Source: Vibrio ziniensis
Lineage (GTDB): Bacteria; Pseudomonadota; Gammaproteobacteria; Enterobacterales; Vibrionaceae
NCBI RefSeq assembly: GCF_011064285.1
Contig: NZ_CP049331.1
Coordinates: forward strand, 744,001 to 808,000
Direction: 5' to 3'
Length of the DNA stretch: 64,000 bases
The notes beneath the pieces were generated by a model, which ran no database searches, was not told the DNA's origin, and saw only the letters and a program-made list of their open reading frames with translations. Of the stretch, positions 1-64,000 are shown one piece after another (position 1 is the stretch's first letter; every line of letters starts with the position of its first letter). The translations under genes were made by a program, and so were the position numbers.

Positions 1-1484
1 TGATACCTGTTGTTGCTCTTGTAGGGCGTCCTAACGTAGGTAAATCGACACTGTTTAACCGCTTAACGCGTACTCGCGATGCGTTGGTTGCAGACTTTCC
101 TGGTTTAACCCGTGACCGTAAATATGGTCAAGCAAAGCTAGGTGAACACGAATTCATCGTTATTGATACCGGTGGTATTGATGGTAGTGAAGAAGGTGTT
201 GAAACAAAAATGGCTGAACAATCGCTAGCTGCGATTGAAGAGGCAGATGTTGTTCTGTTTATGGTAGATGGCCGTGCGGGCTTAACTGTAGCAGATGAAG
301 CTATTGCTCAACATCTTCGCCGTATTGAGAAAAACAGCATTTTGGTTGTCAACAAAGTTGATGGTATTGATGCTGATGCAGCGAGTGCTGAGTTCTGGCA
401 ACTTGGTATGGAAAATATGTACCAAATCGCCGCAGCTCACGGTCGTGGTGTTGGTGCTCTGATTGATCGTGCGTTAAGCCCGATTGCCGAAGAGATGCAA
501 GCTCAAGATGCACTTCTAGAAGATCTGACTGAATTTGAAGATTCAGAAGAAGAGCAACTCGAGTACACAGAAGAAGAAGCGGAAGAAGCGTATAAGCGTC
601 TGCAAGATCAGCCGATCAAACTGGCAATTATCGGTCGTCCAAACGTTGGTAAGTCTACTCTGACTAACCGCATTTTGGGTGAAGAACGTGTAGTTGTTTA
701 CGATATGCCGGGAACAACACGCGATTCTATCTACATTCCTATGACGCGTGATGAGCGTGAATATGTGCTTATCGATACAGCGGGTGTACGTCGCCGTAAA
801 CGTGTAAATGAGACAGTAGAGAAGTTCTCTGTTGTTAAAACCCTGAAAGCTATCGAAGATGCGAACGTGGTTCTGCTTGTTGTAGACGCACGTGAGAACA
901 TCTCAGATCAAGATTTAAGCTTACTAGGCTTTGCTCTTAATGCTGGTCGTTCACTTGTTATCGCAGTTAATAAGTGGGATGGCTTGGACACTGATGTTAA
1001 AGACCGTGTGAAGAAAGAGCTAGACCGTCGTCTAGGCTTTGTTGATTTCGCTCGTATTCACTTTATATCTGCACTTCACGGTACTGGTGTTGGTCATTTG
1101 TTTGAATCTGTACAAGAAGCTTATAAGTCGGCGACAACTCGTGTTGGTACTTCCGTACTGACTCGTATCATGAAGATGGCGACGGAAGATCACCAGCCTC
1201 CTATGGTTCGTAGCCGTCGTGTGAAACTGAAATACGCGCACGCTGGTGGCTATAATCCACCAATCATTGTGATCCACGGTAACCTAGTTAATGAACTACC
1301 TGATTCATACAAACGTTATCTGATGAACTATTTCCGTAAATCATTGGATATCATGGGTACCCCGATTCGTATTCAGTTCCAAAATAGCGAAAACCCATTT
1401 GAAGGTAAAACTAACAAAATGACGTTATCTCAAGAGCGCAAACGCAAGCGCTTGATGACCATGATGAAAGGTCGCAGAAAATAA
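1..1484 (+). CDS. der: GTPase Der (EngA), ribosome assembly; lacks first base of start codon
   Basis: Der is a double-GTPase needed for maturation of the 50S ribosomal subunit in the cytoplasm. The frame is open from the window edge: bases 1-2 are 'tg' and the next codons read [16 protein letters not shown], so only the A of the ATG appears to be missing. Two G domains are visible, each with a P-loop (GRPNVGKS at about residue 9 and again near codon 630-655 of the window), DTGG/DTAG switch II motifs and NKVD/NKWD base-recognition motifs. They are joined by an acidic linker rich in Glu. The C-terminal KH-like domain ends in a basic tail. A terminator follows directly. The first window-internal start at 84 would cut the P-loop and is not the real start. 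Confidence 0.97.
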
Positions 1485-1495
1485 TGTATGAACAG

Positions 1496-1520
1496 AGCCC
1501 AAGCTATGCTTGGGCTTTTT
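1496..1520 (+). terminator. Rho-independent terminator after der
   Basis: Inverted repeat AGCCCAAGC-TAT-GCTTGGGCT followed by a T run, 12 bases after the der stop codon. Confidence 0.85.
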
Positions 1521-1581
1521 ACTATCTGTTGCTTTATTTTATTATCTTCCACTTTGTTTTTAATGTGCCAATAGACCCGAT

Positions 1582-2457
1582 ATGTCCTATACACCTACAC
1601 AAGTCACCTTTACTCAATCAATCTATCAATTAGCAAGTGAGGTACAGTTTGTCAGACCTCATGACGAGTATCTTTATGTTGTTAGCACTCAAACGCCGTT
1701 TCATCCTGTGAGCCATATTTGGCCTGATCATCCAGCAGACAGAGGGACGCTTGCAGTCGATGGCTGCGTATATGTTGTTGAAGATTGCTTAGTTGGAGCT
1801 ATCAATCAGGATGAGCATCAACTGTTAGTCGGCAAAGAGATCCTTGTTAAGCGAGATGAGCCAGGATGGGTATTCGTTGTCGTTCATCAAATTAAGACAG
1901 AAGAAAATGCTGTAAAAGTTGGTGATGTAGTGACTTTAACTGTTGATGAAGAATACCAAAATCAGCTGAGTCGTGCTCACAGCGCGGGGCATTTAGCGTA
2001 TCTCGCATTAAACAAAGTGTTGGCGTCTGCATATTGGCGTAAAGATGCTGATAGAAAAGACCCACACGGCCACAATGACTTTAATAGCTATGCTCAAGTT
2101 ACAAGCTTTGTAACCGAAGACCGTTGTTTAGATACGTACCGTTTAGGTAAAACTTTGCGTAAACGTGGCCTGAATAGCGCAGATATGCTAGAAAACTTAG
2201 CTAAGATTGAAGAGCAGGTAAACTCACAACTCTCTGATTGGTTAAAGCTTGGATCTAAAATTGAGATAATCAGACAAGGTGATAATTTAACAGATTCCCG
2301 CTATTGGCAGTGTGATTTAGGTGAAGGTGAAGTGGCTATCATCCCTTGTGGCGGCACGCATTGTGACTCATTAACATCATTTGGAACTATGCAGGTGAAA
2401 CTTGTGCAACGCGATGGTGAACATATCGAAATGCACACCCATGTAACTCAATCCTAG
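1582..2457 (+). CDS. AlaX-like alanyl-tRNA editing hydrolase
   Basis: The protein resembles the free-standing editing domain of alanyl-tRNA synthetase (AlaX family), which hydrolyses mischarged Ser-tRNA(Ala) or Gly-tRNA(Ala). The zinc-binding signature is present: HSAGH at residues 133-137 and CGGTHC at 256-261, the two elements that place His/His and Cys/His ligands in this family. The N-terminal 120 residues form the beta-barrel-like part seen in AlaX-M/L types. Length is 291 residues. It sits alone between the der terminator and a non-coding stretch. No strong ribosome binding site precedes the ATG. The substrate is inferred from the family only. Confidence 0.85.
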   Translation: MSYTPTQVTFTQSIYQLASEVQFVRPHDEYLYVVSTQTPFHPVSHIWPDHPADRGTLAVDGCVYVVEDCLVGAINQDEHQLLVGKEILVKRDEPGWVFVVVHQIKTEENAVKVGDVVTLTVDEEYQNQLSRAHSAGHLAYLALNKVLASAYWRKDADRKDPHGHNDFNSYAQVTSFVTEDRCLDTYRLGKTLRKRGLNSADMLENLAKIEEQVNSQLSDWLKLGSKIEIIRQGDNLTDSRYWQCDLGEGEVAIIPCGGTHCDSLTSFGTMQVKLVQRDGEHIEMHTHVTQS

Positions 2458-2596
2458 TTAAATGATCTTTTTGTTAAATTCTAATAATTTGGTTTTAAGT
2501 TGATGTATTTAGTTTTTTATTCTTTTTAAAATCCAAATGCAGAATATGTAACTTATGCTTTCGGTGTGTGGTTATATAAATGTTCTTTTAAGGGTA

Positions 2597-2674
2597 GATC
2601 GCTGATCAAAATAGATAAAGCAGAAGATCGGATTGAGATCTCTATAACGATCTTTATTATGTCATAAGTCGATC
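2597..2674. repeat. cluster of six GATC sites
   Basis: Six GATC tetramers start at 2597, 2604, 2626, 2637, 2649 and 2671, far more than expected by chance in 78 bases of AT-rich DNA. They lie in the 268-base gap between the alaX-like gene and the zinc-ribbon gene. GATC is the Dam methylation site, and clusters of them can bind SeqA. No gene is seen in the gap. Confidence 0.6.
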
Positions 2675-2725
2675 TAGCCAGTTCTACAGTATTAATAATG
2701 TGGTTTTAGAAGTTGGAGCTTTGTC

Positions 2726-2947
2726 ATGGAAAACTTATGCCCTCAATGTGAGAAAGAGCTTGAATGGGATGGACAGTATCATTGTTCTTCTTGTGATGAG
2801 CATTTTAAGAAAGTTGGGTTTTGTCCAGAATGCGATACTGAATTAGAGAAATTGCAGGCTTGCGGTGCAGCTAACTACTTTTGCAATACCTGCAATGAAT
2901 TAAAGTCTAAATCACGTATCCGTTTTGAATTTCAGAAAACAGCATAA
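2726..2947 (+). CDS. YfgJ-like small zinc-ribbon protein
   Basis: A 73-residue protein made of two zinc ribbons: CPQC...CSSC at residues 5-24 and CPEC...CNTC at about 33-57, eight cysteines in CxxC pairs. E. coli has a similar protein, YfgJ, encoded between der and xseA, and the neighbourhood here is the same, which supports orthology. The function is unknown; zinc ribbons of this type often bind nucleic acid or act as rubredoxin-like modules. The start ATG has upstream 'ttggagc', a usable Shine-Dalgarno sequence. A hairpin terminator follows. Confidence 0.8.
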   Translation: MENLCPQCEKELEWDGQYHCSSCDEHFKKVGFCPECDTELEKLQACGAANYFCNTCNELKSKSRIRFEFQKTA

Positions 2948-2978
2948 CTATCTGAATTTAAATAATTTATTATCATAG

Positions 2979-3007
2979 AATCTCATTCAAATATTGAGTG
3001 AGATTTT
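2979..3007 (+). terminator. terminator after yfgJ-like gene
   Basis: Imperfect inverted repeat AATCTCATTCAA-ATA-TTGAGTGAGATT ending in TTTT, about 30 bases after the stop codon. Confidence 0.65.
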
Positions 3008-3106
3008 CCCTACGTTGAGATCAGTTTTCGATATCTATTCTATTCGCTTTTCATCTGTATCATTTGCCAGCTGAAGATCCATACACAAAGTTGGATTAAC
3101 GCTGAA

Positions 3107-5182
3107 ATGAAACGAAAAGAACTTGCGAACATGACCGACAAAGTGTTGAAAAGATATTTGCTCTGGCTGCCAAGTGTACTTATGGTATGTGCCATTGGTA
3201 CGTCTTTTATAAATCAACATTTATTCTCAAAAAGCTTAATCGCTTCTGTTATCACCAGTATTGAAGATCAATACATTGCGATAAGAAAAACTGAAGTTGA
3301 AGAGCGGGTTGATACAACGCTAAAAATGTTGGATGTTATTCGTCAAAGTAATGATCTCGCTGACGGTGATGTGATCCCGAAGGCTCTTTTCGATAAAACA
3401 ATGACTTCATTCCAGCTGCTGAATGAAGGCTATGATGACTATATATTTGTTATCGATAGTAACAAGAGGTTCGTTGTTCATAGAAACTCAGATAACTTAT
3501 TTAAAAACGATATTGATGATGAGTTAGTCCATTATATTTATCAAAGCGCAATCAATGGAGTGTCTTGGGTTGAATATAGTGACAAAGCATTTAACAACCG
3601 TAAGTCTGATGCCGCTGCACAAAAGATCACGCATATTCGCTACGTCGAAGATTGGGATGTTGTCTTAGGTAGTGGTGAGCTACTAAATGACATCAAAAAA
3701 TACTCTGAATCAGAAGCTAAAATAGTCACGAATCTAGTCCTCGAACAAAAGTCCAATCAGAACCTGTTCCATATTTTTGTCTTCATCATTTTTGCTGGGA
3801 TCATTTATTACTTACGTACCATCACGGCAAAAAAACTATATCAGTACAAATCAGCAATTGAAGAAAAGCTGATTCAAATAGAAGAGAAAGATAAAGAAAT
3901 TGCTTTTCGATCTCTTTATAACGATGTGACAGGTTTACCAAATAGAAAAGCAACGTCAGATTACATCGATAACCTTTGTTTGCAGGAAAAAGGCGAAGAG
4001 TATCAACTACAGCTGATTGACATTGTGGACTTCCAGAAGGTTAATAACCAATATGGTTTTGCCGTTGGTGACCGCGTGCTACGACAAGTGAGTAGCGCAC
4101 TGGAAGATCTTAAAGATGAAATGATGTTCATTGGGCATGTATCAGCAGACCAATTTGTAGTGATTTGTCAGAAATCAACGGGTTCATGTATCGATTTCGA
4201 AAAGCAAACTGAAACGTTTGAAAAATTTGATGTGTGTGGTGAGATGATTTCACTTCATGTTCGCAACGCAGTAGTGAGTTTCAAGAATCGCAACATTTTA
4301 GGCTCGATCATCGTGCGTAACGGTGAGCTAGCGATGAAGTATGCGAAAGCAAATAACTTATTCAATGTTAGCTATTCGCCATTTATGTCTAAGAGTTCAG
4401 AACGTCACTTCAAGATCTCTAACCTGCTAGATTTTGCAATCGACAATAAAGAGTTTTATGTTCACTACCAACCGCAAGTCAGTACGTTAAACGGTAAGAT
4501 CATTGGTGTTGAAGCGCTAGTGCGCTGGGATAACGTAGAGCTAGGACGAGTTGCGCCACTCGATTTTATTCCGATCGCTGAGAAAAAAGGTGTGATTGGT
4601 AAGATCAGTGATTTAGTACTTGCTCAAGCTTGTAAAGATATTCAGTCAATTAGCCCAAATGGCGAAGATGCTTTGACGTTATCTGTAAACATCTCACCAA
4701 ACCAACTGATGAGCAAAGGCTTTGTCGATAGTACGATAGAGATTATCCAATCAACGGGGATTGATTCAAAGCGCATTGTTTTCGAAATCACGGAAGGTAC
4801 ATTCCTAAACGATATTCCTGGAACCATTGCTGTTATTGAGCAGCTTAAAGCGATTGGCATTAAGTTTTCGATTGATGATTTTGGTACAGGTTATTCGTCG
4901 CTCAGCTATTTATCTAAGTTACCGGTCGATGAAGTGAAAATTGATAAGAGCTTTATCAATGATTTAGTTGAAGATAAAGATGCGTATAACTTAGTAAAAA
5001 GCATCTTGGCTGTAGCGAGTATTAAGCAACTGACAATTGTTGCAGAAGGTGTAGAAACTAAGGAGCAATCACAGATTCTCGCTGATCTTGCTTGTCATCT
5101 ATTGCAAGGTTACTACTTCTCACGACCTGTCGATGTTGAGAACCTAACAAAAAAGATTAGAGACAACTTAAGAGCAAAGTAA
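3107..5182 (+). CDS. Cache-GGDEF-EAL membrane protein, probable c-di-GMP phosphodiesterase
   Basis: An inner-membrane signalling protein of 691 residues. TM1 is at about 18-36, followed by a periplasmic sensor of Cache type (around 45-210, with the stretch DYIFVIDSNKRFVVH) and TM2 at about 218-237. A GGDEF domain (about 270-360) starts with the usual DVTGLPNR but has VSADQF at 345-350 where GGDEF should be, so diguanylate cyclase activity is unlikely. The EAL domain (about 435-690) keeps EAL (469-471), N529, E560, DDFGTG (590-595), K611 and the late Glu in VAEGVET, so it should hydrolyse cyclic di-GMP. An ATG at 3131 is an alternative start; neither has a clear ribosome binding site. Confidence 0.92.
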   Translation: MKRKELANMTDKVLKRYLLWLPSVLMVCAIGTSFINQHLFSKSLIASVITSIEDQYIAIRKTEVEERVDTTLKMLDVIRQSNDLADGDVIPKALFDKTMTSFQLLNEGYDDYIFVIDSNKRFVVHRNSDNLFKNDIDDELVHYIYQSAINGVSWVEYSDKAFNNRKSDAAAQKITHIRYVEDWDVVLGSGELLNDIKKYSESEAKIVTNLVLEQKSNQNLFHIFVFIIFAGIIYYLRTITAKKLYQYKSAIEEKLIQIEEKDKEIAFRSLYNDVTGLPNRKATSDYIDNLCLQEKGEEYQLQLIDIVDFQKVNNQYGFAVGDRVLRQVSSALEDLKDEMMFIGHVSADQFVVICQKSTGSCIDFEKQTETFEKFDVCGEMISLHVRNAVVSFKNRNILGSIIVRNGELAMKYAKANNLFNVSYSPFMSKSSERHFKISNLLDFAIDNKEFYVHYQPQVSTLNGKIIGVEALVRWDNVELGRVAPLDFIPIAEKKGVIGKISDLVLAQACKDIQSISPNGEDALTLSVNISPNQLMSKGFVDSTIEIIQSTGIDSKRIVFEITEGTFLNDIPGTIAVIEQLKAIGIKFSIDDFGTGYSSLSYLSKLPVDEVKIDKSFINDLVEDKDAYNLVKSILAVASIKQLTIVAEGVETKEQSQILADLACHLLQGYYFSRPVDVENLTKKIRDNLRAK

Positions 5183-5212
5183 AAGTTTCCCCTAGGTTTC
5201 ACTGTGAGATTT

Positions 5213-5239
5213 GCCACTGATGACCTCAGTGGCCTTTTT
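5213..5239 (+). terminator. terminator after the GGDEF-EAL gene
   Basis: GCCACTGA-TGACC-TCAGTGGC followed by CTTTTTG. Confidence 0.85.
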
Positions 5240-5305
5240 GTATAGAGAAAACCCCCAGCTAGGCTGGGGGTTCCGTAAAGCTTACAGCTATAAATCAGTT
5301 ATATA

Positions 5306-5377
5306 ACCCCTTTCAATTTGATAAAAACGTCTTGTGGTCTGGCAACTACAAGAGTTAATTAAGAATTGAAAGGGGGT
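5306..5377 (+). promoter_or_regulatory. 5' leader stem hiding the tnpA ribosome binding site
   Basis: ACCCCTTTCAATT at 5306-5318 is complementary to AATTGAAAGGGGGT at 5364-5377. The second arm contains the Shine-Dalgarno sequence AAGGGGG, five bases before the tnpA ATG, so folding would block translation. IS200 elements are known to silence their transposase this way. Confidence 0.7.
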
Positions 5378-5381
5378 CCCA

Positions 5382-5843
5382 ATGGGGGACGAAAAGAGCT
5401 TAGCGCACACGCGCTGGAACTGTAAATACCACATAGTCTTTGCACCGAAATATAGAAGACAAGTGTTCTACGGAGAAAAACGTAGAGCAATAGGTGAAAT
5501 ATTGAGGAAACTATGTGAATGGAAAAATGTGAACATTCTTGAAGCGGAATGTTGCTCGGATCATATCCACATGCTTTTAGAAATACCGCCCAAAATGAGT
5601 GTTTCAGCGTTTATGGGGTATTTGAAAGGTAAAAGTAGCCTAATGCTTTATGAACGATTCGGGGATTTGAAGTTTAAATATCGGAATCGTGAGTTTTGGT
5701 GCCGAGGTTATTATGTAGATACGGTAGGTAAGAATACGAGCAAGATACAGAATTACATAAAGCACCAACTAGAGCAGGATAAAATGGGAGAGCAATTGTC
5801 GCTCCCGTATTCAGGTAGCCCGTTTGCGGGCCGCAGGAAATAG
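5382..5843 (+). CDS. tnpA: IS200/IS605 family transposase TnpA
   Basis: A 153-residue Y1 HUH transposase that cuts and joins single-stranded DNA at the ends of the element. The HUH motif is SDHIHMLLE (about residues 60-68) and the catalytic tyrosine lies in NTSKIQNYIKHQ near residue 125. Length matches the IS200 norm of about 152 residues, and the frame is intact, so the element may be active. The start ATG follows a Shine-Dalgarno sequence that is buried in a leader hairpin. Confidence 0.95.
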   Translation: MGDEKSLAHTRWNCKYHIVFAPKYRRQVFYGEKRRAIGEILRKLCEWKNVNILEAECCSDHIHMLLEIPPKMSVSAFMGYLKGKSSLMLYERFGDLKFKYRNREFWCRGYYVDTVGKNTSKIQNYIKHQLEQDKMGEQLSLPYSGSPFAGRRK

Positions 5844-5966
5844 TCATATGCAAATGTCAGATCACTACGCGCCTGCTAGGGCGCTGCCAGTAGGAGAGCC
5901 TTATAGGCGCATATGAAAAACCACCGGCTATGCCGGTGGATACTTTTTTTCATTGACAGGAGAAAT

Positions 5967-7298
5967 TTATTTAACGATGGAGCGTATCTCTCCATCTTTT
6001 AGGCGAGTAACGATTAAGTCACCTTGCTGAACTTCACTGGTGTTATGAATGACATCGCCTTGAGCATTTTGCGTTATTGAATAGCCTCGAGATAAAGTAG
6101 CCAGAGGGCTGACCGCATTCATTTTGTCCATCAAGCGAGTAAATGTATGACGAGAAGAAACAAGATATCGTTTCATCGCTTCATTCATTTCTCTTTCTTT
6201 GCTTGAAAGTAGATATTGCTGATTACGCAATATTTTTTCTGGAGACAAAAGCTGAAGTTGATGCCTCTGCCTATCAAGATGCTGCTGTGTTTTGTTGATA
6301 CGAGCTTGAACTGCTCGCTCTAAGCGCATGCTGTATTCATCAAGCTGCTGTTGCTGACGTTGAAGACGATTGGCTGGATGTTGTCTGTCTAAGCGATGTT
6401 GCAGCTGTTTCAATTCAAATTTTTGTTGAGCAAAATAGTGGCGCATAGCGCTGGCTATTTTATGACGATATGCTTGAAACGCTTGTTTCTTATTGGTGTT
6501 GTCTCTGCTGACCAGTTCAGCTGCCGCTGATGGAGTCGGCGCACGAACATCAGCAACGAAGTCAGCAATCGTCACGTCAATTTCATGTCCAACCGCACTG
6601 ATAATAGGGATCTGGCTTGCTGCAATGGTACGGGCAACGATTTCGCTGTTAAAGCACCATAAGTCTTCCAACGAACCGCCGCCTCGCCCTACGATCAGCA
6701 CATCACACTCTGCACGAGAGTTGGCACAGCCAATCGCTTGAGCAATCTGAATCGATGCATCTTCCCCTTGAACTAGAGTAGGATAGATGATGATAGGCAA
6801 GCTAGGGTCGCGGCGTCTAAGAACTTGAAGGATGTCGTGCAGAGCTGCGCCAGTCTTTGAGGTGATAACACCGACACATCTTGGGTGTTCAGGTAAGCTT
6901 TTCTTTAAAGTTTGAGCAAACAGACCTTCAGAAGCAAGCTTCATTTTTAGCTGGTCGAATTCTTGTTGTAAGCGGCCATCACCTTCAGGTTGCATGCTCT
7001 CAATAATGATTTGGTAATCACCACGAGGTTCATAGAGGGACAATCGTGCTTTAACCAACACTTGCTGACCGTTTTTCGGCTTAAAGTTTACAAAGCGATT
7101 ATTGCCTTTGAACATAGCGCACTTTACTTGGGCGCGAGAGTCTTTAAGCGTTAGATACCAGTGACCGGAAACGGGAGAGGAGAAGTTGGAAACTTCACCA
7201 ATTAGCCAAACGATACCCATTTCATTTTCTAGTAATAATCGTACTTCAGCATTAAGACGAGAAACGGTATAGATGTTTGGATTGGTATTGGAAGGCAC
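5967..7298 (-). CDS. xseA: exodeoxyribonuclease VII large subunit
   Basis: Exonuclease VII (XseA with several XseB) degrades single-stranded DNA from both ends and acts in mismatch and other repair. The N-terminal OB fold (about 1-105) includes GHWYLTLKD and YEPRGDYQ; the catalytic domain has GVITSKTGAALHD and the glycine-rich GRGGGSLEDLWCFN. The C-terminal half is a long Gln/Arg-rich coiled coil, then a small closing domain (TLSRGYSIT). Length 443 matches the family. The start is a GTG aligned with the E. coli N terminus. Divergent from guaB, as in E. coli; the right-end hairpin of the IS element now serves as its terminator. Confidence 0.96.
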   Translation of the reverse strand: MPSNTNPNIYTVSRLNAEVRLLLENEMGIVWLIGEVSNFSSPVSGHWYLTLKDSRAQVKCAMFKGNNRFVNFKPKNGQQVLVKARLSLYEPRGDYQIIIESMQPEGDGRLQQEFDQLKMKLASEGLFAQTLKKSLPEHPRCVGVITSKTGAALHDILQVLRRRDPSLPIIIYPTLVQGEDASIQIAQAIGCANSRAECDVLIVGRGGGSLEDLWCFNSEIVARTIAASQIPIISAVGHEIDVTIADFVADVRAPTPSAAAELVSRDNTNKKQAFQAYRHKIASAMRHYFAQQKFELKQLQHRLDRQHPANRLQRQQQQLDEYSMRLERAVQARINKTQQHLDRQRHQLQLLSPEKILRNQQYLLSSKEREMNEAMKRYLVSSRHTFTRLMDKMNAVSPLATLSRGYSITQNAQGDVIHNTSEVQQGDLIVTRLKDGEIRSIVK

Positions 7299-7388
7299 TA
7301 ATTATTCAACCAGACGTGAGTATGGAAATTAGCGGCAATATAATACATAGCAAGGGCTAGAATGCAAATTAAAAATAAAGAAATGTGT

Positions 7389-7404
7389 AGCCAAGCGATT
7401 GCGT
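7389..7404. promoter_or_regulatory. PurR-box-like operator before guaB
   Basis: AGCCAAGCGATTGCGT matches the PurR consensus ANGCAANCGNTTNCNT at 11 of 12 fixed positions. A -10 box TATAAT lies at 7411-7416, so bound PurR would cover the -35 region of the guaB promoter. Known in E. coli guaBA; here inferred from sequence. Confidence 0.65.
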
Positions 7405-7538
7405 CGGGCGTATAATCCGTCCGCAATATCTAATCCAAATGCATCTTTTCGGTTATTAATATAGAAAGTTGTTAAAACCGGAAAGTGGAGCATTTGGATT
7501 GTTTTTATATTTACCCTCTAAATTGTGAGATATTGCAA

Positions 7539-9002
7539 ATGCTTAGAATTGCCAAAGAAGCGCTGACATTCGACGATGTTCTACTCGTACCAGCACACTC
7601 CACCGTTCTCCCAAACACTGCCGATTTACATACGCAGCTAACTAAAAATATTACTCTAAATATCCCAATGATTTCTGCGTCTATGGACACAGTGACAGAG
7701 GCTCGTTTAGCTATTGCTCTTGCACAAGAAGGCGGTATTGGCTTTATTCACAAGAATATGTCAATCGATCAGCAAGCAGCAGAAGTTCGTAAAGTAAAAA
7801 AATTCGAAGCGGGCGTTGTTGCAGATCCAGTTACCGTTAACCCAGAAGCAACGATTGCTGATGTGGTTGCCCTAACTGAAAAACACGGTTTTGCGGGTTT
7901 CCCTGTGGTAACCGAAAGCAACGAACTTGTTGGTATCATTACTGGTCGTGACGTTCGTTTCGTTACTGATCTATCGAAAAAAGTAGATTCAGTAATGACT
8001 CCTAAAGAGCGTTTAGCTGCGGTAAAAGAAGGCGCAACTCGCGCTGAAGTTCAAGAGAAAATGCACGAAGCTCGTGTTGAGAAAGTACTGGTTGTGAATG
8101 ATGATTTCCAATTAACAGGTATGATCACAGCAAAAGACTTCCACAAAGCAGAACGTAAACCAAACGCATGTAAAGATGCTCGCGGTCGTCTACGTGTAGG
8201 TGCTGCGGTTGGCGCTGGTGCTGGTAACGAAGAGCGCGTAGCCGCGCTTGTTGAAGCAGGTGTCGATGTTCTACTTATCGACTCTTCACACGGTCACTCT
8301 GAAGGTGTTCTAAACCGTATCCGCGAAACTCGCGCAGCATACCCAGATTTAGACATCATTGGTGGTAACGTAGCAACTGGCGCAGGTGCTAAAGCGCTGA
8401 TTGAAGCTGGTGTAAGTGCAGTTAAGGTCGGTATCGGCCCTGGTTCTATCTGTACAACTCGTATCGTAACAGGTGTAGGTGTACCTCAAATTACCGCTAT
8501 TTCTGATGCTGCTGAAGTGGCAAACGAATACGGTATTCCCGTTATTGCTGACGGCGGTATCCGTTTCTCTGGCGACATCTGTAAAGCAATCGCGGCAGGT
8601 GCATCTTGCGTTATGGTTGGTTCAATGTTTGCTGGTACTGAAGAAGCACCGGGTGAAATCATTCTATTTAACGGTCGTTCTTACAAATCTTACCGTGGTA
8701 TGGGTTCTTTGGGCGCAATGTCTCAAGGTTCTTCAGATCGTTACTTCCAATCTGATAACGCTGCTGACAAGCTTGTTCCAGAAGGTATCGAAGGCCGTAT
8801 CGCATATAAAGGTCGTCTGAAAGAGATCGTTCATCAACAGATGGGTGGTTTACGTTCAAGTATGGGGTTGACTGGTTCAGCTACTATTGAAGATATGCGT
8901 ACTAAAGCAGAATTTGTACGTATCTCTGGCGCTGGTATGGCAGAGTCTCACGTACACGACGTTCAAATCACTAAAGAAGCTCCAAACTACCGTTTGGGTT
9001 AA
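7539..9002 (+). CDS. guaB: IMP dehydrogenase
   Basis: Oxidises IMP to XMP with NAD+, the first step from IMP to GMP. The protein is 487 residues from the ATG at 7539, giving the family N terminus [20 protein letters not shown] frame extension to a GTG at 7485 would add 18 unrelated residues. Two CBS domains occupy about residues 93-205 inside the TIM barrel. The catalytic loop GPGSICTTR with its cysteine and the flap region after it ([16 protein letters not shown]) are intact. guaA follows 177 bases downstream on the same strand. Confidence 0.97.
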
Positions 9003-9089
9003 TGGTTAATAGCGCGACTAGATTTATAGCGCGTTGGATTAACAAACGTTTGAATGTAGTTGTTAGTTTCTTAACTGAATATTTGCACG

Positions 9090-9105
9090 ACGTAAACGTT
9101 TGCTT
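9090..9105. promoter_or_regulatory. PurR-box-like site before guaA
   Basis: ACGTAAACGTTTGCTT matches the PurR consensus at 11 of 12 fixed positions. A second, weaker palindrome with core CAAACGTTTG lies about 50 bases upstream, near 9043-9052. A GAGGCGAG-TAGA-CTCGCCTC hairpin (about 9127-9146) lies in the same leader. Separate control of guaA is inferred. Confidence 0.55.
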
Positions 9106-9179
9106 TTTTACTTGATGACTTATAGAGAGGCGAGTAGACTCGCCTCCGATTCTCAATTTAGCTGATAAGATTGCTCAAT

Positions 9180-10733
9180 ATGACAAAGAACATTCATGAT
9201 CAACGAATTCTGATCCTAGATTTCGGTTCTCAATACACTCAACTTGTAGCGCGCCGCGTTCGTGAAATCGGTGTTTACTGTGAACTATGGAGCTGGGACG
9301 TAGAAGAAGCGGATATTCGCGAATTCAATCCTGACGGTATTATCCTTTCTGGCGGCCCAGAAAGCGTGACTGAACAAAACTCTCCTCGCGCACCTCAATA
9401 TGTTTTTGACTCAGGCGTACCTGTACTTGGTGTATGTTACGGCATGCAAACTATGGCTGAGCAGTTAGGCGGTCGCGTAGCAAGTTCAGAAGAGCGTGAG
9501 TTCGGCTACGCACAAGTTAAAGTATCTGGTGAATCTGCACTGTTCAAAGACCTTGCTGAAACTCAAGATGTTTGGATGAGCCACGGTGACAAAGTTGTTG
9601 AAATCCCTGCTGACTTCGTAAAAGTTGGTGCGACAGATACTTGTCCATACGCAGCAATGGCGAATGAAGAGAAGAAATACTACGGTGTTCAGTTCCACCC
9701 AGAAGTAACTCATACTAAGCAAGGACAACAAATGCTTGAGAACTTTGTTCTTGGTGTGTGTGGTTGTGAGCGTCTATGGACATCTGAATCAATTATTGAA
9801 GATGCTGTTGCTCGTATTAAAGAGAAAGTGGGTGACGACGAAGTCATTCTGGCTCTTTCTGGTGGTGTGGATTCATCTGTTGTTGCTATGCTTGTACAGC
9901 GTGCTATCGGCGACAAATTAACCTGTGTATTTGTGGATAATGGTCTTCTGCGTCTTGACGAAGGCAAGCAGGTAATGGACATGTTTGGTGATCACTTTGG
10001 TCTGAATATTATCAAAGTAGATGCTGAAGATCGCTTTATGAATGCGCTTAAAGGCGAATCAGATCCTGAGAAGAAGCGTAAGATTATCGGTCACGAGTTT
10101 ATTAATATCTTTGATGAAGAGTCGAAGAAACTGTCCAGCGCTAAGTGGCTGGCACAAGGTACTATCTACCCTGACGTGATTGAGTCTGCTGCCTCTAAAA
10201 CAGGTAAAGCGCACGTAATCAAGTCTCACCATAACGTTGGTGGCCTGCCTGATGATATGAAAATGGGCCTGGTTGAGCCATTACGTGAACTGTTTAAAGA
10301 TGAAGTGCGTAAGATCGGTCTAGAACTTGGTCTTCCATACAACATGCTTTACCGCCACCCATTCCCAGGACCTGGTCTAGGTGTTCGTGTCCTTGGCGAA
10401 ATCAAGAAAGAATACTGTGACTTACTACGCCGTGCGGATGCAATCTTCATTGAAGAACTTCATGCAGCAGATCTATACAACAAAGTTTCTCAAGCATTTA
10501 CAGTATTCCTACCAGTACGCTCTGTGGGTGTAATGGGCGATGGTCGTAAATATGATTGGGTTGTATCGCTACGTGCTGTTGAAACTATCGACTTCATGAC
10601 AGCGCATTGGGCGCACCTACCTTATGATTTCCTAGGTAAAGTGTCTAACCGTATCATCAACGAAGTAAATGGCATTTCTCGCGTGGTTTACGACATTTCT
10701 GGCAAGCCACCAGCGACAATCGAATGGGAATAA
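9180..10733 (+). CDS. guaA: GMP synthase (glutamine-hydrolysing)
   Basis: Converts XMP to GMP using ATP and glutamine. The N-terminal class I glutamine amidotransferase has the nucleophile in GVCYGMQ and the His/Glu pair in [10 protein letters not shown]. The ATP-pyrophosphatase domain has the P-loop SGGVDSS, and the C-terminal dimerisation domain ends in KPPATIEWE. The ATG at 9180 gives [21 protein letters not shown], aligned with the E. coli protein; a TTG at 9171 is less likely. Length from this start is 517 residues. Ends before a strong terminator. Confidence 0.97.
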
Positions 10734-10754
10734 GATTCGATTAGTAAAAATTGC

Positions 10755-10787
10755 AAAGCCCCAGATAACCTCTGGGGCTTTCTTTTT
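10755..10787 (+). terminator. terminator after guaA
   Basis: AAAGCCCCAGA-TAACC-TCTGGGGCTTT then a T-rich run. The rest of the gap up to 11048 is AT-rich leader with no gene that can be supported. Confidence 0.9.
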
Positions 10788-11048
10788 AAGTTAGAAAATA
10801 TGTCTGAGATATTGCAATGCTTAAAGAGTGAGCAATTGTCCTATGATGAGTATTTTTCTCTACATATAACATTATGATTTGTAGGTGTTTATTTTTAATT
10901 GGTTCAGCTCGAATAGCTTTTGGTTTTCTGTAACTCAATAACTATAAAAGTGAAATCTAAGTTTTTGCAAATGTGGTATTTATTTTATCTAACTGTACAT
11001 TAAAATCCGCGCGTAAATTTTATCCACTTTTTTTAAGGTACGTTAGGA

Positions 11049-11654
11049 ATGTCTACTAAATTAGCTAACCCAGCACCACTAGGTCTAATGGGTTTCGGTA
11101 TGACCACTATTCTGCTAAACATCCATAATGCAGGTTTCTTCCCACTAGATTCTATGATTCTTGCTATGGGTATCTTCTACGGCGGTTTAGGTCAGGTTAT
11201 TGTAGGCATTATGTGCTACAACCGTGGCGATACTTTCGGTACTACTGCATTTACTTCTTACGGTCTATTCTGGTTAACTCTAGTTGGCCTAATTGTTATG
11301 CCAAAAATGGGTCTACCAGCTAGCCCAGAACACTTCATGGGTTGGTACCTAGCTCTATGGGGTGTATTCACTGGTTTCATGTACATTGGTTCACGCTGCT
11401 ACCCAATGGCTAAGCAAGTTGTATTTGCTTCACTAACTATCCTGTTTGCACTACTAGCTCTACGTGATTTCACTGGTAGCGCGCTAATCGGTACTATTGC
11501 AGGCTTCGAAGGTATCTTCTGTGGCGCAAGCGCAATCTACTTCGCAATGGCTCAAGTTCTTAACGCAGAATACGGTCGTGAAGTGCTACCAGTTGGTAAA
11601 GCAAAGTTTGTTAAAGAAGAAGTTAAAGCTGAGCTTAAAGAAGTTGCTGCTTAA
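11049..11654 (+). CDS. GPR1/FUN34/YaaH (SatP-like) acetate/succinate permease
   Basis: A 201-residue inner-membrane protein with six hydrophobic helices. The family signature [14 protein letters not shown] is at residues 7-20, as in E. coli SatP (YaaH), which moves acetate and succinate with protons. The C terminus is a Lys/Glu-rich tail. A 'ttaaggtacgttagga' ribosome binding region precedes the ATG. It is flanked by terminators, so it is a single-gene unit. Substrate is inferred from the family. Confidence 0.9.
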
Positions 11655-11673
11655 TTAACTTTTGGTTTCTGAG

Positions 11674-11704
11674 AAGGTCGACCTTATGGTCGGCCTTTTT
11701 TTTG
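11674..11704 (+). terminator. terminator after the SatP-like gene
   Basis: AAGGTCGACC-TTAT-GGTCGGCCTT with a run of eight T. Confidence 0.88.
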
Positions 11705-11877
11705 AAATAAATCTAACCCACAGTAAATGTCTGGTTGTTTTTTGTTCTTAGAGTGGAGTAACGTGTTCCTGATATTAGGTCTTTGAGCCTAGTTATCCCT
11801 TACCTCTGATTGTTCTCGTATCAGAAGTAGCCATCAGTTGGTTGGGCTTATAAATATAAAATTAAACAGGAATGTAT

Positions 11878-12822
11878 ATGTTAAGGATTATCACGCAACT
11901 ATTCCCACTATGGGCAATATTGTTCTCTCTATGCGCTTATTTTGTACCAAGTCTATTTGTCGAGCATAAAGGTCAAATTGTCCCGCTTTTAACAATCATA
12001 ATGTTGGCTATGGGCTTAACCCTAAAACCTAAAGATTTTCTCAATGTTATTCAGAATAAGAAGGCGATTGGTGTTGGTTTAATACTGCAGTTCTCGGTTA
12101 TGCCGATTGCTGCTTTATTAATTAGCTTACTGCTAGGCTTTGACCCAATGCTCACTATCGGCATGGTCTTGGTTGGCAGCGTCGCTGGTGGAACCTCATC
12201 AAACGTTATGTGCTATCTGGCAAAAGGTGATGTGGCTTTGTCGATCACAATGACATCTATTTCTACTTTGCTTGGTGTAGTGCTGACTCCGCTACTAGTT
12301 GAACTACTAGCGGGTAAAGCGGTTGATGTACCTGTAGCCAGCATGCTGATGAGTTTGGTGAAAATTGTTCTTATTCCTGTTGCTGGTGGTGTTGTATTGA
12401 ATGTGTTCTTACGTTCAGTAACTGAGAAAATAGAACCTGTCCTACCGATTATTTCAATGGCAGCTATCGTCTTTATTATTGCTATTGTTGTAGCGCTGAA
12501 TGCTGGCAATTTGGCGACAATCGGTCCAATCGTAGCGCTTGCGGTTATTTTGCATAATGGGGTAGGTTTGGCTTCTGGTTACTGGATCTGTAGAGCACTT
12601 GGTTTCAATGAAACCATCAGCCGTACAGTAGCATTTGAAGTTGGCTTACAAAACTCTGGTTTAGCCACAGCATTGGCGATGAAGTTCTTCACGCCAGCGT
12701 CAGCAGTTGCAGGAACTATTTTCTCTATTTGGCATAACTTGTCTGGTTCTTTGTTGGCAGGGTATTGGGCAAAGCGTCCAAATGCTAATGAAGAGATTGT
12801 TCAGCAAACCGTGAAAAGTTAA
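11878..12822 (+). CDS. bile acid:sodium symporter (SBF/BASS) family transporter
   Basis: A membrane protein of about 314 residues with nine to ten hydrophobic helices. The motif GSVAGGTSSNVMCYLAKGD (about residues 100-118) is the crossover sequence typical of the SBF/BASS family, which imports organic anions with sodium (bile acids, pantothenate, keto acids). EVGLQNSGLATALA near residue 260 is the second conserved crossover. Two in-frame ATGs occur, at 11872 and 11878; spacing from the AGG motif at 11868-11870 favours 11878. The substrate is unknown. Confidence 0.88.
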   Translation: MLRIITQLFPLWAILFSLCAYFVPSLFVEHKGQIVPLLTIIMLAMGLTLKPKDFLNVIQNKKAIGVGLILQFSVMPIAALLISLLLGFDPMLTIGMVLVGSVAGGTSSNVMCYLAKGDVALSITMTSISTLLGVVLTPLLVELLAGKAVDVPVASMLMSLVKIVLIPVAGGVVLNVFLRSVTEKIEPVLPIISMAAIVFIIAIVVALNAGNLATIGPIVALAVILHNGVGLASGYWICRALGFNETISRTVAFEVGLQNSGLATALAMKFFTPASAVAGTIFSIWHNLSGSLLAGYWAKRPNANEEIVQQTVKS

Positions 12823-12841
12823 ATCGCTAATGTCTGCAAAT

Positions 12842-12872
12842 AAAAAGGGTTAGCTAAGCTAACCCTTTTTTT
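12842..12872. terminator. bidirectional terminator
   Basis: AAAAAGGGTTAGC-TAA-GCTAACCCTTTTTTT between two convergent genes, with A/T runs on both sides. Confidence 0.9.
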
Positions 12873-12885
12873 AATCACTCTAATC

Positions 12886-14445
12886 TTAGTTAGATGATTG
12901 CTCTGCTGGAGTTGCAGAAACTTGTTCTTTTTCGGAATCAGCTGTTGGTGCTTTACCTGTCTTCCGTTTGTATTTCTCTTCCCAGTAAGTCGCATTCTTA
13001 ATGCCTAGTTTAACTGGGTTGAACAGGTATTCTTCGACACCTTGTTTTTGTTGATCTTCATAGTCTTTCAGTGCTGCCATCGTTGGCTTAGACAGGAAGA
13101 AAATGATGATGATACCTACGATGTTTAACCAAGCCATCATACCTACACCTACGTCACCCATTGCCCATGCAAGGTTTGCCGTCTTCACCGTACCGTAAAA
13201 TACGGTTGCAATGATAACCAGTTTTAGGAAGAACATTAGGCCGTCAACTTTGAAAGTACGACGAATGTAAGCAACGTTAGTTTCTGCAATGTAGTAGTAA
13301 GCAAGAATCGTTGTGAACGCGAAGAAGAATAGCGCGAATGCAACGAATGGTTTACCTACGCCTGGCAATGCACTTTCAATTGCGATTTGTGTAAACGCTG
13401 GACCATTAGCTGCTACATCTGTTGCTAGGTTCTGAACAAGGAACAGACCTTCAGCACCACCGTGTACGTTGTATGCACCAGTGATAAGAATCATAAATGC
13501 TGTTGCAGAACATACTAGTAATGTATCGATGTAGATAGAGAATGCTTGTACTAGACCTTGCTGAGCAGGGTGTTCAACACTTGCAGCCGCTGCAGCGTGA
13601 GGGCCTGTACCTTGACCTGCTTCGTTAGAGTAAACGCCACGTTTAACACCCCAACCAATGGCAGCACCAACACCTGCCATAGGAGTAAATGCATCACCGA
13701 TGATTAGACCAAAAATACGTGGTACTTCACCAATGTTTAGCAGGATGATTACGAATGCTGTCACTACATAAGCAAGCGCCATGAATGGCACAACAATCTG
13801 TGTGAAGCTAGCGATACGCTTAACGCCACCAAAGATGATGAACGCTAGAAGGATTGAAACAATCGTACCAGTAAGAATTTTTGCGAAACTGATTGTACCG
13901 ATAGCTGTGTCAATCATTGGGCCTGCGCCGAAAGCTGTCTCAACTGCGTTACCAATGCTGTTCGATTGAACACCCGGTAATAGAACACCACAAGCAAAGA
14001 TTGTCGCGATAGCAAAGATCCACGCGTACCATTTTTGACCCATTGCTTTTTCAATGTAGTAAGCAGGACCACCACGGAACTCTTGGTTGTCTTCTTCTTT
14101 ATAGATCTGCGCTAGCGTTGATTCTGCATAAGCTGTTGCCGCACCAAAGAATGCTACAACCCACATCCAGAAAACTGCACCAGGGCCACCAAAGCCGATA
14201 GCTGCTGCAACGCCCGCAATGTTACCTGTACCTACACGACCTGACAGTGAAACTGCAAGTGCTTGGAATGAAGAGATACCTTTAGAAGAACTTTTGCCTG
14301 AAAGTAAAAGGCGCCACATTTCAAAGAAATGACGAACCTGAACGAAACGAGTAAGAATTGAATAGAACACACCGGCACCTAGACACAAATAAATTAGTGC
14401 TGGGCTCCAGATAATTCCATTTAGAAAATCAACAATTGACTGCAT
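12886..14445 (-). CDS. alanine/glycine:cation symporter (AGCS family)
   Basis: A 519-residue inner-membrane transporter of the AGCS family, which imports alanine or glycine with sodium. Typical motifs are seen: SLSGRVGTGNIAGVAAAIGFGGPGAVFWMW near residues 66-95, the NEAGQGTGPHAAAAA segment near 270, and about ten to eleven helices. The C-terminal 60 residues are a charged cytoplasmic tail. It lies next to dadA in the same orientation but with a 340-base gap, so it probably has its own promoter. Pairing with D-alanine dehydrogenase suggests alanine as substrate. Confidence 0.92.
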   Translation of the reverse strand: MQSIVDFLNGIIWSPALIYLCLGAGVFYSILTRFVQVRHFFEMWRLLLSGKSSSKGISSFQALAVSLSGRVGTGNIAGVAAAIGFGGPGAVFWMWVVAFFGAATAYAESTLAQIYKEEDNQEFRGGPAYYIEKAMGQKWYAWIFAIATIFACGVLLPGVQSNSIGNAVETAFGAGPMIDTAIGTISFAKILTGTIVSILLAFIIFGGVKRIASFTQIVVPFMALAYVVTAFVIILLNIGEVPRIFGLIIGDAFTPMAGVGAAIGWGVKRGVYSNEAGQGTGPHAAAAASVEHPAQQGLVQAFSIYIDTLLVCSATAFMILITGAYNVHGGAEGLFLVQNLATDVAANGPAFTQIAIESALPGVGKPFVAFALFFFAFTTILAYYYIAETNVAYIRRTFKVDGLMFFLKLVIIATVFYGTVKTANLAWAMGDVGVGMMAWLNIVGIIIIFFLSKPTMAALKDYEDQQKQGVEEYLFNPVKLGIKNATYWEEKYKRKTGKAPTADSEKEQVSATPAEQSSN

Positions 14446-14546
14446 GAGTATTTTCCCTGTTGAGTGATAGTTGTGTTTGTTTTGCGTGTCAGATAATAAT
14501 CTTTTGTAATGGTAATGTTAACCAAATTATCTCTTAGACTTGATTA

Positions 14547-14562
14547 GTGTGATTTTTCACAC
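14547..14562. promoter_or_regulatory. perfect 16-base palindrome upstream of the AGCS symporter
   Basis: GTGTGA-TTTT-TCACAC lies about 100 bases before the symporter start. It looks like a CRP half-site pair but the spacer is four instead of six bases, so it may be the site of another regulator. The rest of 14446-14742 is AT-rich with no gene seen. Confidence 0.45.
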
Positions 14563-14742
14563 GAAATTCTGGCTATATACTGTACGATAAATGATAAATT
14601 CTATTTTTGGTTAAAATTTGGTCTTTTATAAATAAGTTATTACTAAAGTAAGAATTATGCAGGGTGATGTGAATAAAAGTTCACTTTGGTGTTGTGTGGG
14701 TTTGAAGGTGTTTTGTGGTGGATAATATGTATATACATAAAT

Positions 14743-14769
14743 AAAAAGGGTCTATTTAGACCCTTTTTT
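14743..14769 (-). terminator. terminator after dadA
   Basis: AAAAAGGGTCT-ATTT-AGACCCTTTTTT just beyond the dadA stop; T runs on both strands. Confidence 0.88.
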
Positions 14770-14785
14770 AAGATTGTTAGTGTTT

Positions 14786-16042
14786 TTAGCTTTGGTAACG
14801 AGAAACACCTAATCCAGAAATATCTATTTTTGCATCACCATGAGTGATGATGTCCGACAGAATTTGCCCTGAACCACAAGCCATAGTCCATCCCAAAGTA
14901 CCGTGACCAGTATTGGTGTATAGGTTTTGAATTGGTGTCGCCCCAATGATTGGTGTGCCGTCTGGAGTCATTGGACGGAATCCTGTCCAGAATTCAGCTC
15001 TACTAAAATCACCACCTTGTGGGAACAGATCGCGAACCACCATCTCAATAGTTTCTTTGCGAGCAGTTGGAATTGAAGGATCAAATCCTGCCAACTCCGC
15101 AGTGCCGGCAACACGAATTCTGTTATCAAAACGTGTTAGCGCAACCTTATAGGTTTCATCCATAACCGTAGACGTTGGCGCTAATTCTTCATTCACAATC
15201 GGTAAAGTTAATGAGTAACCTTTTACCGGGTAAACGGGCACATCAACCCCTAAAGGTTTAAGCATCTGCTTAGAAAAACTTCCTAACGCAACCACATAAG
15301 AATCAGCTTTGAGCAGACCTTTGTCCGTTTGGACACCCATGATCTTTTTGCCTTCAATAGCTAAAGACTGAATCTTAGTATCGAACTTAAACTGAACGCC
15401 TTGTGCTTTCGCCAGCTCTGTAAGTTGCTGACAGAATAGGTAGCAGTCACCAGTTTCATCGTCAGGTAAGTAGAGGCCACCAACAAGTTTGTCTTGCACA
15501 GGTGCGAGTCCCGGCTCTTGTTTGATACAAGATGCTACATCCATCAGTTCAAAACGGACGCCGCTCTGTTCCAAAAGTTTCATATCTTTTTCGATTGAAA
15601 CAAGCTGCTTTTTATTACGGAAAACTTGTAGAGTGCCTTTTTGACGACCTTGGTATTCAACGTTGTGGTGCTTTTTCAGTTCATGCAGGCATTCACGGCT
15701 GTGATTGGCAATCGCTAACATGCGTGATTTATTCACTTCATAGCGAGCAAGCTGACAGTTTGTCAGCATTTGCATCATCCACTGGAGCATTTGTGGATCA
15801 AGCGAGGGTTTTACTTTCAAAGGGGCATGTTTTTCAAACATCCACTTAACTGCTTTTTGTGGAATACCGGGAGCCGCCCAGGGAGAGGAGTAGCCATAAG
15901 AGATTTGCCCAGCGTTAGCGAAGCTGGTTTCTTCTGCACTACGTGGCTGTCGGTCAACCACCGTGACACTATGTCCTGCTTGAGACAAATACCATGCTGA
16001 TGTTAAACCTACTACACCACTTCCAAGAACAATAACTTCCAT
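14786..16042 (-). CDS. dadA: D-amino acid dehydrogenase small subunit
   Basis: FAD-dependent, membrane-associated enzyme that oxidises D-alanine and other D-amino acids to 2-oxo acids, feeding the respiratory chain. The dinucleotide-binding motif VLGSGVVGLTSAWYLSQAG is at residues 4-22. The C-terminal segment contains GFRPMTPDGTPIIG and YTNTGHGTLGWTMACGSG, both typical of DadA. Length 418 fits. It starts with 'aggagttt' upstream, a good ribosome binding site. A LysR regulator is divergent from it and probably controls it; no alanine racemase gene is next to it. Confidence 0.93.
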   Translation of the reverse strand: MEVIVLGSGVVGLTSAWYLSQAGHSVTVVDRQPRSAEETSFANAGQISYGYSSPWAAPGIPQKAVKWMFEKHAPLKVKPSLDPQMLQWMMQMLTNCQLARYEVNKSRMLAIANHSRECLHELKKHHNVEYQGRQKGTLQVFRNKKQLVSIEKDMKLLEQSGVRFELMDVASCIKQEPGLAPVQDKLVGGLYLPDDETGDCYLFCQQLTELAKAQGVQFKFDTKIQSLAIEGKKIMGVQTDKGLLKADSYVVALGSFSKQMLKPLGVDVPVYPVKGYSLTLPIVNEELAPTSTVMDETYKVALTRFDNRIRVAGTAELAGFDPSIPTARKETIEMVVRDLFPQGGDFSRAEFWTGFRPMTPDGTPIIGATPIQNLYTNTGHGTLGWTMACGSGQILSDIITHGDAKIDISGLGVSRYQS

Positions 16043-16144
16043 TTGAAACTCCTCATTTGTTATAGCTGTAGTTTCTTTGCTTTACCTTTTGTTAACAATC
16101 GATAAAAATTATCATCAGTGTTTAGTAAAACTATAAGCAAAACT

Positions 16145-17056
16145 ATGTTAAAGAGTTCTCAAGTTTCAGCATTACATACATTTATGCTTGTCGCACAATA
16201 TCCAAGTTTCAGTGCTGCAGCGAAAGAGTTGCACATTACGACAGGGGCAATTAGTCAGCAATTGCTTCAGCTAGAATCGAAAATAGGTTTTAGTCTATTT
16301 GAACGCCATTCGCGTGGGGTGAAATTAACTGAAGCAGGAGAGACACTTAGAGCGGTTGTTCAACGCAGCTTTCAAGATATTGAAGAGTCTTTACATAATT
16401 TGGAGCAACGTGAGAACCGTAAAGAGATTCGACTGAAATTGACGCCGTCTCTGGCATTCAAATGGTTGCTGCCCAAACTGGAAGATTTTTATCATCAATA
16501 TCCAGAGATACAAGTACAGTTATTTGCCGAAGGGGCGCTAGTAGACAGTGAAAGAAAAGACTTTGACCTCGCGATTGACTATGGACCTTTCCCTTATAAC
16601 CGAAAAAACTCAGAGCTGTTAATGGCAGAGTCGCTATTACCAGTGATGAGCCCATCATATATGAAGGCACACCCATGGCTGCAAGATATTAAAAACAACC
16701 CAAGTCATTGGGATGAAGTAAATTTGCTGCATGATGCAATGCCTTGGGCAAAAGCGCCAAGAGATTATGAATGGCTATATTGGGCTTCTGAAATGGGTAT
16801 TGAAATATCCACCCATAAAGGTCACTTCTTTAACCGCACTGATATGGCTATGTCTGCGGCAGAAGCAAATGTCGGCATTGCGATGGCGCGATCTATGCTG
16901 CTGCAGAGTGAGTTGGAAACAGGCAAGCTCATTTCACCATTCAAGCCAATACTAGCCAACGCAGGGTACTTTTTGATCACCCATAACCCAAATGAAACGA
17001 CAGCAATTTTCACCCAATGGCTGAAAGAACAGGTTAAAGGCGACAAGGCTGAGTGA
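16145..17056 (+). CDS. LysR-family transcriptional regulator (GcvA-like), divergent from dadA
   Basis: A 303-residue LysR regulator from the ATG at 16145 (a GTG at 16118 would add nine residues). The winged helix-turn-helix occupies about residues 5-65 (SFSAAAKELHITTGAISQQLLQLE), followed by the periplasmic-binding-protein-like effector domain. The WLLPKLEDF and LFAEG patterns resemble the GcvA subgroup. Divergence from dadA with a 102-base shared promoter region suggests it controls dadA, perhaps in response to an amino acid. This is inference. Confidence 0.88.
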   Translation: MLKSSQVSALHTFMLVAQYPSFSAAAKELHITTGAISQQLLQLESKIGFSLFERHSRGVKLTEAGETLRAVVQRSFQDIEESLHNLEQRENRKEIRLKLTPSLAFKWLLPKLEDFYHQYPEIQVQLFAEGALVDSERKDFDLAIDYGPFPYNRKNSELLMAESLLPVMSPSYMKAHPWLQDIKNNPSHWDEVNLLHDAMPWAKAPRDYEWLYWASEMGIEISTHKGHFFNRTDMAMSAAEANVGIAMARSMLLQSELETGKLISPFKPILANAGYFLITHNPNETTAIFTQWLKEQVKGDKAE

Positions 17057-17149
17057 GTTAGGTCAAGTAACTTCATACTTTAATCAAACTTACTCGCCTT
17101 CAATAAGACTCGAATTATGATTTAGGAAACTGATTTTCAAGTGCTTTTT

Positions 17150-17242
17150 ATGTCCTCGAACTCTGATTTCTACAACAAAAATGCCGAAGCTATGGGGGTG
17201 CAAGTAAAAGGTGCGAAAAGCCGGCTACTTATCAGCGAGTAG
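17150..17242 (+). pseudogene. possible truncated gene start next to the island boundary
   Basis: An open frame of 30 residues beginning MSSNSDFYNKNAEA. The DFYNKNA pattern resembles the N terminus of some SAM-dependent methyltransferases, but the remaining half shows nothing recognisable. It could be the stump of a gene lost near this hotspot, or chance. Confidence 0.25.
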
Positions 17243-17246
17243 TAAC

Positions 17247-17281
17247 AAAAAGGGCGATAACTCTATGAGTTATCGCCCTTT
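17247..17281 (-). terminator. probable original ssrA terminator, now at the far end of the island
   Basis: AAAGGGCGATAACTC-TAT-GAGTTATCGCCCTTT. Read on the minus strand it ends in a run of five T, and it stands nine bases after the CCA of the diverged ssrA 3' end copy at 17291-17315, where an ssrA terminator would stand before the island came in. It can also stop plus-strand transcription less well. Confidence 0.7.
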
Positions 17282-17290
17282 CCAAACGTT

Positions 17291-17315
17291 TGGTGGGCTG
17301 GGGTAAGTTGAATTT
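17291..17315 (-). repeat. diverged copy of ssrA 3' end, probable attachment site
   Basis: On the minus strand this reads TTCAACTTACCCCAGCCCACCA, against TTCAAATCCCCCCAGCTCCACCA at the true end of ssrA; it differs by one deletion and a few substitutions and keeps the terminal CCA. It lies 16.0 kb from ssrA in the same orientation, as expected of the second attachment site of an integrase that uses the T-arm of tmRNA. The divergence is more than usual for a recent insertion. Confidence 0.6.
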
Positions 17316-17399
17316 ATTTGTTATCTATTTGATTTTTATTTATTTTAATTGATTTGAATTTTAAATTGGTTACTACATCGGTTACTAAAACAAAAAGTG

Positions 17400-17990
17400 T
17401 TATTCAAATTCGTTAAATTCTGAAAACGGATTTTGTTCTGTTGTATCTTCTTCAATTTGCTTTTTTTCAAATTTAGATATTAGTAATTGTTTCTCATACA
17501 GCTCTGTTTGAAGTCTAGCTATTTCATTATTTTTGTCTTCTAGCTGCTGGTTTAGTCGTGATACCTCGGGCAAGTAGTCTTTTTCCTTCTCTCTCTTATC
17601 TTCTAATCGATTCAGTTCATCATTGACTAACATCGGAAGTAATTTACTCAGAGGTATGTCATATTTTTTTGCAAGTCGATCAAAGACTTTTTTGTATTTT
17701 CTGGGAATGCTTACTTGGTAATTATCTGTTCTTTTTGCGTAATTATTCCACGCATTCTTTGCCTTTCTAGCTAGCTCTCTATTTTCTGCATTGTCGTCAC
17801 CCTCTTGCCAGTGATCTTTTAAGTTCAAGATATAGTCTAAATAATGCTCGTCTAAGTCGATTTCTCGATATACGGGTAGCCCTTGCTTGACCATGTAGTT
17901 AGTCAACCATTCCGCTTGTCTTTCATTTTTAGGATTTATCCAAGTTAGCTCTTTAGCAATATTCTTTCTCATAAACAGACCTTTATTCAA
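17400..17990 (-). CDS. unknown protein with C-terminal coiled coil
   Basis: A 196-residue island protein that I do not recognise. Residues about 100-125 (VSIPRKYKKVFDRLAKKYDIPLSKLL) have the look of a ribbon-helix-helix or plasmid-type DNA-binding segment. Residues about 130-180 form a heptad-like coiled coil rich in Leu/Glu/Gln (LNQQLEDKNNEIARLQTELYEKQ), suggesting dimers. The C terminus is acidic. An ATG at residue 7 (MRKNIAKEL) is an alternative start. It is transcribed away from the next gene across a 130-base region, so the two may be co-regulated. Confidence 0.6.
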   Translation of the reverse strand: MNKGLFMRKNIAKELTWINPKNERQAEWLTNYMVKQGLPVYREIDLDEHYLDYILNLKDHWQEGDDNAENRELARKAKNAWNNYAKRTDNYQVSIPRKYKKVFDRLAKKYDIPLSKLLPMLVNDELNRLEDKREKEKDYLPEVSRLNQQLEDKNNEIARLQTELYEKQLLISKFEKKQIEEDTTEQNPFSEFNEFE

Positions 17991-18120
17991 CAGAAGTAAT
18001 ACTCACCAAATCTAACATTATTAGGTGTTATTATCATTAGTAAAAATCATAAAAAAGTTTCAAATTCCAGAAATTAAATGCTACTTTAAGTCTTGGTGGA
18101 TATTGGCTTGGAGGTTAAAG

Positions 18121-19635
18121 GTGTTATCTGATTGTACGTATCAAGAAAGTTATGGTTTGTTCGTGCTCATTGCCAATTATGGGGACGGTATACAGTTTGG
18201 TAAGGGAAAAGGGACGATTGAATTAGCTAAGAACTTCGGTATGTCTCATACAGATTTGAATGCACTTTTAAAGCGTTTGGTTAGCCATGATTTAATCGAA
18301 CGAGATTTTGGCTATTGGGGAAAGCAAGGGGGAAGAACGGAGTATCGCTATAAGTTGACCAAGAAATTACTGAATGAGGTTGATGAGTCAAAGTGTCTTT
18401 TTTTAGGCAAGATTAGTACAGGTCGTTTTCGTAGCTTGTACCAAGAGTATTGCTCATATGTGCGTAAACATGCAGAAGCGCTGTCAGGTGAAAGACTAAT
18501 TGTTCGTTGGATTATGATTAACTTGATGGCTTTGGTTAAAACTGGTGTATGGGGAGATTCTGCGACATTTAGCACATTGAAAAGTGTGTTAAATGGTCGA
18601 GTGACAAGTACTCGAATCTCTAGTGCTTTAAAAAAACTTGAAGCACTCAAGGTGATTTATCAACCCGACACAAAAGATATGTTAGAGACGGACAAAACGA
18701 TGTTTTATGTTGGAAGTTGGAATGACGCGTTAAAAGCGTCAAGAGATAACGTGAAGGTTACAGGTGCTAAATTTCATCCTAACAACATGGATTCATTAGG
18801 AATCACCAATAGTCCAAATTTTCGTGTTTTCTTTCCATATCCAGCCGTCAATGTGAAACCTAGTACTCATACTCTGGGTTCTTCAATACTGATCTCTTGG
18901 ATTTGCAATGACACTTTTCTGTTTGATTCAAAAGAGCCGGAAGGAAGCTTTTTGTTGGGTATGAAAGAACATTATCGTAAACGCGACTGGGCAGCGTTAA
19001 TGGGGATACAAAATAACGCGATAGCTTCCATCATATTGTCTGAATACAGTGAGCTGTTAAGGCAGTCGGATGTGTTGTTTGAAAAGAGTAGCAGTACGAG
19101 TAAAGACCAACAAGAGATGGTTAAAAGCGTATATGAAAAGCTTTTGGGTAATACTAATATTAAACAGCATTTGGAATTGAACCAGTGGTTGCCCAAATCA
19201 TTATTAGCTTTGGTGAACATTAGAAGACTCGAAGATATTCCTTTCGATTGGCACAGCTTGACCAAAGAAGAACAAATAAATTTATCGAGAAATACACCCG
19301 TAAGTTTCGTGAGGGCGTACATCTTGTATTCGCTATACCATTCGTTCTGTTTGGCTAGGATGGTTTATCAATGGTTACACACAACGAATAATTACAGCCC
19401 AACTCGTTTTTCTTACCATATAGGATTTCATTTCTGGGCTTATCCTAGAAGTTTAAACTCTGAAAAAAATAATCCGAATGAAGAGGTGCTTGATAACTCA
19501 GCATCAAATGACTTCAACGTGTGTGCAAGTGTCTATGCTGAGAGCCGTTCAAAAGATATCTGGGATAAAGACGAGCTTCATGTGTTCTCTCATAAAAAGC
19601 TTGAGTTTTACCATAGTAAAAGTCGTTTGTTTTAA
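18121..19635 (+). CDS. unknown island protein with N-terminal winged-helix domain
   Basis: A protein of about 504 residues from the GTG at 18121, chosen because GGAGGT stands five bases before it; a GTG at 18025 would extend the frame by 32 residues but has no such site. The first 90 residues look like a MarR-like winged helix (AKNFGMSHTDLNALLKRLVSHDLIERD, then a basic wing). A second possible helix-turn-helix lies near residues 150-190 (STLKSVLNGRVTSTRISSALKKLEALKVI). The rest, rich in aromatic residues, matches nothing I know. It could be a regulator or a replication protein of the island. Confidence 0.55.
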   Translation: MLSDCTYQESYGLFVLIANYGDGIQFGKGKGTIELAKNFGMSHTDLNALLKRLVSHDLIERDFGYWGKQGGRTEYRYKLTKKLLNEVDESKCLFLGKISTGRFRSLYQEYCSYVRKHAEALSGERLIVRWIMINLMALVKTGVWGDSATFSTLKSVLNGRVTSTRISSALKKLEALKVIYQPDTKDMLETDKTMFYVGSWNDALKASRDNVKVTGAKFHPNNMDSLGITNSPNFRVFFPYPAVNVKPSTHTLGSSILISWICNDTFLFDSKEPEGSFLLGMKEHYRKRDWAALMGIQNNAIASIILSEYSELLRQSDVLFEKSSSTSKDQQEMVKSVYEKLLGNTNIKQHLELNQWLPKSLLALVNIRRLEDIPFDWHSLTKEEQINLSRNTPVSFVRAYILYSLYHSFCLARMVYQWLHTTNNYSPTRFSYHIGFHFWAYPRSLNSEKNNPNEEVLDNSASNDFNVCASVYAESRSKDIWDKDELHVFSHKKLEFYHSKSRLF

Positions 19636-19918
19636 CAGTTGTTTAGAGGGCTAACTTCAGAGTAGTCGCGTATGTTCAATTTCCCGTACGTGCTGGGAGA
19701 TTTGTTTCTTGATAGTAAGGAAAGGCTATAGTCGTTCAAGCGGGTATAGTTAGTATTGTAATATCTACTAATCAATATTTTATTAATCAATACATTACCA
19801 AGAACTACACAACAATAGATAACTCATTGATAAACTATTCAGTTCTATCACTTCAATAAAATAAAAAAATATTATGAGTAGTAATCCTCTGTAACTTTAA
19901 TCATCAGAGGAAATACAC
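19636..19918. other. AT-rich non-coding stretch before the HUH protein gene
   Basis: No gene is seen. The motif TAATCAATA occurs twice (19769-19777 and 19784-19792), 15 bases apart, in a very AT-rich context. Because the next gene resembles phage replication initiators, this could be an origin, but the evidence is thin. Confidence 0.35.
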
Positions 19919-20515
19919 ATGCCAGTTCAATACCCACACATCAAACATTACAAGACTAAAATCCTTGAAGTTGCTGATAGAGCGTTAGAGTGCCATCCCA
20001 GAACTCTTGCTGTACGAGTTGATTTGCATTTAGATACAGACCCTATATTTGGATATACCAATTTGTTGAAGACCTTTATTGCATCAGTAGATAGCCAAGT
20101 AAAGGCTTGCCTAAAAAGAAAGGCAAAGCAATGGGGGCAATCAAGAACGAATGTATTACGTTACTGCTGGGTTGAAGAGCAGAAAGACTCATATGTACCG
20201 CATTATCACGTTATCTTGTTTTTCAATAGGAATGTCTTCATGAATTTAGGTGATTATGACTCTACTACTTCATTAGCCTTTATCATCAAGAAAGCGTGGG
20301 CAGTAGCGCTTTATGGGAAAGGTGCGAATGTTTTAGAGTATGGGCGTTTAGCTGAGATTGCTGATAAAAATGGTTCAGCCATATATTGGCTAGATAAACA
20401 TGGGCGATATGAAGAGCGTGAAAGGTTTGAAAGATATGCAGTGAGTTACCTTTGTAAAAACAAGAGTAAGAATATCTCGCGTGAAAGTCGTAGTTTTGGC
20501 TATAGCTATCGATAA
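19919..20515 (+). CDS. inovirus Gp2-like / YagK-YfjJ family protein with HUH motif
   Basis: A 198-residue protein resembling the YagK/YfjJ C-terminal domain family, which includes proteins of E. coli CP4 elements and Gp2-type replication initiators of filamentous phages. The HUH motif PHYHVILFFNR is at about residues 98-108, and a possible tyrosine-containing segment YAVSYLCKNKSK is near residue 180. If it acts as an HUH endonuclease it would nick DNA to start rolling-circle replication of the excised island. A good Shine-Dalgarno sequence (CAGAGGAAATACAC) precedes the ATG. Replication by this island is inference. Confidence 0.72.
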   Translation: MPVQYPHIKHYKTKILEVADRALECHPRTLAVRVDLHLDTDPIFGYTNLLKTFIASVDSQVKACLKRKAKQWGQSRTNVLRYCWVEEQKDSYVPHYHVILFFNRNVFMNLGDYDSTTSLAFIIKKAWAVALYGKGANVLEYGRLAEIADKNGSAIYWLDKHGRYEERERFERYAVSYLCKNKSKNISRESRSFGYSYR

Positions 20516-20613
20516 CCAAGGATATGGGCTACCAAAAACGGTAGCCCTAATACTTTGTTATTTAATATGTAATGGATACTTCAGTGAGTTAAAGAAATTA
20601 TTCATTCTTGTCA

Positions 20614-20979
20614 TTACCAATTAAAATCAATAGTTTCATTTAGGTCAGTTGTTAGACGTAATGAACGCACATGGCAGTTTGTATGACTGTTACCTACCTT
20701 TAATGTGTCGCCAGATTTCAGTAAGAACGGCCAAGTTGGGATAGTGCGACCTGACGTAAAGCGACGACGATTCTCTTCTTTGGTTAAAAATCGAGTCGTG
20801 GTGCAATTCCCGTTGTTGATGGACGCATCCGTAATAGTGACCGTATCGCCGTTGTTAGTGATTTCTATCGCAACACCGCGAGGGCTTAAGCCATAAGCGG
20901 TGGCTTCAAAGTTAGCTGAAGCACTGAATGACACTAAACTTACGAATGTCGTTAGGATTGTAGATATCAATAGTTTCAT
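20614..20979 (-). CDS. small secreted protein, unknown function
   Basis: A 121-residue protein with a clear signal peptide: KLLISTILTTFVSLVSFSASA, cleavage probably after the last Ala near residue 22. The mature part (about 99 residues) has two or three cysteines (NGNCTTTR, HTNCHVR) that may form a disulfide in the periplasm or outside, and looks beta-rich. Its start overlaps the end of the WYL regulator gene by four bases, so the two are translated together. No family is recognised. Confidence 0.65.
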   Translation of the reverse strand: MKLLISTILTTFVSLVSFSASANFEATAYGLSPRGVAIEITNNGDTVTITDASINNGNCTTTRFLTKEENRRRFTSGRTIPTWPFLLKSGDTLKVGNSHTNCHVRSLRLTTDLNETIDFNW

Positions 20980-21710
20980 TGTGTTTTCCTTTTGGTTTCT
21001 AAGTGTGATTTCAAATTGAAGTGTTCGGGATACTCAAAGGTGAACGTGGATAGTTTGACGTCTTGAATATCGTTGAGGTTAAAGCGGTGAGTGATTAACG
21101 CTTGTTCGCGATAAACGCCTGTAACAAGCTCAATGCCTGTATCTTTTTGAATTAAACCTAAAGGCATGTGATAGAGCGGATTGGAGCCTGTTGTATCAAC
21201 GTAAAGGTTAATCCAGTGATTGTGATAAAGAGCGGTCGTAATCTTCTCTATAAGGCTTTGTGAGATAGATAAACCATGATGATTGGCTTTACTCATTACC
21301 TTTCTAAGCCACTGTCGCTCTTTGGTGTTTTCGGTATTGGGATGAAGAATAAGCTTGGCATCTTCAAAGCGACCATTAAGGGCTTTAATCGCATTGTTCG
21401 GAAGAAGACCATGAATGTGATTCAACGCTAATTGGAAAATTAACGCTTCTTTTCTGCCTAACGGTGTGAGCTTATTGCTGATGTTTTGATAACCGTAAGG
21501 CTTGCTTCGTGTGTCTTGGTCAACAAAACCCATTGATACCAGTAAGTGCAGATTGCGCTGTACGGTACGAATGTCTCGATAGATTTCTTGTTCGATTAAC
21601 TGTTGTTGAATCGCTTGAGCTGTCGTTTTGTGGCTATAAGGAACGAGTTTAAATATCTCAAACACGATCTTCACATGCTCTTGTGTCGAGTATCGTTTTT
21701 TCTTTTTCAT
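20976..21710 (-). CDS. helix-turn-helix/WYL domain regulator
   Basis: A 244-residue protein with a winged helix at about 8-65 (TAQAIQQQLIEQEIYRDIRTVQRNLHLLVSMGFV) and a C-terminal WYL-like domain from about 150 (HHGLSISQSLIEKITTALYHNHWINLYV ... MPLGLIQKDTGIELVTGVYREQALITHRFNLNDI). WYL regulators sense ligands, often nucleic acid or nucleotides, and are frequent in defence islands. It is the middle gene of a three-gene unit with a 52-residue protein upstream and a secreted protein downstream. Confidence 0.78.
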   Translation of the reverse strand: MKKKKRYSTQEHVKIVFEIFKLVPYSHKTTAQAIQQQLIEQEIYRDIRTVQRNLHLLVSMGFVDQDTRSKPYGYQNISNKLTPLGRKEALIFQLALNHIHGLLPNNAIKALNGRFEDAKLILHPNTENTKERQWLRKVMSKANHHGLSISQSLIEKITTALYHNHWINLYVDTTGSNPLYHMPLGLIQKDTGIELVTGVYREQALITHRFNLNDIQDVKLSTFTFEYPEHFNLKSHLETKRKTQ

Positions 21711-21758
21711 GTTCGTGCCATGTTTGATGGTAAGTCGATGCGATGGGATTGCTACGGG

Positions 21759-21917
21759 TTATTGCAGGGTGATTTCGATATCGTCATCGCTGTAACCACG
21801 ACGATGCAGTTCGTTGACTACCGCGAGTTTGACGTCCTGAGTGGGCGTGTTTTTTAGCAGAGCGAACAACTCAGAGATTGAGTGGTGTTGATAGGGGTAA
21901 TGGTTAGTTGATGACAT
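21759..21917 (-). CDS. 52-residue protein in the WYL operon, unknown
   Basis: A small gene that falls below usual length cut-offs. It starts MSSTNHYPYQ and ends with an acidic segment (YSDDDIEITLQ). The middle (ISELFALLKNTPTQDVKLAVVNELHRRG) would form two helices. GAGAGGAC stands eight bases before the ATG, a strong ribosome binding site, and the WYL gene begins 48 bases after its stop, so an operon is likely. No family is recognised. Confidence 0.6.
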   Translation of the reverse strand: MSSTNHYPYQHHSISELFALLKNTPTQDVKLAVVNELHRRGYSDDDIEITLQ

Positions 21918-22092
21918 AGCTTTGTCCTCTCTCTCGGTAAAGAAAACAGCAATCTATTCGGCGATGTGGCATTAAGTGCCGCATTCGAGCTGGTGGCGTA
22001 AATTTTGATGCTTAGCGTATGCAGTGCGACACATGCTGCCTTATGACTCGTTACTCTTGGCTGCTTTAATGTAGTCACAATAGGAACGAGCT

Positions 22093-23091
22093 ATGACGGA
22101 TAAGCAGGCAGTAGATGCTGTATGGTTTTATGAAAAAGGGGGGAAGCAGTGCGGTGGCGTGACGCTTGAAGAGATGATTGCTCTTATACAGTCCAAGTCA
22201 CTGAATGAGCTATCTCTGGTATGGACGAAAGCACTCAGTGATTGGATGCCACTACGAGAGACGGTATTAAGTGAATATCTTGATGCCAACGTTAGCCAAG
22301 AGCGTGTGGTGAATGCAAATGTTCCACCACCACTGAAAGCAAACATAGAGCCTAAAGAAACACCTCAGTTGCTGGGTTTTGTTGCGACACTAAAAGATGT
22401 TTGGGCTTTGGTTTATGCACCGTCTTCTGCGTCAGTGCTCATTTATCTTTTAGCTCTTTACCTAGGATACAGCCGAGAAGATTCATATGAGCTTTGGATA
22501 AGCCCCATTTTTGTTGCCATGTCTTGGGGGATTGTTTTTGTTGTTTGGTTGTATGACTGGTGGAAGTTTAGAAAAACAGAAGGTTATACATATACAGGTT
22601 GGTCATGGTGGTGGTTAATCATGCCTTGCTACTTACATGCGCGAGTAGGTAAGCGACTGAAATACACCTTTGCCATGATGGGTTTATCTGTGTTGTTCAG
22701 TTCACTGGTATCCATCGTACTAACGCTGCATGGCACGGAATACTTTGATGATGGATATACGAGCTATCAAAGTCACTCAAACAACCATCTAGCAGCGCAA
22801 CAAGTACCTAGCCTTCAAGCCGTTGCGAATAGCCTACAACTTTCAATGGATATGAAGCTTCGCTCTGAGTACGGTAAGGATTACCAATTTGGTGAAAATC
22901 GTGTGTATGTAGAACAACTGGGTGACTATCGTTTCAAGGCTTACAACTCTTGGTCTTGTGGTAGTGGTGGTTGTGATTACACCTATTATGGCTATGCTGG
23001 CAGTGACACGATTTGTGAGTTAAACGCAAACAATGACGCTCAAGCGTATGCCCAAACCGACTGTATCTCTGAAGCATTTAAAGTGCAGTAA
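22093..23091 (+). CDS. GYF_2 (DUF4339) domain membrane protein
   Basis: A 332-residue protein. The N-terminal domain, residues about 9-62 (VWFYEKGGKQCGGVTLEEMIALIQ... VWTKALSDWMPLRE), is a GYF_2/DUF4339 domain, a module that binds proline-rich or other peptides. Three or four hydrophobic helices follow (about 112-130, 138-160, 175-220), then an extracytoplasmic C-terminal domain of about 110 residues with a Cys-rich loop (WSCGSGGCDYTYYGYAG). The function is unknown. It is preceded by a fair ribosome binding site (AGGAACGAGCT) and followed by a terminator. Confidence 0.7.
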   Translation: MTDKQAVDAVWFYEKGGKQCGGVTLEEMIALIQSKSLNELSLVWTKALSDWMPLRETVLSEYLDANVSQERVVNANVPPPLKANIEPKETPQLLGFVATLKDVWALVYAPSSASVLIYLLALYLGYSREDSYELWISPIFVAMSWGIVFVVWLYDWWKFRKTEGYTYTGWSWWWLIMPCYLHARVGKRLKYTFAMMGLSVLFSSLVSIVLTLHGTEYFDDGYTSYQSHSNNHLAAQQVPSLQAVANSLQLSMDMKLRSEYGKDYQFGENRVYVEQLGDYRFKAYNSWSCGSGGCDYTYYGYAGSDTICELNANNDAQAYAQTDCISEAFKVQ

Positions 23092-23112
23092 ATATCCATC
23101 TTCAATACCAAG

Positions 23113-23140
23113 TAGGAAGCCAAGCGCTTCCTATTTTTTT
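23113..23140 (+). terminator. terminator after GYF-domain gene
   Basis: TAGGAAGC-CAAGC-GCTTCCTA plus seven T. Confidence 0.85.
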
Positions 23141-23152
23141 GCCTGAATAATA

Positions 23153-23180
23153 TAGCCGCTCATATCGAGCGGCTTTGTTT
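23153..23180. terminator. second hairpin between convergent genes
   Basis: GCCGCTC-ATATC-GAGCGGC with TTTGTTTT on the plus strand; it lies just beyond the stop of the small minus-strand gene. Confidence 0.6.
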
Positions 23181-23189
23181 TATTGGCTG

Positions 23190-23372
23190 CTAATTGCTTT
23201 CTTCATTTTCTTCGCTGTCCATGACCGCTACGCCAGTACCAACCGTGGCAGAAACGGCAAAGCCTGCGGCAGTGAGAGCGCCAATACCACCAAATATAGG
23301 AGCCATAGTCAGGAGCGCTGCGACACCAACCGTGTTCTCAATCGCGTCTTCCAAGGTTCGTTTATTACTCAT
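23190..23372 (-). CDS. small membrane protein, unknown
   Basis: A 60-residue protein from the ATG at 23372, which has AAGGAAAACAC upstream; an in-frame extension to 23429 lacks such a site. Residues about 16-50 form one long or two short Gly/Ala-rich hydrophobic helices (VGVAALLTMAPIFGGIGALTAAGFAVSATVGTG in outline), with an acidic C terminus. The glycine-rich helix resembles holin- or colicin-like small proteins only in general character; no family is recognised. Confidence 0.5.
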   Translation of the reverse strand: MSNKRTLEDAIENTVGVAALLTMAPIFGGIGALTAAGFAVSATVGTGVAVMDSEENEESN

Positions 23373-23580
23373 GTGTTTTCCTTTTATAAGTCGAATGTTC
23401 AAGTGAATAACAACGGTAAGGTTCATCACAAACCAAACCGTTTAAGGTTATGCAAGGTAGTAATATCTCATTGAATTTATTTGGAAATGAGTGAGGAGGT
23501 TAAGGCTGGGTGAGAGCAAAAATATTTTTTCATTTGATGCGGATTTTCTTTGAACAGTAATGACCAAAGGAAATACTCAA

Positions 23581-23802
23581 ATGAAATTTTTACGTTTAAA
23601 AGAAGTTATGGCAATCACAGCACTAAGCCGCTCAAGCATTTACAAATTCATGAGTGAAGAACGCTTTCCTCAAACAATCTCACTGGGGGATAGAGCGGTT
23701 GCATGGCTGGAGTCGGAAGTTGAAGAGTGGATGGAAGAGAAGTTGCAGAGTCGTGGACAAAATGTTGAAAGTGTAACTATTAAGCAATGGGTTAAAGCGT
23801 AA
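23581..23802 (+). CDS. AlpA-family excisionase/regulator
   Basis: A 73-residue protein from the ATG at 23581 (AAAGGAAA upstream; a start at 23560 adds seven residues). The sequence FLRLKEVMAITALSRSSIYKFMSEERFPQ... is a MerR-like helix-turn-helix of the AlpA (phage CP4-57) family, and the WLESEVEEW block completes the domain. AlpA proteins activate integrase genes or act as excision factors in P4-like elements, so this may control excision of the island. Confidence 0.85.
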   Translation: MKFLRLKEVMAITALSRSSIYKFMSEERFPQTISLGDRAVAWLESEVEEWMEEKLQSRGQNVESVTIKQWVKA

Positions 23803-23814
23803 GATGTTTATATG

Positions 23815-23839
23815 ACAGGGGCTGAAAGCCCCTGTGTTT
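23815..23839 (+). terminator. hairpin after alpA-like gene
   Basis: ACAGGGGCT-GAA-AGCCCCTGT followed by a weak T-rich run. Confidence 0.65.
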
Positions 23840-24252
23840 AAGTTTTAACATGAAAATGCCCAAAGGTTTTCAAACAAGGAATGGTAGAATGCTTCTCTTG
23901 TTCTTAATTTACCTACTTATGATAATGAGAATCTGGATATGATTGCGTTACTGATTTCTCGGAAAACCATCCTTAATGGTTGTCTGAGATGCCTTTGTAT
24001 GGTTGCGGGCCTAACCCCCCTCTACCTGTTTCACCCAACCGGCTGGCGTGAAGTCACCGATGCGCTGATGGCTACTTAATCCCCCGATGCTACTCGGCCA
24101 CTGCGCAAATTGAGTCTGCCCGACAACATCCGCCACGAATGTACAGTGTTAAAGGCGGCATCTTGGATTATTAGCGTCTGGATTGCAGTTGACGTCTTAT
24201 CATTAGTTGATAACATACGGTGTGTTTATTTACCTAGTATTAAAGGTGTTTT
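23840..24252. other. non-coding gap with a GC-richer remnant
   Basis: No intact gene is found in these 413 bases. About 23990-24175 is clearly richer in G and C than the AT-rich sequence on either side, and broken by stop codons in all frames; one frame reads FHPTGWREVTDALMAT before a stop. It looks like a decayed piece of an incoming element or transposase gene, but I cannot name it. Confidence 0.35.
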
Positions 24253-25557
24253 GTGTCAGAGGTGGGTATAGGCGTGTCTAGCTGTATTATTGGCATTAAA
24301 GGTCAAAGTCCAAGTTCCATAAACCAAGTAGATGTTTGGTTTGACTCCCTTAAATCAATTGCATCGGTTCTATCTGAAGAAAATCAGAATTTGCTAAAGA
24401 CTATTGCAGATAAAAAACCTGAAAATATTACAGAGTTATCTGAATTAACTGGGCGAGCAGTAAGTAATCTTTCTCGGACTATTAAAACGTTAGAGAAACA
24501 TGGTCTCATTGATATTGAGAGTTTTGGGAAAAGTATTAGACCGAAAATTAAATATAGTAAATTCAACATATTGTGTGATTTGAGTTTGAATGATGGAAAA
24601 AAAGATTTGTTAGAAAATAAATTTACTTTGGTCTCAATGTTTACAGGTGTTGGTGGACTGGATATGGGATTTGAAGGTGGTTTTACATACAAAGATCAAT
24701 CCTTTGAAAGTCAGCCATTCTCAACTCTGGCTGCTTATGAGAAAGATGAAAAGTGTGTTGAAACAATAAAGAAAAATTTAGATATACCTATTAGCCAAGT
24801 TGAGTTATCTGAAGAGCTTGTTAATGATTTCCCTAGTGCTGATGTGTTGATTGGTGGCTTTCCGTGCCAAGATTTTAGTTCTTGTGGCCCTAAAAGAGGC
24901 CTTAGCTCTGACAGGGGACAACTATACAAAGTTTTGGTTAGATATATGCAACATCACAAACCTAAAATTGTATGCGCTGAAAATGTTCCTAATTTAGCGC
25001 GGATGCAAAAAGGTGCAGTGCTAGAAACTATAGTTAATGATTTTAGAGAGCAAGGTTATAAAGTCCAAGTGTGGGATCTTTTTGCTCCAGATTATGGTGT
25101 GCCACAAAGTCGGAGAAGGCTGTTTTTTGTTTGCACCAGAAATGATCTTGAAGGCGAGCCTTTAAAGCCAGAACCTAAATTTGTTGGTATGCATCGCGGA
25201 ACTAAATGGGCAATTGAAGATTTGGAAAAAGTCATCGATGAGACTATTCCCAACCAAAGCCAGTATTTCAAGGCATCAAAAGCTAAGAAAGGGAATGGGC
25301 AAGGTGATGAGCACTGCAAAGCAGACGAACCCTCTTATACAATTAGGGCAAACGCTAAGTCTCGAGTCCAATTTCATTATGAATTAGATAGAAGGCTAAC
25401 TATCAGGGAATGTGCTCGCCTACAGACATTCCCCGACTCTTTTATTTTCCCTCATTCTGCTACTTCAAATGTTATGCAAATAGGTAATGCAGTACCACCT
25501 ATGTTGTCATATGAGGTGGCAACATCAATCAGAGAATTTTTATTAAAACAGGATTGA
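24253..25557 (+). CDS. HTH-fused cytosine-C5 DNA methyltransferase
   Basis: A 434-residue Dcm-type enzyme that would methylate cytosine at C5 in a specific site. Motif I is FTGVGGLDMGF (130-140), motif IV with the catalytic PC pair GGFPCQDFS (201-209), motif VI ENV (243-245), motif VIII QSRRR (285-289), motif X GNAVPP (411-416), all intact. The target recognition region between VIII and IX is short. Unusually, residues about 43-100 are a winged helix-turn-helix (ITELSELTGRAVSNLSRTIKTLEKHGLI), which may repress its own promoter. The start is GTG with AAAGG six bases upstream. Only seven bases separate it from the McrB-like gene, so it belongs to that restriction unit. The gene is very AT-rich. 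Confidence 0.93.
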   Translation: MSEVGIGVSSCIIGIKGQSPSSINQVDVWFDSLKSIASVLSEENQNLLKTIADKKPENITELSELTGRAVSNLSRTIKTLEKHGLIDIESFGKSIRPKIKYSKFNILCDLSLNDGKKDLLENKFTLVSMFTGVGGLDMGFEGGFTYKDQSFESQPFSTLAAYEKDEKCVETIKKNLDIPISQVELSEELVNDFPSADVLIGGFPCQDFSSCGPKRGLSSDRGQLYKVLVRYMQHHKPKIVCAENVPNLARMQKGAVLETIVNDFREQGYKVQVWDLFAPDYGVPQSRRRLFFVCTRNDLEGEPLKPEPKFVGMHRGTKWAIEDLEKVIDETIPNQSQYFKASKAKKGNGQGDEHCKADEPSYTIRANAKSRVQFHYELDRRLTIRECARLQTFPDSFIFPHSATSNVMQIGNAVPPMLSYEVATSIREFLLKQD

Positions 25558-25564
25558 TCAATAT

Positions 25565-27400
25565 ATGAAAGGAAATAGGGACGAGGTTTTTGATTATATT
25601 TTCTCCAAAGCCGACGAAGTTGGTTATATGGGGCTTGATTCAGCTAGGTCTGGTAAGTTTCAAGATGAACTTGAAAATGATCCTGAATTAATAAGAATTG
25701 CTGGAGAGCCTCTCTCTCGCAATTACATTAAGGATACAGTTTTAAACAATTACAGTAAGAAACAGAGGTATATATCAGAAGATGATGTACTTAGTGTATT
25801 TGTCGAGTTGACTGATATCTCTGTTTTAGGTGCAAAAAAAGATCTTGAGAATGGGATTTTTAAAATTTCATATTTAGGTGATGAATTTGAGTGCACTAGC
25901 TCAAGCATTAATGAATGGCAAACGGTTTTAAAACGATTTGGAAAAAGAAGTAGTGAAAAAACTAGATTTGCTTTTTTGACTTGTGGTGGCGTAGAGAAGC
26001 AGCAAGATGAGCTTAGGGCTGCTGTAGATATTTTAAGTTCATACGGTGTAACAGCTCTTATCGTTAAGCCTAGTCAGAAACCTATATCAATAAAGTTGTA
26101 TGTAAAAAATAAATCTGAAAAGCCTTTTAGCTTAGTTAGAACGGATTTATCCAAACCATTCCTTCTTCTAGCTGGCATCTCTGGCACAGGTAAAACCCGC
26201 TTTGTGCGTGAACAAGCAAAAACCTCTAAGCAGTTTGCAGAAACCTATTGTTTAACCTCGGTGCGCCCCGATTGGCATGAACCAAGTGATTTACTTGGTT
26301 ATATCTCACGCTTAAATGATGCTGCTGAATACATAACCACTGATGTATTACAGTTTATCGCCAAAGCATGGCGGGGCATTGTTGATGGAGGCTTGACCAT
26401 TGAGGTTCAAGAGAGCGAAGACCAAGGTAAGCGTTTCGTCGTAGCAGGCGAACGCGATGAGTTAGATAAGGTACTGCCTTACTGGCTGTGCTTGGATGAA
26501 ATGAACCTTGCTCCTGTTGAGCAGTATTTTGCTGATTATTTATCGGTGCTAGAAACTCGCGAATGGCGTTGGTCGGGTGATCACTTTACCTACAGCAGTG
26601 ATGCATTATTAAAACCCGCCACCATTAAAGAAGTCGCTGATAAAGAAACGTTACGCGAAGCGCTTGGCTTTGATGGTGCGCAATACGATGAACTATGGGC
26701 AGACATTTGCCAATATGGTTTAGGCATTCCGTTTAACCTGCTGGTTGCTGGTACGGTGAATATGGATGAAACCACGCACGGCTTTTCACGCAAGGTGATT
26801 GACCGAGCGCTGAGCTTTGATTTTGGTGCGTTTTTCCCTAACGACTATAACGATTTTTTCACTCCAACTAATTGCAACAAGCGCCTTAGCTATCCCACTT
26901 GGTCAAACGCCAGCAAAGCGGATTTAGCTGATACTTTTGATGTTGATGGCACAAAAACGGTTGCGTTTTTATCGGCCGTTAATGCGGTGCTAAAAAATAC
27001 ACCGTTTGAGTTGGCGTTCCGTGCGCTCAATGAACTTCTTCTAGCGGTTGCTAGTAGCCAACCACAAGATGACCTGACCTTAAAAGCCGTATGGGACGAC
27101 TTTATGATGTGTAAGGTTCTGCCGCGTATCGAAGGCGATACCGACAAGCTGACAACATCAAATCGCAAGGATTTGCTGGAAGAACTTAGCGCTGTGCTGG
27201 CAGACCAGTTAGCCCCTATTTGGTTCGTGTCTGAGACAGACGAAGCCAATCAACGCCCTGACTTGTATCGCGAGAAAATCGTGGCCGATGGTGCTACTGA
27301 TGAGGAAAAAGTACTTCGCATACCTTGCCGTTCAAAAGCTAAGTTGCAGTGGATGAGCGAGCGATTAGCCAGTGCCACCTTTACCAGTTTCTGGCCTTAA
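25565..27400 (+). CDS. McrB-like AAA+ restriction ATPase/GTPase
   Basis: A 611-residue protein. The AAA+ domain starts near residue 198: Walker A GISGTGKT (204-211), Walker B LCLDEMN (308-314), and the sensor/arginine-finger stretch GTVNMDETTHGFSRKVIDRA (397-416). This arrangement matches the McrB/LlaJI-R1 type of motor that moves along DNA and drives a nuclease partner. Residues 1-190 match nothing I know and probably recognise DNA. Hand counts of single lines show about 32-35% G+C before about 26150 and 45-50% after, so the N-terminal part and the motor may have different origins. The nuclease gene follows 85 bases later. Confidence 0.88.
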   Translation: MKGNRDEVFDYIFSKADEVGYMGLDSARSGKFQDELENDPELIRIAGEPLSRNYIKDTVLNNYSKKQRYISEDDVLSVFVELTDISVLGAKKDLENGIFKISYLGDEFECTSSSINEWQTVLKRFGKRSSEKTRFAFLTCGGVEKQQDELRAAVDILSSYGVTALIVKPSQKPISIKLYVKNKSEKPFSLVRTDLSKPFLLLAGISGTGKTRFVREQAKTSKQFAETYCLTSVRPDWHEPSDLLGYISRLNDAAEYITTDVLQFIAKAWRGIVDGGLTIEVQESEDQGKRFVVAGERDELDKVLPYWLCLDEMNLAPVEQYFADYLSVLETREWRWSGDHFTYSSDALLKPATIKEVADKETLREALGFDGAQYDELWADICQYGLGIPFNLLVAGTVNMDETTHGFSRKVIDRALSFDFGAFFPNDYNDFFTPTNCNKRLSYPTWSNASKADLADTFDVDGTKTVAFLSAVNAVLKNTPFELAFRALNELLLAVASSQPQDDLTLKAVWDDFMMCKVLPRIEGDTDKLTTSNRKDLLEELSAVLADQLAPIWFVSETDEANQRPDLYREKIVADGATDEEKVLRIPCRSKAKLQWMSERLASATFTSFWP

Positions 27401-27485
27401 TGAGTCGGTGCTGTTTGATGCCTTCTGCAATGAATGCAACCTATAAGCAGAACCCGTACAGTGATGGTGTAAGGAGTGGTAGGGA

Positions 27486-30077
27486 ATGCCGGAGTTAATA
27501 CGATTACAAACCCCTGACTTTGAGTTTTCGGTCTGGGCGAATGATATTAGCCAGCGGTTGAGCGTGTACAAGAAAACCATGGCGCACAGGGCGAGCGCTA
27601 ATCATGCACAACCAAGCTACGAATTGCGCTTTGCGCCAGCGGCGCAGCTGAGCAATGCTATTGAACCGCAAGGGCTAGTTGCAAATGGTTTAGTACAAAG
27701 TGGGTTAGATGAAAGGGACTTAGCCGAAAATGACCTTGTTGCTAATGGCTTAGCGAAACATGCTGAGCTGACATTAAATTCCCCGCTGTTTTTTGAGAAT
27801 ACTCAGTACCAGTTTGAGTGGGTCTTTTTTAGTGAAGTCACTAATGCGCGGTTAACCCATCGCAGCCAAAGAATGAATGAGGCGTTCCGTTTTGCCCCTG
27901 AAGTAAAAACCGCAAGGGGCGTAGTGCCTGCACGTTTAACCGGTACCATCAATACCGGCAATGATGTGGGGTGGTTACGTTTGCCTCTCACCTTTGAGCT
28001 CAATGGTAAAATACAGACTCAGCATATAGCTTTTGAAGTGTTGCCAACCAAAATGGCTCTGCACCAAGATCTACCAGTCATGTACCTAGATATTGACAAG
28101 ATTTATCCACTTTGGCGCTTTAGCTTAGTAGAAAAAACAGAGCAGGATGCAGCGACTAGCCAGCAACGCGGGCATTTTCCACTGATGTGGTTAGCTAATT
28201 TTGCCGCATTAAGGGAGCGTTTTGAGCAAGGCTTAAAAGTGATTTGTGCCGCACCGCATAGCCGTTTGCAACCAACGGTAGCCAATATTAAAGCGGCCAA
28301 ATTAAAAGGCCGTTTGTCTCGTAAGTTAGCAGAGCAGGTCAAGCAAGACTTTGCGAATGGCCAGTACGATAAACGCTACTCAGTCGAAAAAAAGCAACTG
28401 AGTGTGGATACCCCAGAAAACCGCTTTATCAAAATGGCTGTGAGTAAAAGCAAGCGGCAATTAGCGGAGTTTGAACAAAAGCTGAGGAAAAGTAACCAAG
28501 CACCAGAACGGCAACGTTTGTCGGATTCATTTTTAAATGAGCTACATAGTTGGCAACAACCGCTGCAAAAAGTGTTAGGTCAAAGTTTTTTAAAAGAGGT
28601 TGGTGCATACACAGGATTAAATCGTGAGTCGTTAGTGCTACAGCAAAAAACGGGTTACAGCGCGGTGTATCGTATTTGGCAGGAGCTGGAATTTTATTTA
28701 GATGCATTTGGCAATCAGTCGAGCATTTCGATGAAGTCAGTGGCCGAGATTTACGAAGTGTGGTGCTTTTTGTGTTTGAAGCAGATTTTAGAGCAGGATC
28801 TTGGCTTTGAATTGGTGGAAAACGGTGCGGCTAAGCTCGCCCAAAATGACTTTTTTGAGTACCAACTAAAAGATGCTTTTGCTGGAGCATTCCGTTTTAA
28901 ACGCAGCGATGGTGTGACCGCTAGGCTGGCACACGAGCCTAAGTTTACCAAAAAGGGCCAATCAATACGCTCGTACTTAGTTAACCAAGAGCCGGATATT
29001 GTGTTGGAAGTGACATTGCCTAAAAGCGCCCATTTAACAAAAGCAGACTCATCAGAAGAAAAGCAGTTTATTTGGTTGTTTGATGCCAAGTATCGTATTA
29101 AAACCGAAAAAAACCGCTTTGATGACAGCAATGAAGATATTGAAAGTACGGATTACGTACCAGACGATGCCATTAACCAAATGCACCGTTATCGGGATGC
29201 CTTGATTCGCCTATCAGAGCCGCGCTTGTCTGAGTCTCCATCCAGTAAAATCGAAGGGCAACCTGCTAAAAAAAGCCGTCCCGTTTTTGGTGCGTTTGCT
29301 TTATACCCAGGCTTTTTTGATCAAACCATCAAATCCAACCCCTATGCAGCTGCGATAGAAGAAGTGGGTATTGGTGCATTTGCACTCTTACCTAGCCAAG
29401 ATGAGCCTAGTCAAATTGATCCTACCCAGACTAAGAGCAGTTATTCGGGCCATCAGTGGTTGCTAGAATTCTTGCAAGCGCAAATTGGCACAGCACCGAA
29501 TGCACAATTAGTGCAAGGCAATGAGGCCATGTATCCTGTGGCAGGCATGGCGGAAAGGCTCTACGTACAAGAAGCCGCTAGAATTCCGTACGCTGGCATG
29601 AAGCAAGTGCTGTACCCCGATTTGACGATGACATTGGCATTAGGTGGGCAACGTTGTCGTGATAATGGCTACTTTGAAAAATTTGAGCAGGGTACAGCGC
29701 AGTGGTATCACCTGCCGCAAAGCACGTTTTTGAAGAAATTTAAGCAACATATTGCCGAGGAAATTCGCTATTTAGCGTTGGCGTCTACTTCAGACACTCA
29801 AAGTTCAACCAAGCAAATTGACAAACTTTGGCCGGTTAAACGAGTCACAGTGTTACCACGCTATGCCATTACCGAAGATCAAGCTGGTAAGAAGTCAGGC
29901 TTGGCTGATTTGTATTATTTATTTGAGCTAGGCAAGCCGCTATCACTGCAAACGCCAGTGACCAAAGTGCCACATCGTCCAATGAAGAACTCAATGAAAC
30001 TCACAACCTTAACTCGCTTAGAGAGCGTCACTAAGTTTACCGAGGTTGAAAAAGTTTACGAAGAGGCAATGGTGTAA
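27486..30077 (+). CDS. DUF2357/McrC-like PD-(D/E)xK endonuclease
   Basis: An 863-residue protein, the likely nuclease partner of the McrB-like motor. The N-terminal half fits the DUF2357 region found in McrC-related proteins. The PD-(D/E)xK core is visible: E423 in AEIYEVW, PD at 503-504 (EPDIVLEV), DAK at 533-535 (LFDAKYR), and the later QMHRYRDAL (565-573). An odd imperfect repeat of the pattern LVANGL occurs at 64-69 and 84-89, inside a stretch rich in Leu/Asn/Gly. AAGGAG stands upstream of the ATG. Composition is like the AAA+ part of the preceding gene and unlike the methyltransferase. It could cleave modified DNA (type IV) or unmodified sites (LlaJI-like). Confidence 0.85.
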   Translation: MPELIRLQTPDFEFSVWANDISQRLSVYKKTMAHRASANHAQPSYELRFAPAAQLSNAIEPQGLVANGLVQSGLDERDLAENDLVANGLAKHAELTLNSPLFFENTQYQFEWVFFSEVTNARLTHRSQRMNEAFRFAPEVKTARGVVPARLTGTINTGNDVGWLRLPLTFELNGKIQTQHIAFEVLPTKMALHQDLPVMYLDIDKIYPLWRFSLVEKTEQDAATSQQRGHFPLMWLANFAALRERFEQGLKVICAAPHSRLQPTVANIKAAKLKGRLSRKLAEQVKQDFANGQYDKRYSVEKKQLSVDTPENRFIKMAVSKSKRQLAEFEQKLRKSNQAPERQRLSDSFLNELHSWQQPLQKVLGQSFLKEVGAYTGLNRESLVLQQKTGYSAVYRIWQELEFYLDAFGNQSSISMKSVAEIYEVWCFLCLKQILEQDLGFELVENGAAKLAQNDFFEYQLKDAFAGAFRFKRSDGVTARLAHEPKFTKKGQSIRSYLVNQEPDIVLEVTLPKSAHLTKADSSEEKQFIWLFDAKYRIKTEKNRFDDSNEDIESTDYVPDDAINQMHRYRDALIRLSEPRLSESPSSKIEGQPAKKSRPVFGAFALYPGFFDQTIKSNPYAAAIEEVGIGAFALLPSQDEPSQIDPTQTKSSYSGHQWLLEFLQAQIGTAPNAQLVQGNEAMYPVAGMAERLYVQEAARIPYAGMKQVLYPDLTMTLALGGQRCRDNGYFEKFEQGTAQWYHLPQSTFLKKFKQHIAEEIRYLALASTSDTQSSTKQIDKLWPVKRVTVLPRYAITEDQAGKKSGLADLYYLFELGKPLSLQTPVTKVPHRPMKNSMKLTTLTRLESVTKFTEVEKVYEEAMV

Positions 30078-30260
30078 GTAAAGGGGCGTTTCAATTATGC
30101 AGAAGGTATAGTGAGTGACTGGTTCGGCCTGAGCTCCATAGACACTTTTTATGGTAAAAAAATGTAATCAAACTATATAGAGTAAAACTATGGCAAAGGA
30201 AAGCTGTTACGATGACGTATTTCTGTCCATTTTCTTGTTACAAGTGGTCTTTAAAACAAA

Positions 30261-30299
30261 AAAATAACCCAGTAAGCATTACGCTGCTGGGTTATTTTT
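30261..30299. terminator. bidirectional terminator
   Basis: AAAATAACCCAG ... CTGGGTTATTTTT between the convergent nuclease and DUF2787 genes, with A/T runs on both sides. Confidence 0.88.
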
Positions 30300-30313
30300 A
30301 ACCGCAATGAAAG

Positions 30314-30757
30314 CTACAGTGGTGTTACTTTAACTTCATCAAATGCTTCCATATCAACATATGCCAGAAAATTCTTTTCCCATAACTGATAAAGCTGTTT
30401 AGCTGAACTGCGAGTATCCATCGCCAGCCAACCTTTGTAAGCAATAAAGAACTTTTCTGACCGAAAATCAAAATCTAAATTGCGTTCTAGTTCGGGATAG
30501 TAATTTCCCATATAAGTGAAATCGGTAATGTATTCGATAGACCATTGGTTATTGGATGACTGACGAATCGCTATTTCAACAGGGTGATAGCCGCCTTCTT
30601 CAGCACTGTAACTTCTGTCTCGAAAGTTAAATACAATATGTCGGCTGGTGGACAGTGACTCATTAGCTTCTAGTTGCTTTTCGTAATGCTGATTTAGTAG
30701 CTCAAAAAGCTTGCTGGAGATCGGTAGTAAAGCTGGAGTAAATGATAATTTAGGCAT
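30314..30757 (-). CDS. DUF2787 family protein (copy 1)
   Basis: A 147-residue protein of the DUF2787 family, common on mobile elements of Vibrio and relatives, with no known function. The core HIVFNFRDRSYSAEEGGYHPVEIAIR... with the HPVEI motif is shared with the next gene upstream. AGGAGGG stands before the ATG. It is the last gene of a radC-DUF2787-DUF2787 operon, 45 bases after the second copy. Confidence 0.8.
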   Translation of the reverse strand: MPKLSFTPALLPISSKLFELLNQHYEKQLEANESLSTSRHIVFNFRDRSYSAEEGGYHPVEIAIRQSSNNQWSIEYITDFTYMGNYYPELERNLDFDFRSEKFFIAYKGWLAMDTRSSAKQLYQLWEKNFLAYVDMEAFDEVKVTPL

Positions 30758-30801
30758 AGTGAACCCTCCTAGTTATAGGATCAAAAGTAAAAATGGGTGG
30801 T

Positions 30802-31245
30802 TTATTGTTCGTCGTGAGTGGCGAGAATGGTGACTAACACTTTATCGAATAGATTACGAAGCAGGTGCCTATCTAAGGCATGCATCCAAGAGTTTAATCG
30901 CTCGCTTGCTTCTGGAGTTGAAAGGTCAACACTACCTGTGTCTGGTTGATAGCACCATTTGTTGGTTAGATGGAAATACAGCTCAGGCTCTACTTTGCTT
31001 GCATGTTCATTGGGGTAGGAAAAGCTAGCAAAGAAGACAATGTTCCATTTATCAGAGCTGTTAACTCTCTTGAGCTGTATTTCAACAGGATGTGCTCCTT
31101 TACGAGTCTGGTAGTAGCTTTTCTGCCGACAGTTAATAATCAGACGTTCCGTGTTATTTGGTATCGGTGCATGTCCTAGTATTCGCTCTAACTGTTTGTG
31201 TAGATGCTTAGGGACTTTGATATCACCATAGTGTTGTTCAATCAT
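30802..31245 (-). CDS. DUF2787 family protein (copy 2)
   Basis: A protein of 147 residues from the ATG at 31245, which overlaps the radC stop as ATGA, showing translational coupling; an upstream in-frame ATG at 31275 would overlap radC by more. It shares with copy 1 the INCRQKSYY...HPVEIQLKR core and the overall length, so the two arose by duplication and have drifted far apart. GAGAGAGG precedes the start. Confidence 0.78.
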   Translation of the reverse strand: MIEQHYGDIKVPKHLHKQLERILGHAPIPNNTERLIINCRQKSYYQTRKGAHPVEIQLKRVNSSDKWNIVFFASFSYPNEHASKVEPELYFHLTNKWCYQPDTGSVDLSTPEASERLNSWMHALDRHLLRNLFDKVLVTILATHDEQ

Positions 31246-31712
31246 AATAAGCCTCTCTCTGCTAGTGAGACGCATTCTCTACCAACAACGATGTGGTCTA
31301 ATACTCGGATATCCACCAGCGATAACGCATCTTTCAATCGCTCAGTAATACGTCTATCTGCACTGGATGGAGTGGCTATACCTGAAGGGTGATTGTGGGC
31401 GAATATCACAGCGGAAGCATTGCACTTCAATGCTTCTTTAACTACTTCTCTTGGGTAAACACTTGCGCTGTCTACAGTGCCTTGGAACAGCTCTTTAAAT
31501 TCGAGTAACTGATGTTGGTTATCAAGGAACATAGCTGCAAACACTTCACGCTCGTATGAGCCTAGCTGACAGGTAAGGTACTTCTTCGTTTGTTCTGGAT
31601 TGCAATAAGTATCGCCACCAGCAAAGGATTCTCTGATGATGTTATTTGCAACATCAATGGCTTCTTGCTTGGAATGGATAGTAATAGGATAGGTAATCAA
31701 TGATTCTGACAT
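31242..31712 (-). CDS. RadC family JAB-domain protein
   Basis: A 156-residue RadC/YeeS-type protein with a JAB/MPN domain: the metal-binding motif is FAHNHPSG (about 103-110) with the later SSADRRIT segment, plus an upstream Glu in LLEFKELFQGT. Proteins of this short type are a hallmark of P4-like islands and prophages; the old link of RadC to repair is not supported, and function is unknown. First gene of the operon with two DUF2787 genes. Confidence 0.88.
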   Translation of the reverse strand: MSESLITYPITIHSKQEAIDVANNIIRESFAGGDTYCNPEQTKKYLTCQLGSYEREVFAAMFLDNQHQLLEFKELFQGTVDSASVYPREVVKEALKCNASAVIFAHNHPSGIATPSSADRRITERLKDALSLVDIRVLDHIVVGRECVSLAERGLL

Positions 31713-31887
31713 GTTCGTTCTCCAATGATTGAAAAATCAAAAACGCTTTATGCGCTGCATCATGTCAGTAATATCTATTTGAAAAGTTTTGGAAGGTAAC
31801 CTTGATAAGATAGATAAATTGAACCTATTGAAATCAATAGATTATGACCTCAATAGGTGTCCGTTTTGAAAAAGTAATGAGTAGTAC

Positions 31888-33126
31888 TTAAACTACTTTT
31901 AACTGCTTGGTTCCTGTTACTGATAGGCTACCTTTAGACGCTTCTTCGATGTGCTCACTCCACCAGCACATCATAGGTCTACGGCGTTCGATGTAATCTG
32001 TTCGGTTGTAAGCACTACGAACTTGGTTGTCATCTACATGTGCTAGTGCAGATTCAATTAAATCAGGCTCAAAACCTTGCTCATTGAGAGTCGTACTAGC
32101 AAGGGAGCGTAGACCATGGCTAACTAATCGCCCAGCAAAGCCCATTCGTTTTAAAGCCATGTTGGCAGTTTGACTATTGCATGGTTTCTTAGGATCGCGG
32201 TCAGAAGGAAAAACAAACTCTCTATGCCCACTAATAGGCTTCATCACATCTAAAATAGCCAACATTTGTTCAGTAAGAGGAATGCGGTGATCCCGTCTCT
32301 TCTTCATTCGCACCGCAGGAATTGTCCAAATTTTTTCCTCGACGTCAATTTCTTCCCATCTAGCACCTGATGCCTCTGAAGGACGAGTCATCGTATTGAG
32401 TTGCCATTCGATTAAGCAACGAGTTGTTCGTTTAATACTTGCATGAGCAATCGCATTCATTAGCTCTGGTAATTCGGCTGGAGCTAATGCTGCCATGTTT
32501 TCTTTTTTGGGTTTCTTAAAGGCTGCTTTTATTCCACTTAATGGGTTTGCTTGAACTAGACCGCAGTTTGTCGCGTAATTCATTACTTCATTTAGCCGCT
32601 GACTTAGGCGCTTAACTGTTTCTAAACTCCCTTTTGCTTCTATAGGGCGTAATAGTTCTATTATTAATGGAGCGCTTATATCCTTGATTGGCGTTTTTGC
32701 CAATTTTGGAAATACATGTAGTTCTAATGAACGCCAGATATCAATAGCATAGTCAGGAGTAATTGAGTCTTTTTTAATTTCAAACCACTCTTTAGATACA
32801 TTTTCAAATGTATTTTCATGAGTCTCTTTATACTCTTGCTGTTTCTTCTGCTTTTGTTCTTGAGGATCGATCCCTTGAGCGATCAGCTCTTTTGCTAGTA
32901 ATGAGCTTTTTCTTGCATGTGCAAGGTTAACATCGGGATAGCGACCTAAATTGTAATTAGCTCGTTTTCCATTTGTAGGGCGGTAGTAGTTAAGTTGCCA
33001 TTGTTTGGAGCCACTAGGAAGTATGCGGAGTTGTAATCCTTGTCCATCAGAAAGGCAGTATTCCTTTTCTTTTGGTTTTGCATTCTTAACTTCTGTTGCT
33101 GTTAAAGGTTTGGTGATTCTAGGCAT
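31888..33126 (-). CDS. int: P4-type tyrosine integrase
   Basis: A tyrosine recombinase of about 412 residues (an upstream in-frame ATG at 33138 adds four). The N-terminal DUF4102 arm-binding domain is at about 1-90, the SAM-like core-binding domain at 100-190, and the catalytic domain follows with TRPSEASGARW (first Arg), HGLRSLASTTL (His-x-x-Arg) and the nucleophile tyrosine in AYNRTDY. It lies 166 bases from the 3' end of ssrA, the usual place for an integrase that targets that gene, and reads into the island. Confidence 0.95.
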   Translation of the reverse strand: MPRITKPLTATEVKNAKPKEKEYCLSDGQGLQLRILPSGSKQWQLNYYRPTNGKRANYNLGRYPDVNLAHARKSSLLAKELIAQGIDPQEQKQKKQQEYKETHENTFENVSKEWFEIKKDSITPDYAIDIWRSLELHVFPKLAKTPIKDISAPLIIELLRPIEAKGSLETVKRLSQRLNEVMNYATNCGLVQANPLSGIKAAFKKPKKENMAALAPAELPELMNAIAHASIKRTTRCLIEWQLNTMTRPSEASGARWEEIDVEEKIWTIPAVRMKKRRDHRIPLTEQMLAILDVMKPISGHREFVFPSDRDPKKPCNSQTANMALKRMGFAGRLVSHGLRSLASTTLNEQGFEPDLIESALAHVDDNQVRSAYNRTDYIERRRPMMCWWSEHIEEASKGSLSVTGTKQLKVV

Positions 33127-33255
33127 TGTAGTAACCATAATTTAGTATCTATAGTCTATGGTTACTACAGTGGTTACTAAAAGTCAAAGATGTCAAAAGA
33201 TGTTATTGGACGTTGATGAACGCTAAGTTATTGATTTTACGTTGTTGCAGGCAAG

Positions 33256-33280
33256 AAAAAAGACGCCCTAGGACGTCTTT
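33256..33280 (-). terminator. ssrA terminator supplied by the island
   Basis: On the minus strand AAAGACGT-CCTAGGG-CGTCTTT followed by a T run, 12 bases after the CCA end of ssrA. As it lies on the island side of the junction, it seems to replace the displaced original terminator. Confidence 0.8.
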
Positions 33281-33291
33281 AAACTATGAAT

Positions 33292-33659
33292 TGGTGGAGC
33301 TGGGGGGATTTGAACCCCCGTCCGAAAATCATTCACCATTGGTACTACATGCTTAGTCGATCTTTAATTTCGCCACCCATCTGCGAACCGACACGCTAAT
33401 GAATGACTATCCTGAATTATAATTCGCCGTTCATCTCTCAGGCGGGAGAATCCGAGCTAGCGCGTTTGGGTTTGATCCCTCGTTATTCCCCGTCTTACGT
33501 GCGGAAGCTAGGGCGAGAGAGCTCCGAGCAGGGTATTAAGCTGCTAGTGCGTAGTTTTCGTCGTTTGCGACTATTTTTTTGCGGTTTGTTAACGAGGCCT
33601 ACCGCACCTCGGCATGCACCTCAGACTTCAAAATTCCCGTCGAATCCAGAATCAGCCCC
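33292..33659 (-). ncRNA. ssrA: transfer-messenger RNA (tmRNA)
   Basis: tmRNA rescues stalled ribosomes together with SmpB. The 5' end reads GGGGCTGATTCTGGATTCGACGGG and the 3' end GGGGGTTCAAATCCCCCCAGCTCCACCA in pieces, forming the tRNA-like domain with an encoded CCA. The tag frame (33568 down to 33539) encodes ANDENYALAA followed by TAA, the tag known from Vibrio. Length is 368 bases. The island integrase uses its 3' end as attachment site; the gene is left whole. smpB lies upstream on the same strand. Confidence 0.97.
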
Positions 33660-33673
33660 AAGGTTGTTGATGC

Positions 33674-33701
33674 ATAGTACCAGAAAAGCTTTGCCTGTCT
33701 A
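33674..33701 (-). promoter_or_regulatory. ssrA promoter
   Basis: Minus-strand TAGACA, 16-base spacer, TACTAT, ending 14 bases before the first base of tmRNA. Confidence 0.7.
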
Positions 33702-33726
33702 GCGCTGTGCGTCTGTTTGGTCAAGA

Positions 33727-34212
33727 TTAACGCAATGAGCTCTTCATTACGCGTGCTTTTTCTCTCGCCCAATCTTTTTCTTTTAAATCATCACGTTTGT
33801 CATGAAGCTTTTTACCTTTAGAAACGCCAACTTTGAGTTTTACCCAAGAGCGAGACCAGTAAAGAGACAACGCTGTTAAAGTCATACCTTCGCGGTTAAT
33901 TCGGCCGAAAAGATTGTCGAGTTCACGACGACTTAATAGCAGTTTACGAACGCGAGTAGGGTTAGCTACAACATGTGTAGAGGCTTGTTGTAGCGGAGTA
34001 ATTGTCATACCAGAAACAAAAGCTTCTCCGTCACGCATGAAAACATAGCTTTCAGCGATATTTGCTTTGCCCTGACGAAGTGATTTTACTTCCCAGCCTT
34101 GTAGCTCAAGCCCTGCTTCTACTTCATCTTCAATGAAGTATTCATGGCGAGCTTTTTTATTAAGCGCGATAGTGTTGCTACCCGCTTTTGTCTTTGAATT
34201 TTTCTTTACCAT
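33727..34212 (-). CDS. smpB: SsrA-binding protein
   Basis: A 161-residue OB-fold protein that binds the tRNA-like end of tmRNA and brings it to stalled ribosomes. Typical blocks are [31 protein letters not shown] (in parts) near residues 18-48 and the C-terminal basic tail [17 protein letters not shown], which enters the empty mRNA channel. It is upstream of and co-oriented with ssrA, as in most gammaproteobacteria, and divergent from ratA. Confidence 0.97.
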
Positions 34213-34383
34213 AGTGGGCGCATTATACGGATTTGGTGATTAGATAGGAAATGCTTTTCTTTGCGTAGCATAAGGTTAACCGAGCCGTCTAACAAGTAGC
34301 AATGTGCAGTTACTTGAGGTGACATAAGTATGACAGTACAATCAGCTCTAACCGATATGTCTGGGTAATGATGAGGAGTAAAG

Positions 34384-34815
34384 ATGAAACAAATTAGTCG
34401 TTCTGCGTTGGTGTCGTTTAGTGCAGAGCAGATGTTTCATTTAGTTAATGATGTCGCTCGCTACCCTGAATTTTTGCCGGGGTGCTCAGGTTCTCGTATA
34501 TTGGAATCATCATCTGAAGCAATGATCGCGTCGGTCGATGTATCGAAAGCAGGTATCAGCAAAACATTTACGACATCAAACGAATTACGCCACGGAGAAT
34601 CAATCGTGATGAATTTGGTTGATGGTCCATTTAAAACCTTACGTGGTGGATGGCATTTTACGCCATTGGACGAGCAGGCTTGTAAGGTTGAATTGAAGTT
34701 AGAGTTCGAATTCTCCAGCAAGATGATTGAATTGGCTTTTGGAAAAATTTTTAACGAGCTGACCGGTAATATGGTAAATGCCTTCACTAAACGTGCAAAG
34801 CAGGTTTACGCATAA
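34384..34815 (+). CDS. ratA: RatA family protein (START/Coq10-like)
   Basis: A 143-residue protein of the polyketide cyclase/START superfamily, related to Coq10. In E. coli RatA is reported to hinder 50S-30S joining, and the Coq10 relatives bind ubiquinone. Conserved features are [13 protein letters not shown] near residues 27-39 and the [10 protein letters not shown] block. ATGAGGAGTAAAG gives a strong ribosome binding site. Its TAA overlaps the start of ratB as TAATG, so both are translated together. Confidence 0.93.
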
Positions 34816-35129
34816 TGAGTATTGAATCCGATATCATCCACGTAGACGTGGTTTATGCTCTACCAAATGAGCAGCGAGTGTTGAATCTTGTTGTAAGCAA
34901 AGATATGACCGTAGAAGAGATTATTCAAACTTCTGGCATCTTGGCATTGTACCCTGAGATTGATTTGAAGGTTAACAAAGTCGGAGTGTTTAGCCGAAAT
35001 GTGAAACTGGATTCGACTGTACGTGACAGAGATAGAATTGAAATCTATCGCCCGTTATTGGCAGATCCAAAAGAAATCCGTCGTAAGCGCGTTGAACAGC
35101 AAAGAGCTCAAGCGGCCAATGCTAAGTAA
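34815..35129 (+). CDS. ratB: RnfH/RatB family ubiquitin-like protein
   Basis: A 104-residue beta-grasp protein of the RnfH (UPF0125) family, partner gene of ratA in many gammaproteobacteria. Recognisable blocks are [11 protein letters not shown] at 10-20 and [20 protein letters not shown] near the end. The function is not settled. It overlaps ratA by one base and ends before a strong terminator. Confidence 0.92.
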
Positions 35130-35153
35130 GTTAGTTAAGATAAATTGGAAAGT

Positions 35154-35185
35154 AAAAAAGAGCTTGTATTAACAAGCTCTTTTTT
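35154..35185 (+). terminator. terminator after ratAB
   Basis: AAAAAAGAGCTTGT-ATTA-ACAAGCTCTTTTTT. Confidence 0.92.
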
Positions 35186-35256
35186 ACATTTGATGTTGTG
35201 CAAACATTTTTGTTTCGAAAAATTAAAGCACTCGAAAACTCAATATCTAAAACAGA

Positions 35257-35619
35257 TCAGTTTATGCCTTCGAAAAACGCATCGCCGGCTGGGAAATCAC
35301 CAGAAACATCAGTCAGAGTTCCAGCTGTTGGATTGAATTTTACGATAAGATTTTTCTGCTCTGAATCTTTATGACCTTCGGTATGGTGATAGATGTAATA
35401 CCAAGTATCTGGATAACCATTTTCTATCAGCATTGGAGAACCGAGAACAAAACGTACTTGCTCTTTGCTCATACCAAATTTCAATTTATTTACGGCTTCT
35501 TGTTCAACATAGTTGCCTTGATTGATATCGATTCGATAAACCAATTTTTCTAGTAATGAGCAGCCAGACAAGGTCGTCACTGCTAGGGGAATGGCAATCA
35601 GCCATTTGGTAAACTGCAT
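35257..35619 (-). CDS. bamE: outer membrane assembly lipoprotein BamE
   Basis: A 120-residue lipoprotein of the BAM complex, which inserts beta-barrel proteins in the outer membrane. The ATG at 35619 gives a proper lipoprotein signal [20 protein letters not shown] with lipobox LSGC; the frame runs open to 35667 but the extra residues would spoil the signal. The mature domain has [21 protein letters not shown] and DTWYYIYH, the conserved core of SmpA/OmlA. It lies between ratAB and recN as in E. coli. Confidence 0.94.
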
Positions 35620-35788
35620 ATTCAAACTTCTATAAACCGTAAACAAAACTCGCAAGATAATAAACAAGCTCGCAGCGAATGTAAAAACATCAAATCGCTA
35701 TGAGCTAGTTGAGACTGCGAATTTTGAATTTAGTTGCAAACAGCAGATAAAAAATCACTAGTTTTATGGTTTAGACTGCTTTTGTTGT

Positions 35789-37453
35789 TTATGCAGCAAT
35801 TAGCAACTCTTTTGCGTTGGCTAATGTTGATTCAGTAATCTGACTGCCACCAAGTAGACGTGCTAGCTCAGAAACACGCTGCTCGTTATCGAGTTTAATC
35901 ATTTGCGTTTCGGTTTGACCGCCTTTGGTTTGCTTCGCAACAAACATTTGGTTATGACCACAACCAGCAACTTGAGGTAAGTGTGTGACACAAAGTACCT
36001 GAGTTGATTCACCTAGTTTTCTCAGCATTTTACCAACCACAGCCGCAGTTGGACCTGAAATTCCCACATCTACTTCATCGAAGATCAAACTTGGGGTATC
36101 CACTTTTTGCGCAGTGATCACTTGGATAGCAAGAGAAATACGTGAAAGCTCACCACCTGATGCCACTTTAGCAATCGGCTGAAGCGGTTGACCTGCGTTG
36201 GTTGAAACCAAGAAAGTGATGGAGTCGATACCCAGTGGCGTTGGGTGGTCCGCTTGGCTACTAATATCAATTTTAAACTGCGCTTTTTCCATGCTTAATT
36301 CGTGCATGCTTTGGCTAATTAATCTATCTAGTTCTTTCGCGTAGCGCGTACGTGACTTGTTCAGTTTTTCCGCTTGAGCCAGAAACTCTTGATATTGTTT
36401 TGTCACGTCAGCTTCAAGTTCAGCCAGCTTTTCATCAGAACTATCAAGCAGTTCAATTTGCGTTAAAAGCTCTTGATGATGTTGATACAGCTCTTCTGGT
36501 AGAACATGATGTTTACGAGAAAGAGACATGATTTTTGAATAACGTTCTTCCACGTAAGCCATACGTTCTGGGTCGACATCAATATGATCAAGATAAGAAC
36601 GAAGCTCGTTATTCGCCTCTTCAAGCTGGATAATTGCTTCCGCAATCATATTTGGTAATGCAGATAGAGAGCTGTCCATCTCTGCCAATTCAATTAAGGT
36701 ATGGCTGGTGGATTGCAACAGACTTAGCGCGTTAACTTCTTCGCCTTCATCGATCAGTGTGATTGCTTTTTGGCAGTTCAAAGCAAGATCACCGCTATTA
36801 GATAAGCGCTTATGTTCTTGTTCAATCTCACTGTACTCTTCTTCACCAATTGAAAGCTCATTCAATTCTTTAATTTGGTATTCCAAAAGTTGTAATTGAG
36901 CTTGATTCTGTAGACGGTTTTCTTTTAGCTGTTTGAGCTGATTATTCGCTTGACGCCAGTTTTGATAACTCACGCGAGTACTTTTTAATAGATTGGTGTG
37001 GTTGGCGTATTGATCCAACATTGCCAGTTGTTGTTCTGGTTTCATCAATTGTTGATGAGCATGTTGACCATGAATGTTGATCAACAGTTGACCCAGAGCT
37101 TTTAGTTGCGAGCCAGGAACCGGGCTGCCGTTGATAAATGCGCGTGAACGACCGTCTTTAGTGATGGTTCTGCGTAGAATACAATCTTTACCATCTAAAA
37201 GGTCGTTATCTTCCAACCAACGTGTCGCATTAATGTTGTTGTCTAAGATGAATGAGGCGCTGACTTCGGTTTTGTCTTCACCTTGTCGAACCATACCGGC
37301 TTCTGAACGACCACCAAGACATAAACTTAGGGCGTCAATGGCAATAGATTTACCAGCGCCAGTTTCGCCAGTAATAGTTGTCATTCCTTGTGAAAGCTCA
37401 AGCTGCAAAGATTTCACGATTGCAAAGTTGTTTACGCTTAAATGAGCCAGCAT
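35789..37453 (-). CDS. recN: DNA repair protein RecN
   Basis: An SMC-like ATPase of 554 residues acting in double-strand break repair. Walker A is [15 protein letters not shown] (about 30-44), the ABC signature [12 protein letters not shown] and Walker [13 protein letters not shown] are in the C-terminal half, and a long coiled coil lies between (about 160-360). Two perfect LexA-type boxes stand just upstream, so it belongs to the SOS regulon, as in E. coli. Confidence 0.97.
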
Positions 37454-37481
37454 TTTTCATCACCTGTATAGTTAAACAATA

Positions 37482-37497
37482 CTGTATTTTTGAACAG
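37482..37497. promoter_or_regulatory. LexA box 1 of recN
   Basis: CTGTATTTTTGAACAG fits the SOS pattern CTG-N10-CAG, 29 bases upstream of the recN start. Confidence 0.88.
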
Positions 37498-37503
37498 TAT
37501 ATA

Positions 37504-37519
37504 CTGTTTCTTTATACAG
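37504..37519. promoter_or_regulatory. LexA box 2 of recN
   Basis: CTGTTTCTTTATACAG fits CTG-N10-CAG, 22 bases from the first box (two helical turns). A weaker third copy, CTGTATAGTTAAACAA, lies at 37464-37479. The gap from 37520 to 37685 holds nothing else recognised. Confidence 0.88.
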
Positions 37520-37685
37520 TAAAGATACCTATACTAAAAAAATGGTGTGATTAAAAAGTGTACTTGCATGGTTGAAGACTGAACAATCAGGTTCCCACTT
37601 TGCAAGCCAAAGTCTTTTGCTCGTTTTAGGTAGCTATTTTCTTATCGAGATGGAATTATTGATTACGAAATGTGCATTAAATAGT

Positions 37686-37713
37686 TTGACGAAGTTCACA
37701 AAAAAGTTAGAAT
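37686..37713 (+). promoter_or_regulatory. promoter of the 50-residue membrane protein gene
   Basis: TTGACG, 16-base spacer, TAGAAT, about 40 bases before the ATG at 37752. Confidence 0.6.
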
Positions 37714-37751
37714 GCGCACCATGTATAAAATGTGACAAGGCGCAGTAAATC

Positions 37752-37904
37752 ATGAACTCAGCACTAATTTCTATTTTCGATAAGAAGCACTCTTTAGAAA
37801 AAAGTAATTCGCAATCTACATTGGCTGACAAATTATCCAGCCTTATAATGTTTGTCGCGACGCTCGCTGTTGTTGGTGTGCTAGGTCTAACTTACATTGC
37901 ATAA
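37752..37904 (+). CDS. 50-residue single-span membrane protein, unknown
   Basis: A small gene below usual length limits. The protein begins MNSALISIFDKK, has a polar middle (about 10-28) and a hydrophobic C-terminal helix at about 31-50 (LIMFVATLAVVGVLGLTYIA in outline), so it is probably anchored in the inner membrane by its C terminus. It has its own sigma-70-like promoter, AAGG upstream and a terminator directly after the stop, which together argue for a real gene. Function unknown. Confidence 0.68.
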   Translation: MNSALISIFDKKHSLEKSNSQSTLADKLSSLIMFVATLAVVGVLGLTYIA

Positions 37905-37912
37905 ATTCAAAT

Positions 37913-37939
37913 AAAAAAGACGCTTAAAGCGTCTTTTTT
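37913..37939. terminator. bidirectional terminator
   Basis: AAAAAAGACGC-TTAAA-GCGTCTTTTTT, serving both the small membrane protein gene and the tna operon, which converge here. Confidence 0.92.
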
Positions 37940-37958
37940 ATTGTCTCGAAAATCGCGA

Positions 37959-38342
37959 CTATTGGGTTGCTATTACTTCTATTTCCACTTTTGCATCCAT
38001 CGGTAGTCTTGCTACTTCTACACAAGATCGCGCAGGGAATGATGCGTTGTGGCTTTCAAAAAATTCGCCATAGACTTTGTTTACAATAGGAAAATCATTT
38101 AAGTCTTTAACAAATACCGTCGTCTTCACTATGTTAGTGGCGTTTAGTCCTGCTTCTTCAATGATAGAAAGAGCATTGTTTAACGATTGTAAGGTTTGCT
38201 CTGCTACATCTTCAGGCATTTGTTTTGTCTCAGGGTTAATAGGTAACTGCCCTGAGGTAATGACCATTGCGCCTAAGTTTACACCTTGCACATAAGGACC
38301 GATTGCTAATGGTGCTTTCGTTGTGTTGAGTATTTCTGCCAT
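37959..38342 (-). CDS. ridA: RidA family enamine/imine deaminase
   Basis: A 127-residue YjgF/YER057c/UK114 protein. RidA speeds hydrolysis of reactive 2-aminoacrylate to pyruvate and ammonia. The family features are seen: GPYVQGVNLGAMVITSGQLP in parts, the conserved Arg in FPARSCVEVARLPMDAKVEIE and the closing Glu. It starts 36 bases after tnaB on the same strand and ends before the operon terminator, so it is the last gene of the tna operon, where it could remove the aminoacrylate made by tryptophanase. Confidence 0.92.
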   Translation of the reverse strand: MAEILNTTKAPLAIGPYVQGVNLGAMVITSGQLPINPETKQMPEDVAEQTLQSLNNALSIIEEAGLNATNIVKTTVFVKDLNDFPIVNKVYGEFFESHNASFPARSCVEVARLPMDAKVEIEVIATQ

Positions 38343-38378
38343 TGTATTTCTCGTTATTTATCGTTTTGTTGAATGCGA

Positions 38379-39593
38379 TTAGCCATTGAAAGTCGGCAAA
38401 AGATTCATCATTGACATAAAGTGGAACACGGCGGTAGCAACACCAAACAGGATCAGCGTACCAATCATGGCATTGCCACCCGGAGCCATAAAGCCTTCTT
38501 GACCACCTTCCAGTGTGCGAGATTTACGAGCCAACAACGCTGGAATCAAGCATGCCCAGATGGTTGCCGCTGCACCTGCATAACCAATAGCCAGAACAAA
38601 GCCGAAAGGGAATAAAAGAGAAAGCACAAGCGGTGGAAGGAATGTTGCAACCCAAGTTTTAGTACGACCTTGTTTGGTATCTTCAAACTTGAACAGATCA
38701 GCTAGGAAGTCAAATACTCCCAAACCCACGCCGATGAACGAGGACAAAATGGCAGCCATTGAAAAGGTATTAATCGCATGCGATACCTTGTCAGAGTCTA
38801 TAACCGAACCGAGTGCCGCTAATAGTGCTTCTACGTTACCACCTTGAGCGATAACGGGACCGAAATCGCTACGTGGAAGGTTACCGTAAATACTGATCAT
38901 CCAAAGGAAATAGAGGAATAGTGCGATAACGGTACCGCCAAGAATGGCGTATTTCGCACGATTCTCACATCCATAGTAAGAACGCATACTGGCTACCGAA
39001 TGGTGATAACCAAACGATGTTAATGCCACAGGTAACATAGCCATCGCATATGGAGCGTAATTTGATTCTTCACTGATGCGGTCAAACAGCACGCTTGCAT
39101 CGATGTTAACGGCTAAACCCGACACGCCGAATACAAAACTCAGCACCATAAAGGCAATAAGAACGATAGAGATCCTGTCGACTGCTCGAGTAGAGTGCCA
39201 AACGAAAAGAGAGAAAACAGCAACAAACAGGACTGAAGCGATTTTATTGTTAATGCCCAACACACCTTCCAAAATTAAGCCTGAAGAGGTGATGTATGCA
39301 TAAAGTAAGATACCGCCAACAAAGTAAACCGCTAAGTTGTTAATTCGGTTTACATTATCACCAAGGATATCTTTGGTTACAGTGTTAAAAGACACTTTAA
39401 GGTCGTAACGTTTGAATGCCTCTAAAAGCATCCAACCAGAAAGTGTCATCATGATCATGGTAAAAGTAATTGCAATAAGAGACCAAGTTGTCCAAGCGCC
39501 AGCACCTGCACTCGGTAAACCTAACATTCCAGCCCCTACGCAGACGCTAGCAATGATACAAGCTCCGCCGACTAAAGATGGATTATTGTTCAT
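38379..39593 (-). CDS. tnaB: tryptophan permease, HAAAP family
   Basis: A 404-residue inner-membrane transporter of the hydroxy/aromatic amino acid permease family with eleven predicted helices. The N-terminal GGACIIASVCVGAGMLGLPSAGAG segment (residues 9-32, in parts) is the family signature, and the order tnaA-tnaB identifies it as the low-affinity tryptophan importer that feeds tryptophanase. It begins 117 bases after tnaA. Confidence 0.92.
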   Translation of the reverse strand: MNNNPSLVGGACIIASVCVGAGMLGLPSAGAGAWTTWSLIAITFTMIMMTLSGWMLLEAFKRYDLKVSFNTVTKDILGDNVNRINNLAVYFVGGILLYAYITSSGLILEGVLGINNKIASVLFVAVFSLFVWHSTRAVDRISIVLIAFMVLSFVFGVSGLAVNIDASVLFDRISEESNYAPYAMAMLPVALTSFGYHHSVASMRSYYGCENRAKYAILGGTVIALFLYFLWMISIYGNLPRSDFGPVIAQGGNVEALLAALGSVIDSDKVSHAINTFSMAAILSSFIGVGLGVFDFLADLFKFEDTKQGRTKTWVATFLPPLVLSLLFPFGFVLAIGYAGAAATIWACLIPALLARKSRTLEGGQEGFMAPGGNAMIGTLILFGVATAVFHFMSMMNLLPTFNG

Positions 39594-39679
39594 AATCGTT
39601 ACTCTTGTTTAAGTTTCATGTTTGGAAAATAAGCCCGCTAAATTTATAGATTTTGTTTTTGCGCTATTTAGTGGGAGTA

Positions 39680-39699
39680 AGCGCGCCCGAAGGCGCGCT
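39680..39699 (-). promoter_or_regulatory. tnaA-tnaB intergenic hairpin
   Basis: AGCGCGCC-TTCG-GGCGCGCT on the minus strand, a very stable UUCG tetraloop hairpin 11 bases after the tnaA stop, with no T run. It could protect the tnaA part of the mRNA or lower tnaB expression. Confidence 0.6.
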
Positions 39700-39710
39700 A
39701 GATTCAGAAA

Positions 39711-41129
39711 TTATTCCACTTCTTTCAAACGAGCAGTGAAGTGGCGCAGTACTGGTGGCTCGTATGTGAAATCGAGCCCTTTAACGTTGTGCGCATTTTC
39801 TTTCACTTTCTCAAACGCTTCGATAACGAAGTCCATATGCGTTTGAGTGTAAGTTGCACGAGGAATGGTTAGACGTAGCAACTCTGCAGGACAAGGATGT
39901 TGTTTACCTGTTGCAGGATCTCGACCTAACAGTAGTGACCCAATTTCTACAGCGCGGATACCTGCCACTTTGTATAGTTCACATGCTAAAGCGTGTGCTG
40001 GGAATTGCTCTGATGGGATATGAGGTAGAAGTTTACCTGCATCAACGAAAGCTGCGTGGCCACCCGCTTGCTGACAAACAACGCCAATCGCTTCTAATCC
40101 ATCAACAAGATATTGAACCTGACCGATACGGTACTCTAGCCAGTCTTGGCGCATACCATCGTAAAGACCAACCGCCAGACGCTCCATCGCGCCGCCTTCA
40201 AGACCGCCGTAAGTAGGGAAGCCTTCTTGAACAACACAAAGCGTACGACAATCAGTGTAAACGTCCATCATTGACTCGTCTTTGAAGCACAATAGACCGC
40301 CCATTTGCACCATCGCATCTTTCTTCGCTGACATCGCTAAGCCATCTGCGTACTTGTAGGTTTCACGAGTGATTTCTTCGATTGTCCAATCTTGATACCC
40401 CGGTTCACGTTGTTGAATGAAGTATGCATTTTCAGCAAAGCGAGCAGAGTCCATAATGACCGGAATGTCATAACGTTGAGCAATTTCGTATACCGCTTTT
40501 AAGTTCGCGATAGATACAGGCTGACCACCGGCAGAGTTACAAGTAATCGTGCTGACAATGTAAGGCACGTTCGCAGGTCCTGCTTCTTCAATCGCCATTT
40601 CCAGTTTAGCGATATCAAAGTTACCTTTGAAATCTGCGTTTACAGCAGTATCAAAAGCTTCATCGGTATAGACGTTTTTCGCTACACAGCAGTTCACTTG
40701 CGTGTGACCCTGAGTGGTGTCGAAGAAGTAGTTAGATAGTGCGACCATTTTAGAGCGGTCTAAGCCTTTTTCTTTCTCACGTTTTTTAATCAGTACCGGA
40801 ATATAGATTTGCTCAGCGCCACGACCTTGGTGAGTCGGGATTGTAAGCTCGTAACCGAAGATGTCTTTTACAGCGTTAGCAAGTGCATAGTAGCTGCGGC
40901 TACCACTATAAGCTTCGTCACCCATTAGCATTGCTGCTTGCATTCTTTGAGTAATAGAACCTGTGCCACTGTCGGTTAAAAGGTCAATAAACACGTCATC
41001 ACTGTCTAGTAGGAATGGGTTCATACCCGCTCTAATGATTGCTTCTTCACGATATTCACGCGTAGTACGTTTTACTGGCTCAACAACGCGAATACGGAAC
41101 GGTTCTGGTAAATGTTTAAAGTTTTCCAT
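39711..41129 (-). CDS. tnaA: tryptophanase
   Basis: A 472-residue pyridoxal-phosphate enzyme that splits L-tryptophan into indole, pyruvate and ammonia. It is near-identical in layout to E. coli Tna[21 protein letters not shown] at the start, SGSRSYYAL, the [10 protein letters not shown] block, the PLP lysine in [10 protein letters not shown], and the C-terminal [12 protein letters not shown]. Indole is also a signal affecting biofilm and virulence in Vibrio. First structural gene of tnaC-tnaA-tnaB-ridA. Tyrosine phenol-lyase is a relative, but the tnaC leader and tnaB argue for tryptophanase. Confidence 0.96.
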
Positions 41130-41381
41130 GATAATACCTTTGAATAAATTAATTTTTGTCAGGCGATATTATTGGCTGCCCTATATATTTATTTAGGGTG
41201 TAAAATACCGCGCTAAATAATTATCGATAAAATTTCGTTAAATAAATTCATTCACGAATAACTAGGCAACAACTTTAATTTAAATAAAGTTGGGCGAAAG
41301 TATCGAAAACGATATAAATAGATTTAGAGTTGATTATGATTGTCTAATAGATTCGAAAGAATACAGAAACAACCAAGTAGA

Positions 41382-41486
41382 CTAGGCGTGTGTAAAAGAA
41401 GGTAAGATTGAGATTTGATAGTCGTGCGTGTACCAAGCTAGAGAGCTTGACCATAACTTGTCTTGATTTTTTAGAGTTGTACTCAT
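41382..41486 (-). CDS. tnaC: TnaC-like leader peptide of the tna operon
   Basis: A 34-residue frame ending 252 bases before tnaA. It has the arrangement known from TnaC, in which the ribosome stalls with tryptophan and Rho cannot stop transcription: Trp18 followed four residues later by Asp22 (LAWYTHDYQ) and then Pro29. In E. coli the same Trp-Asp spacing is 12-16 and the essential Pro24 is the last residue; here five more residues (SFTHA) follow the Pro and the Trp-Pro distance is one shorter. The stretch after the stop is C/T-rich as expected for a rut-like site. A larger overlapping frame on the same strand (41344-41550) lacks these features. Confidence 0.72.
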   Translation of the reverse strand: MSTTLKNQDKLWSSSLAWYTHDYQISILPSFTHA

Positions 41487-41600
41487 ATCCAAATCCGCTG
41501 TGAGTTATAGCTGGTTGACTGATGGTTGGATTCTTAACCAAGTCATTCAAGAAGTAAATTGACTGAAATAATAATTGTGACCAAAGTCCTCAACTTTAAT

Positions 41601-41622
41601 ATGGAATAAATCATACGTCACA
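41601..41622 (-). promoter_or_regulatory. possible CRP site of the tna operon
   Basis: Minus strand ATGTGACGTATGATTTATT: a good TGTGA left half and a poor right half, about 130 bases before tnaC. tna operons are under catabolite control in E. coli. Weak on its own. Confidence 0.35.
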
Positions 41623-41712
41623 TATAAAAGATGTTGCGTTGAAAGAATTTACTATGGTAAATAAATAAAGCAATCAGTTTTTAATTACCTATTAATAAAA
41701 GATTATAAAATA

Positions 41713-41736
41713 AGCCCCGACTTTATTGTCGAGGCT
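41713..41736 (-). terminator. terminator after nadK
   Basis: Minus strand AGCCTCGAC-AATAAA-GTCGGGGCT followed by TATTTT. It separates nadK from the tna leader. Confidence 0.75.
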
Positions 41737-41766
41737 AGATGGTATGGGATAATTTAACTACTTGGT

Positions 41767-42651
41767 TTAAAACAATTTACTCGACCAGCCGAGTTTACTT
41801 CTTAATACACTGTAGTAGCTGTAATCTTTCGGGTGGATAAGTTTGAGTACATTTGGACTCTGATAAATGATCACTTCATCACCTGGCGATACTGGCAATG
41901 ATATTTGTCCGTCACAGCTCACTTCCTGAGTTCCTCGGTTGTCAGGTGAAACTACCAGTTTGATTCGACGTTTACCATCCACCACTAACGGGCGACATGA
42001 CAACGTATGCGGAAACATAGGTACCAGTGTAATAGCGTTAAGGCTAGGGGAGACAATTGGGCCTCCACCAGAGAGAGAATATGCCGTTGACCCCGTCGGG
42101 GTGGAAATGATCAAGCCGTCTGAACGTTGAGAGAACGCAAAGTTGTCGTCGATGTACACCTCGAATTCAATCATATGCGCGATCTTTCCTGGGTGGAGTA
42201 CGGCTTCATTTAATGCTGCGTTGTGGCTTTTTATTTGCCCATGGCGGTGCACTTCCGCTTCTAACAAGAAACGCTCTTCTTCCATGTAGTCGCCTTCCAA
42301 TACTGCTTGTAAGCGAGATTGGAAATCTTCTGGGTTTAAATCAGTTAGAAAGCCTAGGTTGCCACGGTTAACACCGATGACCGAAATATCAAAGCGAGAC
42401 AAAACGCGAGCTGCACCCAGCATATTACCGTCACCGCCAACAACAATCGCAAGGTCTGCCTTTTTGCCAAGTTCGATTAAACTTGAAAAGTGGTCTTGAG
42501 GAATATCCGTTAAGATTTCTTTGAGCCTATCGTCAATAAAGACGGGATAACCTAGAACTGTTAACCATTGATACAATTCTTTGTGCGTCTGAATGGCTTG
42601 TTGATCTCTAGGCTTGCCAATGATGGCGATGACTTCAAATGGTTTTTTCAT
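41767..42651 (-). CDS. nadK: NAD kinase
   Basis: A 294-residue ATP-NAD kinase that makes NADP. The GGDGN motif is at about 73-77, the [10 protein letters not shown] block at about 94-103, and the glycine-rich [15 protein letters not shown] region at about 185-200. It is divergent from grpE, as in E. coli and Vibrio. Length and ends match the family. Confidence 0.96.
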
Positions 42652-42671
42652 AAGTTTCCAACTGAATTAGG

Positions 42672-42699
42672 CTTGAATCAAAATTCTTCATCCCCATAA
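42672..42699 (+). promoter_or_regulatory. sigma-32 (heat-shock) promoter of grpE
   Basis: CTTGAAT, 13-base spacer, CCCCATAA: very close to the RpoH consensus CTTGAAA-N11-16-CCCCATNT, about 115 bases before grpE. Confidence 0.78.
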
Positions 42700-42813
42700 T
42701 AAGGGCAAGTTACGCTTTTATGCGAATTTTTGTGTCAAGAACGTAAAAGAGAATTCAGTTCCTTAGCGGTTATTAAATGAGAACCTGATAACTGAAGGAA
42801 TGCAGGAGATATC

Positions 42814-43431
42814 ATGAGCAAAGAAGAAAACAAAGTTAAAGATGAAGAGCTGAAGCCAGAAGCGGTTGAAGTTGAAGTTGAAGCTGAAGCTGTCGGCACT
42901 GATGCTGATATCGATTGGAACCAAGAAGCGCAAGAAGGCGAAGTGCTTGATGAGCAAGAAGCAAAAATTGCTCAACTAGAAGCAGCCCTATTGGCCAGCG
43001 AACAACGCTTGAAAGAGCAGCAAGACAGCGTATTACGCGCTAAAGCTGAAGTTGAAAACATGCGCCGTCGTTCTGAGCAAGAGGTAGATAAAGCACGTAA
43101 ATTTGCTTTGAACCGTTTTGCGGAAGAATTGTTACCAGTTATCGACAACCTAGAGCGTGCGATTCAAGCTGCAGATCTAGAAAATGAAGCGATTAAACCA
43201 GTGGTTGAAGGTGTTGAACTGACTCACAAAACATTTATCGGTGTTGTAGAGAAGTTTGGTCTGAAAGAAATCAACCCTGAAGGTGAAGCGTTCAATCCTG
43301 AATTCCATCAAGCGATGTCAATTCAAGAAAGCCCAGATCACGAATCGAACACAGTTATGTTCGTGATGCAAAAAGGTTATGAGCTAAACGGTCGTGTGGT
43401 TCGTCCTGCGATGGTTATGGTTGCCAAGTAA
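42814..43431 (+). CDS. grpE: nucleotide exchange factor GrpE
   Basis: A 205-residue co-chaperone that releases ADP from DnaK. An acidic, Glu/Val-rich head (about 1-50) is followed by the long dimeric coiled coil (about 52-140) and the C-terminal beta domain ending in [26 protein letters not shown] gives a strong ribosome binding site. The next gene is dnaK after a hairpin and a long gap. Confidence 0.96.
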
Positions 43432-43899
43432 TCTGATTTGTCATTTTCCAGCCTTCGCTGGAACGACGGATTCAATAACGGGAGGCTTTAGCTTCCCGTT
43501 TATCTTATGGAGAAAATCGAAAGTTAGTTATTGCTATAAAAACGGCTAACGCAGCAAAAAAAGATACCCATGTTTCCTTTGTGGTATTTAAGGGTAATCT
43601 ATGGCGAGCCTAAGCTTTGGCGAAAGGAAGCTGTGGCGAATAATAACGATAACAAACAATAGCATCCGTAAATGATGGCTCCATCGAATAAGTGTTGGTG
43701 GCCTCATGCCGAGTTTTTATCCAGCCTCAAAATTTTTGCTCGAAAAAGCCGATAATTTTTATTTTTTTTCATTTTTCCCCTTGAAATGCTTTTTGACGCC
43801 CTTATCTATTGGGCATACAAGAAGCAAACATACATGTTTAGCTTGTTGCCCGATAAGGGCATAACAAACGAACAGAGAATTTATTTCGGAGATAGCCTG
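43432..43899. other. long grpE-dnaK spacer
   Basis: These 468 bases hold a terminator-like hairpin AACGGGAGGCTTTAGCTTCCCGTTT (about 43477-43501), a hairpin CCAGC-CTTC-GCTGG before it, and the dnaK heat-shock promoter. A 30-codon frame at 43570-43662 has no ribosome binding site and is not called. An open frame into 43786 upstream of dnaK is leader, not protein. Confidence 0.6.
43780..43806 (+). promoter_or_regulatory. sigma-32 promoter of dnaK
   Basis: CCCTTGAAA, 13-base spacer, CCCTTATCT: a good RpoH -35 and a fair -10, about 95 bases before the dnaK start. Confidence 0.72.
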
Positions 43900-45813
43900 A
43901 TGGGTAGAATCATTGGTATTGACTTAGGTACGACTAACTCATGTGTTGCTGTACTAGACGGCGACAAACCTCGCGTAATTGAAAACGCAGAGGGCGAACG
44001 TACCACCCCTTCTATTATTGCATATACAGACGGCGAAACATTGGTCGGTCAACCTGCAAAACGTCAAGCTGTAACGAACCCAGAAAACACGCTATTTGCT
44101 ATTAAGCGTCTTATCGGTCGTCGTTTCGAAGACGAAGAAGTACAGCGCGATATCGAAATCATGCCTTACAAAATTGTACGTGCTGATAACGGTGACGCAT
44201 GGGTTGAAGCGAAAGGCCAAAAAATGGCTGCACCTCAAGTTTCAGCAGAAGTTCTGAAGAAAATGAAGAAAACTGCAGAAGACTTCCTAGGTGAAGAAGT
44301 GACTGGCGCTGTAATCACCGTTCCTGCTTACTTTAACGATGCTCAACGTCAAGCAACGAAAGATGCTGGACGTATCGCTGGTCTAGAAGTTAAACGTATC
44401 ATCAACGAACCAACTGCAGCTGCTCTAGCTTACGGTTTGGATAAGAAAGGCGGTGATCGCGTTATCGCTGTATACGACCTTGGTGGTGGTACATTCGATA
44501 TTTCAATCATCGAAATCGATGAAGTTGAAGGTGAGAAAACTTTCGAAGTTCTTTCTACTAACGGTGACACTCACCTAGGTGGTGAAGACTTTGATAACCG
44601 CCTAATCAACTACTTGGCTGATGAGTTCAAGAAAGAGCAAGGCATCAACCTGAAGAACGATCCGCTAGCAATGCAACGTCTAAAAGAAGCTGCTGAAAAA
44701 GCGAAAATCGAACTGTCTTCAACACAGTCAACGGATGTGAACCTACCGTACATTACAGCAGATGCAACTGGTCCTAAGCACATGAACATCAAAGTTTCAC
44801 GTGCGAAACTGGAATCTCTAGTTGAAGACCTAGTTCAACGTTCACTAGATCCACTAAAAGTTGCTCTAGCGGATGCTGATCTATCTGTTGGTGACATCAC
44901 TGACGTTATCCTTGTTGGTGGTCAAACTCGTATGCCTATGGTTCAGAAGAAAGTTTCTGAGTTCTTTGGTAAAGAGCCACGTAAAGACGTGAACCCTGAT
45001 GAAGCAGTAGCGGTTGGTGCTGCAGTTCAAGGTGGTGTATTGGCTGGTCACGTTAAAGACGTACTTCTTCTAGACGTAACTCCGCTGTCTCTGGGTATCG
45101 AGACTATGGGTGGCGTTATGACTAAGCTAATCGAGAAAAACACAACGATTCCTACTAAAGCGAACCAAGTGTTCTCAACAGCTGAAGACAACCAAAATGC
45201 AGTAACGATTCACGTATTACAAGGTGAGCGTAAGCAAGCGACTTACAACAAGTCTCTAGGTCAATTCAACCTAGAAGGTATTCAACCAGCACCTCGTGGT
45301 ATGCCTCAAATCGAAGTTATCTTCGACCTAGATGCGGACGGTATCCTGCACGTATCTGCGAAAGATAAACAAACTGGTAAAGAACAGAAGATCACTATCC
45401 AAGCTTCTGGCGGTTTGAGCGATGCAGAAATCGAGAAAATGGTTCAAGAAGCAGAAGCGAACAAAGAAGCGGACAAAAAGTTCGAAGAGTTAGCAACTGC
45501 ACGTAACCAAGCTGACCAAATGATTCACGCAACTCACAAGCAAGTAACTGAAGCTGGTGAAGCACTTCCTGCAGAAGACAAAGAGAAAATCGAAGCGGCT
45601 ATCTCTGCTCTTGAAACAGCGAAGAAAGGCGACGACAAAGCTGAAATCGAAGCAAAAGTTCAAGCTCTGATGGAAGCTTCTCAAAAGCTAATGGAGATTG
45701 CTCAACAGCAAGCTCAAGCACAACAAGGTGCTGGTGCTGAACAACAATCAGCTTCTAAAGACGATGATGTTGTTGACGCTGAATTTGAAGAAGTGAAAGA
45801 CGACAAGAAATAA
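43900..45813 (+). CDS. dnaK: molecular chaperone DnaK (Hsp70)
   Basis: A 637-residue ATP-driven chaperone. The ATG at 43900 with CGGAGATAG upstream gives the family start [15 protein letters not shown]; the frame is open for 38 codons more but those are leader. The nucleotide-binding domain includes [13 protein letters not shown] and [10 protein letters not shown], the linker is [12 protein letters not shown], and the substrate-binding domain ends with the Gln/Ala-rich lid and the EEV-type end [12 protein letters not shown]. Confidence 0.97.
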
Positions 45814-45826
45814 TTTGTTGTAAGCG

Positions 45827-45852
45827 GATGACTTGTTACATTACAAGTCATC
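45827..45852 (+). terminator. hairpin between dnaK and dnaJ
   Basis: GATGACTTGT-TACATT-ACAAGTCATC without a T run; may be a weak terminator or a processing/stability element between the two chaperone genes, which are 270 bases apart. Confidence 0.5.
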
Positions 45853-46083
45853 TGTGTTCACGATTCATGCTATTTACTTGCGGGCGTCAGAGTTTCTCTC
45901 TCGCCCGCATGTTTGTAGATATAGAGTCTATCCAGATAATACTATTTGCTCGTCAACTCATTGCATCAACATATTGATTGCTAAGTAAATAATAAAAATG
46001 TTGTCAGTAATATTATCTAGATTGATTGATAAAAGACGGAGAAGCACAGCGCTTCTCGCTGAAAGTAATTGGTAGTTTAAAAC

Positions 46084-47226
46084 ATGTCAAAACGTGATTT
46101 TTACGAAGTATTAGGCGTTAGCCGTGATGCCTCAGAGCGCGATATTAAAAAGGCGTATAAGCGCCTAGCTATGAAATTCCACCCAGACCGCAATCCGGGT
46201 GATGCGACTGCTGCGGATAAGTTTAAAGAAGTAAAAGAAGCGTACGAAATTCTGACGGATGATCAGAAGAAAGCCGCTTATGACCAGTATGGTCATGCCG
46301 CCTTCGAACAAGGCGGCATGGGCGGTGGTGGCTTCGGCGGTGGCGGTGCTGATTTTGGTGACATCTTCGGTGATGTGTTTGGTGACATCTTCGGCGGTGC
46401 TCGTCGTGGCGGCGGCGGTCCTCGTGCGCAGCGTGGTGCCGATCTACGTTACAACATGGAACTGACTTTAGAGGAAGCTGTTCGCGGTTGTAGCAAAGAA
46501 ATCGAAGTACCAACACTGGTTCATTGTGATACGTGTAACGGCTCTGGTGCTAAGAAAGGCACATCTGCACAAACATGTGGAACCTGTCATGGCCACGGTC
46601 AAGTGCAAATGCGTCAAGGCTTCTTTGCTGTACAGCAAACCTGTCCTACCTGTAACGGTAAAGGCAAGATCATTAAAGACCCATGTAATGATTGTCATGG
46701 TCAAGGTCGCAAGCAAAAGACTAAAACACTTAACGTTAAGATTCCAGCTGGCGTGGATACTGGCGATCGCATTCGCTTATCTGGCGAAGGTGAAGCGGGA
46801 GAAATGGGTGCACCAGCAGGTGACTTGTATGTACAAGTACACGTGAAAGAGCACCATATTTTTGAACGTGACGGCAACAACCTTTACTGTGAAGTGCCTG
46901 TAAGCTTTGCTATGGCTGCACTTGGCGGTGAAGTTGAAGTTCCAACCCTTGATGGTCGTGTAAACCTTAAAGTCCCAGAAGAGACGCAAACAGGTCGTAT
47001 GTTCCGCATGCGTGGTAAAGGCGTGAAGAGTGTACGTGGTGGTGCAATTGGTGACTTGCTAGTGAAGTTGGTGGTAGAAACGCCAGTGAAACTCAGCTCT
47101 CGTCAAAAAGAACTATTACGTGAACTGGAAGAGTCTTTTGGTGGCGAAGCGGGTCAAAAGCACAAACCAAAATCAGAAGGTTTTTTCAACGGTGTTAAGA
47201 AATTCTTCGATGATCTAACCAGCTAA
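46084..47226 (+). CDS. dnaJ: chaperone protein DnaJ
   Basis: A 380-residue Hsp40 that delivers substrates to DnaK and stimulates its ATPase. The J domain (1-70) has the HPD motif in [10 protein letters not shown]; a Gly/Phe-rich linker follows (about 73-115); four CxxCxGxG zinc repeats lie at about 145-205; the C-terminal domain ends in KKFFDDLTS. Same order grpE-dnaK-dnaJ as in V. cholerae, followed there as here by pilin genes. Confidence 0.97.
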
Positions 47227-47249
47227 CCTCTGGTTAATGGATATAAAGA

Positions 47250-47272
47250 TAAGGCCAGCATAGCTGGCCTTA
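47250..47272 (+). terminator. terminator after dnaJ
   Basis: AAGGCCAGC-ATA-GCTGGCCTT followed by ATCTATTTC. Confidence 0.75.
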
Positions 47273-47378
47273 TCTATTTCAATCCTCGGATCATTTTTAT
47301 GCAGCTGATACCAGTTTTATACCATCCTAGATAAAAATATGCTCTGACTGAGCATCGGCAGAATAGAGAATAGGCGTC

Positions 47379-47445
47379 AAAAGCAAACGTGCACTCATTC
47401 GTCCCTGAAGCTCCGCCGAGCCTTCCATAGCTCGGAGGGTTTGCT
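47379..47445. repeat. nested inverted repeat, non-coding
   Basis: AAGCAAAC at the left pairs with GTTTGCTT at the right; inside, CCGAGC pairs with GCTCGG across CTTCCATA, with further CTCCG/CGGAG pairing. The result is a structured element of about 67 bases between dnaJ and the pilin gene, with no gene in it. It may be an intergenic mobile repeat. Confidence 0.45.
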
Positions 47446-47498
47446 TATCGGTACTCATTGCCAGTTTGATTAGGAAATAAATGTGATTGGTATGACAT

Positions 47499-47933
47499 TT
47501 AAAGCCAACATGAGATGGGTAAATTTTCTCCTGTGTGGGACAATGTTAGCTTCTCATAAGCTTCACCTAGGCAAGTGTCTTTATTTTGTCCTTTTTCTGC
47601 TTTTGGTATAGCGCTAATAAGATATCCAGTATTGCTGACAGTTGCTGAAATCAGGTATCTTTCTTTATCTACTTCACAGAAGTTGTTACATATTCCATTT
47701 GTTATTACAGCATCAGTGACGTATCCATTGTTGTATTGTTCCTCTAAATACAGCTGCAATTTAGCCATATCAGCCATCGCCTGCTTTCTGTGTCCTTTTC
47801 TAATATGATCACTGTAGTTTGGGTAAGTAATTGCAGCCAAAACTCCAATAATCGCAATAACTAACATTAATTCGATGAGTGTCAAACCGTGATGCTTATT
47901 TGAAGTGATGTTGCAATTAATTGTTCTAATCAT
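47499..47933 (-). CDS. type IV minor pilin, PilE-like
   Basis: A 144-residue type IV prepilin. The leader ends in HHG and the mature part starts LTLIELMLVIAIIGVLAA, with Glu5 present; PilD would cut after Gly16. The four cysteines in the C-terminal half (GICNNFCEVD, DTCLG, ISCWL) can form two disulfides. It lies opposite to the fimT-pilV cluster, as in the V. cholerae genes after dnaJ that belong to the DNA-uptake pilus. A minor rather than major pilin role is inferred from context. Confidence 0.85.
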   Translation of the reverse strand: MIRTINCNITSNKHHGLTLIELMLVIAIIGVLAAITYPNYSDHIRKGHRKQAMADMAKLQLYLEEQYNNGYVTDAVITNGICNNFCEVDKERYLISATVSNTGYLISAIPKAEKGQNKDTCLGEAYEKLTLSHTGENLPISCWL

Positions 47934-48035
47934 GTCTATTACTTATTGATATCCGCCCACGTCATTTTTGGTAACTGTTAGCATCAATACAAGTTTAATT
48001 CAGCTTACATTGATGTTTACACAGGAGTTTGAGAA

Positions 48036-48545
48036 ATGCCTCGCGGGTTTACCTTATTAGAAATGATGTTAACCATGGCTGTTTTGACCATACTCCTATC
48101 AGCTTCGATCCCTAACTTCTATCAGTTTCAGCAAAGGCAAAAAATTAAGGCTCTTGCTCAAGAGCTGCATGGATTTCTCATTCAAGCAAAGTCAGAAGCG
48201 GTATATCGCAATACTGATCTTTGGGCTCATATTCGATTTGATAGTAATCCAACTTTCACCGGAGATTGGGAAATTCGCTTAACTAATTCAGATAAAGATA
48301 CTCAAGGTGAAACCATTCAACTGCTTAATGGAAATCGATATCGAGACGTTATTTTTTCGTCTAGTTACTTATCCAATCAGATTAAGTTTGATGGTGTGCG
48401 AGGAAAAATTACTAATGGTCATTTGAGTTTGTCATCCATTATGTCAACACAGAAAAAATTGCAGTTTAAAAGCTCTTTTGGTGCTAGCCGAATCTTGATT
48501 TGTGGCGAAGGAGAAGCCTTGTATGGCTATCCGATGTGTGTTTAA
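48036..48545 (+). CDS. minor pseudopilin, FimT/GspH family
   Basis: A 169-residue prepilin with short leader MPRG and mature start FTLLEMMLTMAVLTILL; Glu5 is present. The GspH/FimT domain follows (LHGFLIQAKSEAVYRNTDL). FimT-like proteins of competence pili bind DNA in some species. A good ribosome binding site (CAGGAGTTTGAGAA) precedes it. First gene of a tightly overlapping four-gene unit. Confidence 0.88.
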   Translation: MPRGFTLLEMMLTMAVLTILLSASIPNFYQFQQRQKIKALAQELHGFLIQAKSEAVYRNTDLWAHIRFDSNPTFTGDWEIRLTNSDKDTQGETIQLLNGNRYRDVIFSSSYLSNQIKFDGVRGKITNGHLSLSSIMSTQKKLQFKSSFGASRILICGEGEALYGYPMCV

Positions 48546-49152
48546 GAAAATGTGTGGTAGTACGTTAATAGAATTTATGACCGCTGCTCTTATGGGGACT
48601 ATAGCTGTCACTATTACAGGGAGTGTCTTCATCTCTATTCAAAGGGCTGCTGTTGAAAAAACGAAACATATTTTTCTGATGCAAAGCATGACGACTGTTC
48701 TCCAACAGTTAAAAGAAGATATTCAAAGAGCGGGCTTTGATTCACCATCAACGGATTCAGTCACATTTTCTGATTCAACACATATCGTATATGTTGATCA
48801 TTCAAATACAGCTTTAGGATATGTTTATAAAGCCTTCTCAGACAATATTGAACAGTTCCGCCATGTTGTTTATAGATGGGATCAACATACCTCACGTTTG
48901 CTACTTTGTGAAAAACATCATCCAGTGCCGATGAGTTCAGTTTTGGCCTCTGATTCTGGCTATAGAGGCAACTGTTATTCTTTATTCGATCCTTCTCAGA
49001 TCTCGGTATCTGAATTTTCCGTTCAACGTCATTCACTTGAAAAACACGTAGCCAGTGCGTTTTTGACAATACGCTTGTCTGCTTTTTTAGCTCAAGAACC
49101 TTCTAGTGAGCGAAGCATGACGCTCAAAATAAAACATAGAAATTGGCAATGA
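48523..49152 (+). CDS. minor pilin PilW-like
   Basis: A prepilin of about 209 residues from the ATG at 48523, preceded by AAGGAGAA; the frame is open to 48502 but without such a site. The leader ends in MCG and the mature protein starts STLIEFMTAALMGTIAVT, with Glu5 present. PilW-type proteins form the tip-priming complex of type IV pili with FimT, PilV and PilX. It overlaps fimT by 23 bases. Confidence 0.85.
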   Translation: MAIRCVFKKMCGSTLIEFMTAALMGTIAVTITGSVFISIQRAAVEKTKHIFLMQSMTTVLQQLKEDIQRAGFDSPSTDSVTFSDSTHIVYVDHSNTALGYVYKAFSDNIEQFRHVVYRWDQHTSRLLLCEKHHPVPMSSVLASDSGYRGNCYSLFDPSQISVSEFSVQRHSLEKHVASAFLTIRLSAFLAQEPSSERSMTLKIKHRNWQ

Positions 49153-49523
49153 GGGGAACTTCACAACAAGGTTTAGCAACTTTAATGATCACTTCGGTTC
49201 TTTTAATGGCGGCTTTAGTAATTACTATGGGGACTTATAAAAACTTATTCTATCAAATCAAAAGAGCGCAAAATGAAGTTAAAGCACGCCAACATCATTG
49301 GCATGCTGAAGGGGTACTTGAATGTACATACACCCAGTTTAGGCATGAGAATAAGCGGCCTCTGTTTATATCGGATTGCGGATCTGGATATCATTCAACG
49401 GCAATGGTTTCTGATACCAGCAATGGATGGATAGTCACCGCAACTTCTGGTTATAGCTCTCTTCAAAAAGAGATTTCGGCTAATTGTCTAAAATGGAAAG
49501 CAGGATCTTGGTATGCGAAATAA
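49149..49523 (+). CDS. minor pilin PilX-like
   Basis: A protein of 124 residues from the ATG at 49149, which overlaps the preceding stop as ATGA. The N-terminal segment SQQGLATLMITSVLLMAALVITMG is the membrane anchor of PilX-type pilins, with Gly-Leu at the cleavage site; Glu5 is replaced by Thr/Leu, as is common in PilX/GspK-type subunits. The C-terminal part has three cysteines. Confidence 0.78.
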   Translation: MRGTSQQGLATLMITSVLLMAALVITMGTYKNLFYQIKRAQNEVKARQHHWHAEGVLECTYTQFRHENKRPLFISDCGSGYHSTAMVSDTSNGWIVTATSGYSSLQKEISANCLKWKAGSWYAK

Positions 49524-49932
49524 CGAGCAAGGTTTTAGCTTAATCGAAGTGATGATCACTTATCTATTAATTGGTGTGAGTGTATTAGGTTTAATTAAGC
49601 TGCAATCCTATATTGAGCAGCGAGCTGATTTTGCTATCCATAGTATTGAAGCATTGAATCTTGCTGAGCAGAAACTGGAATGGTTTCGAACAAGGGGATC
49701 ATTATCTCCTGACGCGTCTTTCACTGTTGCTTCTTATGACGGCGACATAGTTTCAGGCTCAGAACAAGCAGCGAATTTTTATATACTGACGTGGAGTGTC
49801 ACAGAGCCGAGTAGTTTATTGGGCTGTATAAAAATGGTGGACATCGAAGCGTCTTGGCTTGACCGGCAAGGCAATAAGCACGCAGTGAATTTGCAAACCA
49901 TGATTTCTAAGTTCAGCGAGTTTGACTCTTAG
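49513..49932 (+). CDS. minor pilin PilV-like
   Basis: A 139-residue prepilin: leader MRNNEQG, mature start FSLIEVMITYLLIGVSVLGLIKLQ, with Glu5 present. The pattern EALNLAEQKLEWFR after the anchor is typical of PilV. It overlaps pilX by 11 bases and closes the cluster fimT-pilW-pilX-pilV. Confidence 0.86.
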   Translation: MRNNEQGFSLIEVMITYLLIGVSVLGLIKLQSYIEQRADFAIHSIEALNLAEQKLEWFRTRGSLSPDASFTVASYDGDIVSGSEQAANFYILTWSVTEPSSLLGCIKMVDIEASWLDRQGNKHAVNLQTMISKFSEFDS

Positions 49933-49966
49933 GGCTTGAACGAAAGCTCTAACTGCTTGATACAGA

Positions 49967-49988
49967 AAAAGCCCGGGGTTCGGGCTTT
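49967..49988. terminator. bidirectional terminator
   Basis: AAAGCCCG-GGGT-TCGGGCTTT between the convergent pilV-like and fghA genes; the longer T run is on the minus strand. Confidence 0.8.
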
Positions 49989-50004
49989 GCATTGTGAGCT
50001 AAGG

Positions 50005-50853
50005 TTATTCTGATTTCAGATAGTTAGCGTGAAACTCTAGGTGATCATCGATAAATGTCTGGATAAAGTAGTAACTGTGATCGTACCCTGGCTGAATGCG
50101 CAGAGTTAAATCAGCTTTTGCTCCAATCGCTGCTGATTGCAGTGTTTCAGGCTTAAGTTGTTCGGTTAAAAAGCTATCCGCATTGCCTTGATCAACTAAT
50201 ATTGGTGTTGTTACTAAATGGTTTTTCATCAGCTCAACTGCATCGTACTGCTGCCATTTAGTTTTATCTTCACCCAAGTAATTGCGAAATGCCTTCTGTC
50301 CCCATGGCACTGCCATTGGATGACAAATCGGGCTAAAGGCTGAAATTGACGAATAGGCCGTTGGGTTTTTAATACCAATCGTCAATGCACCATGACCGCC
50401 CATACTATGACCAGAAATAGCCTTGCGTTTACTTACTGGGAAATGCGCTTCAATCAATTGTGGCAGTTCATCAACAATGTAACTGTACATCTGATAGTGC
50501 TCTTGCCAAGGTTCTTGGGTTGCATTGAGATAAAAGCCTGCGCCAAGACCGAAATCGTAAGCACCCTCTGGATCGTCGGGAACTCCTTCACCTCGAGGGC
50601 TTGTATCAGGAGCAACAATCGCAATGCCTAACTCTGCTGCTTTTTTAAAAGCCCCAGCTTTCTGCATGAAGTTCTCATCGGTACAAGTAAGACCTGATAA
50701 CCAATATAAAACAGGTACTCGGTTATCTTCAGTTGCTTCTAAAGGCAGATAGATAGCAAAGCGCATTTCACAATTGAGCGTACTGGATTGATGAATGTAT
50801 TGCTTATGCCAGCCATCGAAAACTTTCGCTTGGCTATGATTAATTAAACTCAT
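50005..50853 (-). CDS. fghA: S-formylglutathione hydrolase
   Basis: A 282-residue esterase-D type alpha/beta hydrolase that splits S-formylglutathione into formate and glutathione, the second step of formaldehyde detoxification. The nucleophile elbow is [12 protein letters not shown] near residue 148, and the oxyanion region is [13 protein letters not shown]. It is 94 bases downstream of adhC on the same strand. Confidence 0.95.
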
Positions 50854-50862
50854 TCTTCCTCC

Positions 50863-50923
50863 TATACCCAGTTAATTCGAAGTGACTGCGTTGTATTGCA
50901 GCCACTCAATATAATGGGGTATA
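50863..50923. repeat. 61-base imperfect inverted repeat between adhC and fghA
   Basis: Ends TATACCCA and TGGGGTATA pair, and an inner stem pairs AGTGACTGC with TGCAGCCACT around GTTGTAT. The size and TATACCC ends resemble ERIC-like intergenic repeats. It sits inside an operon and would form a large hairpin in the mRNA. Confidence 0.55.
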
Positions 50924-50947
50924 TGCTGATTTTATTCGTTGAAGTTG

Positions 50948-52093
<1,146 letters not shown>

Positions 52094-52230
52094 TCAATGC
52101 AATAACTATGTGTGTTTGGTGTGATCCGAACACCGTGAATAGTCTTTTAGTATAGAAGCTTCTTTTTAGTTAATAATTGGGTCAAAATGAGAATTACTTT
52201 TACATAATTGTAATAATTCAAGAGGGACTC

Positions 52231-53115
52231 ATGGCGAGTTGGGAAGGCATTAACGAATTCATCGCGGTCGCTGAGAGTGGTAGCTTTACTCAAGCATCGC
52301 TGCGTTTAAACACGTCTGTGGCCAATATCAGCCGACGAGTTGCAACACTTGAAGAAAGACTGAAAGTTAAGTTACTGGTGAGAACCACACGTAAAGTATC
52401 CTTAACTGAAGCAGGCCAGGTTTATTTTCAGCAATGCCGCGTTTTAGTAGAGGGTTTGGAACAAGCTGAACAAACCGTCACTCAAATGCAGCAAATGCCC
52501 CAAGGTAAGCTCAAAGTGACGGCACCAGTCACTTACGGCGAACAGAAGATCGCGCCTCTTCTTCATCAGTTTTTGCAGCAACATGAGCAGTTGAATTTGG
52601 AGTTAGTGTTGACGAATCAGAAACTCGATCTCATCGAGCAGGGTGTTGATCTGGCTATTCGTCTCGGACAATTGGAGGATTCGAGCTTTCGAGCTAAAAA
52701 GCTGAGCAATCGGCAATTGCATGTATGTGCAACACCGGATTACTTAGCTCGATACGGTGTTCCTCATACGTTATCTGAGTTAGCACAGCATCAGTGTTTG
52801 ATTGGAACTTACGAGCACTGGAGATTCAAAGAACATGGTCAATCACGCGCTATCCGGGTGAAAGGCAACATTAACTGCAATAGTGGTATCGTATTACTTG
52901 ATGCGGCATTACGAGGAATGGGAATGGTTCAGTTACCTGATTATTACGTAAGTGAACATTTGGCTTCTGGCGCGTTAGTCGAGGTGCTATCGACTTATCG
53001 TGATGACAGAGAAGGGGTTTGGGCGCTCTATCCACATAATCGACACCTTTCAGCTAAGGTTCGTTTGCTGGTGGATTACCTTACGCAGGGCTTATCTGGT
53101 GAAGCTGTTGTATAA
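52231..53115 (+). CDS. LysR-family regulator, divergent from adhC
   Basis: A regulator of 294 residues from the ATG at 52231, with AGAGGGAC before it; the frame is open to 52177 but the extra residues do not belong. The helix-turn-helix is SFTQASLRLNTSVANISRRVATLE near residues 17-40. The effector domain resembles the CrgA/DsdC-like group (LKVTAPVTYGEQKIAPLL). It probably controls adhC-fghA from the shared 149-base region, which contains AT-rich dyads. Confidence 0.88.
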   Translation: MASWEGINEFIAVAESGSFTQASLRLNTSVANISRRVATLEERLKVKLLVRTTRKVSLTEAGQVYFQQCRVLVEGLEQAEQTVTQMQQMPQGKLKVTAPVTYGEQKIAPLLHQFLQQHEQLNLELVLTNQKLDLIEQGVDLAIRLGQLEDSSFRAKKLSNRQLHVCATPDYLARYGVPHTLSELAQHQCLIGTYEHWRFKEHGQSRAIRVKGNINCNSGIVLLDAALRGMGMVQLPDYYVSEHLASGALVEVLSTYRDDREGVWALYPHNRHLSAKVRLLVDYLTQGLSGEAVV

Positions 53116-53218
53116 TTTTGCCCAACAACGGGTAAGAGCAAAACACCATTAGCTTAAAAACGTAATACTAAATCTTCCATAGCCAAACAATCCAAAGCTT
53201 TAACTAAGAGAAATCATA

Positions 53219-53734
53219 ATGACCCAGTTCCAAGCGGAATTTAGCCCACAAGACGAATACTTTATGCGCCAAGCTATGGCTTTAGCTACTAAAGCTGAAG
53301 AGCAGGGCGAAGTACCTGTAGGCGCAGTATTGGTAAAGGATGGAGAAATAATAGCACAAGGCTGGAATCGTTCTATTGGTGACCATGATGCAACCGCTCA
53401 TGCTGAAATACAGGTATTACGTCAAGCGGGAGAGATCTTGCAAAATTACCGACTGTTAGACACAACTTTATATGTCACTCTTGAACCTTGTCCTATGTGC
53501 GCGGGTGCTTTGCTACATAGCCGAGTAAAACGAGTTGTGTATGGTGCACCTGACCTTAAAGCGGGTGCTGCAGGTACAGTATTAAATATCTTTGATAGTC
53601 CTGCGGCTTATCATTATGCAACGATTGAAAAGGGCTTACTCGAAGATGAGTGCCGTGCTCAGTTACAAGCGTTTTTCAAGCGTCGTCGCAAAGAAATCAA
53701 AGCGTTGAGAGATGAGCAGAAGCTCAATCCATAA
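53219..53734 (+). CDS. tadA: tRNA-specific adenosine deaminase
   Basis: A 171-residue zinc deaminase that turns A34 of tRNA(Arg) into inosine. Zinc and catalytic residues are in DATAHAEIQ and LEPCPMCAGALLHSRV. The tadA-mltF-purL neighbourhood is conserved with E. coli. Nothing else is seen in the 103 bases before it. Confidence 0.96.
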   Translation: MTQFQAEFSPQDEYFMRQAMALATKAEEQGEVPVGAVLVKDGEIIAQGWNRSIGDHDATAHAEIQVLRQAGEILQNYRLLDTTLYVTLEPCPMCAGALLHSRVKRVVYGAPDLKAGAAGTVLNIFDSPAAYHYATIEKGLLEDECRAQLQAFFKRRRKEIKALRDEQKLNP

Positions 53735-53794
53735 TTAGAAATAAGAGTAGGAAAAGATTTAAGAGAAGAGATATTAATCGTGGTGGGTATTTTG

Positions 53795-53822
53795 GCAAAC
53801 ATCTACTGCCGTAGATGTTTGC
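53795..53822. terminator. hairpin between tadA and the small basic gene
   Basis: GCAAACATCTAC-TGCC-GTAGATGTTTGC, strong stem with few T; can end both converging transcripts. Confidence 0.6.
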
Positions 53823-53850
53823 TCCCTAAAATATCAGCGTTTAACCAGTA

Positions 53851-53976
53851 CTAATCTTCCAAATGTACATACGCTCGGTGACGTGCTAGCACTTTCTTCT
53901 TTGTATTGGCTAGCATACGACGACGGCGGTTAGCTGATACTGCTTTGCTAAGGAGTTTAGGCCTACGTTTAAGCAT
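53851..53976 (-). CDS. 41-residue highly basic protein, unknown
   Basis: A small gene that length filters miss. About 16 of 41 residues are Arg, Lys or His (starts MLKRRPKLL, contains NRRRRML and KKKVLARHRAY) and the protein ends in an acidic LED. AAAGGGGGATGTTTT gives a very strong ribosome binding site, and a hairpin terminator follows. Such composition suggests binding to RNA or the ribosome. It is not a known ribosomal protein. The rest of 53977-54156 is AT-rich with no gene seen. Confidence 0.65.
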   Translation of the reverse strand: MLKRRPKLLSKAVSANRRRRMLANTKKKVLARHRAYVHLED

Positions 53977-54156
53977 AAAACATCCCCCTTTCAGTACTAA
54001 CTATCATAACAAACCCCAATTATTCATCCAATCAGGGCGCCAAACTATCAAACTTATTTGACGTTTCTATGTATCCAACGCTTACTTATTTTTATTTGTA
54101 GAGTAAGAGTGAATACAGATATCTATTTATGGGTTTCAGTGTCAAAAATCAAGTGT

Positions 54157-55731
54157 TTATTTTTTTATTGATACCGAAGTATCACTGATCAATTTGAAAT
54201 GGTCAGATTCAGAGCTTTCTTGATTGCTTTGAGCCTCGTCAAACGTTTCTTCAGTGGCCTCTTCGTCTTCTTGAGGAACATTGATCACTGTAATGTCATC
54301 CGTCCCGGATTCAACGTTAACCACTTTTTGTTGTTCTAAATGACCAATGATACTCTGATAGTAACGGCGAATATTCTCTACATAGTTTCTAGCTTCATCT
54401 CCTCGAGCATAACCATAGATTGTTTGAGAAAAATATTTCTTCTGGCGCAATAACGGCAGTCGATCTTTTACATCTGCCCAAGTATCTGGATCACTGCCTT
54501 GAAGTTTCGTTAGACGACGCGCATCCATCATATGCCCATAGCCGACGTTATACGAAGCAAGGGCGAACCAGATTTTTTCGTGGTCAGAAACAGAATCAGG
54601 AACACGGGCTATCATTCTGCGTAAATATTCAACACCGCCTCGAATTGATTGCTCAGGATCAAGACGATTAGCGACATCTACACTTTTGGCGGTAGGTAAT
54701 GTCAGCATCATCATACCACGTACACCTGTTGGCGATTTTGCTCTCGGATTCCAGTGAGATTCTTGGTACGCAAGTGCTGCAATTAGACGCCAATCAAATT
54801 CATCAGAATATTTTTGGAACAACGGAGCCCATTTGGGTAAGCGGCTATCAAGTGCACGGATAAAAGCACGAGTATCAACGTAATCAAACGTCCCTATGTG
54901 ACCTATGTATTTTTCTTCTAATGAAGCTAATGATCCTGATTGTTTAATTTCACCAAAAAATTCGATCATCATTGCATACAAACTTTCGTCTTGTGAGCGT
55001 CGCATAAACCATGAAATGGGTTGGTCTTCTGTAACTTCGAAAGCTGGTGCTAAGTCGGGATAAATTCGTTGCGACAGTGATATTTCTACTGAATCTGCCA
55101 TGGTAAATAACAATGAACCATCGGTAACACTTTTCAGTAAGTCGTTGACATCTGAGTTATCATCAACGTAAAAATTGAAATCAGGGTAGTCTTTTTTTAG
55201 TGATTTCAAGGTTGTTTCAAAATGCGCGTCGTCGACAATACTAAAAATTGGTTGCCCTTCACTCTGTATTTCTAGCTCATCCTGTCTGTCAACCAATTGT
55301 TGGATGTTACGCGGTCGCCACTGTCCTTTTTTATAAACGACTTGTTGTGAGACATAATAGTAAGCTGGACCTGCCCTATAATCTTTAAGTCGTTCTTCTG
55401 ACTGACTAAGCCCGGCAGCAATGATATCAATCTCGCCATTTTTGAGGGCAGGGAAGAGGCTTGAGAGACGATAAGCGGGTTTCATCTCAAGTTTCACATT
55501 CAATTGTGCCGCAAATTCACGGGCTAATTCATAATCCAAGCCCGAAGGACCATCGGGGCCAATGTAGTAAGAAAGCTGGTTGTTTAATGTACCAACACGC
55601 AAGACGCCGCGTTCGCGGATTTGGTCTAGTTCACTCTTGGGTTCGGAATCAATTTGGCAGCCGCTAACTAATAAAGTCAGTAAAAATAGAGATAGCGCAC
55701 GGCAGAATGAATGATTAAAAAGCGTTGTCAT
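54157..55731 (-). CDS. mltF: membrane-bound lytic murein transglycosylase F
   Basis: A lipoprotein of 524 residues that cleaves peptidoglycan. The ATG at 55731 gives a lipoprotein signal with lipobox LLVSGC; a longer frame to 55851 would bury it. The N-terminal part is an amino-acid-binding-protein-like domain (about 45-270) and the C-terminal part a family 1 SLT domain with catalytic Glu in LAYQESHWNPRAKSPTG and the ASYNVGYGHM motif. The last 60 residues form an acidic tail longer than in E. coli. Divergent from purL. Confidence 0.94.
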   Translation of the reverse strand: MTTLFNHSFCRALSLFLLTLLVSGCQIDSEPKSELDQIRERGVLRVGTLNNQLSYYIGPDGPSGLDYELAREFAAQLNVKLEMKPAYRLSSLFPALKNGEIDIIAAGLSQSEERLKDYRAGPAYYYVSQQVVYKKGQWRPRNIQQLVDRQDELEIQSEGQPIFSIVDDAHFETTLKSLKKDYPDFNFYVDDNSDVNDLLKSVTDGSLLFTMADSVEISLSQRIYPDLAPAFEVTEDQPISWFMRRSQDESLYAMMIEFFGEIKQSGSLASLEEKYIGHIGTFDYVDTRAFIRALDSRLPKWAPLFQKYSDEFDWRLIAALAYQESHWNPRAKSPTGVRGMMMLTLPTAKSVDVANRLDPEQSIRGGVEYLRRMIARVPDSVSDHEKIWFALASYNVGYGHMMDARRLTKLQGSDPDTWADVKDRLPLLRQKKYFSQTIYGYARGDEARNYVENIRRYYQSIIGHLEQQKVVNVESGTDDITVINVPQEDEEATEETFDEAQSNQESSESDHFKLISDTSVSIKK

Positions 55732-55868
55732 TAATTTGAGATCTCTAACATCAATTAGTGCCTTTATATCAAAGGCTGCTCGGATGGCAAAGTGATAGCT
55801 TGTTACTAAGCTTATTGTGTCTAAAAATTGTTCAAACGGGGTAAAATTCAAATTTAATAAAAAAAATG

Positions 55869-55884
55869 ACGCAAACGGTTGCTT
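55869..55884. promoter_or_regulatory. PurR operator of purL
   Basis: ACGCAAACGGTTGCTT matches all 12 fixed positions of the PurR consensus. TTACGT (55891-55896), 17 bases, TATAAT (55914-55919) form the purL promoter directly downstream, so the box lies just above the -35. Confidence 0.85.
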
Positions 55885-56037
55885 TTGGTGTTACGTCACA
55901 AAAAAAAATCCTCTATAATGCGCACCCATCAAAGAGATGAAATCGGCATAAGTTCTGGTTACTTAGTTTAACGTACTGAAAATTAGATGAATTTATGCCA
56001 ATTACACCTCAATCAATGGATATAGAGACCTTTGCAC

Positions 56038-59000
56038 ATGAGAATTTTGCGTGGTTCCCCAGCTCTTTCTGAGTTTCGTGTTAATAAACTACTCGAGACG
56101 TGTCGTGAACAAAACCTACCTGTGACGGGTATCTATGCAGAGTTTATGCACTTTGCTGATCTCAAAGCGGATTTGGACGGCAGTGAAATCGAAAAACTTG
56201 AAAAGTTACTGACTTACGGTCCAACAATTCAAGAGCACGAACCGCAAGGTTTGCTTCTTCTTGTTACTCCTCGCCCAGGTACTATTTCTCCTTGGTCTTC
56301 TAAAGCAACGGATATCGCGAACAACTGTGGCTTAGCAAATGTTAAGCGTCTAGAGCGCGGTACGGCTTACTACATTGAGTCAGAAGGTGAACTTTCAGCT
56401 GAGCAAATCTCTACTATCAATGCGTTAATCCACGACCGCATGATGGAAGTGGTTTTTACTGAACTTGAACAAGCTGCTGCATTGTTTAAATCTGCAGAGC
56501 CAGCGCCTGTTGCTTACGTTGATCTACTGACAGGTGGCCGTAAAGCGCTTGAAGAAGCAAACGTTACCCTAGGACTTGCGCTTGCTGAAGACGAAATTGA
56601 TTACCTAGTTGAAAGCTTCGTAACTAAGCTTGAGCGTAATCCAACTGATATCGAACTAATGATGTTTGCACAAGCAAACTCTGAGCACTGTCGCCACAAA
56701 ATTTTCAACGCTGATTGGACAATCGACGGCGTTAAGCAAGACAAATCACTATTCAAGATGATCAAGAACACCATGGAGATGACTCCAGATTACGTTCTGT
56801 CTGCTTATAAAGATAACGCGGCGGTAATGGAAGGTTCTGAAGTTGGTCGATTCTTCCCGAACCCTGAAACTCGTCAGTACGGCTACAGCCACGAAAAAGC
56901 GCACATTCTGATGAAGGTGGAAACTCATAACCACCCTACAGCAATTTCTCCATGGCCGGGTGCTTCTACTGGTTCAGGCGGTGAAATTCGTGATGAAGGC
57001 GCAACCGGTATTGGTGGTAAACCAAAAGCAGGCCTTGTTGGCTTTACTACTTCTAACCTTCGTATTCCTAACTTTGTACAGCCTTGGGAAACAGATTTCG
57101 GTAAACCGGGTCGTATTGTTACAGCTTTAGACATCATGCTTGAAGGTCCTCTAGGCGGTGCGGCATTTAACAACGAATTTGGTCGTCCAAACCTTCTAGG
57201 TTACTTCCGTACTTACGAAGAGAAAGTAACTTCTCACGCGGGTGAAGAAGTTCGTGGTTACCACAAGCCAATCATGATTGCGGGTGGTTTAGGTAACATT
57301 CGTGATGAACACGTACAGAAGAAAGAGATTCCTGTTGGTGCAAGCCTGATCGTACTTGGCGGCCCTGCGATGAACATCGGTCTTGGCGGCGGTGCAGCTT
57401 CTTCTATGGCTTCTGGTCAGTCAGCCGAAGATCTAGATTTTGCTTCTGTACAACGTGAAAACCCAGAGATGGAACGTCGTTGTCAGGAAGTTATCGACCG
57501 TTGTTGGCAGCTTGGTGAAGCAAACCCAATTGCATTTATTCACGATGTGGGCGCGGGCGGTATCTCTAACGCACTGCCTGAGCTTGTTGATGATGGCGAG
57601 CGTGGCGGCATTTTCCAACTTCGCGATGTGCCAAATGATGAGCCGGGAATGAGCCCGCTGGAAATTTGGTGTAACGAATCTCAAGAACGTTATGTATTGG
57701 CTGTTGCGCCAGAAAACATGGCAGCTTTCGATGCTATCTGTAAGCGTGAGCGTGCTCCATACGCAGTAGTAGGTATCGCGACTGAAGAGCGTGAACTGAA
57801 ACTAGAAGACACGCATTTCGACAATACGCCTATCGATATGCCAATGGATATCCTGTTAGGTAAAACGCCTAAAATGCACCGTGATGCGAAAACAGCGAAG
57901 GTTGATAGCCCAGCAATTGATCGTTCAGGTATCGAATTAGGTGAAGCAGTTGAACGTGTACTTCGTCTTCCAGCTGTTGCAGAGAAAACATTCCTGATCA
58001 CGATTGGTGACCGTACGGTAACTGGTCTAGTTGCTCGTGACCAAATGGTTGGTCCATGGCAGGTTCCTGTTGCGAACTGCGCAGTTACTGCAGCTAGTTA
58101 CGACACTTACCACGGTGAAGTAATGGCGATGGGTGAGCGTACTCCTGTTGCTCTACTTGACTTCGGTGCGTCTGCTCGTCTAGCAGTTGGTGAAGCAATC
58201 ACTAACATCGCTGCAACTGAAATCGGCGATATCAAACGTATCAAGCTATCTGCTAACTGGATGTCTCCAGCAGGTCACCCTGGTGAAGATGCGGGTCTTT
58301 ACGAAGCTGTGAAAGCAGTTGGTGAAGAGTTATGTCCTGCACTTGGTCTGACTATCCCTGTGGGTAAAGACTCAATGTCGATGAAGACTAAGTGGAACGA
58401 AAATGGCGAAGACAAAGAAGTGACTTCTCCACTTTCACTTATCATCACGGCATTCTCACGTGTAGAAGACGTACGTAAGACAGTCACACCTCAGCTACGC
58501 ACAGATTTAGGCGAATCAAGCCTAGTATTGATTGACCTAGGTAACGGCAAAAACCGTCTAGGTGCTACAGCTCTAGCTCAGGTTTACAAGCAATTAGGTG
58601 ATAAGCCTGCTGACGTAGACAACGCAGAGCAACTAAAAGGTTTCTTCAACGCTATTCAAAACCTAGTAAGCAACGATAAGTTGGTTGCTTACCACGATAA
58701 AGGCGATGGTGGTCTATTTGTTACTCTTGCTGAGATGGCATTCGCTGGTCACTGTGGTGTGAAAGCAAACATTGAAGCGTTAGGTGAAGATGTTCTCGCA
58801 GCGCTGTTCAACGAAGAACTCGGTGCTGTTGTGCAGGTTAAGAACGATGAACTTGAGTCTGTACTAGCAACGCTAGCAGACAATGGTTTAGCAGCATGTT
58901 CACACGTTATCGGTGCTGTTGAGGCGTCTGACAAAGTCGTGATCTCTTCGGGTAACACTGTACTTATCGACCGTTCAAGAACAGATCTTCGTACTATCTG

Positions 59001-59934
59001 GGCTGAAATGACGCATAAGATGCAGGCACTTCGCGATAACCCAGCGTGTGCAAACCAAGAGTTTGAAGCGAAGAAAGACAATTCAGATCCAGGTCTGAAC
59101 GTGAAACTAAGCTTCGATACTAACCAAGACGTAGCTGCTCCTTATATTGCCAAAGGCGCTAAGCCTAAGATGGCTATTCTGCGTGAGCAGGGCGTTAACT
59201 CGCATGTTGAAATGGCAGCAGCGTTTGACCGTGCAGGCTTTGAAGCAACAGACATCCACATGAGCGATATCCTGACAGGTCAAGCTGCGCTGGAAGAGTA
59301 CCAAGGCCTTGTGGCTTGTGGTGGCTTCTCTTACGGTGACGTACTGGGTGCCGGTGAAGGTTGGGCGAAGTCAGTGCTGTTTAACGCACAGGCTCGTGAC
59401 CAGTTTGAAACTTTCTTCAACCGTGAAGATACCTTCTCTCTAGGTGTGTGTAACGGCTGTCAGATGCTGTCTAACCTGAAAGAACTGATCCCAGGTGCAG
59501 ATTTGTGGCCACGTTTCGTACGCAATGAGTCTGAGCGTTTTGAAGCTCGCTTTAGCTTAGTAGAAGTTCAGAAATCTGATTCTGTGTTCTTCGACGGTAT
59601 GGCTGGCTCTCGTATGCCAATCGCAGTTTCTCACGGTGAAGGTCGTGTCGAAGTTCGTGATGAAGCACACCTTGCGGCAATCGAGAACTCAGGCACGGTA
59701 GCGGTTCGTTTTGTTGATAACTTCGGTAACCCAACACAACAGTATCCAAACAACCCGAATGGTTCGCCAAATGCAATCACAGGTTTAACTACTGCTGATG
59801 GTCGTGTAACTATCATGATGCCTCACCCTGAGCGTGTATTCCGCACAGTGGCAAACTCATGGCATCCAGATAGCTGGGGTGAAAACGGTGCTTGGATGCG
59901 TATGTTCCAAAACGCACGTAAGAACTTGGGTTAA
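56038..59934 (+). CDS. purL: phosphoribosylformylglycinamidine synthase
   Basis: A large-type PurL of 1298 residues that makes FGAM from FGAR in purine synthesis. The ATG at 56038 gives [14 protein letters not shown], the family start. Domains in order: N-terminal (1-150), linker, two FGAM synthase halves (blocks [16 protein letters not shown] and [14 protein letters not shown]), and a C-terminal class I glutaminase with nucleophile in GVCNGCQML and the His/Glu in PHPERVF. Ends before a strong terminator. Confidence 0.97.
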
Positions 59935-59975
59935 TAACAGACCCGTGAATTAAAGCTACTAAATTTCATGTAAAC

Positions 59976-60006
59976 AAAAGCGCAAACCCATTGGTTTGCG
60001 CTTTTT
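59976..60006. terminator. terminator after purL
   Basis: AAAAGCGCAAACC-CATT-GGTTTGCGCTTTTT; also ends the converging yaeP unit. Confidence 0.92.
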
Positions 60007-60032
60007 GCATTCTACATCATCAAATTCGAAGA

Positions 60033-60224
60033 TTAGCGAAACTGACCTGCTTCTGGCAGAAATTCAAACCCTGCTGTAGCCAGTTTTGCTTCAAGAGCCG
60101 CGCGATCGATATCGAAGTAAGAGGCTAATTTGTCCAGATCACCATTAAAGTCATCTCGTAGCTTCATGTTGACTATGCTCATTAACATGACGGTATCCAT
60201 AGAAGCGAAATTGGCGAGATTCAT
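60033..60224 (-). CDS. DUF4250 domain protein
   Basis: A 63-residue helical protein (MLMSIVNMKLRDDFNGDLDKLASYFDID) that fits the small DUF4250 family, of unknown function. It overlaps the end of yaeP by one base (TAATG), so the two are co-translated. Confidence 0.75.
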   Translation of the reverse strand: MNLANFASMDTVMLMSIVNMKLRDDFNGDLDKLASYFDIDRAALEAKLATAGFEFLPEAGQFR

Positions 60225-60430
60225 TATTTGTCCTCGAAATCAGAAATCAGTAAGTTTGCCGCAGCAAATGCCGCTTTCTCTCTGACTTCTTTTGGTAAAG
60301 ACGTATCCGCTGCCACATCGTTAAGTGCACGAACCGCGCAGCTAATTGCTTGAGGAATATAGGCTTGATCGCCACTACCAATTTGAGCGTATAACTCACG
60401 AACTAAATCGCAACAATCGTAAACTTGCAT
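60224..60430 (-). CDS. yaeP: YaeP family protein
   Basis: A 68-residue protein similar to E. coli YaeP (UPF0253): [15 protein letters not shown] near the start and [20 protein letters not shown] at the end are nearly the same as in that family. In E. coli yaeP lies near proS, as here. Function unknown. First gene of a two-gene unit. Confidence 0.85.
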
Positions 60431-60592
60431 AACACTATCCTACTTTTACAGAACGACCTGCTTATACAGAATGAATAATACAGAACGAGACGTCTGCCTT
60501 ATAAATGATAACTGCTCTCAATATACACAGAGAGCAGATTGAAGACAAAAGTTACCTTTGAGCTGGCTCAATGTTACGTTTCAGCCGGTGAA

Positions 60593-61237
60593 TTATTCAC
60601 CATTTATCTGCTGATGGATGCTTTGTACCAATTCTTCATTCAACCCAAGTTGTTTAGCGAGTTCCTGTAGGTAGGCTTTTTCCATGAAATTCTGTTCATC
60701 GGCAATTAATGCTGACGCTAGATAGATCTCTGAAGCTTGCGCTGGAGTTTGCGCTAATGCTGCAATTTCATTTGGGTCTAAGGGCTTTTTCAGTTCTTGC
60801 TGGAATAGCGTCTGAACTTCACTATCTGCACCCATTTCAGTAATCACTTGATTGATTTTTGCCATCTCTTGTTCATCTACATGACCATCCGCTTTAGCTG
60901 AGGCGATCATCGCTTTGAGAATGAGTAACTCATGACGAGGATTAGTTTGGTCAAAAGTAGCACGCTTTGGTGCCTCATTTTGATTTGCTTGCCAGTCGTT
61001 ATAGAGCTTAAAGGCTAGTGCACCTAATGCCGCTGAACCGCCGATGGTGAGTGCTTTTTTACCCAGTTTTTTCGTTTTCTTCGAACCCATCAATAGTCCA
61101 ATGATACCGCCACCAAGTGCGCCGGCACCTAGTGTGGCAAGTTGGCTTTTATCTTTAGTTAAAGATTGGGCTTGTTGCTTACCAGATTGAACCAAATTGG
61201 AGTTGAGTGCTTGATTGAGTAAGGCTTTCAGATCCAT
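60593..61237 (-). CDS. YebE-like protein (DUF533, TerB-like fold)
   Basis: A 214-residue protein. After a helical head (about 1-35), a Gly/Ala/Leu-rich membrane-like stretch covers about 37-85, with a lysine-rich break KKTKKLGKK. The C-terminal part (about 105-210) is a TerB-like helical domain (LKAMIASAKADGHVDEQEMAKI...). This layout is that of E. coli YebE. Function unknown, probably linked to the inner membrane or envelope stress. AAGGAGAACG precedes the start. Confidence 0.85.
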   Translation of the reverse strand: MDLKALLNQALNSNLVQSGKQQAQSLTKDKSQLATLGAGALGGGIIGLLMGSKKTKKLGKKALTIGGSAALGALAFKLYNDWQANQNEAPKRATFDQTNPRHELLILKAMIASAKADGHVDEQEMAKINQVITEMGADSEVQTLFQQELKKPLDPNEIAALAQTPAQASEIYLASALIADEQNFMEKAYLQELAKQLGLNEELVQSIHQQINGE

Positions 61238-61297
61238 AACGTTCTCCTTCTTATTTTTCAGCAGTGTAAAAGAGAGTAGATGAATCTAGGATTAATA

Positions 61298-61325
61298 AAA
61301 AAGGCTGCACAAGGGCAGCCTTTAA
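61298..61325 (-). terminator. terminator after proS
   Basis: Minus strand AAAGGCTGC-CCTTGT-GCAGCCTTTTTT. Confidence 0.9.
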
Positions 61326-61341
61326 AGATAATCGTTAGTGA

Positions 61342-63057
61342 TTACGCCATTTGAGATCTGATGTGCTCAACGATATCAGCCATAGCCACTGGAGTTTTAT
61401 CACCAGTGCGACGGTTTTTATATTCGAAGTTGCCTTCGTCCATACTACGATCACCGATAACGATCGTATGAGGAACACCCAGTAGCTCCATATCTGAGAA
61501 CATTACGCCAGGGCGTTCTTTACGGTCATCGAACAGTACTTCGATACCAGCAGCAGTCAGTTCAGCGTATAGCTTCTCTGCTGCTTCTTGAACGCGTTCA
61601 GATTTGTGCATGTTCATTGGAACGATAGCCACTTGGAACGGTGCAATCGCGTCTGGCCAAATGATGCCGTATTGGTCATGGTTCTGTTCAATTGCAGCTG
61701 CAACTACACGAGTCACACCGATACCGTAACAACCCATTTCCAGAATAACGTTCTTACCGTCAGCGCCTAGAACACCACAGTTCATTTTCTCAGAGTAGTT
61801 AGTACCAAGCTGGAAGATATGACCAACTTCGATACCACGTTTGAGCATGATAGTGCCTTTACCACATGGGCTTGGGTCACCTTCAACAACGTTACGTAGG
61901 TCTTCAACTTTACCCAGTTGAACGTCACGACCCCAGTTAATACCGAAGTAGTGTTTACCATCAACGTTCGCGCCTGCACTGAAGTCGCTGGTTACAGCAA
62001 CTGTGCGGTCAACGATGAATGGCAGTGTTAGACCAACAGGACCTAGTGAACCAGGACCTGCACCGATTAGAGCGCGAATCTCTTCTTCAGAAGCCATCTC
62101 TAGTGGCGAAGCGACTTCTTTCAAGTTCTCTGCTTTCACTTCGTTTAGCTCGTGATCACCACGGATGATCAGTGCGATGATGTCTGCGTCAACTTCATCT
62201 GATGCTTTAACGAAAAGCGTTTTAACGGTTTTCTCGATAGGCAGTTCAAATTGCTCAACCAGTTCTGCAATGGTTTTCGCATTAGGCGTGTCAACCAGAG
62301 TCATATCTTGAGTTGGTGCTGCAAGTTCTGCTGCAAGTGCAACCGCTTCTGCTTTTTCGATGTTCGCTGCGTAATCAGATTCAGTAGAGAACGCGATTAA
62401 GTCTTCGCCGCTTTCTGCCAATACGTGGAACTCTTGAGAACCACTACCACCGATAGCACCGCTATCAGCCAATACTGGACGGTAATCCAGACCCATGCGG
62501 TCGAATGCTTTACAGTAAGCGTCGTGCATTGCGTCGTAAGATTTTTGTAGACCTTCTTTATCAATGTCGAAGCTGTATGCGTCCATCATTGAGAATTCAC
62601 GAGAGCGCATCACACCAAAACGAGGGCGGCGTTCGTCACGGAATTTAGTCTGAATTTGGTACAGGTTAAGTGGAAGCTGCTTGTATGAACTCACTTCATT
62701 ACGCACAAGAGCAGTAATCACTTCTTCTGCTGTTGGGCTTAGCACAAACGGACGAGTGTGGCGGTCAGTAAAGCGAAGTAACTCAGGGCCCATCTTTTCG
62801 CTGCGACCTGTTTCTTCCCATAGTTCAAACGGCTGCACAACGGGCATTAAGGTTTCAATTGCCCCTGCATTGTCGATTTCTTGGCGAATAATGGTTTCGA
62901 CTTTACGCAGTACGCGAAGACCTGTAGGTAGCCAAGTATAAAGACCTGAAGCTAGCTTACGGATCATACCCGCACGTAGCATGAGCTGGTGGCTCACTAC
63001 TTCTGCGTCGTTTGGAGTCTCCTTCAGAGTAGAAAGAAGATATTTACTGGTACGCAT
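61342..63057 (-). CDS. proS: prolyl-tRNA synthetase
   Basis: A 571-residue class II aminoacyl-tRNA synthetase of the bacterial type with an editing (INS) domain at about 225-405 that clears Ala-tRNA(Pro). Motif 2 is in [17 protein letters not shown] and motif 3 in [17 protein letters not shown]; the anticodon-binding domain ends the protein. proS-trmO adjacency matches E. coli. Confidence 0.97.
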
Positions 63058-63124
63058 TTATGGTATCCGTTTATCAAAGGTGGTAATAAATTTAGCCGCT
63101 AATAATATCAGCCAAATGCCAATG

Positions 63125-63820
63125 TCAAAAGCGTTCAATAGTAGTAACTGTCACTAAGTTATCTGATATGGTGAATTTTATGTTCAAATCGTACAAATGT
63201 ACTGCGTACTGCTTATTGTCAGGCTTATTTTTTTTGTAGGCAGGACGTGGATCCTGTGCTAGAACTTCACTAATAACCGCTTGTTTAACCGTTGAATCAG
63301 GCAAATCGTTCAGAACTGCTTGAGCATGTGCAGAGAACTCTACGCTTATTGTTAATGGCTCTGATTCTGCATAGCCACCTTTGGCTTCAGGTATAGCATC
63401 GGAATAGGGGATGTAAGGTTTGATATCGACAATAGGTGTACCATCAACCAGATCAACACTGCCCACCTCTATAAAGAATTGGTCGCCTTCTTTATTTATA
63501 CCTAAAAATTCTACAGCAGACATGCCAATCCCATTAGGACGAAAGGTAGAGCGGGACGCGAGTACACCCACTCTTTCATTTCCTCCGAGACGTGGTGGTC
63601 TCACAGTAGGTTTCCAACCGGCTTCAAGATTTTGATCAAATAAGAACAATAGCCATAGATGACTGAATTGTTCTATCTCACGTACCGCTTCTAAACAGTT
63701 CAACTCGCCAAGTAACTTGATGCGAGCTCTAGCGCTCGGCACTAATCTAGGTTGACGAGGAACGGCGAATTTCTCTTTGTAGGGGCTCTCAATAGTCGCA
63801 ATAGGAGTGATTGTATGCAT
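63125..63820 (-). CDS. trmO: tRNA (adenine(37)-N6)-methyltransferase TrmO
   Basis: A 231-residue TrmO (TsaA/YaeB) that methylates N6 of t6A37 in tRNA(Thr) with SAM. Conserved blocks: ESPYKEKFAVPRQP at about 10-23, SHLWLLFLFD, RSTFRPNGIGMSAVE, and DLVDGTPIVDIKPYIPY. It is upstream of proS on the same strand with a 67-base gap. Confidence 0.94.
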   Translation of the reverse strand: MHTITPIATIESPYKEKFAVPRQPRLVPSARARIKLLGELNCLEAVREIEQFSHLWLLFLFDQNLEAGWKPTVRPPRLGGNERVGVLASRSTFRPNGIGMSAVEFLGINKEGDQFFIEVGSVDLVDGTPIVDIKPYIPYSDAIPEAKGGYAESEPLTISVEFSAHAQAVLNDLPDSTVKQAVISEVLAQDPRPAYKKNKPDNKQYAVHLYDLNIKFTISDNLVTVTTIERF

Positions 63821-63917
63821 CGGTATGTAATGAAATTATCGTAACAATGAAGAGGGAAAATATCATACCTAATAAAGAACAGTAGAAATTATTATTGATA
63901 GTAATTATCTTTTGATA

Positions 63918-63932
63918 TGTTATATTATAACA
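63918..63932. promoter_or_regulatory. Zur-box-like palindrome
   Basis: TGTTATA-T-TATAACA, a perfect 15-base palindrome with the core of the Zur consensus GAAATGTTATANTATAACATTTC, 25 bases before the L36 paralogue gene. Zinc shortage would relieve repression. Confidence 0.85.
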
Positions 63933-63956
63933 AATTATTCAATTGAGGTATCAAAC

Positions 63957-64000
63957 ATGAAAGTACTAAGTTCTCTGAAAAGCGCAAAAAGCCGCCACCC
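63957..64000 (+). CDS. zinc-independent ribosomal protein L36 paralogue, partial
   Basis: The first 14 codons (MKVLSSLKSAKSRH) match the start of YkgO/RpmJ2-type L36 proteins, which lack the zinc-binding cysteines of normal L36 and replace it when zinc is scarce. TTGAGG stands 10 bases before the ATG. The gene runs off the window. The Zur-like box upstream fits this role. Confidence 0.82.
   Translation, partial: MKVLSSLKSAKSRH

Follow-up and report, generated by a model that had tools for sequence, protein, structure and literature searches.

An apparently exchangeable methyltransferase and putative reader cassette on a conserved McrBC-like motor and nuclease in a genomic island of Vibrio ziniensis

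A 64,000-nucleotide stretch of the Vibrio ziniensis genome (the window) carries a cytosine-5 (C5) methyltransferase together with relatives of McrB and McrC, which raises the question of whether the unit restricts unmethylated or methylated DNA, and which part of it sets that sense. One operon, on an island at the ssrA side, encodes an HTH-C5 methyltransferase, an AAA+ motor resembling McrB and a McrC-like nuclease with DUF2357 and PD-(D/E)xK domains (Table 1). The first-pass annotation had described an intact methyltransferase, followed seven bases later by a motor with McrB motifs and then by a PD-(D/E)xK protein, and had placed them in a mobile island. Both descriptions hold; the frames are open, the motifs and domains were found, and a tyrosine integrase adjoins ssrA. 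No second copy of the ssrA end was found in the window. Both proteins of the PADLOC candidate PDC-M26 were matched (A, E 5e-33; B, E 4e-8).

Table 1 Features of the unit and its surroundings, in window coordinates.
Feature	Position	Strand	Remark
Whole unit	24018..30119	+	One blastn alignment to the Marinobacterium lacunae unit (L004), 88.9% DNA identity, 6195 columns
Cytosine methyltransferase of HTH-C5 type (434 aa), in the putative exchangeable cassette	24253..25557	+	
Winged HTH of HVO_A0114 type, N-terminal, methyltransferase residues 27-103	24331..24561	+	
Putative DNA-reader domain, motor residues 1-195	25565..26149	+	Same family in L004 and L034 only
Cassette junction, codons for L196-S-K-P-F-L	26145..26150	+	Homology to relatives with other fronts begins here
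McrB-like AAA+ motor core, residues 196-611	26150..27400	+	Walker A GISGTGKT, Walker B LDEMN, N-M-D (NxD)
McrC-like nuclease subunit, 863 aa	27486..30077	+	
DUF2357 domain, nuclease residues 152-398	27939..28679	+	
PD-(D/E)xK nuclease PDDEXK_7, residues 421-610	28746..29315	+	
C-terminal domain, nuclease residues 709-863	29610..30074	+	Model resembles ASCH/PUA-like domains
Tyrosine integrase of the host island	31888..33138	-	
tmRNA gene (ssrA)	33292..33659	-	Adjoins integrase

The methyltransferase matches PF00145 with E 6e-65 and is the only C5 methyltransferase in its genome. In many relatives the HTH is a gene of its own, of about 110 aa, at the head of the cassette, and relatives L013 and L087, with the same motor family, carry two tandem C5 methyltransferases, so that methyltransferase number varies with the cassette. 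Common occurrence of the enzyme without the other two genes, which the first-pass annotation had said would count against its reading, was not seen in the sample searched: a scan of 394 genomes from the order, with a cutoff of E 1e-60, yielded only two others, with identities of 42% and 40%. The closest relatives of the enzyme on plasmids share about 40% identity with it, and no target site is named in their annotation.

Structure prediction, proposed earlier as a check, yielded McrB as the best AAA+ match of the motor by a narrow margin and assigned the nuclease to the McrC type by fold comparison. All 50 matches that Foldseek listed for the nuclease model were of unrelated folds. Among the matches listed for the motor model were McrB, dynein and other AAA+ proteins, none at E 0.001 or better. 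Profile comparison was weak for the motor against E. coli McrB and negative for the nuclease against E. coli McrC. In the PDB, single sequences of the motor and nuclease found no relative at E 1; nor did profiles A5, A7 and A2 at that threshold or profile A1 at 0.01, and A4 and A6 gave non-significant matches only. The motor signature N399-M400-D401 (NxD) is invariant in 29/29 aligned motors, as are E421, E424, D504, D533 and K535 across 31 nuclease sequences. The C-terminal domain of the nuclease has no Pfam match, and stand-alone homologues of it were found.

The reader is modelled with a pLDDT below 50 across most of residues 63-190. Beyond L004 and L034, no homologue was found in the locus set, plasmids, viral contigs, a class sample or the PDB, where its profile had no significant sequence match. 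It does not match the N-terminal domain of E. coli McrB and gives E 0.68 against the profile of MrcB_N, the methylcytosine reader of E. coli McrB type; EVE and YTH readers were sought through Pfam alone.

We consider it likely that the unit is a McrBC-derived, methyltransferase-linked restriction-modification system of the LlaJI and PcaRCI kind, with an exchangeable front on a constant motor-nuclease. Relatives for comparison were drawn from genome scans only. Removed before counting were repeats or loci superseded by the longer pieces L079-L090 (L001, L050-L066), contig ends with a cut reader (L009, L010), loci with scant or absent upstream sequence or a cut methyltransferase (L031, L035, L084), a locus too distant (L049), fragments (L067-L074) and loci in which the motor core was not found (L012, L014, L019, L040, L041, L046, L048). 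Loci L011 and L018 (nuclease) and L032 (motor) were kept despite an interrupted frame, as was L090, which has a shorter motor frame. Viral contigs contained no relative of the nuclease or the reader; plasmids contained none of the reader and, for the nuclease, distant DUF2357 proteins only (12 records, 21-25% identity). No match was obtained by blastn with L010 core and nuclease DNA in 20,395 records from 5,426 E. coli genomes, and in the class sample the reader (E 1e-3) and the core (E 1e-40) were each found in 1/369 genomes, that of the window itself.

Pairwise comparison indicates that the methyltransferase and motor residues 1-195 constitute a separate cassette, with a history distinct from that of the motor-nuclease backbone. 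Across 171 pairs from 19 loci, Spearman coefficients were 0.49 for methyltransferase and reader and 0.92 for core and nuclease, compared with 0.13 for reader and core and 0.21 for methyltransferase and core. Mantel tests on 25 loci gave 0.33 (p 0.001) for methyltransferase and reader, 0.05 (p 0.35) for methyltransferase and core and 0.08 (p 0.18) for reader and core. The pairing is not strict: L017 combines the L002/L003 methyltransferase (88-89%) with an unrelated reader, and L085 and L110 combine the same methyltransferase family with a different reader. In the hold-out locus L113, for which a methyltransferase immediately upstream had been predicted, the gene lies downstream on the other strand; it is 57% identical to that of L030/L027 and belongs to the family paired elsewhere with the L113 reader family. 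This co-variation, with a gap of 7 bases between the methyltransferase and motor genes in the window, argues against a type IV-like nuclease whose reader targets modified DNA and whose methyltransferase is a resident orphan or antitoxin-like companion. Such an arrangement would suit a motor and nuclease related to McrBC and is left some room by the low-confidence reader model, but we regard it as unlikely.

The restriction-modification reading with an exchangeable front also has to be weighed against an ordinary PcaRCI/LlaJI-type system whose front differences reflect old divergence and rapid drift, with no exchange of cassettes. PcaRCI is described with the same three-gene layout and function (PMC8989522), and McrB homologues have long been known for their N-terminal diversity. 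The motor core and nuclease form a constant module, 84-93% identical across nine named genera. However, L004 and L002 carry different fronts beside nearly identical backbones: core and nuclease are each 98% identical, whereas methyltransferase and reader are each only 29%, on a measure by which unrelated readers score 17-31%; the two methyltransferases are distant C5 kin. The window unit is close to L004 throughout (methyltransferase 98%, reader 91%, core 91%, nuclease 93%), yet its cassette also occurs in L034 (methyltransferase 81%, reader 65%) on a core only about 62-64% identical, with a nuclease at 61%. Likewise, the L107 reader is 97% identical to that of L029 and sits on a core at most 73% identical to any earlier one. 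In the Psychrobacter pair L023/L026, different fronts meet DNA that is 90-93% identical on either side at a sharp junction. The junction falls just before Walker A, at identical codons in 4/5 pairs aligned base by base, and lies about 30 bases earlier in L023/L026 than in the other four; GC content steps there from about 0.33 to 0.46. Drift without exchange, which L004/L002 and L023/L026 contradict, is thus improbable. That the unit is decayed and inactive, its conservation reflecting recent transfer only, is the least credible alternative: broken relatives exist (the G082 nuclease with a stop, split frames in L011, L018 and L032, remnants L012/L014), but all three window frames are open, with the invariant catalytic residues in place.

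Of the 48 loci counted, that of the window among them, 25 encode a C5 methyltransferase, in no case together with MrcB_N; MrcB_N without a methyltransferase occurs in 20 of the other 23, and L006, L008 and L018 have neither, carrying a short reader of no recognised type. The MrcB_N readers match the N-terminal domain of E. coli McrB (3ssc, E 0.002; hhalign 95%) and keep its residues W49 (21/22), Y64 (21/22) and L68 (22/22), while the MrcB_N profile found no significant match among 28 other readers (best E 0.12). When 25 loci classed as methyltransferase-free were searched over 5.5-22.7 kb with 19 C5 methyltransferases from the set, 0/25 gave a match. Presence and absence in hold-out loci agreed with mutual exclusion in 7/7. 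Fisher's test gives p = 1e-10, an overstatement because the loci are related; across well-supported branches, 7 independent pairs differ in the methyltransferase, with MrcB_N opposite in an average of 5.2, changing the same way in 0 and showing no difference in 1.8 (sign test, median p 0.06). The motor-core tree (51 rows) has 14 changes of state, at least 8 for the methyltransferase label being forced by well-supported branches, and some sister pairs hold opposite states. The states are partly clustered: the 11 changes of the MrcB_N label were as low in 3/500 shuffles, with 34/500 for the methyltransferase label and 1/200 for all three states. In the loci examined, MrcB_N and the C5 methyltransferase thus exclude each other, with repeated changes of state.

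These patterns are consistent with a mechanism in which the methyltransferase would mark a site in the host genome whose unmarked form the N-terminal part of the motor protein may recognise. The McrB-like ring and its McrC-like partner would then move on DNA, and the PD-(D/E)xK domain would cut, presumably at unmethylated sites; control of the operon probably falls to the HTH at the N-terminus of the methyltransferase. The reader and the methyltransferase are mostly co-inherited as a specificity cassette, with one junction to the constant module, and pass from one backbone to another, apparently through homologous recombination within the motor core. Because the same module carries MrcB_N and no methyltransferase in relatives, exchange would turn a cutter of unmethylated DNA into a cutter of methylated DNA. 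We infer from the exchanges seen in sequence that, depending on the front it carries, one motor-nuclease may act either in restriction that modification blocks or in restriction that requires modification. On balance, we favour a model in which the front determines the sense of a plug-in motor-nuclease, with natural recombination at the same junction flipping related islands between restriction of unmethylated and methylated DNA while the cutting machine stays as it is, and with the ASCH/PUA-like domain of the nuclease as a possible second, shared modification check.

The literature found treats the shift between unmarked and marked targets only by comparing distant systems (E. coli McrBC with LlaJI) and in general remarks about modularity. 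Sister bacteria carry near-identical machines whose fronts are opposite, and the question is therefore directly testable on natural pairs. If correct, this would suggest how an island population answers phages that escape through acquired methylation, and a motor-nuclease accepting unrelated readers at one junction would make a useful programmable scaffold. The first-pass annotation did not contain this main point, that the methyltransferase and the motor N-terminus form a cassette distinct from the motor-nuclease; its view of a compact LlaJI/BsuMI variant survives as modification-blocked restriction in the style of those systems, the best reading, but not as a novelty of compactness.

Exchange of HsdS target domains in type I systems is not known to change the methylation sense, whereas front exchange in the window family would invert it. 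The two are otherwise alike in the exchange of specificity on a conserved enzyme (PMC12707154). By fold comparison, E. coli K-12 McrBC shares with the window unit an AAA+ motor and a McrC-type nuclease; unlike that unit it is described with a DUF3578/MrcB_N reader, NxxD in place of NxD, and no methyltransferase. The window unit thus departs from classical type IV McrBC, since it lacks a DUF3578/MrcB_N reader and has a C5 methyltransferase, probably cognate, in its operon. The NxD branch of McrBC (PMC11090510) shares the NxD signature and methyltransferase association, and possibly an Ig-like N-terminal sandwich in the nuclease; its account does not describe front exchange on one backbone and defers methyltransferase-linked systems to a forthcoming paper. 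LlaJI of Lactococcus likewise has a McrB-like specificity subunit with a unique N-terminus and a PD-(D/E)xK subunit and restricts unmethylated DNA in vivo, but has two methyltransferases for an asymmetric GACGC site where the window unit has one (PMC1459862); the N-domain of H. pylori LlaJI.R1 is reported as a B3 fold. PcaRCI of Pectobacterium carotovorum RC5297, likened to the window unit by its description, restricts unmethylated phage and plasmid DNA with a single, Dcm-like methyltransferase (CCNGG), in whose description an HTH fusion is not mentioned (PMC8989522). With PcaRCI sharing the layout, and L013 and L087 carrying two methyltransferases, the one-methyltransferase arrangement is not new.

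Related loci (designated L002, L003 and so on) were collected by a genome scan with the nuclease as the query, giving 48 loci; among 394 genomes of the order, 22 contained a nuclease match. The motor core (residues 196–611) and nuclease are approximately 84–93% identical to those of the window in nine named genera (L003–L008, L011, L020 and L029). Except in L004, from Marinobacterium lacunae, these loci have no detectable counterpart to motor residues 1–195, the putative DNA reader, and their methyltransferases, where present, are at best distant C5 relatives of the window's (approximately 24–32%). Both parts of this front, methyltransferase and reader, are common to the window, L004 and also the divergent L034, and the L004 unit aligns with window positions 24018–30119 at 88.9% over 6195 columns. 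Comparison of L004 with L002 gave 98% for core and nuclease, yet methyltransferase and reader score 29%.

Across 171 pairs of 19 loci, rank correlations were 0.92 for core–nuclease and 0.49 for methyltransferase–reader, with values of 0.13 for reader–core, 0.17 for reader–nuclease, 0.21 for methyltransferase–core and 0.26 for methyltransferase–nuclease. In Mantel tests on 25 loci, the methyltransferase–reader association persisted (0.33, p 0.001), while those of methyltransferase–core (0.05, p 0.35) and reader–core (0.08, p 0.18) disappeared. The pairing within the front has exceptions, with the L002-type methyltransferase found beside other readers in L017 and L085/L110. In L011 (7972–8634), the reader next to a 98% identical methyltransferase measures 222 aa in place of 360 aa, apparently shortened by an internal deletion.

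MrcB_N/DUF3578 is the largest of the reader families (five readers scanned with Pfam gave E 4e-56 to 6e-34, and the remainder were assigned by blastp), and the top match of its profile was to E. coli McrB N-domain structures (3ssc, E 0.002). Among 22 MrcB_N readers, the E. coli residues W49, Y64, L68 and Y41, which form the base pocket, are kept in 21, 21, 22 and 1, respectively. Counts were made on 48 loci, comprising the window and 47 relatives and including L011, L018 and L032, whose nuclease or motor frames are interrupted. A C5 methyltransferase adjoins the motor gene in 25, none of which has MrcB_N; 20 have MrcB_N without a methyltransferase, and three have a 122-residue reader with neither. 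This short reader (L006, L008 and L018) sits on cores that share 72–91% identity with the window's core, and these loci gave no match to a C5 methyltransferase. A search with 19 methyltransferases from the set as queries found no C5 methyltransferase in any of 25 loci classed as methyltransferase-free, each covered by 5.5–22.7 kb of sequence (22 with MrcB_N and the three with the short reader); these include L031 and L035, whose upstream sequence is almost nil or limited to 655 bases and which were left out of the 48. For non-C5 types, the search covered Pfam-scanned neighbours. For mutual exclusion, the Fisher p was 1e-10 on the full set and 3e-9 on the 39 loci retained after thinning, both ignoring kinship; well-supported branches provided only seven independent pairs, and MrcB_N changed in the opposite direction in an average of 5.2 of these and in the same direction in none (sign test, median p 0.06). 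Two papers identify MrcB_N as the domain with which E. coli McrB reads methylcytosine (PMC11090510, PMC7680126).

A prediction set down beforehand was applied to seven further loci, found among 296 genomes belonging to the same family as the window (nine genomes matched, two already seen); their cores do not exceed 76% identity to the earlier ones. MrcB_N without a C5 methyltransferase was found in four, and other readers in three (MrcB_N profile scores of at most 2 bits), two of them with a methyltransferase directly upstream. In the third, L113, the methyltransferase is downstream on the opposite strand, is 57% identical to that of L030 and belongs to the family that accompanies this reader type elsewhere. 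Presence was thus predicted correctly in 7/7 and position in 6/7. L107 combines a reader 97% identical to that of L029 (Shewanella) with a core that reaches only 73% identity to any earlier one.

Mapping the three states onto a tree of 51 motor cores required 14 changes. Well-supported branches forced at least eight changes in the methyltransferase label (34 of 500 shuffles as low) and seven of 11 in the MrcB_N label (3 of 500); for all three states jointly, 1 of 200 shuffles was as low. The state is therefore clustered to some degree yet often changing. Sister pairs in opposite states include L085/L086, L035/L037 (L035 with little upstream sequence) and the Psychrobacter loci L023/L026, whose DNA is 90–93% identical on either side of differing fronts.

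Five pairs were aligned base by base. In window/L003, window/L029, window/L006 and L004/L002, homology starts at identical codons (window 26145–26150), eight residues before Walker A, and in L023/L026 approximately 30 bases earlier; GC rises from approximately 0.33 to 0.46 at the junction. Between L085 and L086, similarity is 71% over the initial part of the core and 93% beyond approximately 600 bases, while L032 matches L088 and L089 at 87–89% through the reader and approximately 700 bases of core, after which similarity drops. Crossovers thus seem to lie deeper inside the conserved core than the homology start, a pattern for which ordinary homologous recombination would be enough and which does not imply a site-specific mechanism.

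Several loci depart from this layout. L012, L014, L019, L041 and L048 have a 1046-aa frame in the same slot (about 6826–9995), no motor core was found in them, and their DUF2357 gene is reduced to C-terminal parts (residues 198–863 or less), broken in some. The frame of L012 is a PLD-helicase-DUF3427 protein (PADLOC mREase_IV, E 2e-223), matched by that of L041 at 86% in DNA. In L036, a gene for a PLD-helicase type IV-like protein (5103–8072) is separated by 62 bases from an MrcB_N motor gene downstream of it, and its product has a peptidase S24-like domain at the C-terminus (PF00717, E 3e-6). Two small genes of approximately 80 and 157 aa separate the motor and nuclease genes in L042, L043 and L047, and are DUF3791 and DUF3990 in L042, the one scanned. 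In the window, the unit is surrounded by AlpA, RadC-like and DUF2787 genes.

Features of the island around the unit (window positions)
Feature	Position	Remark
DUF2787 gene pair	30314-31275	in tandem, adjoining a short RadC-like gene, inside the island
Integrase gene	31888-33138	adjoins the tmRNA gene
tmRNA gene	33292-33659	beside the integrase

Of 62 other loci, 26 have a match to the window's HTH. This domain forms one protein with the methyltransferase in the window, L004, L034 and L037. As a separate gene it stands first in cassettes of each of the three states and is likewise found before an unrelated type IV enzyme, a distribution that fits a putative operon regulator. By analogy with McrBC and LlaJI, the reader would bind DNA, the ring would then assemble, and nucleotide-driven movement would be followed by cleavage by the PD-(D/E)xK domain; the methyltransferase would block reader binding on host DNA.

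The idea of exchange is already known, since a review states that modularity allows components to be exchanged between modification-protected and modification-dependent systems (PMC12707154). A 2008 study describes mcrB paralogues with differing N-termini and type II relatives with methyltransferases (PMC2614495). In a literature search with subscription journals mostly outside its reach, repeated exchange of methyltransferase–reader and methylcytosine-reader fronts on one near-identical motor–nuclease was not recognised as the subject of any paper listed. The McrB-like subunit of LlaJI is its specificity subunit (PMC1459862). L013 (5948–8220) and L087, upstream of the motor gene, have two tandem C5 methyltransferases before the same kind of motor, resembling LlaJI in methyltransferase number. 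The nearest studied system found, compared by its published description, is PcaRCI, which combines one C5 methyltransferase with McrB-like and DUF2357 proteins and restricts unmethylated plasmid and phage (PMC8989522).
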